A DNA stretch of 36,059 nucleotides from Bacillota bacterium (GTDB lineage: Bacteria > Bacillota > SHA-98 > Ch115). The notes under the pieces were generated by a model. It saw only the letters and a program-made list of their open reading frames with translations. It had not been told where the DNA came from and made no database searches. A program made the position numbers and the translations under genes. The stretch covers positions 1 through 36,059 of the forward strand of contig DUSO01000076.1 of assembly GCA_012842565.1 (NCBI GenBank), in the 5' to 3' direction. Below, piece after piece: positions 1 to 36,059 of the stretch (position 1 is its first letter; every line of letters starts with the position of its first letter).

Positions 1-1419
1 ACGGCGTCCGCCACTCTTGTCGGTTTTCTGTATTCATTTGCCATGGTCCGCGGGAGATTCCCATTAAAACCCGTATTTCGGGCATTAGCCATCCTTCCTC
101 TTATGTCTCCTCCTTTCATCGTGGCATTGTCGTATATTCTCTTATTCGGGGGCAGGGGACTCGTGACCTACCATCTTTTGGGCAAGACCTATAATATCTA
201 CGGTTGGCACGGGCTGTGGCTGGTCCAGACTATTTCATTCTTCCCGTACGCTTATCTCGTGATCGAGTCGGTTATCGCACGTCTGAATCCGACCCTTGAG
301 TATGCCGCGAAAGGCATGGGCGCCTCAGATTGGGAGATATTTCGGACCGTTATATGGCCCCTTGCGCGTCCGGGGATTGCCAACGCGGCCTTGCTCGTTG
401 CCATAAACGTTTTGGCGGATTTCGGCAATCCGATAATGATAGCCGGCCAGTTTGCGGTGCTACCCACGGAGGCGTATATGCAGATATCAGGGTGGTACGA
501 TCTGCCTGCAGCAGCCGTCCTCTGTACCATCCTCCTTGTGCCCGCGCTCGTTTTCTTCATCGCGCAGAATTATTGGATAGGCAGGCGAAGTTATGTCACG
601 GTCACGGGACGGGGGTCTACAATCGCTGCACCACCTCTTGCAGGGATAGGGAATGCCGCCCTTTTTGCGTTCTGCTGCCTTGTAGGGCTTATCATCGCAA
701 GTGTATATGGGGTCCTCGCTGCAGGTGCATTCACGAGGGCCTGGGGAGCCGACTGGCGCATCTCCCTTGAACATTGGGATTACGTCATTTTCAGGGGTAG
801 AGAAGTTTACAATAGCTTCCTATATTCGCTTTTGGCTGCCGCCTGCGGGGCAGTACTTTCGATTCTCGCTGCCTATCTTCTTCAGAGGAAGGATTTTCCG
901 GCGAGAAGGGTCCTGGACTTTACAGCCACACTTCCTGCCGCCGTCCCCGGCATATTCCTGGGATTAGGATACCTACTTAGCTTCAACAATCTTCCCCTCA
1001 AGCTTACGGGGACAGCAGCCATAATCATACTGGCATTCATATTCTGGAACTTGCCTAATGGCTACCGCGCAGGGGTTTCCTCACTTCAGCAGGTAGATAG
1101 GTCGATCGAGGAAGCAGCGGCGAGCCTTGGCGCGAGCTCTATGAAGACATTCAAGGATGTCGTTTTGCCATTGCTGCGGGCGCCGTTCAGTGCCGCGTTT
1201 GCCGTCACCTTCGTAAGGTCGATAACCGCACTGAGCGTGGTGATATTCATAGTCTCTCCCAGGAGGACCGTGGCGACGATATCTATCCTTGGTCTTGTCG
1301 AACAGGGCTACTGGGGCAGGGCAGCCGCATATACTACTGCCCTTATTGTTGCGGCTTTTGCCATCCTTGGGGTTACATCCCTAGTATCCAGACAAAGCAG
1401 GTCCATATTCCAGGTTTAG
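1..1419 (+). CDS. ABC transporter permease, fused two-domain (iron(III)/Fbp-Afu/ThiP-type), 5' truncated by window edge
   Basis: Frame 1 is open from base 1 (TASATLVGFLYSFAMV...). Two copies of the inner-membrane permease EAA-type loop are visible: 'EYAAKGMGASDWEIFRTVIWPLARPGI' and 'EEAAASLGASSMKTFKDVVLPLLRAPF'. Confidence 0.9.
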   Translation, partial: TASATLVGFLYSFAMVRGRFPLKPVFRALAILPLMSPPFIVALSYILLFGGRGLVTYHLLGKTYNIYGWHGLWLVQTISFFPYAYLVIESVIARLNPTLEYAAKGMGASDWEIFRTVIWPLARPGIANAALLVAINVLADFGNPIMIAGQFAVLPTEAYMQISGWYDLPAAAVLCTILLVPALVFFIAQNYWIGRRSYVTVTGRGSTIAAPPLAGIGNAALFAFCCLVGLIIASVYGVLAAGAFTRAWGADWRISLEHWDYVIFRGREVYNSFLYSLLAAACGAVLSILAAYLLQRKDFPARRVLDFTATLPAAVPGIFLGLGYLLSFNNLPLKLTGTAAIIILAFIFWNLPNGYRAGVSSLQQVDRSIEEAAASLGASSMKTFKDVVLPLLRAPFSAAFAVTFVRSITALSVVIFIVSPRRTVATISILGLVEQGYWGRAAAYTTALIVAAFAILGVTSLVSRQSRSIFQV

Positions 1420-1468
1420 ATTCTGAGAGTAAACGCGGTATGGTTTTGCTTTCACACGGGGGTGAGTA

Positions 1469-2575
1469 ATGATGGAGAGTTATGTCCGGCTCGAAGGGGT
1501 AGTCAAACGGTTCGGAGAAACGATAGCTGTGAACAACGTTTACCTCGACATTCCCAAGGGGAGCTTCACAACACTCCTGGGGCCAAGTGGTTGCGGGAAG
1601 ACCACCACCCTCCGAATGATAGCCGGTTTTTATGATGTAGATGAAGGGCGAATCTACATTGGCGATCGCATGGTCAATCAGATCCCTCCTCACCTGAGGA
1701 ACATCGGCATGGTCTTTCAGGATTATGCCCTCTTCCCACACATGACGGTCTTCGAGAATGTATCCTACGGGCTGAGAATTCGAAGGGAATCAAGGGATAG
1801 GTTAGCCCAGAAGGTCAGGGAAATGCTTGACTTTGTGGGGCTGAGTGGCCTCGACAAGAGGTACCCCAACCAACTCTCCGGCGGGCAGCAACAAAGGGTA
1901 GCTTTGGCGCGTGCTCTTGCGACGGGTCCCGATGTCCTCTTGCTGGACGAGCCCCTCAGCAACCTCGACGCAAAGCTGCGGGTATCCGTCAGGCGGGAAC
2001 TCAGAGAGGTCCAACGGCGACTGGGGATAACCGTGATTTATGTGACTCATGACCAGGATGAGGCCCTTGAGCTTTCGGATTCAATAGCTGTCATGAATAA
2101 GGGCATCGTTGTCCAGGTAGGAACGCCCTGGGAGATCTATTTCCAGCCCCGGAGCCGGTTCGTCGCGGATTTTGTGGGTGCGGTAAACTTCCTGGCGGGT
2201 ACCGTGACTCGGAGGCTCGGGACTATCGCTGAGGTAGCAAGTGAGGCGGGCCTGATACTGGCCCGCGACCCGGATGGGATAGCCCAGCCTGGCGGGAAGG
2301 CCCTCGTAGCATTTCGCCCGGAGTGCGTGGAAATCTCGACACAACAGGACAACGGCGAGGGTACCACCGCATCGGGCGATAGTGACCTGGTTACTGTTTT
2401 CCGTGGGAAGATCAGGTCGAGGTCCTTTCTTGGCCGCATGGTGAGGTATTGGATAGAGGTGCCGGGAAGAGAGATCATGGCTGATGTTTCTGATCCGGGA
2501 AGTCGCGGCATACTGGAGGGCGAGGTAAATGTGAAAATCAAGAATGATAAGGTGCGTATCGTGTCAGAAGGCTAG
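1469..2575 (+). CDS. ABC transporter ATP-binding protein (FbpC/PotA-type, C-terminal TOBE-like region)
   Basis: Walker A GPSGCGKTT, signature [15 protein letters not shown], Walker B VLLLDEPLSNLDAKLR, H-loop VTHDQDEAL. Confidence 0.93.
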   Translation: MMESYVRLEGVVKRFGETIAVNNVYLDIPKGSFTTLLGPSGCGKTTTLRMIAGFYDVDEGRIYIGDRMVNQIPPHLRNIGMVFQDYALFPHMTVFENVSYGLRIRRESRDRLAQKVREMLDFVGLSGLDKRYPNQLSGGQQQRVALARALATGPDVLLLDEPLSNLDAKLRVSVRRELREVQRRLGITVIYVTHDQDEALELSDSIAVMNKGIVVQVGTPWEIYFQPRSRFVADFVGAVNFLAGTVTRRLGTIAEVASEAGLILARDPDGIAQPGGKALVAFRPECVEISTQQDNGEGTTASGDSDLVTVFRGKIRSRSFLGRMVRYWIEVPGREIMADVSDPGSRGILEGEVNVKIKNDKVRIVSEG

Positions 2576-2624
2576 GTCTAAAGGGCGGTGATCTGTTTAT
2601 CTACGGTACCGGAGGCGGGTCATC

Positions 2625-3794
2625 TTGGGGTACAGTAAACGCTGGCTCAATTCCGTGATCGACTATATTGTCTCGTTCTCTCCTCTGGACATGGGGCGAG
2701 CCTCAACTCTTGTGAAAAGGGAATTGGAATACATCGAAAATGAGGTCAGTGCTATTGAAGACCACAGTCTCATGAAGGCCTGCATGATTGCCATGCGCCA
2801 GCCATTGCCTTTATTCCTGGCAAGTCCGGCTGTTTCATCATCTGGAACGGATGGGATCCCTCTCCACGGGCGGCAGGGAACCCCCGAAGATATAGTCCTC
2901 AGGCTGAAAGAAGCCGGGTTCTTGCACGAAGGCCTGACTGCCGCGGACATTTTCCCCCCGGCGGCATTGACTTCTACGTCACAGATTTCGTTTGAGGCCG
3001 CGGCCGGCAGCGGGATGGGACGCCACCATGCGTATCCCGGCGGACTTGTGGTGCACGTGGCGAGCAACCTTCGCCGTTGCCTCGACCAGGCGAGAGCATA
3101 TGGCGACATCTATGGGATCAAGCTAAGGCGGGACATACTGGTGGCAGCATGTATCTTTCATGACTGCATGAAGCCCTACGCCCTTCAGTGGATGCCAAAC
3201 GGTCTCCCTTGCCCCGAGGCTATGATAGCAGGGGAGGGCGCCCATCATGTTATGAGCTTGGCTCAAACAATAGCGATAGGGGTCGACCCGATGACTTTGA
3301 CGGCCGCAGCTTCCGCCCCCAGAGACCCAGGTCAAGCCCGGGGAGAAGTAGCGTCGTTCATCGCGGCGGCTTGTTTATTGGCGGGTGTTGAACCAGAGCA
3401 ATCAGGTGCTGTCTTCAACGCATGCATCAGTGACGGGGGTAACCAGGCGGGGTGCATGCAACCCGGCAACCCTTATCCCAAGGCGGGTGCTTGGAGCCTC
3501 TCTTATCCCGGTCTGGTCGAGTATTGGTTGATTTACCTATCTGACAGTGACTACGCCCTGACAAATTCTGCAGCATCAACCGTGGAATCAGCATTTTCTC
3601 ATCTTGCTGTAGAGCAATATGGTTTTTCCCACTCTGATTTGGCATCGCCCCGTTTCCGCCAGTTTAGGAATTTTGTCTTTTCACAACTGTCGTCGGAGTA
3701 CCTTTACTGGAAGCTTACGGTTTACGGGAAGGATGCATTTCGCGAAGATATAGACAAGACCATTCGCCAGGTATGTATGATGAATCTCATTTAA
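2625..3794 (+). CDS. HD-domain-like (putative metal-dependent phosphohydrolase) protein
   Basis: HHAYPGGLVVHVASN...LVAACIFHDCMKP...GAHHVMSL, consistent with the H...HD...H arrangement of HD proteins. TTG start after GGAGGCGGG. Confidence 0.65.
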   Translation: MGYSKRWLNSVIDYIVSFSPLDMGRASTLVKRELEYIENEVSAIEDHSLMKACMIAMRQPLPLFLASPAVSSSGTDGIPLHGRQGTPEDIVLRLKEAGFLHEGLTAADIFPPAALTSTSQISFEAAAGSGMGRHHAYPGGLVVHVASNLRRCLDQARAYGDIYGIKLRRDILVAACIFHDCMKPYALQWMPNGLPCPEAMIAGEGAHHVMSLAQTIAIGVDPMTLTAAASAPRDPGQARGEVASFIAAACLLAGVEPEQSGAVFNACISDGGNQAGCMQPGNPYPKAGAWSLSYPGLVEYWLIYLSDSDYALTNSAASTVESAFSHLAVEQYGFSHSDLASPRFRQFRNFVFSQLSSEYLYWKLTVYGKDAFREDIDKTIRQVCMMNLI

Positions 3795-3814
3795 CGGGTA
3801 AAGGGGAATCGGGG

Positions 3815-5026
3815 ATGGCAACGTGTATTGTGGCCCAGGCGGGGGGCCCTACTGCAGTCATAAACAGCACTCTTTATGGGATTATAGACGAGGCAAAAAG
3901 GGTGGGGATCCAGAGAATCCTCGGGGCGCGAGGCGGTATCAGGGGCGTTATCGAGGAGGATTTCGTTGAACTCGGGACTCTTGATCCAAGCACCCTCTCA
4001 CTCATCCGCACAACCCCGGGCGCGATCCTCGGGGGGTGTAGGCACAGGCTTTCCGATAGCGGCGCCGGCGTTTTAGAATTCCAGCGGATCATGCGTGTTC
4101 TGGATAGACATGATATCAGCTTCTTTTTCTACATTGGTGGGAATGATTCCATGGATACGGCGCTTAAAATCCAGAACGCATGCCAGGCAAATGGGCTCGA
4201 TATATCAGTGATCGGCATTCCCAAGACCGTGGACAATGATATCTGCCACACCGACCATTGTCCGGGCTACGGCAGCGCAGCCAAATTCATTGCTACCGCC
4301 GTCATCGAGGCTGGTCTCCACGCCCGCAGTATGTTCGCTGACGAAAAGGTCGTAATCCTGGAAACAGTGGGCCGGAACACCGGATGGCTTGCGGCTTCCT
4401 CTGCCCTTGCGAGGCGGAGGACTGATGACCCTCCGCATCTTGTATACCTTCCCGAGGTGGATTTCTCCGAGGACAAGTTTCTTGGGGACATAGATGAATG
4501 CGTCTCTACCTTGGGTGGAGCCTTTGTAGTCGTGGCAGAAGGGATCAGGACCCGTGATGGGCGTCTTTTGGGGGCGGTGGATGAAGGGAGAATGTCAGAT
4601 CCATTCGGTCATCCTCAATTGGGCGAAGCCGCCAGCCACCTATCGAGGCTTGTAAGGACGCATCTCGGGCTCAGTGTGCGATATGTGAAACTTGATATAT
4701 GTCAGCAGAGCGCAATACATCTCGCCTCACGTACAGACTGGGAGGAAGCAGCTATCGTAGGGAGACGGGCTGTGGACTATGCCATCGCCGGCAAGAGTGG
4801 TGTGATGGTGAGCCTGGAACGAGCTGAAGGGGAAGGCCCGGCAAAAACCGGGTGTGTACCGCTTGTTCATGTGGCCAACGTAGAGCGCAGGATACCGCTC
4901 GAGTGGATAGATTCCAGCGGGACGTTCGTGACGGACCAGTTCATCTCCTACCTATCTCCCCTGATCCTTGGAGAGGTCCCAATCCCTATGGAGGGGGGCT
5001 TGCCGGTATATGCTAAAATGCTCTAG
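3815..5026 (+). CDS. 6-phosphofructokinase family, probably PPi-dependent
   Basis: GGPTAVINSTLYG, GAILGGCRH, YIGGNDSMDTA, GIPKTVDND, PGYGSAAKFIA. ATG at 3815 gives MATCIVAQAGGP, a more natural start than the ORF start at 3773. Confidence 0.88.
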   Translation: MATCIVAQAGGPTAVINSTLYGIIDEAKRVGIQRILGARGGIRGVIEEDFVELGTLDPSTLSLIRTTPGAILGGCRHRLSDSGAGVLEFQRIMRVLDRHDISFFFYIGGNDSMDTALKIQNACQANGLDISVIGIPKTVDNDICHTDHCPGYGSAAKFIATAVIEAGLHARSMFADEKVVILETVGRNTGWLAASSALARRRTDDPPHLVYLPEVDFSEDKFLGDIDECVSTLGGAFVVVAEGIRTRDGRLLGAVDEGRMSDPFGHPQLGEAASHLSRLVRTHLGLSVRYVKLDICQQSAIHLASRTDWEEAAIVGRRAVDYAIAGKSGVMVSLERAEGEGPAKTGCVPLVHVANVERRIPLEWIDSSGTFVTDQFISYLSPLILGEVPIPMEGGLPVYAKML

Positions 5027-5080
5027 CTGCAGTAGCCACGGCCCCTCTTAATTGTATCGTTATTTGGATCTCGGGTTTAG

Positions 5081-5114
5081 GAAACAAAGTATCATTTTGA
5101 TGATACTTTGTTTC
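5081..5114. terminator. Perfect 15-bp inverted repeat (GAAACAAAGTATCAT-TTTG-ATGATACTTTGTTTC); terminator or operator downstream of the PFK gene and upstream of the LacI gene
   Basis: Direct reading; arms 5081-5095 and 5100-5114, TTTG loop. Confidence 0.55.
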
Positions 5115-5260
5115 ATCAATTATCATCGGGGTTAGCACGTTTATATACCGCATCTTCGACAAGGCTCACGTTTCTAATGCAGGAATCTGACGACTAGCGG
5201 CGAATATATATAAAGCCATCAAATTGACACTATTACATCTTTTCAGGGGTCGGGATACAT

Positions 5261-6292
5261 TTGCGCATCACGATGGAACAAGTTGCAAACCATCTGGGTG
5301 TGTCGCGAAGCACTGTATGCCGGGTGATGAATGGGGCGCCGGGAGTGAAAGAAAGTACCAGACAAAGGGTCCTAAAGGCAATGGCCGACCTTGGATACCG
5401 GCCTCGAGGGGGACGGCTGGGGTTAGAGTCCGGCCGGATGATTGCGCTTGTGGCCGGGGAGATAAGTAACCCCACACATTCTGAGATAGCACAGGCAGTG
5501 GAGGACGTTACCAGTACTCTCGGCGGCACACTTATCTTGTGCAACACCGGCGACAGCCCTGAGAAGGAAGCCCGGTATGTGGACCTGCTTATCAGGAGGC
5601 AGGTGGACGGGATTGTATTCATATCAGTTCGAACTGACAGCGGGCCTACGTTAGAGAAGGTATCTGCCGCAGGCATACCGTTCATCATATGCGGGAGGAT
5701 GTTTGAAGACAGGCGTTATGACCTGGTGGCCGTTGACTTCGAGATGGGAGCCTATTTGGCAACATCGCACCTGGCACAGCTCGGACACAGGCGAATCGGC
5801 TATGTTTCAGGATCGAGCTACATCGCTTGTAGTAACGAGCGTCTTAAGGGTTATCGAAAGGCTCTGGAAGAATTCGGCATAGAGTACTCCGAAGACCTGA
5901 CTGTTGAAGGATTCTATACTCAAATAGGCGCATACAGGGCGGCTTTGCAGCTCTTGAGCAGGGAGTCAAGGCCCACTGCCGTTTTCGCTGCAAATGATCT
6001 AATGGCACTGGGCGTCTTGCAGGCGGCCCACGAGCTCGGACTGAGAGTCCCGGAGGATCTCGCTGTGGTGGGCTTCGATGATATCCCGATCGCGAGCCTC
6101 TTCTGTATAGAACTCACAACGATTCAGCACCCAATGTACGAGCTTGGCGCTTTGACAGCCAGGCTGCTTATGGAAAAGATAGAGCGTGGTCCCGACCAGC
6201 CATGGAATCCCCAAAGAATCATTCTGCCGCCGAAGCTGGTCATTCGGCGCACGTGCGGGGCTAGTATGGGTGGCCTCAGGAAGGCAATGTAA
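5261..6292 (+). CDS. LacI-family transcriptional regulator
   Basis: N-terminal HTH 'MEQVANHLGVSRSTVCRVMNGAPGVKESTRQRVLKAMADLGYRP' followed by a periplasmic-binding-like domain ('AVVGFDDIPIASL'). Confidence 0.95.
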   Translation: MRITMEQVANHLGVSRSTVCRVMNGAPGVKESTRQRVLKAMADLGYRPRGGRLGLESGRMIALVAGEISNPTHSEIAQAVEDVTSTLGGTLILCNTGDSPEKEARYVDLLIRRQVDGIVFISVRTDSGPTLEKVSAAGIPFIICGRMFEDRRYDLVAVDFEMGAYLATSHLAQLGHRRIGYVSGSSYIACSNERLKGYRKALEEFGIEYSEDLTVEGFYTQIGAYRAALQLLSRESRPTAVFAANDLMALGVLQAAHELGLRVPEDLAVVGFDDIPIASLFCIELTTIQHPMYELGALTARLLMEKIERGPDQPWNPQRIILPPKLVIRRTCGASMGGLRKAM

Positions 6293-6437
6293 GGGCAATG
6301 GCAGAGGACGGCGTGGCGAAATCCTGAACCGCGAGAGAAGGGGGTGATACCACCATACAGATCGGTTGGTAAGGTATAGATGGAGGTCCTCTATGGAGAG
6401 AATTGCCCGAATCTACTGACGAGGAGGCTACATCGAG

Positions 6438-7739
6438 ATGAGACGGGGATTTCGGATCATAGTGTTTGCTATGGTGACGCTGGTTCTCATTTTTAGTGTT
6501 TGGGTCAACGCCGCATCGCCTCCGAAACCCAAAGAGCTCTCAATCGCCGCGGTGTCGGGCGTGGAGGTCCGGGGGCTCAAGGCGATCGCTCCCATCTGGG
6601 AGAAGGAAACGGGCATAAAGCTAAAGATTATCGAATATCCTTATGCAAGCCTCTATGAAAAGATCGTGACAGCGTTTCAAGCCAATGTTTCCACGTTTGA
6701 CCTGATCATGCTGGATGACCCATGGATGCCCAAGTTCTGTTCGTCCGGTTGGTTGGTGCCGCTCGACAAGGAGTTTGGCTACACCAAGGATCCCGATATA
6801 TTCCAGGTAGTTTACGATCTTGGTTCGTGGCCTCCACCACGGGGTCCTGTCCCTCCTGGTGAGAAGGGTAAACCCCGGCACCTTTACGGAATCACCCTTG
6901 TGGGTAACGTAGAAATATTCATGTACAGGAAGGACCTGGTCCCAGAACCCAAGACATGGGCAGAGGTCCTGGCAAACGGCAAGAAGATCCACAATGCCTC
7001 CAAGCCGCTTTACGGGTTTGTCATCAGAGGGGCGAAGGGCAATCCGGTCATTTCCGAATTCACCCCGATCCTAATGGCGTTCGGAGGCCGAATATTTGAT
7101 GACAACTGGAAGGTAGTGCTCAACTCTCCTGAATCGATCGCAGCCCTGAAGTTCTTCGCGGAAGATCTGAAGGCAATCTCTCAGCCCGGGTGTGACGCCT
7201 ATGATGCTGGAGAACGGGCACAGGAAGTGGCGGCAGGACGCGGGGCTCAAGCGGAGGTATGGCCCGCCGAAGTAACTGATATAGTGGAGAATCCGGAAGT
7301 GTCAAAGGTTGTTGGTAAGATGGCGTATACGGTTGTCCCGGCCGGTCCCACTGGAGTCCGTGCGCCTCTTATGGGCAACTGGCTTCTTGCCATTCCCAAG
7401 GCCTCCGCTAATAAGCACTGGGCCTACGAATTTATCACCTGGGCAACGAGTGCTAGGATTCAAAAGATCTATGCGGAGAACGGCGGCATCCCGTTCAGGC
7501 GCTCTATCCTTATGGATCCGGAGCTTAACAAGAAATATCCCTTGTTCCAGGCAATGGCCCGCTCCCTGGAGGCGCCCGCCCAGTGGCGGCCTCGTACACA
7601 GGACTGGTTTGCAGCTGAGGCAATCCTTGGGACTTACGTAAACGGGACACTTGCCGGGCAGTACAAGCCGGAAGAGGCGATAGCTAAGGCGGCAGCCGAA
7701 ATCCAGAAGTACATGGAGGAAGCGGGATACTACAAGTAA
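6438..7739 (+). CDS. Extracellular solute-binding protein family 1 (CUT1 sugar ABC)
   Basis: Signal peptide MRRGFRIIVFAMVTLVLIFSVWVNAA; family 1 SBP layout; followed by MalF/MalG-type permeases; SD GAGGAGG upstream. Confidence 0.9.
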   Translation: MRRGFRIIVFAMVTLVLIFSVWVNAASPPKPKELSIAAVSGVEVRGLKAIAPIWEKETGIKLKIIEYPYASLYEKIVTAFQANVSTFDLIMLDDPWMPKFCSSGWLVPLDKEFGYTKDPDIFQVVYDLGSWPPPRGPVPPGEKGKPRHLYGITLVGNVEIFMYRKDLVPEPKTWAEVLANGKKIHNASKPLYGFVIRGAKGNPVISEFTPILMAFGGRIFDDNWKVVLNSPESIAALKFFAEDLKAISQPGCDAYDAGERAQEVAAGRGAQAEVWPAEVTDIVENPEVSKVVGKMAYTVVPAGPTGVRAPLMGNWLLAIPKASANKHWAYEFITWATSARIQKIYAENGGIPFRRSILMDPELNKKYPLFQAMARSLEAPAQWRPRTQDWFAAEAILGTYVNGTLAGQYKPEEAIAKAAAEIQKYMEEAGYYK

Positions 7740-7810
7740 GTAACTCGCAGTTGAGGGTCCCCGGGAGACCTGCCAATACGGCAAGCGGGGGCATGGGAAG
7801 ACACTAGCGC

Positions 7811-7845
7811 ATGCGGGCGCCTTGCATTTCCGCAGGCGCCCGCAT
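7811..7845. other. GC-rich intergenic stem-loop between SBP and permease genes
   Basis: ATGCGGGCGCCT (7811-7822) pairs with AGGCGCCCGCAT (7834-7845); perfect 12-bp stem. Confidence 0.75.
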
Positions 7846-7873
7846 AAGACCATGCCATGAAGGAGTGAGGCCG

Positions 7874-8764
7874 GTGTCTTTGGCCATAAAGGGGCGCCAG
7901 GTTGCAGAAAGGAAGCTAGCCATATACCTTCTTGCCCTTCCCATCGCCTTTCTTCTCTCAGTTACAGTATATCCTCTACTCCATACCATAAGTTTGAGCG
8001 TGCACGACTTCCGCACGGGGGCCTTTGTTGGGACTCAGAACTTTCTTCGGGCGTTCAACGATCCTGCTCTGGTTGCATCGGTGCGCGTAACGGTCATATA
8101 TGTCTGTGTGGCGGTTTTATCTGAGGCTGTCCTGGGCCTGCTTGCAGCAGTAGTGATAAACAGGAGTGTCTCGAGCCCACTACTCCGGGGACTCATCTAT
8201 TCTGTCATGATCGTGCCTATGGTTACTCCCAGCGTAGCCGCCGGCGTCATTGCCAGGCTGATCTATATTCCAGGTTATGGCATCCTGAACTATGTCTTGA
8301 GGGCGGCGGGAATTATCAGCCGGGATGTCCTCTGGTTGTCGACCCCGTCAAGCGCCATGTTCTGTGTCCTTTCAGTTGATATCTGGCAATGGACCCCGTT
8401 CGTCTTCCTGGTCCTGTTTGCGGGCCTTACTGCTGTACCCAGGGACATAGTCGAAGCCGCCCTCGTTGATGGTGCATCCGGAGTTGAGTTGTTTCGTTAT
8501 GTAGAGCTACCCTTTCTTAAGAACCTCTTGCTGATGGTAGTCATGTTCCGCTTCGCCGATACATTCAGGGTCTTCGACCATGTTATGGCTTTAACCGGCG
8601 GGGGACCCGGCTCAGCCACCGAGTTCCTCAGCGTATACTTGTACAGGATCGCGTTCAAGTTCTGGAATCTCAACTATGCTGCAGCGATCGCGATCTTCGT
8701 GGTTATTGTGGCCAGCATCCTCATGTATTTTCTGGGGAAGGTCCTGACCTCTGAGGTAGCTTGA
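7874..8764 (+). CDS. Sugar ABC transporter permease (MalF/UgpA-type)
   Basis: EAALVDGASGVELFRYVELPFL EAA loop, multiple TM segments. GTG at 7874 preceded by AAGGAGTGAGG; the ORF-track start at 7811 lies inside a hairpin. Confidence 0.92.
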   Translation: MSLAIKGRQVAERKLAIYLLALPIAFLLSVTVYPLLHTISLSVHDFRTGAFVGTQNFLRAFNDPALVASVRVTVIYVCVAVLSEAVLGLLAAVVINRSVSSPLLRGLIYSVMIVPMVTPSVAAGVIARLIYIPGYGILNYVLRAAGIISRDVLWLSTPSSAMFCVLSVDIWQWTPFVFLVLFAGLTAVPRDIVEAALVDGASGVELFRYVELPFLKNLLLMVVMFRFADTFRVFDHVMALTGGGPGSATEFLSVYLYRIAFKFWNLNYAAAIAIFVVIVASILMYFLGKVLTSEVA

Positions 8765-8801
8765 GATCCAGGCGGGGATTCCGCATCGGAGAAGGTGATG
8801 A

Positions 8802-9662
8802 TTGAAAATGCTGGGCAGCCGAGCACACCACGCAATATGGCGCCACATAGTGCAGGTACTCATCATTGCCGGGCTCTTGGGGTATATGTTTCCCTTCTTC
8901 TGGATGGTTTCTACAAGTCTCAAACCCAAGTCTGAGTTCTACACCTACCCACCATCGTTACTTCCAGGGCATCCTTCATTCGGGGCTTTCTCCAGCGTCC
9001 TCATTGGTCGCGGTTATATTACCCTTCTCGGGAACAGTATCGTGATATGTCTCTCAGCTGTTATCTTTATTCTGGCCCTTTCTCTTCTCATAGCTTATCC
9101 CCTAACCCGGCTCAGCCTTCCGGCCAGGGTAAAAACGGGCATACTTCAGTGGATTCTCAGCCTGCGTTTCCTGCCGCCAATAGTGGTTGTGGTCCCCATA
9201 TTCGCCATTATTCGGACAGCGGGCCTGTATGATCGCCCGGTCTCGTTGATATTCCTCTATTCGGCTTTTGGGCTGCCATTTGCGGTATGGATGGTGAAGG
9301 GCTTCCTGCAGGAGGTGCCAAAGGAACTAGAGGAGGCTGCCTGGGTGGACGGGGCGAGCCGGTCTTATGCATTCTTTAGGATCCTGCTTCCCCTCCTCGC
9401 CCCGGGGATACTGGCTACTGCCGTAATCTCGTTTGCCCTCTCCTGGAGCGAGTTTCTCTTTGCACTTATACTAACTGCCACGCCCAGGGCACAGACATTT
9501 CCAGTAGGAGTATGGGGGCTTGTGACCCAATTTCAGATTATATGGAATGAGATGGCAGCCGTCGGCGTGATCTCCGTTATCGTCCCGGTCTGTCTTCTTC
9601 TGTTCGGCAGGCGCTATGTGTTGAGCGCTCTGACATTCGGGGTTATAAGAGAGAAATCGTAG
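8802..9662 (+). CDS. Sugar ABC transporter permease (MalG/UgpE-type)
   Basis: EEAAWVDGASRSYAFFRILLPLLAPGI EAA loop; follows the MalF-type gene. Confidence 0.92.
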   Translation: MKMLGSRAHHAIWRHIVQVLIIAGLLGYMFPFFWMVSTSLKPKSEFYTYPPSLLPGHPSFGAFSSVLIGRGYITLLGNSIVICLSAVIFILALSLLIAYPLTRLSLPARVKTGILQWILSLRFLPPIVVVVPIFAIIRTAGLYDRPVSLIFLYSAFGLPFAVWMVKGFLQEVPKELEEAAWVDGASRSYAFFRILLPLLAPGILATAVISFALSWSEFLFALILTATPRAQTFPVGVWGLVTQFQIIWNEMAAVGVISVIVPVCLLLFGRRYVLSALTFGVIREKS

Positions 9663-9737
9663 GTGGAACAAGGATTATGGGGCCAACACATATCCGGCCT
9701 GGTCCTACGGTACAGATATGCGCAGCATGGGAGGTAT

Positions 9738-10721
9738 ATGGCATTGAGTCTGAAGGTAGGCATAATCGGAGCAGGAAATATGGGGAGGCTGCATACCCAA
9801 ATCCTTCGCAGCCTGGATGGCGTCAGGGTTGTCGGCGTGGTGGACAAGGATGAGAATGTGGCCCAGAGGTTTTCCCAGGAGACCGGAGTAGGGGTTTTCG
9901 GGTGCGTTGACGCCCTCCTGGAGCAGGTGGAGGCCGTTTTCATAACTACTCCCAACACCGCCCATGTGGAGAGCACGATCAAGGCATTAGCCCAGGATAT
10001 TCATGTATTCTGCGAGAAACCTATGGCCACTTCGCTTGACGAGGCAAGTAAGGTCCTTAAGGCGGCAAGAAGTTCGGATGCAATCTACCAGATTGGGTAT
10101 AACCGGCGTAACGCGCCCGTTTACCGAAAAGCAAAACAGCTGATATCAGAGGGCAGGGTGCGCCCGCGATTCGCACAGGTCAAGATGAATAGGGGGGAGC
10201 TCTGCAGGCCCTCATGGGTTGGGGATAGGGCTATCACCGGTGGTTTTCTGTACGAATCGGTAAGCCATCTGTTAGATATAGCCAGGTGGCTCGTGGGGGA
10301 TATCGCTTCTGTCCGCGCCTTCGGCCGGACCGGGGTGTACGAAGAGCCCGATGAGATCGCAATTGTGCTAACGGCTCAAGATGGCACTCTGATTTCCTTC
10401 TCCGCTTGCGCCCATTCCACGTGGATGTTCCCCTTCGAGAGAGTAGAGATCTATGGAGACCATTCCACGATTGTCACCGAGGAAATGGAGAGAGTTGGAT
10501 ACTGTCTCGGGATAGATGAGGAAGCCGTCTACCACACCTTCACTCATCTGCCGCGCGAGGAGAAGTGGGGCTATGTGAATGAGGATAGGCTTTTCATTGA
10601 GGCGATCCGGGGCGAAAGGCAGCCATCACCTGGAGTTGATGACGCGTACAAGGCGACAGAGCTGGTAGAGGCGTGCTACCTGGCCCTTGAGAGGGGAGAC
10701 GTCGTTAAGCTGCCACTTTAG
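9738..10721 (+). CDS. Gfo/Idh/MocA-family oxidoreductase (inositol 2-dehydrogenase-like)
   Basis: VGIIGAGNMGRLH nucleotide-binding motif, VFCEKPMATS, GGFLYESVSHLLDIARWLVGD. ATG 9738 preceded by GGGAGG. Confidence 0.88.
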   Translation: MALSLKVGIIGAGNMGRLHTQILRSLDGVRVVGVVDKDENVAQRFSQETGVGVFGCVDALLEQVEAVFITTPNTAHVESTIKALAQDIHVFCEKPMATSLDEASKVLKAARSSDAIYQIGYNRRNAPVYRKAKQLISEGRVRPRFAQVKMNRGELCRPSWVGDRAITGGFLYESVSHLLDIARWLVGDIASVRAFGRTGVYEEPDEIAIVLTAQDGTLISFSACAHSTWMFPFERVEIYGDHSTIVTEEMERVGYCLGIDEEAVYHTFTHLPREEKWGYVNEDRLFIEAIRGERQPSPGVDDAYKATELVEACYLALERGDVVKLPL

Positions 10722-10855
10722 GGCCTCTGCCGACGTCCTTTTATTGGCCTCGTATTATTTGGGCCCCCCAAGTGTTACATTCCGCTGCGGCGGCGCGGGC
10801 GACGTGGGGCACCCAGGATGCCGCAGGAGTCGCCTCTGAAAGGAGCGAGATTGTC

Positions 10856-11683
10856 GTGAAACCGTGCCTGAATCAGTCCACGATAATGCAGTGCAGCACA
10901 GAGGAATTCATTAAGGTATCAGCAAACGCCGGGTTCGAATGGGTTGAGCTCAGGATCCCGAAGGTTGAAGAGTACCTGAGTTACAATCCCGCCCGTGAGC
11001 TAAGGCAGTTGATGAAATCCCGGGGAGTTAAGGTGGCGACCCTGAATGCGCTGGAATTCTTCTCGCTCGTACCTGAGGAGAACTATGCTTTCATGAGGAA
11101 TAAGGCCGAGGAAGCAGCGATCCTCTGCGACCTCCTGGAATGCGGCATGTTCATCGCGGTTCCGAGCAGGAAAAGCCACATATACGACGATGATGAGCTC
11201 GTAGTGGAGACCACGGCCCGGAGGTTGGAGATATTGTCGGGTGTCGCGGACAAGTATGGGGTTAAACTGTTGTTCGAGTTCATCGGGTTCCCTGATTTCT
11301 CGGTAAGGGATATGGGGGCGGCCTTGAGAATAGTGGAAATGGTCAAAGGCTATGACATCAAGCTGGTCATAGATACCTTTCATTTCTTCGTGGGTGGAAC
11401 CGGGCTGGATAGCTTGGCGAAAGTGCCTGCAAATAGGATTGGCATCGTCCACATTAACGACATACCGGACCTCCCGTACGATAAACTGACAGATGCCATG
11501 AGGCTCCTGCCGGGGGATGGCCGGGCCGGCCTGGAGCCATTTTGTGAAGTATTAAAGAAAGCGGGGTTTGATGGGTGGCTGTCGTTGGAACTCTTCAATG
11601 AGGACCTGTGGAAGCTCAACCCTCAAGAAGTGGCCGCCATGGCCTGGAGGAGCCTTCAGAGGTTCGCACCTTCATTTCAGTAG
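10856..11683 (+). CDS. Sugar phosphate isomerase/epimerase TIM barrel, IolI (2-keto-myo-inositol isomerase)-like
   Basis: KPCLNQSTIMQ..., VATLNALEFF, LLFEFIGFPDFSV, LVIDTFHFFVGG, LLPGDGRAGLEPF, WLSLELFNEDLWKL resemble the remembered Bacillus IolI pattern. GTG 10856 preceded by AAAGGAG. Confidence 0.78.
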   Translation: MKPCLNQSTIMQCSTEEFIKVSANAGFEWVELRIPKVEEYLSYNPARELRQLMKSRGVKVATLNALEFFSLVPEENYAFMRNKAEEAAILCDLLECGMFIAVPSRKSHIYDDDELVVETTARRLEILSGVADKYGVKLLFEFIGFPDFSVRDMGAALRIVEMVKGYDIKLVIDTFHFFVGGTGLDSLAKVPANRIGIVHINDIPDLPYDKLTDAMRLLPGDGRAGLEPFCEVLKKAGFDGWLSLELFNEDLWKLNPQEVAAMAWRSLQRFAPSFQ

Positions 11684-11755
11684 GACCGAGAAGAATGCCG
11701 CTACCCGTTTCGCTCGCTTACTTCATATTGGGATAAACTGATAGCAGAATTAAAC

Positions 11756-11989
11756 CTACACTGGATAAATTGTCTGTCCAGTCCGCAGAATCTCGTCCAG
11801 CAATGGCGACGGGGTTTTCAGAATCTTTACTCCAAAACTCCAAACATGAGTAAAGGGAAAACGCTCACATAGTTCATCTATTACCGAGGTGGCGATGATG
11901 AATATGGGTTTACCTTTTCCCTGGCGTTTTTGATTTACTACCAGGGCCTCCCGACGCTTCAGGGCTTCATGTTGCCAGCAATTTTCTCA
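11756..11989 (-). pseudogene. Possible decayed reverse-strand ORF (receiver-domain-like C-terminal fragment)
   Basis: About 76 codons open on the - strand without a start: ...LVVNQKRQGKGKPIFIIATSVIDELCERFPFTHVWSFGVKILKTPSPLLDEILRTGQTIYPV*. An in-frame stop lies at the upstream end (TCA 11987-11989). Confidence 0.3.
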
Positions 11990-12278
11990 CCCCAATCATA
12001 TCATATCCTAACCATGATACCCATAACAACTATGATCTATTCTCCCAGGGGCGTCTGCGGAACAATCCTCCTCGCGGGGCAGAGTTTAGATTTTGATAGA
12101 AATGACCCGGTATAGGTTGATACGGTCGGGAATCTGGGGGAATCTTCCCGGGCTTTCGTACTTTGGCAATTTGACAGTTCATCATATTAAAGTAAAGTAT
12201 AACTGTGGGCCAGATTCTTGTCTCTACTCTACTTGGCACACCAATCAAAATCAGGTCTTTGGAGAGGAGTTATAGAAA

Positions 12279-13082
12279 ATGAGGAACAGAGTTACAAACC
12301 GGTTCACTCTACTTCTTGTCGCATTTTGCCTTATCCTTCTATCTGTTTCGGCGGCTGCCGTGTCGTTGGCAGCAACCGATGACTCCCTGGAAAAGGTGCT
12401 CAAGGCGGGGAAACTCACCATCGGTATAGACGATGCATATCCCCCCATGGAATACCGTGATGAGCAGAATAACCTTGTTGGATTTGACATTGATCTCGCC
12501 CGGGAGATTGGAAAACGCCTGGGGGTAAAGGTCGAATGGATTCCCACCGAGTGGAGTGGAGTCCTTCTCGCTCTCAATGCCCACAAGTTTGACATAATCC
12601 TCTCCACCCTCAGCGTTACTGAGGAACGGGCGAAGCAGATCGATTTTGGCCCACCCTATCTGTATGAATCCCAGGTGATCGTGGTTTGTGCGGACAATAA
12701 TACGATAAAGTCCAAAGAAGACTTGGTTGGCAAAGTTGTCGGCACGCAGCTCGGCAGTACCAGCGAGGAGGCGGCCAAGACTATAAAGGGGATCAAGGAA
12801 CTCAAGAAGTATAACAAGTTTACGGAGGTGTTCCTCGACCTGGGCATTGGAAGGATTGAGGCCGGCGTTGTGGACGAATTGGTCGGGCGCTATTACATGA
12901 AAACCAGGCCGGATCAATTCAAGGTCGTCGCTTCCATAGTCGATGAGCCTGTTGCGATAGGTTATCGTAAGAGCGACAAGAAGCTCCAAGAGGCTATCAA
13001 TAAGATAGTTGATGAGATCAAGGCGGATGGCACTATGGCCAAGATATCCAAGAAATGGTTTGGCGCGGATATCACAAAGTAG
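12279..13082 (+). CDS. Amino-acid ABC transporter substrate-binding protein (family 3)
   Basis: Signal peptide; GKLTIGIDDAYPPMEYRDEQNNLVGFDIDLAREIGKRLGVKVEWIPTEW is a typical SBP family 3 N-terminus. Confidence 0.95.
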   Translation: MRNRVTNRFTLLLVAFCLILLSVSAAAVSLAATDDSLEKVLKAGKLTIGIDDAYPPMEYRDEQNNLVGFDIDLAREIGKRLGVKVEWIPTEWSGVLLALNAHKFDIILSTLSVTEERAKQIDFGPPYLYESQVIVVCADNNTIKSKEDLVGKVVGTQLGSTSEEAAKTIKGIKELKKYNKFTEVFLDLGIGRIEAGVVDELVGRYYMKTRPDQFKVVASIVDEPVAIGYRKSDKKLQEAINKIVDEIKADGTMAKISKKWFGADITK

Positions 13083-13118
13083 GTCTAGATGCTCGCCTGA
13101 CCGGCCACGCCAGTGTAG

Positions 13119-13146
13119 CCAGCGCCGTTCACATGACCGGCGCTGG
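13119..13146. other. GC-rich intergenic stem-loop between SBP and permease genes
   Basis: CCAGCGCCG (13119-13127) pairs with CGGCGCTGG (13138-13146). Confidence 0.7.
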
Positions 13147-13263
13147 GGCGCTTGGCTTGAAGGACCGGTGAGGACCGACCTAGCTTGGGCATGATGCGCA
13201 TTTCTCGAGGTGGATCATGGGGGGAGATGAGCCGCGGTTTTCACCCTGCGGCCTTCGGTTTGC

Positions 13264-13914
13264 ATGGATGTTGCGATTATGATAAAGTACTTACCCGTCC
13301 TCGCCCGGGGGGCGGGCATGACGGTGCAGCTCACCATCCTTGCCATAATTCTCGGGACAGGGATGGGGCTTGTCATCGCGCTGGGTGAGATATCACAAAA
13401 CAGGGCAATATCCGGATCAGCCAGGTTTTACACCTGGCTGATCCGTGGCACGCCGCTCCTGCTCCAGTTGTTCACGATCTATTACGGGCTACCGCAGCTC
13501 GGCCTTACGCTCTCGCCCTTTGCCGCGGCAGTAGCGGGACTGAGCTTGAATTCCGCGGCGTATGTGGCAGAGATAATAAGGGGCGCCATCCAATCCATAG
13601 ATAGGGGGCAGATGGAGGCTGCGCGATCTCTGGGCATGTCATACTTGCAGGCCATGAGGCGGATAATCCTGCCACAGGCTTACAGGCGCCTCATTCCACC
13701 CATGGGGAATGAATTCATCGCATTGCTTAAGGATTCCTCGCTCGTTGCCACAATATCAATGGTTGACCTGATGAGAACGGCACAGCAGATGTACGCGACG
13801 ACTTTCAGGCCCGTGGAGATATTCGCCGCCGCGGGCTGCCTTTATTTAGTTTTGACTACCTTCTTTACTGTCACATTCGGTAGATTGGAGAAACGTCTAT
13901 CGGTTTACCAGTAA
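13264..13914 (+). CDS. Polar amino-acid ABC transporter permease
   Basis: GAGMTVQLTILAIILGTGMGLVIAL, YTWLIRGTPLLLQLF, MEAARSLGMSYLQAMRRIILPQAYRRLIPP. Confidence 0.94.
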   Translation: MDVAIMIKYLPVLARGAGMTVQLTILAIILGTGMGLVIALGEISQNRAISGSARFYTWLIRGTPLLLQLFTIYYGLPQLGLTLSPFAAAVAGLSLNSAAYVAEIIRGAIQSIDRGQMEAARSLGMSYLQAMRRIILPQAYRRLIPPMGNEFIALLKDSSLVATISMVDLMRTAQQMYATTFRPVEIFAAAGCLYLVLTTFFTVTFGRLEKRLSVYQ

Positions 13915-13998
13915 GTAGACTTTACGCGTTAGTCTACGAGTGTGAGGGCTTTATAGAGCCCACCAGCCTGTGGATGCTGGTGAGGGGGCTTTGCCCCC
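13915..13998. other. Cluster of four consecutive short stem-loops between permease and ATPase genes
   Basis: GTAGACT/AGTCTAC (13915-13921, 13931-13937); GGGCT/AGCCC (13946-13950, 13957-13961); CACCAGC/GCTGGTG (13961-13967, 13976-13982); GGGGGC/GCCCCC (13984-13989, 13993-13998). Confidence 0.6.
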
Positions 13999-14008
13999 GG
14001 GGGGTGTC

Positions 14009-14917
14009 ATGATGCCAGCTGGGAAGTTTCTGTGGATGAATGAGTCTCTGATAAATGGGGCACTGGCCCGGCCTCTTGAATCAAGCATGCTAGAGGCACC
14101 GGGATATGCAGCCCAAGAAGGCGAAATGCCGGGTTTGGTTTCGGACGGTAGACCCGATATGATCAGGGTCGTAGGCCTGAACAAGTTCTTTGGAGACCTG
14201 CACGTGATCCGGGATGTCTCGTTTAGTGTCCGGAAAGGCGAGGTTGTGGTCCTGATCGGCCCCAGCGGGTCTGGCAAGAGCACGCTCTTACGGTGCATCA
14301 ACAGGCTTGAGAAGGCGGATAGCGGGGTCATCTACATCGATGGAATCCCACTTGGGATGAGAAAAAAGGGGGACAGATGGGTTCCTGCATCCGAGGCCGC
14401 GATTAACAAGCTGCGGTCGGAAATCGGGATGGTCTTCCAGAGGTTTAACCTGTTCCCGCACCTGACCGCTCTCCAGAACGTAACAGAGGCTCTTATCACA
14501 GTGAAGAAGATGGCGCCGGCAAGCGCGCGCAGCATCGGCATGGAACTCCTTGCTAGAGTCGGCCTCAGTGATAAGGTATCAAGCTACCCGTGCCAGCTTT
14601 CGGGCGGCCAGCAGCAGCGGGTGGCGATCGCCCGGGCCCTCGCGATGAAGCCCAAGATAATGCTCTTCGATGAGCCCACATCCGCACTCGACCCCGAGCT
14701 GGTCGGCGAAGTGCTGGCGGTGATGAAGGATCTCGCTGAAAGCGGCATGACCATGCTTGTTGTCACGCACGAAATGGGGTTCGCGCGCGAGGTTGCGGAC
14801 AGGGTCATGTTCATGGACTCCGGGCAGATCCTCGAGGATGCTCCCCCCGAAGTCCTCTTCCGGAGCCCAAAGCATGCCAGGACCAGGAGCTTTTTACAGA
14901 GGATAGCGCACTCGTAA
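14009..14917 (+). CDS. Polar amino-acid ABC transporter ATP-binding protein (GlnQ-type)
   Basis: [80 protein letters not shown]. Start uncertain: 14009, 14126 or 14158. An N-terminal extension precedes the ABC domain if upstream starts are used. Confidence 0.93.
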
Positions 14918-14929
14918 GCGGGCGCCCCT

Positions 14930-15481
14930 CTAGAATGTCGGCGGCGTGTTTATCCAGATCGCCTTCGCCTGCGTCGTCCCTATGTTGGTGAGCTTGTGTG
15001 GGATGGAAGAACTGTATGAAATGCTATCGCCTTCCTCAAGGATAAAGACCCTGTCGGCCAACTGGACCTGCAGGGTGCCCTCAAGCACGATGCCGCACTC
15101 CTCCCCCACATGGGAATAGGGCTCGTTCCCGGTCGTAGCCCCTACTTCAAAGACATTGTACAAGACCTCGAGATTGGGCGCGGTCTTTCGCGAAAGAAGA
15201 TAATACGTGATGCCCGAGCCCACCTTGAGGACATTCCGGGCACTTTGCCGGGTGACGAAAGTATCGTCATCGGCCTCGTCGAAGAAGTAGCCGACCGATA
15301 TTCCGAGCGAATCGGCAAGCCTCTTAAGGGTATTCACCGAGGGGTTGGCTTTTCCCCTTTCTATCTGGCTCAAAAGTGCTGCGGAAACGCCGCTGCTCTC
15401 CGCGAGTTGTTTTAGGGTTATCTGCTTTATCTTGCGCAGCTTATGCAGGTTAAGGCCGATAGACATCTTAGTTTCTTGCAC
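14930..15481 (-). CDS. XRE-family HTH plus C-terminal cupin transcriptional regulator
   Basis: [53 protein letters not shown]; cupin segment [41 protein letters not shown]. Start could be GTG 15481 or ATG 15466. Confidence 0.93.
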
Positions 15482-15514
15482 CTCTTATGATCAAGCTTTT
15501 GTCAACCCCAATGG

Positions 15515-15543
15515 ATTATAAGATAAATCGGGTGAAGTATCAA
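15515..15543 (-). promoter_or_regulatory. Sigma-70/SigA-type promoter for the XRE-cupin gene
   Basis: On the - strand: TTGATA (15543-15538), 17-nt spacer, TATAAT (15520-15515), about 35 bp upstream of the start. Confidence 0.7.
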
Positions 15544-15749
15544 TAAAACTTTTCCCTCCGCGGTCCTCACTGTAACAACTTCTGTTAAAAAATTCTCCGC
15601 ATAAGGAGGATTTCCTGCAGATGTGCAGTAATTTATTTAATGGAACTTAAATCATGACCGTGAAATGCCATTATAGTTAAGTGGATGTTATTGTTGGTGT
15701 GCGATGCCGCGGACCGCATTTCGGTGTCAGTACATTCGGGGGTGATCTC

Positions 15750-16640
15750 GTGAGGGAGAAGTGTTTAGCTCCTGATAGTGCAACAGGGCAAGCGACTTAC
15801 CGTGGAGAACCCCTGCCAGCCATTGCCCAGAGGATCCGGGAGCGGATACTTACGACGATCTCTAATGCCCGGGTCGGCCATCCGGGCGGTTCCATGTCAG
15901 CAGTCGAGATCCTCACATCGCTCTACTTCCACGTGCTCCGGGTGGACCCGGAGAGGCCGGACTGGCCGGAGCGTGATCGTTTCGTGCTCTCCAAGGGACA
16001 TGCTTCATCGGCCCTGTATGCCACCCTCGCGGAGAGAGGGTTCTTCCCACCGGAGCTACTTTCGACATTCGGCAAGATCAACAGCCGCCTCCAGGTACAC
16101 CCGGACATGCACAAGGTGCCCGGTGTAGAGATATCAACCGGTGCATTGGGCCAGGGGCTTTCGGTGGGAGTGGGGATGGCCCTGGCTGCGCGGGCTGATT
16201 ATCCAGAGGGGCGCGGCCGCCCCGGGGTACGCATCTACGTGCTCCTCGGCGATGGCGAATGCCAGGAGGGCCAGGTGTGGGAGGCCGTTATGGCGGCGGC
16301 GCACTACAAGCTCGACAACCTCACGGCCATAGTCGACTACAACCAGGTGCAGCTCAGCGGGCCTGTTGCCGAGGTCATGGAGGTAGCCCCGCTGGCCGAT
16401 AAATGGCGCTCATTTGGGTGGGCGGTAGAGGAAGTTCCAGGCCATGACATCGAGGCATTGATTGCGGGCTTTGACAAGGCCCGCGGGATCAAAGGGCGAC
16501 CTACCGTGATAATCGCCCGCACAGTCAAGGGCAAGGGTGTCTCCTTCATGGAGGGGAAGTCCGCCTGGCACGGTAAACCGCCGGATGAGCAGGAATTGAA
16601 GCTTGCCCTGGAGGAGGTTCGTAGGTCGTGGAAGCAGTAA
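15750..16640 (+). CDS. Transketolase, N-terminal (ThDP-binding) subunit
   Basis: ARVGHPGGSMSAVEILTSLYFHVL, DRFVLSKGHASSALYA, GALGQGLSVGVGMALAAR, GDGECQEGQVWEAVMAAAHYKLDNLTAIVDYNQ. GTG 15750 preceded by GGGGGTGAT. Confidence 0.93.
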   Translation: MREKCLAPDSATGQATYRGEPLPAIAQRIRERILTTISNARVGHPGGSMSAVEILTSLYFHVLRVDPERPDWPERDRFVLSKGHASSALYATLAERGFFPPELLSTFGKINSRLQVHPDMHKVPGVEISTGALGQGLSVGVGMALAARADYPEGRGRPGVRIYVLLGDGECQEGQVWEAVMAAAHYKLDNLTAIVDYNQVQLSGPVAEVMEVAPLADKWRSFGWAVEEVPGHDIEALIAGFDKARGIKGRPTVIIARTVKGKGVSFMEGKSAWHGKPPDEQELKLALEEVRRSWKQ

Positions 16641-17563
16641 GGGATGCTTTCGGCAAGGCCCTTGTGGAGATCGGGCGCCATGATAAACGCATAGTGGTCC
16701 TGGATGCTGACCTCGCCAGCTCGACCAAGGTTACATATTTCGCGGCGGAATTTCCCGACCGGTACTTTCAGGTCGGGATAGCGGAGCAGAACATGACGGG
16801 GATAGCTGCGGGTTTAGCCTTGATGGGCAGGATCCCGTTCACCAGCACCTTCGGGGTTTTCGCCTCCAGGCGGGCATGCGACCAGGTTGCAATGTCGATT
16901 GCGCACCCAAGGCTGCCCGTGAAGCTCGTGGGTGCGTATAGTGGCATCTTGAGTGGGAATAACGGGGCTACCCACCAGGCCGTCGAGGACGTGGCGATCA
17001 TGCGGGCCATACCCAACATGGTCGTGGTTGACCCCGCGGATGCTGTGGAGATGTCCCAGGTCGTGAAGGCCATCGTGGAGTATGACGGTCCCGTTTATCT
17101 TCGCATGAGCCGGGATGCATGGCCGGATGTTGTCCCGCCGGACTACACCTTTAAGTTGGGAAAGTCTGTCTTGCTCAGACCGGGCGATACAGTCGCCCTT
17201 GTATGCAGCGGGATGATGGCCTCGCTCTGCCTCGAAGCCGCGAGCCGGCTTGAGAGGCAGGGAATCTCGGCCATGGTCCTCCATATGCCCACAATCAAGC
17301 CCCTGGATATTGATAGTCTAGTTGAGGCTGCGGAGCAGACCGGGTGCGTGGTTACTGCTGAAAACCATAACGTCATTGGGGGGCTGGGCAGCGCAGTAGC
17401 CGAGGTCCTCTCGGAATTCTGCCCTGTCCCGGTAAAGAAGGTCGGCCTTCAAGATACGTATGGTGAATGTGGCTCAAATGAGGAACTCCTTGAAAAGTAC
17501 GGGCTCTCTGCCGCTCATATAGTCAAAGCGGCTCTGGAGGTCCTGGAGAGGAAGAAAAAGTAA
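16628..17563 (+). CDS. Transketolase, C-terminal subunit
   Basis: VLDADLASSTKVTYFAAEFPDRYFQVGIAEQNMTGIAAGLALMG; overlaps the end of the N-terminal subunit gene by 13 nt. Confidence 0.93.
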   Translation: MEAVRDAFGKALVEIGRHDKRIVVLDADLASSTKVTYFAAEFPDRYFQVGIAEQNMTGIAAGLALMGRIPFTSTFGVFASRRACDQVAMSIAHPRLPVKLVGAYSGILSGNNGATHQAVEDVAIMRAIPNMVVVDPADAVEMSQVVKAIVEYDGPVYLRMSRDAWPDVVPPDYTFKLGKSVLLRPGDTVALVCSGMMASLCLEAASRLERQGISAMVLHMPTIKPLDIDSLVEAAEQTGCVVTAENHNVIGGLGSAVAEVLSEFCPVPVKKVGLQDTYGECGSNEELLEKYGLSAAHIVKAALEVLERKKK

Positions 17564-17632
17564 TTGTCCAAGGATAATTCGTCATCACCTCCATCATAAG
17601 GATGGGGCCGCTCTCATGAGGAGGGAGATGTT

Positions 17633-18658
17633 ATGTCAAAGGTAAGAGTCGGCGTCGCGGGGTATGGAGTTATAGGCCAGCGCCTGGCCGACGGGGTCGC
17701 CCGCCAGGAAGATATGGAGCTGGTGGGGATAGTCGATGTCGCGCCAACCCTGGCCATCCGGGCACTGGCTGAGAAGGGGATGCCGTACAGGTTATTCTGT
17801 GCTGCGCCCGAGAATATGCCCAAGTTTGAGGAGGCAGGAATCCCTGTATCCGGCACTATGGAGGATATCCTGTCCCAGGTGGACGTGATGCTTGACGCCA
17901 CCAGTGCCGGGATCGGGAGGAAGAACAAGGAGCTTTACGTTAAGCACGGTGTGAAGGCCATATTCCAGGGTGGGGAAAAGAACGACGTAGCCGAGGTCTT
18001 CTTCCATGGGTATGCCAACTATGAGAAGGGCGTGGGCAAGGATTACCTTAAGCTCACCTCATGCAACACGACAGGCCTCATTCGAGCGGTGGATTGCCTT
18101 GACCGGGCCTTTGGCGTGGAACGGGTGGTCGTCACCATCATTCGAAGGAGCGCTGACCCCGGGGATACTCATAGGGGAGTGGTCGATTTGGCCCTTGTCG
18201 AGCCTGTACCCAACCACCAGGCAGTGGACCTGATGCATATAATGCCGCATGTGAAGGCCACGGGGGTCCTCGTACACGTTCCCACCACCCACGGCCACAT
18301 CATAACAGTGCTCGCGACTCCTAAGAGGGAGATCACCAAGGAAGAGGCGCTTGCTGAATTCAGGAAGCATCCCAGGATACGTGTTGTGAGGATAGCAGAC
18401 GGGTTTAATTCCAATGCCGCCATGTTCCGCTATGCCCGCGACCTCGGGAATCCCAGGGGGGACATGTACGAGATAGCGGTATTCGAGGAGACCATTGGTT
18501 TTAGCGGCAAGGATATCCTCTTTGCCATAAATATCCCGCAGGAGGCTGTCGTAATCCCTGAGACTATGGACGGGATAAGGGCCTGCATGAAGATGCAGAC
18601 AGTGAGGGAAGAGGCTCTTGCGCTTACCAATAAGTACCTGGGTCTAAAGCCGAGGTAG
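17633..18658 (+). CDS. Type II (archaeal-type) glyceraldehyde-3-phosphate dehydrogenase
   Basis: VRVGVAGYGVIGQRLADGVARQEDMELVGI, DATSAGIGRKNKELYVKHGVKAIFQGGEK, catalytic SCNTTGLIRA, SADPGDTHRGVVDLALVEPVPNHQ. Clearly the archaeal family rather than classical bacterial GapA. Confidence 0.9.
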   Translation: MSKVRVGVAGYGVIGQRLADGVARQEDMELVGIVDVAPTLAIRALAEKGMPYRLFCAAPENMPKFEEAGIPVSGTMEDILSQVDVMLDATSAGIGRKNKELYVKHGVKAIFQGGEKNDVAEVFFHGYANYEKGVGKDYLKLTSCNTTGLIRAVDCLDRAFGVERVVVTIIRRSADPGDTHRGVVDLALVEPVPNHQAVDLMHIMPHVKATGVLVHVPTTHGHIITVLATPKREITKEEALAEFRKHPRIRVVRIADGFNSNAAMFRYARDLGNPRGDMYEIAVFEETIGFSGKDILFAINIPQEAVVIPETMDGIRACMKMQTVREEALALTNKYLGLKPR

Positions 18659-18676
18659 TCCGGGGGGTCGATAGTC

Positions 18677-19927
18677 GTGAAGTATGGGATGAACACCCTG
18701 GATGATTTCGACGTGAAGGGCAAGACCGTGCTGTGCAGGGTCGACATAAACTCCCCCATAGACCCTGCGACAGGTGAGCCCCGTGATATCACCCGGATTG
18801 AGCGGTGTGTGCCCACTATTGCCGAGCTATCCCAAAGGGGGGCGAAGGTTGTTCTCCTGGCACATCAGGGCGGTGACCTGGAGTACAAGAACTTTACCAC
18901 GACAGAGCCCCACGCGAGGATATTGAGCAGACTTCTGGGCCGCCCCGTAGACTTCATTGATGATGTATGCGGCCCTGCTGCCAGGGAAAGGATCAGGCAG
19001 CTCGGGGAAGGGGACATTCTCCTCCTAGATAATGTGAGGTTTATGGCAGAGGAGATGACTCTTTTTGAGACAAAACTCAAGCTATCCCCAAAGGAACAGG
19101 CCAAAACCATTGTGGTGCGAAAGCTCGCACCCCTTGCTGACCTCTATGTATGCGATGCCTTTGCTGCTGTGCACCGCTCCCAGCCAACTCTGGTAGGCTT
19201 CGAAGAGGTATTGCCCTCTGCCATGGGAAGGCTTTTTGAGGAAGAGGTAACTGCACTGAGCAAGGTAAGGGAATCCCCGGAGAGGCCGTGCATCTTCGTG
19301 CTGGGCGGGGCAAAGATCCAGGATGCCTTTATCATAATGTCCTCGGTGCTAAAAGACAAGGTCTGCGATGAGGTCCTGACCTCGGGGCTCGTGGCAAACA
19401 TCATGTTCATGGCCAAGGGGGTTGACATAGGTAAGCCGTCTCGGGACTTTATCATGAGGAATGCGCTTGGTGAATACGTGGAGATGGCAAAGGGCATCTT
19501 GAGCGAGTTTGGAGACCGGGTTGTGTTGCCTGTTGACCTCGCCTATGTGAGGGACGGGAGGCAAGAGACAGGGATAGAGGACCTCCCGGTGGATGAGCTT
19601 ATCGTAGATATAGGGCACAAGACGGTGGATTTGTATTGTGCGAAGATAAGAGAGGCCCGCACGATATTCGTCAATGGTCCCGCCGGCGTGTTTGAAAAGC
19701 CTGAATCTGAGTACGGAACGAAATCTATCTGGGAAGCAATAGCGGCGTCGCATGCTTTTTCCGTGATTGGCGGAGGGGATAGCATTGCGGCGGTAAACAA
19801 ATATGGGCTTGAAAAGGGCTTTTCATATATCTCTACTGCAGGTGGCGGGCTTGTGAGGTTCCTAAGCGGCGAGGAGTTGCCTGTTATTAAGGCGCTGAAG
19901 GATGCGGCCAGGAGGATGGCCCCATGA
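18677..19927 (+). CDS. pgk: Phosphoglycerate kinase, archaeal-type sequence
   Basis: LDDFDVKGKTVLCRVDINSPIDPATGE, VVLLAHQGG, ARILSRLLGRPVDFIDDVCGPAAR, LLLDNVRF, VRKLAPLADLYVCDAFAAVHRSQPTLVGF, VNGPAGVFE, GGGDS. Confidence 0.92.
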   Translation: MKYGMNTLDDFDVKGKTVLCRVDINSPIDPATGEPRDITRIERCVPTIAELSQRGAKVVLLAHQGGDLEYKNFTTTEPHARILSRLLGRPVDFIDDVCGPAARERIRQLGEGDILLLDNVRFMAEEMTLFETKLKLSPKEQAKTIVVRKLAPLADLYVCDAFAAVHRSQPTLVGFEEVLPSAMGRLFEEEVTALSKVRESPERPCIFVLGGAKIQDAFIIMSSVLKDKVCDEVLTSGLVANIMFMAKGVDIGKPSRDFIMRNALGEYVEMAKGILSEFGDRVVLPVDLAYVRDGRQETGIEDLPVDELIVDIGHKTVDLYCAKIREARTIFVNGPAGVFEKPESEYGTKSIWEAIAASHAFSVIGGGDSIAAVNKYGLEKGFSYISTAGGGLVRFLSGEELPVIKALKDAARRMAP

Positions 19928-21177
19928 CTTATGAGACCGTAGTGATTCCATACGGGAAAGGGCATGTAAATGTCTCTATTTCCAGGGAGAATCTCACCGG
20001 GGTGTTTTCGCCGCGCCCTGCCGCTGTGCCGGAGGACCCCGGGAGGCTCGTCAGGGAGGCCCTTCGTAACCCTATCGGCAGCCCGCCCCTGCGCGAGATT
20101 GCCCGTGGGCATAGACAGGCAGTGATCCTCGTAAGTGACATCACCCGGCCTGTGCCGAGCCGTCTCCTGCTTCCCCCAATTCTTGAAGAACTCAAGGCCG
20201 CCGGCATGGGCCCCTCTCAGATTCATATAGTAATTGCGACGGGGCTCCATAGGGGGCATACGGATGCTGAGAAGCGGGCGCTTGTGGGTGACGATGTAGT
20301 AGACAGGTTTCTGGTGGAGGACCATTCCCTCGAGGACTGCGTGGACTGCGGGGCCACGGCAAGCGGGCTGCCGGTGGAGATAAATCGGAGTGTCGTCGAA
20401 GCCGATCTAAGGATCTGTACCGGGAATATAGATCCTCACTACTTCGTCGGCTACACAGGCGGGGCCAAGGCCATAATGCCGGGTGTTTCATCCAAGAGGT
20501 CAGTTACTGCAACCCACAGGATGATGCTCTTGCCCGGGGCCGAGGTAGGCAGGGTTGAAGGCAATCCGGTGCGAGCTGCTATAGAGGAGATTGGGGACAA
20601 GGTCGGGATTGATTTCATTCTAAATGTGGTTGTAAACGAAAAGAAGGAGATTATAGGCGCTGTTGCAGGGCACCATGTGAAGGCGCACCGCGAAGGCTGC
20701 AAGATAGCAGACCAGGTCTTCAAGGTACCGGTACCCGAAGCCTGCGACATAGTGATAGCGGGAGCGGGTGGATTCCCCAAGGACATCAATCTATATCAGG
20801 CTCAGAAGGGGCTTGACAATGCGAGGCTTGCCGTGAAGCAGGGCGGCACGATCATCCTCGTGGCCGAATGCCCGGAAGGCTTTGGCGACGAGACCTTTGA
20901 GGCATGGATGACCGGTGTAGGGGACCCTGAGGAGATAATTGCCCGGATGGAGAGAGAATTCGTGATGGGTGGCCACAAGGCCCTGGCGGTGGCGCTGACC
21001 ATGAGGAAGGCAAAGGTGATCCTGGTATCATCGCTTGACCCGGACCTCGTCAGGCGAGCGCATTTCACTCCGGCTAGCACTGTAGCCGAGGCCCTGGGGA
21101 TGGCCCTAGACCGGCACGGCGGGAGAGCAAAGATAGCCGTGATGCCGTATGCGGGGAGCACGGTGCCGGGCTTATAG
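19924..21177 (+). CDS. Nickel-pincer-dependent 2-hydroxyacid racemase/epimerase family (LarA-like)
   Basis: SDITRPVPSRLLLP, ATGLHRGHTDAEKRALVG, GNIDPHYFVGYTGGAKAIMPGVSSKRSVTATH. The H-x9-K-x15-H spacing equals that of LarA His174/Lys184/His200. ATGA overlap with pgk. Confidence 0.88.
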   Translation: MTYETVVIPYGKGHVNVSISRENLTGVFSPRPAAVPEDPGRLVREALRNPIGSPPLREIARGHRQAVILVSDITRPVPSRLLLPPILEELKAAGMGPSQIHIVIATGLHRGHTDAEKRALVGDDVVDRFLVEDHSLEDCVDCGATASGLPVEINRSVVEADLRICTGNIDPHYFVGYTGGAKAIMPGVSSKRSVTATHRMMLLPGAEVGRVEGNPVRAAIEEIGDKVGIDFILNVVVNEKKEIIGAVAGHHVKAHREGCKIADQVFKVPVPEACDIVIAGAGGFPKDINLYQAQKGLDNARLAVKQGGTIILVAECPEGFGDETFEAWMTGVGDPEEIIARMEREFVMGGHKALAVALTMRKAKVILVSSLDPDLVRRAHFTPASTVAEALGMALDRHGGRAKIAVMPYAGSTVPGL

Positions 21178-21418
21178 TATAGGACTGATAGACGGATATG
21201 TTCTCCTATCCTCTTGAGAAGCCATGCTAAAAAATTCGCCCCGCTAGCAGGAATTTATTAAATTACATCGAATTTTTTATTTAAGGCTCGTAAGTAGTAA
21301 CACCTGCACGCAAATAGGTTCGTTATAGTGAAGGAATTATGGATAAAAGATTGGCTGAACTTAACACCCAGTATTAACAACTTCAATTTCAATGATGAAT
21401 GTCGTGGAGGGAAAAGTC

Positions 21419-22387
21419 ATGGGTGGCAAATGGCAACTGCCGCCGAAGGGCGGCAAGATGGAGTCGAATGAAGGCATATACCTGCAAAACATGACATGGG
21501 CCGCTATCGAGGAAAGGCTCAAGAAGAATGACCTGATAATAGTGCCGGTCGGATCAACTGAGGCGCATGGTCCACACGCGTGCCTCGGGGAAGATACATT
21601 CCTGGTCACCAGGATGGCAGAGGCCGTGGCGGAAAAGACTGGATGCACGGTGGCTCAGCCGATATGGTATGGCTCGCATCCATTTCACCATCTGGGAATG
21701 CCGGGGACTATCGTTGTGCACGAAGATATATTCATCGGTCAACTACGGGCCATCATGGCAGGGCTATGGAACATGGGGTTTAGAAAACAGATATACTTAA
21801 ATGGTCACGGTCAGGAGTATGTGATACCGACTGCCATTCACCAGTTTGCTAAAAGGTACCAAGTGCCAGGCATTTTTATCAATGTGAACTGGTATCATGC
21901 GATCCCTGAGCATCTACAGACCAAGGAGAACGGCGGCCCGTATGAGACCAACTTCATCCATGCAGATGAGGTAGAGACTTCGTGGTCGCTGGCCCTGTTC
22001 CCTGAGTTCATGGACATGTCCAAGGCCGTAGATACAAAGCCGAGGGGTTATCTACCAGAAGGGCATATAGACAAGGCGGGAAATCTACTTCAAAGGCCAA
22101 TCGCATGGTATGGGCATGCGGGATGTGGTCCGATTGAGGTCGTTGCGTTTCCTGAGGGAGTAGTGGGCAGGGCAACCGCAGCTACAGCGGAAAAGGCGAT
22201 CCCCGGAGTTGAGGCCTTTTTGGACTACCTGGAAAAGCTGGTAAACGATATCCTTGCTAAGTTCCCTGCGGGGGAGCTCCCACCAATAGGAGAGCTGACG
22301 CAGAGATCCCGGGAAGAAATAGAGGCGGTAATCAAGGGGCCCTTAAAGGGTGGACGAAGCATATACACTATCGCGTATCCGTCGTGA
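21419..22387 (+). CDS. Creatininase-family hydrolase, IolN-like (diketo-inositol hydrolase candidate), copy 1
   Basis: VPVGSTEAHGPHACLGEDTFLVTRMAE, LNGHGQEYV, FIHADEVETSWSLALFPE metal-ligand motifs. ATG 21419 preceded by GGAGGG. Confidence 0.85.
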   Translation: MGGKWQLPPKGGKMESNEGIYLQNMTWAAIEERLKKNDLIIVPVGSTEAHGPHACLGEDTFLVTRMAEAVAEKTGCTVAQPIWYGSHPFHHLGMPGTIVVHEDIFIGQLRAIMAGLWNMGFRKQIYLNGHGQEYVIPTAIHQFAKRYQVPGIFINVNWYHAIPEHLQTKENGGPYETNFIHADEVETSWSLALFPEFMDMSKAVDTKPRGYLPEGHIDKAGNLLQRPIAWYGHAGCGPIEVVAFPEGVVGRATAATAEKAIPGVEAFLDYLEKLVNDILAKFPAGELPPIGELTQRSREEIEAVIKGPLKGGRSIYTIAYPS

Positions 22388-22408
22388 TGCGGAAAGGAAG
22401 GTTGGCCG

Positions 22409-23923
22409 ATGGGCGATGGGCCTTTACTCAAGATGGTCGGGATCACCAAGGAATTTCCTGGCGTAAAAGCACTCAAGGGTGTTGACTTTGAACTTCGCGC
22501 AGGCGAAGTTCACGTCCTAGTTGGCGAGAATGGCGCTGGTAAGTCAACTCTAATGAAGATACTATCGGGGGTGTACAGGCCTGACTCTGGGCGTATTTTG
22601 ATAAATGGAAAGGAGGTGCAGATAACTAGTCCACGAAAAGCCCAGGAGTCCGGGATCGCAACGATATATCAGGAGTTTAACTTGATTCCGTACCTGAGTA
22701 TCGTCCAAAACATCTTTTTAGGCCGGGAGTTGATGACTAACACAGCGATTCCAAGGATGAATTACCGGGAGATGCGAGTGAAGGCCAAGGAGCTTCTGGA
22801 CTCCCTGGGAATTCAAATCAGTCCTGACACGCTGGTAAAGGATCTGAGCATGGCCCAGCGACAGATGATCGAGGTTGCAAAGGCACTATCATTGGAGGCC
22901 CGGATCCTCATTATGGATGAACCTACGTCTGCCCTTACCTCCAGGGAGATCGAGCACCTATTTGACATCGTGAGGGCGCTAAAGGCATCCGGCATGGGGA
23001 TCATCTATATTTCTCACAGATTGGAAGAAATTGAACGGATAGGCGATAGGGTAACAGTGCTGCGTGACGGCGAAGTCATAGGAACAAAGGATGTCAGTGG
23101 ATTAAGCACTGAGGAATTGATAACCATGATGGTCGGGAGGGAGATAGGCGATCTATTCCCGCGGGAACGAGTAAGCAAAGGCGAGGTTGCCCTCAAGGTT
23201 GAACATCTCTCCAGGAGAAATGTTGTCAAGGACGTAAGCCTTGAAGTTCATTATGGCGAAATAGTAGGCTTGGCCGGCCTGGTGGGATCCGGCCGGACCG
23301 AGCTGGCGAGATTAATATTTGGTGCAGACAGGTTTGACCACGGGGAGATCGTTATATCCGGGAGGAGGGTCAAAGGGGACCACAATCCCTCTGCATCGGT
23401 TCGATCAGGTTTGAGTTTCTTGCCAGAGGACCGTAAGGAGCAGGGGCTATGTTTGAGCTTATCTGTAGCAAACAACGTAATTCTGGCCTCATTAAGGAGG
23501 CTATTCCCTCACCGGATAACGAGCCCCCGGCGCGAGATGAATGTTACACTAGATTATGTCAGAAAGCTTCGCATCGCAATCCCTTCCCCTTTTAGGGCTG
23601 TAAAATCGCTGAGCGGCGGGAATCAGCAGAAAGTAGTGCTAGCAAAATGGCTTTGCACCCAGTCAAAGGTGTTCATATTTGATGAGCCGACTCGCGGCAT
23701 CGACGTTGCAGCTAAGGCCGAAATCCACGGCCTAATGAACGAGCTGGCAGAGCAGGGTGCTGCAATATTGATGATCTCTTCCGAGCTTCCTGAGATACTT
23801 GGAATGAGCGATCGTATCTATGTAATGCATGAGGGAAGGATTGTAAAAGAGTTTACGCGGGACGAAGCCACTCAAGAGGAGATACTTCGCTACGCGATGG
23901 GGGGAGTAGGCGGTGCGGCGTGA
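22409..23923 (+). CDS. Sugar ABC transporter ATP-binding protein (RbsA/CUT2-type, two NBDs), copy 1
   Basis: GENGAGKSTLMKILSGVYRPD, LSMAQRQMIEVAKALS, ILIMDEPTSALT; second NBD GLVGSGRTELAR, LSGGNQQKVVLAKWL. Confidence 0.94.
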   Translation: MGDGPLLKMVGITKEFPGVKALKGVDFELRAGEVHVLVGENGAGKSTLMKILSGVYRPDSGRILINGKEVQITSPRKAQESGIATIYQEFNLIPYLSIVQNIFLGRELMTNTAIPRMNYREMRVKAKELLDSLGIQISPDTLVKDLSMAQRQMIEVAKALSLEARILIMDEPTSALTSREIEHLFDIVRALKASGMGIIYISHRLEEIERIGDRVTVLRDGEVIGTKDVSGLSTEELITMMVGREIGDLFPRERVSKGEVALKVEHLSRRNVVKDVSLEVHYGEIVGLAGLVGSGRTELARLIFGADRFDHGEIVISGRRVKGDHNPSASVRSGLSFLPEDRKEQGLCLSLSVANNVILASLRRLFPHRITSPRREMNVTLDYVRKLRIAIPSPFRAVKSLSGGNQQKVVLAKWLCTQSKVFIFDEPTRGIDVAAKAEIHGLMNELAEQGAAILMISSELPEILGMSDRIYVMHEGRIVKEFTRDEATQEEILRYAMGGVGGAA

Positions 23924-24884
23924 GCCTAATGTGTCCAGGGTGCCCGTAAGTGTCAGAAGAGTTCCAGGGACTTTTTACATACTTATAATAATGATCAGTC
24001 TTGCCTCTATTACCATCCCGGGTTTCGGGACGGTCTCGAACTTGCTGAATATCCTACTGCAGGGAAGTTTTCTGGCCATTGTAGCTTGTGGAGCTACTCT
24101 TGCGATTATCAGTAGCGGGATCGACCTTTCCGTGGGGACCGTGTTGAGCCTTTCAGGCGTAGTGACTGGCTTGGCCCTTCATGCCGGCATCCCTATTGCC
24201 TTGGCGATCTTAAGTGGGGTCCTGACCGGCCTTATCTGTGGGATCATTACAGGTAGCCTCGTAGCTTTCGTGGGTTTGGAGCCGTTCATAGCGACATTTG
24301 GGATGATGAGTATGGCCCAAGGTCTCGGCCTTGTTCTGAGCAACGGTGCCTCTATCCCCGGATTCCAGGAATCCTTTAGGTGGTTCGGCGAAGGGGTTGT
24401 TTGGAAAGTCCCTGTACCGCTAATAATTGCCTTGGTTATAGTTGCGTGTATCTGGTGGCTACTCCGGCATACTCGGCTCGGCCTCTATATCTATGCCATA
24501 GGGGGAAGCGAGGAAGTCGCGGGCTGGTCCGGGATAGAAGTCGGGAGATGCAAGTTAGCTTTATACAGCATATCGGGATGTCTCGCCGGGATAGCTGGCG
24601 TCCTTCTGGCCGCAAGAATGAATTCAGGTCATCCGACTGTAGGGGTTGGATGGGAAATGGATGCGATTGCGTCGGTGGTTATCGGGGGCACCCCGCTAAC
24701 GGGAGGTCGTGGCGGGGTTATTGGGACTATGGTTGGGGTGGCTATCGTCTCGGTCCTTAGGAATATTCTCAACATGTTGCGCCTTTCGTCTCCATGGCAA
24801 ATTACTTTAATCGGCGCTATAGTCGTCATTGCAATAGGGCTCGATATCCTTCTCCGCCGGTGGCGACTCGCATTGGAGGGTTGA
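23913..24884 (+). CDS. Sugar ABC transporter permease (RbsC-type), copy 1a
   Basis: GATLAIISSGIDLSVGTVLSLSGVVTG, FIATFGMMSMAQGLGLVLS, VVIGGTPLTGGRGGVIGTMVG; overlaps the ATPase end. Confidence 0.94.
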   Translation: MRREPNVSRVPVSVRRVPGTFYILIIMISLASITIPGFGTVSNLLNILLQGSFLAIVACGATLAIISSGIDLSVGTVLSLSGVVTGLALHAGIPIALAILSGVLTGLICGIITGSLVAFVGLEPFIATFGMMSMAQGLGLVLSNGASIPGFQESFRWFGEGVVWKVPVPLIIALVIVACIWWLLRHTRLGLYIYAIGGSEEVAGWSGIEVGRCKLALYSISGCLAGIAGVLLAARMNSGHPTVGVGWEMDAIASVVIGGTPLTGGRGGVIGTMVGVAIVSVLRNILNMLRLSSPWQITLIGAIVVIAIGLDILLRRWRLALEG

Positions 24885-24886
24885 GA

Positions 24887-25885
24887 ATGTACCAGCGTTC
24901 ACAACAGATCCAGACGTTAACTCACAATGAGATCTCTAAGGGCGTTGCAACGGAGGTTTTCGGGGGCTCCGGATCTCGATTCTTGCTTCTGGTTGGCCTT
25001 ATCGTCGTATTATCATTCATAGCACCCAATTTTCTGTCGCTGAACAACTTTATCAATGTATTCAGGCAAGCCTCACTTCTTTTGATCATGTCAATCGGGA
25101 TGACTCTGGTAATCCTTACCGGGAGGGGTGGGATTGACCTCTCAATCGGCTCCGTATTGGCACTCTCATCCTGCATGGCCGCTTCTGCCTTGAAGGCGGG
25201 ACTTCCAGTGACAGTATCTATAATTATTGGACTGTCCATCGGGGCGTTATGTGGGCTGGTTAATGGTGCTCTTGTGACCATGGTGGGATTACCAGCTTTT
25301 ATCGCAACGTTCGGAATGATGCAGATAGCGAGAGGGGCTGTCCTCCTTTACATGAAAGGGGCTATAATCTATGGATTTAGCCCCGCGTTTCGATTCATAG
25401 GCGCAGGGCATCTATTTGGATTGCCAATGCCGGTGATAGTAGCCGGGGTGCTGTTTGCGGTATTTACCTTTGTGTTATACAGGACTCCTTTTGGTAAAGA
25501 GGTCTATGCAATAGGTGCCAATAGAATAGCGGCGGAACTATCCGGGGTGAGAGTCAATAGAGTCCTCCTCACGGTTTACACGATATCCGGGGCTATGGCT
25601 GCGTGTGCGGGGCTGGTATATATCTCCCGGCTTAATGCAGCCGAGAGCGTAATAGGGCAGCTCTTTGAGCTCCAGGCCATTGCAGCCACAGTCATAGGTG
25701 GTACCTCCTTCCGGGGCGGTGAAGGGGGCCTGATTGGGACAATTGCAGGAGCTCTTATAATAACATTCCTTAATAATGGGATGAACCTTCTTGGAATCTC
25801 GTCCCTGTGGCAGTTATTCGTATTGGGGAGCGTAATAGTTAGTGGAGTAACCTTTGACATGTACTTTTGGCATCGTTCCCGTTAA
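24887..25885 (+). CDS. Sugar ABC transporter permease (RbsC-type), copy 1b
   Basis: SIGMTLVILTGRGGIDLSIGSVLALSS, FIATFGMMQIARGAVLLYM, TVIGGTSFRGGEGGLIGTIAGALI. ATG 24887 preceded by GGAGGG; the longer ORF-track start is unlikely. Confidence 0.94.
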   Translation: MYQRSQQIQTLTHNEISKGVATEVFGGSGSRFLLLVGLIVVLSFIAPNFLSLNNFINVFRQASLLLIMSIGMTLVILTGRGGIDLSIGSVLALSSCMAASALKAGLPVTVSIIIGLSIGALCGLVNGALVTMVGLPAFIATFGMMQIARGAVLLYMKGAIIYGFSPAFRFIGAGHLFGLPMPVIVAGVLFAVFTFVLYRTPFGKEVYAIGANRIAAELSGVRVNRVLLTVYTISGAMAACAGLVYISRLNAAESVIGQLFELQAIAATVIGGTSFRGGEGGLIGTIAGALIITFLNNGMNLLGISSLWQLFVLGSVIVSGVTFDMYFWHRSR

Positions 25886-25987
25886 CCCGGGGATTGGAGG
25901 TGACGGTGTGGAAGTTGTGACAGCAGTTTTCCTGAGCAGGATGCGGTGTCCCAGGTAATTTAAACTCGCATAGGAGGTTGACTCTCG

Positions 25988-26941
25988 GTGATGGCACGGA
26001 AGTTTTTTGTCGCTGCGGTTATTGTGGTAAGTCTGATAGCTATTTTCCTTAGCGGGTCGTCAATTCTGGCTGGTAAGCAATATGAGATCGCGTTTATAGT
26101 CAAGAGCCTTACGAATCCGTTCTGGATTGACATGAAGGCTGGGGCTGAATCGGCGGCCAAGGACCTTAACGTAAAATTGCAGACTATGGCACCAGTGAAA
26201 GCGGATAACGTTGAGGAACAAATTCGTATGATCGAGGATTTGATCCAACGAAAGATAGATGCCATAGTCCTGGCACCTGCTGATACTAAAGGGATCATCC
26301 CGGGCATTGAGAAGGCTAACCAAGCTGGAGTTCCTGTCGTAATTGTAAACACGAAAGCGGCCGGGGGAAAGATAGTCTCTTTTGTGGGCGCAGAGAACTT
26401 CGATGCCGCAACTATGATTGCTGAGCGAGTTGTGGAAAAACTGAACGGCAAGGGTAAGGTAGTCATACTTGAGGGTGTTCCAGCCGCGCAGACTGCAATT
26501 GACCGGAAAAATGGGTTCTTGAGTGTGCTGAAGAAATATAGCGGAATTGAGATCCTGGCATCCCAGACTGCCAATTTCCAAAGGGCAGAAGGGATGATGG
26601 TTATGGAGAACCTACTTCAGCGATTCCCGCACATTGACGCAGTTCTGTGTGCAAATGACGAGATGGCCTTAGGAGCATTGGAAGCAATAGATGCAGCGGG
26701 CAGGCTAAAAGAAATGATTGTCACCGGCTTTGACGCAAACAGAGATGCTGTAGTGGCTGTCCGCGACGGCCGGCTTTTCCTCACATGTGATCAGAACTCT
26801 GCCGCTCAAGGCTCTGAAGGAGTCCGAGCTGCCGTGAGGTATCTCAATGGGGAATCCGTCCCTGCGAGGATCGTGACCAAGGTCATACTTGTCGATAAAA
26901 CCAACGTGGATTCGTACCTCAAAAAATATGGTATCAAGTAA
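25988..26941 (+). CDS. Sugar ABC transporter substrate-binding protein (RbsB-type), copy 1
   Basis: Signal sequence; YEIAFIVKSLTNPFWIDMKAGAESAAKDLNV; LLQRFPHIDAVLCANDEMALGALEAI. Confidence 0.94.
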   Translation: MMARKFFVAAVIVVSLIAIFLSGSSILAGKQYEIAFIVKSLTNPFWIDMKAGAESAAKDLNVKLQTMAPVKADNVEEQIRMIEDLIQRKIDAIVLAPADTKGIIPGIEKANQAGVPVVIVNTKAAGGKIVSFVGAENFDAATMIAERVVEKLNGKGKVVILEGVPAAQTAIDRKNGFLSVLKKYSGIEILASQTANFQRAEGMMVMENLLQRFPHIDAVLCANDEMALGALEAIDAAGRLKEMIVTGFDANRDAVVAVRDGRLFLTCDQNSAAQGSEGVRAAVRYLNGESVPARIVTKVILVDKTNVDSYLKKYGIK

Positions 26942-26982
26942 TGGGCTGACGGTTGGGAAACGCTGAATGTTCGTCCGCCATT

Positions 26983-27035
26983 AATGGGGATGCATCCGGG
27001 GGCACAGCAATGGGCTCTGGGCGCATCCCCATTGC
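26983..27035. other. Overlapping, mutually exclusive stem-loops downstream of SBP copy 1
   Basis: AATGGGGATGC (26983-26993) pairs with GCATCCCCATT (27023-27033); GCAATGGG (27007-27014) pairs with CCCATTGC (27028-27035). Confidence 0.6.
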
Positions 27036-27336
27036 GATTTCATCTCTCCTGGGTGATAATTGTGGAAAGGCTCCAGTCAAATCTACCCCCCTCAAGATAC
27101 GCCGCGTACCTTTGTCTTTCGACGGTGCAGGCCCGGCCGGCATGGAGAACTACTTTGATTCAGCCCCGGCTTGCCCTGTAACATACCCCGCCGATCCCAT
27201 GCGCTATTGATGCGGGAGCATAAAAAATCACCTGGCGAAGAAGGAAATTGGCTTTCCGCGTAGTAATATTTAAGTAAGGATTAATTAAGAATCATATAGG
27301 CTTAATATTGAAGGCTTGCTTTAGGAGGATTCAGGA

Positions 27337-27912
27337 TTGTCACTTGGTAGCCAGCTTCGGGAATTGAGACTTAAAATGAACATAACTTTGGCTGAACTCG
27401 CCGAGAGGACAGGTCTGACAGCTAGTTTGTTGAGCCAGGTCGAACGTGACATTACTACACCGTCAATTGCAACGCTGAGGAAGATCGCTGATGCTCTAGG
27501 AACTGCAATTGGCTACTTCTTCGAAGACGAGGACCAGCCCAAGCCGCCCGGACCGAAACCGGCGGCCCAGGGTAGAAGGTCGCCTGTTGTGCATGAGGGG
27601 CAGCGGAAGATCCTTTCACCCAATAACGGGGTGACTTTTTACCTCTTGAACCCTGACATGAGCGGTCCGATCGAGTTCATCTACGATGTGTTCGAGCCGG
27701 GCGCCAGCACCGGGGATGAGCTCTACACCCATCCAGGTGTTGAATGCGGTTTAATCCTGGAGGGGGAGCTTGAGGTTCAGGTGGGCGAGGATATTTACCT
27801 GTTGGGTAAGGGTGATAGCATAACCTTTAGTTCTGAGGTGCCGCATCGAAAGAGGAATCCCGGGAAGACGAAGTCCATTTCGATTTGGGCAAATACTCCC
27901 CCGTGGTTCTAA
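27337..27912 (+). CDS. XRE-family HTH plus cupin transcriptional regulator, second paralogue
   Basis: LRELRLKMNITLAELAERTGLTASLLSQVERDITTPSIATLRKIADALGTAIGYFFED; cupin GVECGLILEGELEVQVGEDIYLLGKGDSITFSSEVPH; ends SIWANTPPWF. Confidence 0.94.
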   Translation: MSLGSQLRELRLKMNITLAELAERTGLTASLLSQVERDITTPSIATLRKIADALGTAIGYFFEDEDQPKPPGPKPAAQGRRSPVVHEGQRKILSPNNGVTFYLLNPDMSGPIEFIYDVFEPGASTGDELYTHPGVECGLILEGELEVQVGEDIYLLGKGDSITFSSEVPHRKRNPGKTKSISIWANTPPWF

Positions 27913-28097
27913 GTCGGTCATGCCCCTGACCCCTCGGTCCCGCTCCTGACCCCCGCGGGGTATTGGGAGGCCAGACATGGCAGCCAGCCTAGGCATGGTA
28001 CAAGATTCATGGTAGTTGACGGAGGGAGGCTAGACTGCGGTAGCTAACTAAGCACGTAGTTAAATAAACCGATTAAGGGATCAAAGGAGTGGTAGCC

Positions 28098-29063
28098 GTG
28101 TCGAATTGGGAAATCCCTCCAAAGGGAGGGCACATGGACCTCGCAACAGGAATCTATTTTCAAAACATGACCAATAAGCAGGTCGAGAAGCGGCTGAGGG
28201 AGAATGATCTAATCATTATCCCGGTCGGCAGCACAGAGAACCACGGGCCGCATGGGCCATATGGGGAGGATACATTCCTTGTGACCCGAATGGCTGAACA
28301 GGTGGCCCAGAAGACGGGCTGCACAGTGGCGCAGCCGATATGGTATGGGTCTCATCCTTACCAGCATCTGGGAATGCCGGGAACGATCGTTATCCCTGAG
28401 GAGACGTTGGCCGCCTATCTCAGGGCTGTGATCGCTGGTTTCTGGAATGCGGGATTCCGCAAGCAGATCATCATCAACGGCCACGGTCAGGACTATGTTA
28501 TCCCTCTCGCAATTCATCAATTCGGGAAGAAGTACCAGGTCCCGGCAGTCTTGGTCTATGTCCACTGGTGGAATGTCATCACGGAGCACATTCGAGATAA
28601 AGAACATGGCGGTCCATTCGAAACGCCATTCATCCATGCCGATGAGTGTGAGACGTCATATTCTCTCGCCCTCTTCCCGGAGATGTGCGACATGGAGAAT
28701 GCAGTAGACACTGAGCCCACAGGTTTTTTGCCGCCCGGGCATATCGACAAGTCTGGTGAGCCGTATGGGCTCCCGATCAGGTGGTACAACCATCTTGGCC
28801 TCGTGGGGATGGAAGTGATCTGCACCCCGGAAGGGGTCATCGGGCGGGGTACCCTGGCCGAGGCGAGTAAGGCGAAGAAGGGTGTTGAAGCAATCCTGGA
28901 TTACCTCGTCAAATTACATGATGACATCATGAGCAAATTCCCGCCGGGTGAGCTCCCGCCGGTTGATAAGGTGACCCAGCGTTCCAAGGAGGAGATCGAG
29001 GAGCTCATCAAAGGGCCGACAAAGGGTGGCAAACACATATATACGGTTGCTTACCCGGTTTAG
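28098..29063 (+). CDS. iolN: Creatininase-family hydrolase, IolN-like, copy 2
   Basis: PVGSTENHGPHGPYGEDTFLVTRMAEQVAQKTGCTVAQPIWYGSHPYQHLGMPGTIV, INGHGQDYV, FIHADECETSYSLALFPE; adjacent to IolM/IolO-like genes. GTG 28098 preceded by AAAGGAG. Confidence 0.85.
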   Translation: MSNWEIPPKGGHMDLATGIYFQNMTNKQVEKRLRENDLIIIPVGSTENHGPHGPYGEDTFLVTRMAEQVAQKTGCTVAQPIWYGSHPYQHLGMPGTIVIPEETLAAYLRAVIAGFWNAGFRKQIIINGHGQDYVIPLAIHQFGKKYQVPAVLVYVHWWNVITEHIRDKEHGGPFETPFIHADECETSYSLALFPEMCDMENAVDTEPTGFLPPGHIDKSGEPYGLPIRWYNHLGLVGMEVICTPEGVIGRGTLAEASKAKKGVEAILDYLVKLHDDIMSKFPPGELPPVDKVTQRSKEEIEELIKGPTKGGKHIYTVAYPV

Positions 29064-29223
29064 CTCTCGCATGTCCTTTGGTTGCTGTGCCCGTAGCCTG
29101 AGGTATTCAGTCCAACCGGCCCCGGGTGCACAATTTAGCCTGAAATCTCTGAATTGATATCCGATCTCTAAACGGAAATGCGACCCAGTATCTGACAGCC
29201 TCCTCCAGAAAGGAGTGACCGAA

Positions 29224-30378
29224 ATGCCCGACAAGGTGAAAGCCGCCGTAATGACTGCTCCAGGCAAGATAGAGGTCCAGATGCTGCCCTATCCCAAGCT
29301 AGAACGAGGCGCCCTCATCCTCAAGATGGAGATGTCCGGTATCTGCGGGACCGACAAGCACGCATACCAGGGACAGACCCTTCTTTATGGCGGCACTGAG
29401 GCTGAGCAACATATCGTATTCCCCGCGGTACATGGACATGAAAACATCGGGGAGATTGTCGAGATAGATCCCCGGGATCGATTTACCATTGAATATCACG
29501 GGAATGAGCTCAAGGTCGGCGACCGCGTGACAATGTGTCCCAATGTCATCTGCGGTCACTGCTATTACTGCCGTCACATCTTCGCATATCCATTCTGTGC
29601 CAAGAACACGACTATCGGCCTGTCTTATCCGAGCGATCGCCCCCCATATGTAGTAGGTGGGTGGGCGGAGTATATGTTCGTGCCCCCGAAAGCATGGGTG
29701 TATAAGGTCCCGGATGATTTCCCGACCAAACTCGGGGCGCTTGTCGAGCTTTTCGTCGTGACGGCAACTCTGGACCGGGCTAAGGAATTCTCTCGGCTTG
29801 AGGCCAGAGGCTTTGGCTTTGGAGATACAGTAGTGGTACAGGGGGTCGGGCCGATAGGGTTACTCCACGTCACCAAGGCCAGGATCCTGGGTGCCGGCAA
29901 GATAATCGCAGTCGATACATCTCAATACAAGCTCAACCTGGCCATGGAATTTGGGGCTGACTATGCAATAAATATGTCCGAGACCACCAAAGAGGAACGT
30001 GTAGCCAGAGTGCGTGAATTGACCGACGGGCGCGGGGCCGACGTGGTGGTCGAGTGTGCGGGTGTGGCAGATGCGCTGCCTGAAGGGTTGGAGATGATGA
30101 GACGCGGCGGGACCTATATAGAAACGGGCAATTTTGTGGACACCGGCGAGACCACAATCAATGTCCACCGTCACCTTGCCGCCAAGAATGCGCTGGTAAT
30201 CGGCAATTGCAATCACCCGCATAGTGGCTATTACCGGGCCATGGAGATGATGTTGCGATATAATGACCGGTTCCCGTTCGAGAAACTTGTGACCCACGTT
30301 TTCAAGATCGACGATGCTGCCGAGGCCATGGAAAAGTCACTGGACCCGGAGAGTTTGAAGGTGGCGATCGTCCCCTGA
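29224..30378 (+). CDS. iolM: Zinc-dependent alcohol dehydrogenase family, IolM (scyllo-inosose 3-dehydrogenase)-like
   Basis: MEMSGICGTDKHAYQG, VHGHENIGEIVEI, CPNVICGHCYYCRHIFAYPFC zinc-ligand segment, VVVQGVGPIGLLHVTKARILGAGKIIAVD; flanked by IolN and IolO homologues. ATG 29224 (MPDKVKAAVM) after AAAGGAG. Confidence 0.82.
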   Translation: MPDKVKAAVMTAPGKIEVQMLPYPKLERGALILKMEMSGICGTDKHAYQGQTLLYGGTEAEQHIVFPAVHGHENIGEIVEIDPRDRFTIEYHGNELKVGDRVTMCPNVICGHCYYCRHIFAYPFCAKNTTIGLSYPSDRPPYVVGGWAEYMFVPPKAWVYKVPDDFPTKLGALVELFVVTATLDRAKEFSRLEARGFGFGDTVVVQGVGPIGLLHVTKARILGAGKIIAVDTSQYKLNLAMEFGADYAINMSETTKEERVARVRELTDGRGADVVVECAGVADALPEGLEMMRRGGTYIETGNFVDTGETTINVHRHLAAKNALVIGNCNHPHSGYYRAMEMMLRYNDRFPFEKLVTHVFKIDDAAEAMEKSLDPESLKVAIVP

Positions 30379-31232
30379 TGAATGGGGGCCCGACGATGAA
30401 GCGCGTAACAAGCATAGCCTTATCGTTTGAGAAGACAGACTTTGGTCCCGTCCTATTCGGCGGAGACTTGGAAGGCGGTATTCGCCTCATTTCGGAGCTG
30501 GGCTTTCCGGCCGTCGAGATCAGCATCCGCGATCCTGGCCTTGTGGATCGTCGCTGGCTTCATCGCCTCCTCTCGGAAACGGGCATATCCATCTCAGGGA
30601 TTGCAACGGGTCAGGCTTACTATAATGATGGGCTAAGCCTGACGGACCTTAAGCCCGAGAGGCGCAGGGTGTGTTTCGATCGCTTGAAGCATCAGGTCGA
30701 CCTTGTGGCAGAATTTGGGGGTTGCCTTATAGTCGGCGGCATACGCGGCGTTCTCTCGCGAGACCCCGGGGAACGCGAGATGCAGGAGGAGGCATTCTAT
30801 TCCGGTTTTCGGGAGCTTGCGGATTTTGCGCGTAAGGTAGGGGTGACAATTGCTCTTGAGCCCATCAATCGCTATGAGACCAACATGATCAATACGGTCT
30901 CCGAAGGGCTTGATGCACTTGCCCGGCTGGGGTGCGACAATGTGGGGTTGTTGGTTGATACCTTCCACATGAATATCGAAGAACCGCGTATTGCTGACAG
31001 CATACGTAGGGCCGGAAGGGCGGTGGTATATGTCCACATAGCCGATAGTAACCGTTGGGCGCCGGGATTTGGCCATACAGACTTTGGCGAGGTATTGGCC
31101 GCCCTGGATGAGATAGGATACGAAGGCCCCATTTCTGCCGAGATCCTGCCTTGCCCGACAGCCGAGGAGGCAGCCATGGCGGTAGCGAGGTTTTGGAAGG
31201 AGCGATCGACCGGTGGAGCGCGCCGTACTTGA
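30378..31232 (+). CDS. iolO: TIM-barrel sugar isomerase/epimerase, IolO (5-keto-L-gluconate epimerase)-like
   Basis: AVEISIRDPGLVD, GIATGQAYYNDGLSLTD, LEPINRYETNMINTVSEGLDAL, GLLVDTFHMNIEEPRIADSIRRAG, HIADSNRWAPGFGHTDF resemble the remembered Thermotoga maritima TM0416. The start may be the ATG at 30396. Confidence 0.85.
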   Translation: MNGGPTMKRVTSIALSFEKTDFGPVLFGGDLEGGIRLISELGFPAVEISIRDPGLVDRRWLHRLLSETGISISGIATGQAYYNDGLSLTDLKPERRRVCFDRLKHQVDLVAEFGGCLIVGGIRGVLSRDPGEREMQEEAFYSGFRELADFARKVGVTIALEPINRYETNMINTVSEGLDALARLGCDNVGLLVDTFHMNIEEPRIADSIRRAGRAVVYVHIADSNRWAPGFGHTDFGEVLAALDEIGYEGPISAEILPCPTAEEAAMAVARFWKERSTGGARRT

Positions 31233-32718
31233 AATGCACCAGATAACTAAGCAATTCCCCGGCGTGCTTGCCCTAGATAAGGTCGACTTCGACCTCTACC
31301 CCGGGGAAGTCCATATATTGCTTGGTGAAAATGGGGCCGGTAAATCTACCCTCATGAAGACGCTAGCAGGGGCCCATGAGCCTGATTCCGGCACCATAGT
31401 CGTGGATGGCCGTGAGGTGCGCATACGAAACCCCAAACAGGCTCAAGCTCTGGGGATCAGCATCATCTACCAGGAATTCACCCTTATTCCCTATCTGACC
31501 GTGGCTCAGAACATCTTCCTGGCACGGGAGCCGCTCCGCTGGGGGATGAGGGGCCTTGTGGATCGCGACAGGCTTTATGCTGATAGCACCGCCATCCTAA
31601 AGACTTTGGGCATCTCCGTAGATCCCCGCTCTGTGGTATCTACCCTGGGCGTCGCTCAGCAACAATTGGTAGAGGTAGCCAAGGCACTCTCGTTGAATGC
31701 GCGTATACTCATCATGGATGAACCGACCGCTACTCTAAGTGACCAGGAGATAGAGCAGCTGTTTGGGATCATTCACAACTTGAAATCCCGCGGTGTGGGC
31801 GTTATCTATATCTCTCATCGCCTGCAAGAGGTAGGTCAAATAGGGGACCGGGTAACGGTTTTAAGAGACGGACGATCGGTCGGGACCTACAACGTAGCAG
31901 ATGTGGACATCAATACCCTTATCAAGCTGATGGTAGGCCGGGAGGTTATGGAGAAGGCCGACCGCAGGAGTCTTCCTAACGCCCCCGAGGCTCTTCGAGT
32001 AAGTCACCTCCACCGCAATGGGGTGCTTCATGACGTTAATCTAGTGGTGCGCGAGGGGGAGATCGTGGGGCTAGCCGGGCTTGTCGGGTCCGGGCGAACT
32101 GAGCTGGCAAGAGCCATATTTGGCATCGATCCCTTCGACAGCGGCGAAATCGTGCTGCTGGGTAAGAGGCTCGTCGCCACTAATCCGTCTCTTTCCATCC
32201 GTTTGGGTCTGGGGCTCCTACCCGAAGACCGCAAGTCTGACGGGCTCGCACTTATTCTCCCGGTGAAAGACAATGTTACCCATGCATCTCTCACAAGGCT
32301 GTTTCCGTCTTTCATTCTCGATTTTAGAAAGGAGCGGGCCATAGCTGAGCGGTATGTCCGCGACCTCAGGATTGCGACTCCCAATATCTTCCGCCAGGTG
32401 GGCTTTTTAAGTGGCGGCAACCAACAAAAGGTTGTCCTGGCAAAATGGCTGGCAACGCAGTCACGAGTCCTCATTTTTGATGAGCCAACTCGGGGCATCG
32501 ATGTGGGTGCCAAGGCCGAGGTACATGATTTCATGCGCCAACTGGCAAGGCAGGGCGTCGCGATTTTGATGATATCCTCAGATCTCCCGGAGATCGTAAG
32601 CATGAGCGATCGCGTGTATGTGATGCGCGAGGGCACGATCGTCAAAGAGTTGGAGGGGGAGGACATCAATCAGGAGACGATCATCGGCTACGCTATGGGA
32701 AAAGGTGAGGGCCAGTGA
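31213..32718 (+). CDS. Sugar ABC transporter ATP-binding protein (RbsA/CUT2-type), copy 2
   Basis: GENGAGKSTLMKTLAGAHEPD, LGVAQQQLVEVAKALS, ILIMDEPTATLS, GLVGSGRTELAR, LSGGNQQKVVLAKWL. Confidence 0.94.
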   Translation: MERAVLEMHQITKQFPGVLALDKVDFDLYPGEVHILLGENGAGKSTLMKTLAGAHEPDSGTIVVDGREVRIRNPKQAQALGISIIYQEFTLIPYLTVAQNIFLAREPLRWGMRGLVDRDRLYADSTAILKTLGISVDPRSVVSTLGVAQQQLVEVAKALSLNARILIMDEPTATLSDQEIEQLFGIIHNLKSRGVGVIYISHRLQEVGQIGDRVTVLRDGRSVGTYNVADVDINTLIKLMVGREVMEKADRRSLPNAPEALRVSHLHRNGVLHDVNLVVREGEIVGLAGLVGSGRTELARAIFGIDPFDSGEIVLLGKRLVATNPSLSIRLGLGLLPEDRKSDGLALILPVKDNVTHASLTRLFPSFILDFRKERAIAERYVRDLRIATPNIFRQVGFLSGGNQQKVVLAKWLATQSRVLIFDEPTRGIDVGAKAEVHDFMRQLARQGVAILMISSDLPEIVSMSDRVYVMREGTIVKELEGEDINQETIIGYAMGKGEGQ

Positions 32719-33659
32719 GGGGCGGGATGAGAATGGTGGCGGCAATAAAGAGGGTGCCCGGTATAGTCTACGTCTTGGTAGCCCTGATAATGGGCTTCGG
32801 ATGGTTCATACCGGGGTTTTTTACAGTATCTAATTTCCTCAGTGTCATAAGGCAGGGGTCGGTCCTGGCTGTGGTTTCTCTTGGTGCCACACTCGCCATT
32901 CTGAGCAGGGGAGTGAACCTTTCGCTCGGCGGGGTAATGAGCCTTGCAGGCGTCGTTACCGGGGTCCTCATGCACAGAGGGTGGTCCATCATGGCGGCAA
33001 TCCTGGTCGGCATGGCGACTGCCACAGCCGCCGGGTGGCTTACCGGAATCGTCATCGCCGGGGCGGGGATCGCGCCGTTTGTGGTGACTCTGGGGATGAT
33101 GAGCGTGGGCGAGGGCCTAGCTCTCGTTATATCGGGGGGTGCGTCTGTACCTGGATTCAGCAATGCCTTTCAGGTCCTGGGACAGGGCTACCTTCTCCGC
33201 GTCCCCATACCTTTCTGGATTGCGGTGATGGCGTTCTTGATAGTACATTTCATCCTGCGTGATACCCAACTAGGAGTGTCCATTTATGCCGTCGGCGGGA
33301 ATGAAGACGCCGCTTCACTCTCAGGAGTTGATGTGCGTCGCTGCAAATTACAGATCTATTTGATAGGCGGCATCCTGGCGGGTGTTGCAGGAGTGGTTCT
33401 GGCCAGCCGCATGAATTCTGCCCATCCATCGGGTGGCATGGGATTTGAATTTGATGCAATTGCGGCTACGGTGGTAGGGGGAACCCCCATGTCGGGCGGC
33501 CGGGGTGGCGTGGTCGGCACTATGGTGGGTGCGGCGATTATTAGTATAATGCGTAACGGGCTCAATATGCTTGGATTGCCAACCCCCTGGCAAATGACTA
33601 TCATTGGAATGATCATAATTGGAAGCATCGCTCTGGACGCGCTGAAAAGCAACAGGTAG
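32715..33659 (+). CDS. Sugar ABC transporter permease (RbsC-type), copy 2a
   Basis: GATLAILSRGVNLSLGGVMSLAGVVTG, FVVTLGMMSVGEGLALVIS, VVGGTPMSGGRGGVVGTMVG; 4-nt overlap with the ATPase end. Confidence 0.94.
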   Translation: MRGGMRMVAAIKRVPGIVYVLVALIMGFGWFIPGFFTVSNFLSVIRQGSVLAVVSLGATLAILSRGVNLSLGGVMSLAGVVTGVLMHRGWSIMAAILVGMATATAAGWLTGIVIAGAGIAPFVVTLGMMSVGEGLALVISGGASVPGFSNAFQVLGQGYLLRVPIPFWIAVMAFLIVHFILRDTQLGVSIYAVGGNEDAASLSGVDVRRCKLQIYLIGGILAGVAGVVLASRMNSAHPSGGMGFEFDAIAATVVGGTPMSGGRGGVVGTMVGAAIISIMRNGLNMLGLPTPWQMTIIGMIIIGSIALDALKSNR

Positions 33660-33674
33660 GGAGGGACGGGACCA

Positions 33675-34664
33675 TTGCTGCGATCTTACTTGGCTCGGTT
33701 TTCTCGAGGAATTGCCCTTTTGGCGCTTTGCGTGATCGTTAGCCTCGCGACCCCGGTATTCCTCACATCCGATAACCTTCTCAATGTTGCTCGTCAGGCG
33801 TCGCTCTTATTGATCTTGTCTACAGGGATGACAGTAGTCATCCTGGTAGGTGGCACCGACCTGTCCATCGGGTCTATAGCTGCTTTGAGTTCCTGCCTCG
33901 TCGCGCCGTTCTTTCTCCGAGGGGCTTCAACCTTGCAGATAGTGCTGGGTATTATACTGGGGTTAGGGGTTGGGGCGGTCCTGGGTTTCCTCAATGGGCT
34001 GATGATATCAAAGATTGGCTTGCCCCCCTTTGTCGCCACTTACGGCATGAACCAGATTGCCCGCGGCATCGCCCTCGCATACATGGCGGGTAACATCACC
34101 TATGGTTTTGGACCCACCTTCAGGTATCTCGGGGCGGGGATGCTTTATGGGATTCCCGTGCCCGTGATTATTGCGGCAGCAGTATTCTTGCTCTTTTACT
34201 TCCTCCTGAGCAAGACCGTATTCGGACGTCAGGTTTATGTAGTCGGGGCCCGCCCTTCGGTTGCAACATTCTCGGGCATCAGCGTGCCTGAGACGATGCT
34301 CAAAGTTTATACCATCAATGGATTGGTTGCAGCATTCGGCGGGCTGGTCTTCATTTCGCGACTTAACGCGGCGGAAGCAGGCCTGGGAGAAACCTTTCCC
34401 CTGCAGGCTATCGGCGCGGTAGCGATTGGCGGCACATCCTTCCGGGGCGGCATCGGTGGAGTTACCGGCACGATTATTGGTGCGCTCATTGTGACGGTGC
34501 TGACCAATGCGATGAACCTTCTCGGGGTTTCAACCTTATGGCAGACCGCTGTTACAGGTGCTGTGATTATTCTTGCCGTCGTGCTGGACCAGGGGTTGGT
34601 GGCCCAGGGGGTAGGTGCAGCCCTGGTTATGCGGCGAAACCGCAGGGTAAGGGCCGAGGCGTAG
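33675..34664 (+). CDS. Sugar ABC transporter permease (RbsC-type), copy 2b
   Basis: STGMTVVILVGGTDLSIGSIAALSS, FVATYGMNQIARGIALAYM, AIGGTSFRGGIGGVTGTIIGALI. Confidence 0.93.
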   Translation: MLRSYLARFSRGIALLALCVIVSLATPVFLTSDNLLNVARQASLLLILSTGMTVVILVGGTDLSIGSIAALSSCLVAPFFLRGASTLQIVLGIILGLGVGAVLGFLNGLMISKIGLPPFVATYGMNQIARGIALAYMAGNITYGFGPTFRYLGAGMLYGIPVPVIIAAAVFLLFYFLLSKTVFGRQVYVVGARPSVATFSGISVPETMLKVYTINGLVAAFGGLVFISRLNAAEAGLGETFPLQAIGAVAIGGTSFRGGIGGVTGTIIGALIVTVLTNAMNLLGVSTLWQTAVTGAVIILAVVLDQGLVAQGVGAALVMRRNRRVRAEA

Positions 34665-34783
34665 GGGGGTGATACATGGGGGCACTTAGCAAAGGTTTCG
34701 AATCTGAGGCACCGGTCTATAGCCGGAGACCGGTGGCCTCGGGCCGCAACTTGCCGGACCCACATATCAAGGAGGGATGAACA

Positions 34784-35743
34784 GTGTTGAGGTCTTCTCG
34801 GCGTGTCATTATTCTGGGGATAAGTCTTCTTACCATGGCGTTCCTCATCTCCGTCCCCGGTATTCATGCGGCCAAGACGTACCGGGTGGCGTTGATCGTC
34901 AAGAACCTGGTTAATCCATTCTGGAACTACATGAAGCAGGGTGCGGAAGAAAAGGCTAAGGAACTCGGAATAGAGGTTGTTACCCTAGCTCCAACTAAGC
35001 CCGACAATCTCGAAGAACAGATTCGTATAGTAGAGGACTGCGTCCAGAAGAGACTCGATGCGATAGTGCTGGTGCCGGTAGACTCCAAGGGAATCATTCC
35101 GGCCATTGAGACTGCTAACCGGGCAGGCATACCGGTGGTTACGGCCAATACAAGGGCATTTGGAGGCAAGGTAGTCACCTTCGTTGGCGTAGAAAACTAT
35201 GATGCCGCCTACCGGGTTGGCAAGTTTGCTTTGGAGAAAATTGGAGGAAAAGGAAAGGTAATCATCCTTGAAGGCGTTCCTGGCGCTCAGACGGCCATTG
35301 ACCGCAAGGCCGGATTTGATGCTATTCTAAAGGAGTTTCCAAATGTCAAGGTGCTGACCTCGCAACCTGCGAAGTTCCAACGGGCCGAGGGCATGCTGGT
35401 AATGGAGAACCTGCTCCAGAGATACCCGGATGTGGACCTGGTCCTGGCAGCCAACGACGAGATGGCCCTGGGCGCCATCGAAGCGATCGACGCTGCGGGC
35501 AAGCTCGGTAAGATCATGGTAGCAGGCTTCGATGGCAATAAAGATGCGATGCAATCGATTGCCCAAGGTCGACTTGCCGTTACGTTTTACCAGGATCCCC
35601 AGGCCCAAGCTGGCATGGCCGTCGAGGCAGCTATCAATTATATAAAGGGTAAGCAGGTGCCGGATAGGATCGTTGTACCCGGTGAGTTGGTGGACAAGAA
35701 CAACGTTGACAAGTTTCTCAAATTATATGGCCTTGTGAAATAG
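34784..35743 (+). CDS. Sugar ABC transporter substrate-binding protein (RbsB-type), copy 2
   Basis: Signal sequence; YRVALIVKNLVNPFWNYMKQGAEEKAKELGIEV; LLQRYPDVDLVLAANDEMALGAIEAID; AAGGAGG upstream. Confidence 0.94.
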   Translation: MLRSSRRVIILGISLLTMAFLISVPGIHAAKTYRVALIVKNLVNPFWNYMKQGAEEKAKELGIEVVTLAPTKPDNLEEQIRIVEDCVQKRLDAIVLVPVDSKGIIPAIETANRAGIPVVTANTRAFGGKVVTFVGVENYDAAYRVGKFALEKIGGKGKVIILEGVPGAQTAIDRKAGFDAILKEFPNVKVLTSQPAKFQRAEGMLVMENLLQRYPDVDLVLAANDEMALGAIEAIDAAGKLGKIMVAGFDGNKDAMQSIAQGRLAVTFYQDPQAQAGMAVEAAINYIKGKQVPDRIVVPGELVDKNNVDKFLKLYGLVK

Positions 35744-35835
35744 AGATGGACGCACGGGTACTGAGGCGTGTCGCTCGTGTGGGCCGGGGCTGGCGCCATA
35801 TAAAGCTGGTGCCGTAAGAGGCATGTTTATTGCAG

Positions 35836-35861
35836 AGATGGGGCCCTTCGGGGCCCTATCT
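35836..35861. terminator. Strong stem-loop with C(UUCG)G tetraloop downstream of SBP copy 2
   Basis: AGATGGGGCCC-TTCG-GGGCCCTATCT: 11-bp stem with one G-U wobble and a UUCG loop. No clear T-tract follows. Confidence 0.65.
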
Positions 35862-35896
35862 ATCGTGACAGGCATGCCTGATACAGGATTTAATAG

Positions 35897-36059
35897 GGAA
35901 GCATATTTCATACGAAGGGCAGGCTCTTTTATCGCCTGGTGATCGTGCTCGCGGCGAACATCTGGCTCGGGCTTTCGATCGCGTTGATGATCACCGCAAG
36001 GCTGGGAATGCAGCCATGGGAAGTCTTCCACATTGGGCTTGCTTCCACCCTGAGAATCA
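35897..36059 (+). CDS. Integral membrane protein, YczE/YitT-like, 3' truncated by window edge; start uncertain
   Basis: Frame open from 35897 to the window end: ...RLFYRLVIVLAANIWLGLSIALMITARLGMQPWEVFHIGLASTLRI. Not listed in the ORF track. No ATG before the conserved part; GTG at 35939 is possible. Confidence 0.5.

Follow-up and report, generated by a model that had tools for sequence, protein, structure and literature searches.

In the classical catabolism of myo-inositol, as described for Bacillus subtilis, IolG, E, D, B, C, J and A lead to DHAP and acetyl-CoA. A survey published in 2022 counted iolC among the core genes that had to be present and blamed missing core genes on incomplete or faulty sequences (PMC9430895). 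In the Thermotoga-type inositol pathway (IolM, IolN, IolO and UxaE/UxaD; NF041097-NF041099), tagaturonate is converted through mannonate to KDG. For gut bacteria such as Dysosmobacter welbionis, the pathway from myo-inositol to butyrate was described as not characterised in a 2025 review (PMC12482443). Sugar acids can also be split by transketolase: in the sulfo-TK pathway, a two-gene enzyme transfers the ketol unit of an anionic keto-sugar to GAP, so that xylulose-5-P and an anionic aldose of four carbons are formed (PMC11659671), and engineered E. coli TktA converts 5-keto-D-gluconate to tartaric semialdehyde (PMC12016104). An acyl phosphate of malate is an intermediate of the synthetic malyl phosphate pathway to 2,4-dihydroxybutyrate (PMC12104201), and some LarA enzymes of the malate racemase group have tartrate epimerisation as a side activity (PMC11770544).

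Here, we analysed the window, a stretch of 36,059 nucleotides from a Bacillota bacterium (contig DUSO01000076.1), in which a split transketolase, GapII and PGKp (relatives of archaeal GAPDH and PGK) and a LarA enzyme form one operon. From the order and families of the genes, their conservation, the altered residues and the absence of IolC, we infer that the operon is quite probably a catabolic module, with the reactions, substrates and direction proposed below, which would handle a carboxylated keto-sugar as the pentose phosphate pathway and lower glycolysis handle a phosphorylated one.

Operon layout and genomic context

A preliminary description had proposed an operon of five genes, and all five reading frames are present (Table 1). 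TktN starts with a GTG at 15750, with GGGGGTGA immediately 5' of it, while its longest reading frame begins at 15681. The frames of TktN and TktC overlap by 13 nt and those of PGKp and LarA by ATGA, and this tight packing supports the predicted co-transcription of the five genes. The archaeal type assigned to the GAPDH and PGK was confirmed: the best solved relative of GapII was the Pyrococcus horikoshii GAPDH (2czc, 268 bits), and PGKp matched the P. horikoshii PGK (2cun) with 324 bits versus 234 bits for a Thermotoga PGK. The TTGATA-17-TATAAT promoter reported earlier does exist, but it lies on the minus strand (15543-15515) and thus drives the divergently oriented XRE-cupin gene instead of the operon. 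An Rfam search of the window gave no match.

Although its five genes were real, the locus had been ended too early and the inositol genes around it overlooked: IolN and an RbsABC-like transporter, whose substrate is probably the cyclitol, follow next on the same strand. A second operon (28089-35743) contains IolN, alcohol dehydrogenase, IolO-like and Rbs genes. The IolM and IolO equivalog models were not reached in the window.

Table 1. Genes of the window, with strand and supporting family matches
Feature	Position	Strand	Family evidence
XRE-cupin regulator, divergent from the operon	14930..15481	-	Owns the TTGATA-17-TATAAT site
TktN, N-terminal (ThDP-binding) half of split transketolase	15750..16640	+	PF00456, 195 bits; NF004559, 318 bits over the N-half
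TktC, C-terminal half of split transketolase	16628..17563	+	PF02779, PF02780; NF004559, 297 bits over the C-half
GapII-like dehydrogenase	17633..18658	+	NF003251, 402 bits (cut-off 185)
PGKp, PGK-like kinase	18677..19927	+	PF00162, 383 bits
LarA, malate racemase group (LarAH6/Mar2)	19924..21177	+	NF052593, 537 bits (cut-off 500)
IolN-1, 3-dehydro-scyllo-inosose hydrolase family (creatininase fold)	21392..22387	+	NF041098, 553 bits (cut-off 245)
RbsA/RbsC/RbsC/RbsB-like sugar ABC transporter	22409..26941	+	
Second XRE-cupin regulator	27337..27912	+	
IolN-2, second copy	28089..29063	+	NF041098, 565 bits (cut-off 245); 79% identity to IolN of locus L069
Zn-dependent alcohol dehydrogenase, IolM-like, putative scyllo-inosose 3-dehydrogenase	29215..30378	+	Best NCBIfam IolM, 165 bits (below cut-off 450)
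IolO-like keto-gluconate epimerase	30378..31232	+	NF041099, 285 bits (slightly below cut-off 300)
Second Rbs-like ABC transporter set	31213..35743	+	

The preliminary description had suggested looking for a classical gapA-pgk pair in the window's genome (G000, 97.8% complete). One was found in a separate operon, with a canonical second PGK on contig C144, and the pair in our operon is not the only GAPDH and PGK of the genome; GapII and PGKp are thus dedicated paralogues. IolD was not found in this genome (best match of 219 bits, cut-off of 715), nor was a canonical UxaE, which we had predicted; the UxaE profile gave a weak partial match of 100 bits inside a 584-aa reading frame on contig C70. 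LarC (PF01969), responsible for nickel insertion into the LarA cofactor, had no match in G000 and was found in 11 of the 23 genomes searched but not in the other 12; considered at first as possible support for the proposed role of LarA, it spoke against it instead.

Conservation of the module and its distribution relative to IolC

Relatives of PGKp were found on at least 580 contigs, and in 70 of the best 80 of these loci GapII was located less than 500 nt from PGKp. Partner genes were assigned by tblastn with reference proteins and counted at the 31 loci with at least 6 kb on each side. GapII was present at 30 of them, LarA at 28, Tkt or a ThDP E1 at 21, IolB/D/E at 21, and malic enzyme at 12, while neither gapA nor a housekeeping pgk was detected at any of the 31. 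The surroundings of the TktN-TktC-GapII-PGK-LarA set, whose conservation had been flagged for checking, are therefore strongly conserved. Many loci carry iolB, iolD, iolE, iolG and malic enzyme; IolD, IolE and IolG exceeded their NCBIfam cut-offs in clusters L065 and L066, and IolB was assigned through the Pfam KduI/IolB family. Some inositol clusters with GapII, PGKp and LarA have no Tkt in the stretch (e.g., L115, L118, L133, and L146), and two clusters lacking IolB/D/E (L096 and L177) contain UxaE. Across the hundreds of genomes compared, the module is widespread among anaerobes of the gut and of sediments.

None of the 20 genomes with an inositol-linked cluster encoded IolC above the cut-off, and no IolC/IolJ pair was found in the iol-linked clusters; a second, canonical PGK was kept in 18 of these genomes. 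Among 22 IolD-positive Clostridia chosen regardless of the module, six had the GapII module and 11 had IolC (12 including a truncated copy beside IolD), but the two never occurred together (Fisher p of 0.012 or, with 12, 0.003). A transaldolase and an aldehyde dehydrogenase were located in the iol operon of the remaining four and of one GapII-positive genome.

Substrate sites of PGKp, GapII and LarA

Arg65, Arg122 and Arg170 of PGK bind the 3-phosphate (PMC7729029). In an alignment of 88 PGKp sequences, R38, H62, R122 and R170 were conserved throughout, but the position of Arg65 was occupied by Ser (70), Gly (16) or Asp (2) and never by a basic residue, as compared with Arg in 30 of 30 housekeeping PGKs and Lys in the P. 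horikoshii enzyme. In the window, Gly66 replaces R65. The AlphaFold model of PGKp had a pLDDT of 86, with low confidence for the loop at the lost arginine (66-71). Residues 66 and 168 of PGKp failed as a marker of malate versus tartrate loci, as their pattern tracks phylogeny.

The archaeal comparison set for residue changes comprised four solved GAPDHs and one PGK. The catalytic cysteine of GapII (C144, in SCNTTG) was invariant across eight aligned sequences. In all 74 GapII sequences, the archaeal His at position 196 (the second His of SHHG) was changed to Gln, Leu-Met at 220-221 (TTLMH) to His-Gly, and His at 302 to Pro; Lys at position 35 was changed to Asp in 66 of the 74. We propose that GapII carries out a phosphorylating oxidation of malate or tartrate semialdehyde and that PGKp is a malyl- or tartryl-phosphate:ADP kinase. 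The best PDB relative of LarA was Mar2 (6d6z, 409 bits). The window enzyme has the catalytic His pair, the NPN Lys, the Ni His and the Mar2-type PKD Lys; the first three features were conserved in 62 of 62 relatives and the PKD Lys in 57.

Proposed pathway, alternatives and related systems

In the proposed pathway, TktN/TktC would move the two-carbon ketol end of a 5-keto-hexonate onto an aldose phosphate (e.g., GAP, giving xylulose-5-P), leaving a four-carbon aldehyde acid, which corresponds to GAP with a carboxylate in place of the phosphate. In a phosphate-dependent oxidation, GapII, with NAD as the probable cofactor in most members, would turn this aldehyde into an acyl phosphate, from which PGKp would form ATP and a D-2-hydroxy-dicarboxylic acid. 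LarA would then invert C2 of the hydroxy acid, and the resulting acid would often be decarboxylated by malic enzyme. For most relatives, the expected donor is 2-deoxy-5-keto-D-gluconate, made from myo-inositol by IolG, E, D and B, with D-malate semialdehyde as the aldehyde and D-malate, L-malate and pyruvate as successive products. A tartrate route at every locus was ruled out, because the iolB/D/E clusters lead to a 2-deoxy acid and thus to malate. In the window, IolN, the IolM-like dehydrogenase and the IolO-like epimerase replace IolB/D/E; a non-deoxy 5-keto-hexonate and a tartrate would be expected as donor and product. The donor should be 5-keto-D-gluconate or D-fructuronate, both being candidates, and the UxaE of L096 and L177 points to fructuronate. 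As reasoned from their structures, these two acids and 2-deoxy-5-keto-D-gluconate share the D-threo C3/C4 configuration required by transketolase, and their C4 aldehydes then match D-GAP.

The preliminary description had envisaged a dedicated branch from a keto-sugar phosphate through GAP to 3-phosphoglycerate, with a racemisation or epimerisation step. A dedicated branch from a keto-sugar acid via transketolase, with 2-hydroxy-acid racemisation by LarA, is consistent with the sequences, but its GAP to 3-phosphoglycerate part is not: Arg65 is lost, the GapII site is changed, and malate racemase and malic enzyme do not use 3-phosphoglycerate. An ordinary glycolytic step, in which GapII and PGKp take GAP from a transketolase cycle while LarA serves as a racemase with no part in it, would account for the GAPDH and PGK families, the retained catalytic cysteine and most of the 3-phosphoglycerate site. 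We consider it unlikely and rejected it, since canonical gapA-pgk genes are present in the same genome and a canonical PGK in most of the relatives, Arg65 and the GapII substrate site are changed in every sequence compared, and the genes constantly found alongside encode a malate racemase and malic enzyme rather than a mutase or enolase; it also leaves unexplained why IolC is absent precisely where the module occurs.

It is conceivable, though doubtful, that malate is also formed in the window, the IolN branch supplying a deoxy-ketohexonate (e.g., from a deoxy-inositol such as quercitol) and not 5-keto-gluconate. LarA falls in the malate racemase group, GapII and PGKp of the inositol-linked and IolN-type variants are close, with PGKp of both interleaving in the PGK tree, and a malic enzyme that is a near relative of the one in the inositol-linked clusters is present in L075 and in the IolN-type cluster L114, the latter copy scoring 79% against that of L067. 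However, both IolN copies are far above the cut-off of the 3-dehydro-scyllo-inosose model, and that substrate gives a non-deoxy keto-gluconate. The window-type Tkt shares 37-45% identity with the majority of transketolases from inositol-linked clusters versus 58-60% with that of the IolN locus L069, as would be expected for another donor, and the UxaE clusters again suggest fructuronate. GAPDH and PGK reactions are reversible, and the module could in principle reduce malate to malate semialdehyde and build keto-sugar acids; this is very improbable, as the neighbouring genes serve uptake and the degradation of inositol or encode regulators of the LacI/DeoR type, and malate would be drained by malic enzyme.

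We found no described pathway with this gene set in the literature searched, in line with the preliminary description. Rather likely, the module is an undescribed, widespread route for breaking down inositol and sugar acids, for which relatives of GAPDH and PGK were repurposed to act on carboxylate analogues of GAP and 1,3-bisphosphoglycerate and to yield malate or tartrate with substrate-level ATP. In many Clostridia and Spirochaetes of the gut, it would take the place of IolC/IolJ, and it could be the missing route from inositol to butyrate; for the latter in gut bacteria, it is a concrete candidate. If so, two enzyme activities would be added, one a semialdehyde dehydrogenase that forms the acyl phosphate of malate or tartrate, the other a kinase that acts on this acyl phosphate, LarA malate racemases would gain a clear role in sugar-acid catabolism, and automated annotation will mislabel GapII and PGKp genes as glycolytic. 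In contrast to the interpretation of the 2022 survey (PMC9430895), the absence of iolC here accompanies a different module.

Most clusters share IolG, IolE, IolD and IolB with the classical inositol pathway, but the module would give malate or pyruvate and xylulose-5-P without IolC, and the window's genome also lacks IolD. The two IolN, the IolM-like dehydrogenase and the IolO-like epimerase resemble the Thermotoga-type pathway, in which tagaturonate is carried on to KDG, whereas in the window a transketolase-GapII-PGKp-LarA set is joined to these genes. The archaeal type II GAPDH and PGK of P. horikoshii (2czc and 2cun) are the nearest solved relatives and have the same folds and catalytic cysteine, but in GapII the substrate site is altered and PGKp has no Arg/Lys65. 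Mar2 (LarAH6) of Thermoanaerobacterium thermosaccharolyticum and the window LarA belong to one equivalog family and agree in the catalytic residues and in the PKD lysine, although the residue following His171-Tyr is Lys in Mar2 and Phe in the window; a role in a sugar-acid pathway, as proposed here, is not described for Mar2. TktA acting on 5-keto-D-gluconate has the same chemistry as our first step but as an engineered or side activity, and the tartaric semialdehyde is reportedly oxidised by unrelated aldehyde dehydrogenases and not by GAPDH/PGK relatives. The synthetic malyl phosphate pathway shares malate semialdehyde and the acyl phosphate of malate with the proposed module; its phosphate is said to be on the C4 carboxyl, with reductive flow. 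The sulfo-TK pathway of sulfoquinovose has a split transketolase (SqwGH) beside sugar-acid genes, as in the window, but its substrate is a sulfonate and not a carboxylate, and its C4 product is isomerised and cut again to sulfoacetaldehyde, whereas oxidation by GAPDH/PGK relatives with ATP formation and racemisation by LarA are proposed here. The module would represent a third way to split inositol acids, and their splitting by kinase/aldolase, transaldolase and transketolase would parallel the sulfo-EMP, sulfo-TAL and sulfo-TK pathways.

Operon architecture and genomic setting

The five-gene operon described from the sequence was found as claimed, with all ORFs and both gene overlaps in place and with family models in agreement. 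Its TTGATA-17-TATAAT site, taken in the preliminary description as a promoter of this bacterial-looking locus, lies on the minus strand and would serve the divergent XRE-cupin gene. GapII and PGKp had been called archaeal in type, and this was borne out: their nearest solved structures are Pyrococcus horikoshii enzymes, and a tree of 54 PGKs placed the archaeal P. horikoshii PGK with PGKp, apart from 18 housekeeping bacterial PGKs, its exact placement being uncertain as the archaeal row is long-branched.

The operon had further been suggested to form a branch via GAP to 3-phosphoglycerate. This was not upheld, as the substrate sites of GapII and PGKp are altered and their conserved partners are a malate racemase and a malic enzyme; the setting is inositol, not central glycolysis. 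LarA is directly followed by a gene of the 3-dehydro-scyllo-inosose hydrolase family (IolN; 553 bits, cut-off 245) beside an Rbs-like ABC transporter. A second downstream operon opens with another IolN (565 bits, cut-off 245), contains an IolM-like Zn-ADH and an IolO-like epimerase (285 bits, cut-off 300), and closes with a second Rbs-like transporter. The duplicated IolN may reflect the use of different inositol isomers, or the copies may cleave a symmetric diketone from opposite sides. The window's genome (2.55 Mb, 97.8% complete), when checked for a classical gapA-pgk as had been proposed, carried an ordinary cggR-gapA-pgk cluster separately on contig C144; malic enzyme is encoded on contig C164, and IolD was absent in a profile search of the genome. 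The phosphofructokinase-family gene upstream of the operon could serve the recycling of fructose-6-P from xylulose-5-P.

Coordinates of the operon genes and of related features (in the window unless a locus is named)
Feature	Position	Strand	Remarks
TktN	15750-16640	+	split transketolase, GTG start
TktC	16628-17563	+	split transketolase, 13-nt overlap with TktN
GapII	17633-18658	+	type II GAPDH-like
PGKp	18677-19927	+	PGK-like
LarA	19924-21177	+	ATGA overlap with PGKp
ORF of 389 aa	2625-3794		no NCBIfam or Pfam match
Phosphofructokinase family, diphosphate-dependent	3773-5026		NF010675, 479 bits
First IolN and Rbs-transporter operon	21392-26941		parallel to the next
Second IolN and Rbs-transporter operon	28089-35743
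Second module of genome G526	L177:1686-11055
Transaldolase-family gene	L166:6913-7986

Conservation of the gene cluster

The neighbourhood, whose conservation was to be checked, recurs widely. When one genome per species was scanned, PGKp relatives turned up on at least 580 contigs. The best 80 of these loci, which are the nearest relatives of the query alignment and not a random draw, belonged to Bacillota (many of them gut Lachnospiraceae, Oscillospiraceae, and Christensenellaceae), Spirochaetota, Actinomycetota, and Atribacterota, and 70 of them had GapII no further than 500 nt from PGKp. Type II GAPDH exceeded the cut-off in only 8 of 399 genomes of the window's phylum, and PGKp adjoined it in all eight. 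Partners were counted in the 31 loci flanked by 6 kb or more on both sides: GapII (30), LarA (28), transketolase or another ThDP E1 (21), IolB/D/E (21), and malic enzyme (12), with gapA or housekeeping pgk in none. The most frequent order was GapII-PGKp-TktN-TktC-LarA-malic enzyme-IolE-IolB-IolD, with IolG at one end.

Within the stretch read, several inositol clusters with GapII-PGKp-LarA had no transketolase, a point against the route proposed below. In a further variant (Acetobacterium, Desulfosporosinus, Peptococcaceae), E1/E2/E3 2-oxo-acid dehydrogenase genes occupy its position. Seven loci (L067, L068, L074, L116, L119, L132, and L136) combine GapII-PGKp-LarA-malic enzyme with E1-alpha/E1-beta/E2/E3 genes of the 2-oxo-acid or acetoin dehydrogenase type and have no transketolase; our guess is a ThDP cleavage yielding acyl-CoA.

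Substrate sites and the proposed route

From their residues, GapII and PGKp are best read as having substrates other than GAP and 3-phosphoglycerate. In PGK, the 3-phosphate is held by Arg65, Arg122, and Arg170, and His62 contacts the bridging oxygen (PMC7729029). R21, D23, N25, R38, H62, R122, and R170 were invariant across all 88 PGKp sequences. Arg65 was replaced in every one, by Ser in 70, Gly in 16, and Asp in 2, whereas all 30 housekeeping PGKs have Arg there and the P. horikoshii enzyme has Lys. GapII kept the catalytic Cys. Where four solved archaeal GAPDHs have the second His of SHHG, Leu-Met, and a later His, it has Gln196, His220-Gly221, and Pro302, respectively (74/74 each). In 66 of the 74, Asp35 stands where the archaeal enzymes have Lys, which suggests NAD rather than NADP as the cofactor.

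LarA falls among the LarAH6 malate racemases by family model and nearest solved structure, and it has every catalytic, NPN-binding, and Ni-binding residue as well as the PKD lysine of the Mar2 type. LarC is required for making the nickel-pincer cofactor of LarA. Of 23 genomes searched, the window's and 11 others gave no LarC match although their LarA has all cofactor-binding residues, which does not fit the proposed pathway. Spirochaete clusters (L083, L123, L128, L141, and L148) carry a more distant LarA (31-38% identity) with Met for the PKD lysine, which may have another specificity.

Transketolases need D-threo C3/C4. The IolB product, 2-deoxy-5-keto-D-gluconate, is xylulose-5-phosphate with CH2-COO- for CH2-O-PO3 and, by our stereochemical derivation, carries this configuration. 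We infer every reaction that follows. In the inositol-linked clusters, transketolase would cleave this donor to D-malate semialdehyde, which corresponds to D-GAP with a carboxylate for the phosphate; GapII would convert it to an acyl phosphate, from which PGKp would form ATP and D-malate, of the same hand as D-3-phosphoglycerate; LarA would yield L-malate, and malic enzyme pyruvate. The route as laid out would thus give one step per conserved gene. In the open-access literature, with few subscription journals covered, we found no pathway of this kind linking inositol to transketolase, malate semialdehyde, malyl phosphate, or malic enzyme. A 2025 review (PMC12482443) calls the path from inositol to butyrate in gut bacteria uncharacterised.

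In the window, the donor should be a non-deoxy 5-keto-hexonate, judging by the presence of IolN, the IolM-like ADH, and the IolO-like epimerase and the absence of IolD. C3/C4 is right in 5-keto-D-gluconate and D-fructuronate and wrong in 5-keto-L-gluconate and D-tagaturonate, again by our derivation. Fructuronate would then yield meso-tartrate, and 5-keto-D-gluconate would yield L-tartrate; LarAH6-type malate racemases also show weak tartrate epimerisation (PMC11770544). Malate is a less likely alternative as the window's end product, considered because malic enzyme sits within the IolN-type cluster L114. The window's TktN/TktC share 58-60% identity with those of the IolN locus L069 and 37-45% with most of those of inositol-linked clusters, from which GapII and PGKp diverge less; this is as expected if the transketolase meets a different donor.

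UxaE interconverts tagaturonate and fructuronate. It is encoded in L096, alongside IolN and IolO-like genes, and in L177, both of them related clusters that lack IolB/D/E; its match in the window's genome was weak and partial only. L177 combines LarA-malic enzyme-Tkt-PGKp-GapII with Zn-ADH, UxaE, and a branched-chain-type ABC transporter, and apparently serves a hexonate rather than inositol.

Relation to the classical kinase and aldolase

The gene distribution indicates that the module stands in for IolC/IolJ. IolC exceeded the cut-off in none of 20 genomes with an inositol-linked cluster, 18 of which have a canonical PGK besides PGKp. In 246 genomes from one class of Clostridia, chosen regardless of the module, 22 had IolD (seed excluded). 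Six of these had GapII above the cut-off and 11 had IolC; counting one truncated IolC next to IolD brings the latter to 12. The two never occurred together (Fisher p = 0.012 or 0.003; the genomes are related, so p is only a guide). The remaining four carry an aldehyde dehydrogenase together with a PF00923 transaldolase (153 bits) within the iol operon, as does one GapII-positive genome with its module elsewhere. Since these tallies cover all 22, each has a kinase/aldolase, transketolase, or transaldolase module. At L166-L170 (five Clostridia with IolD present and IolC below the cut-off), a transaldolase-family gene and an aldehyde dehydrogenase replace IolC/IolJ, and a transaldolase route for inositol is possible there. 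The same three cleavage solutions are known from sulfoquinovose degradation, in which the split transketolase SqwGH uses GAP as the acceptor (PMC11659671).
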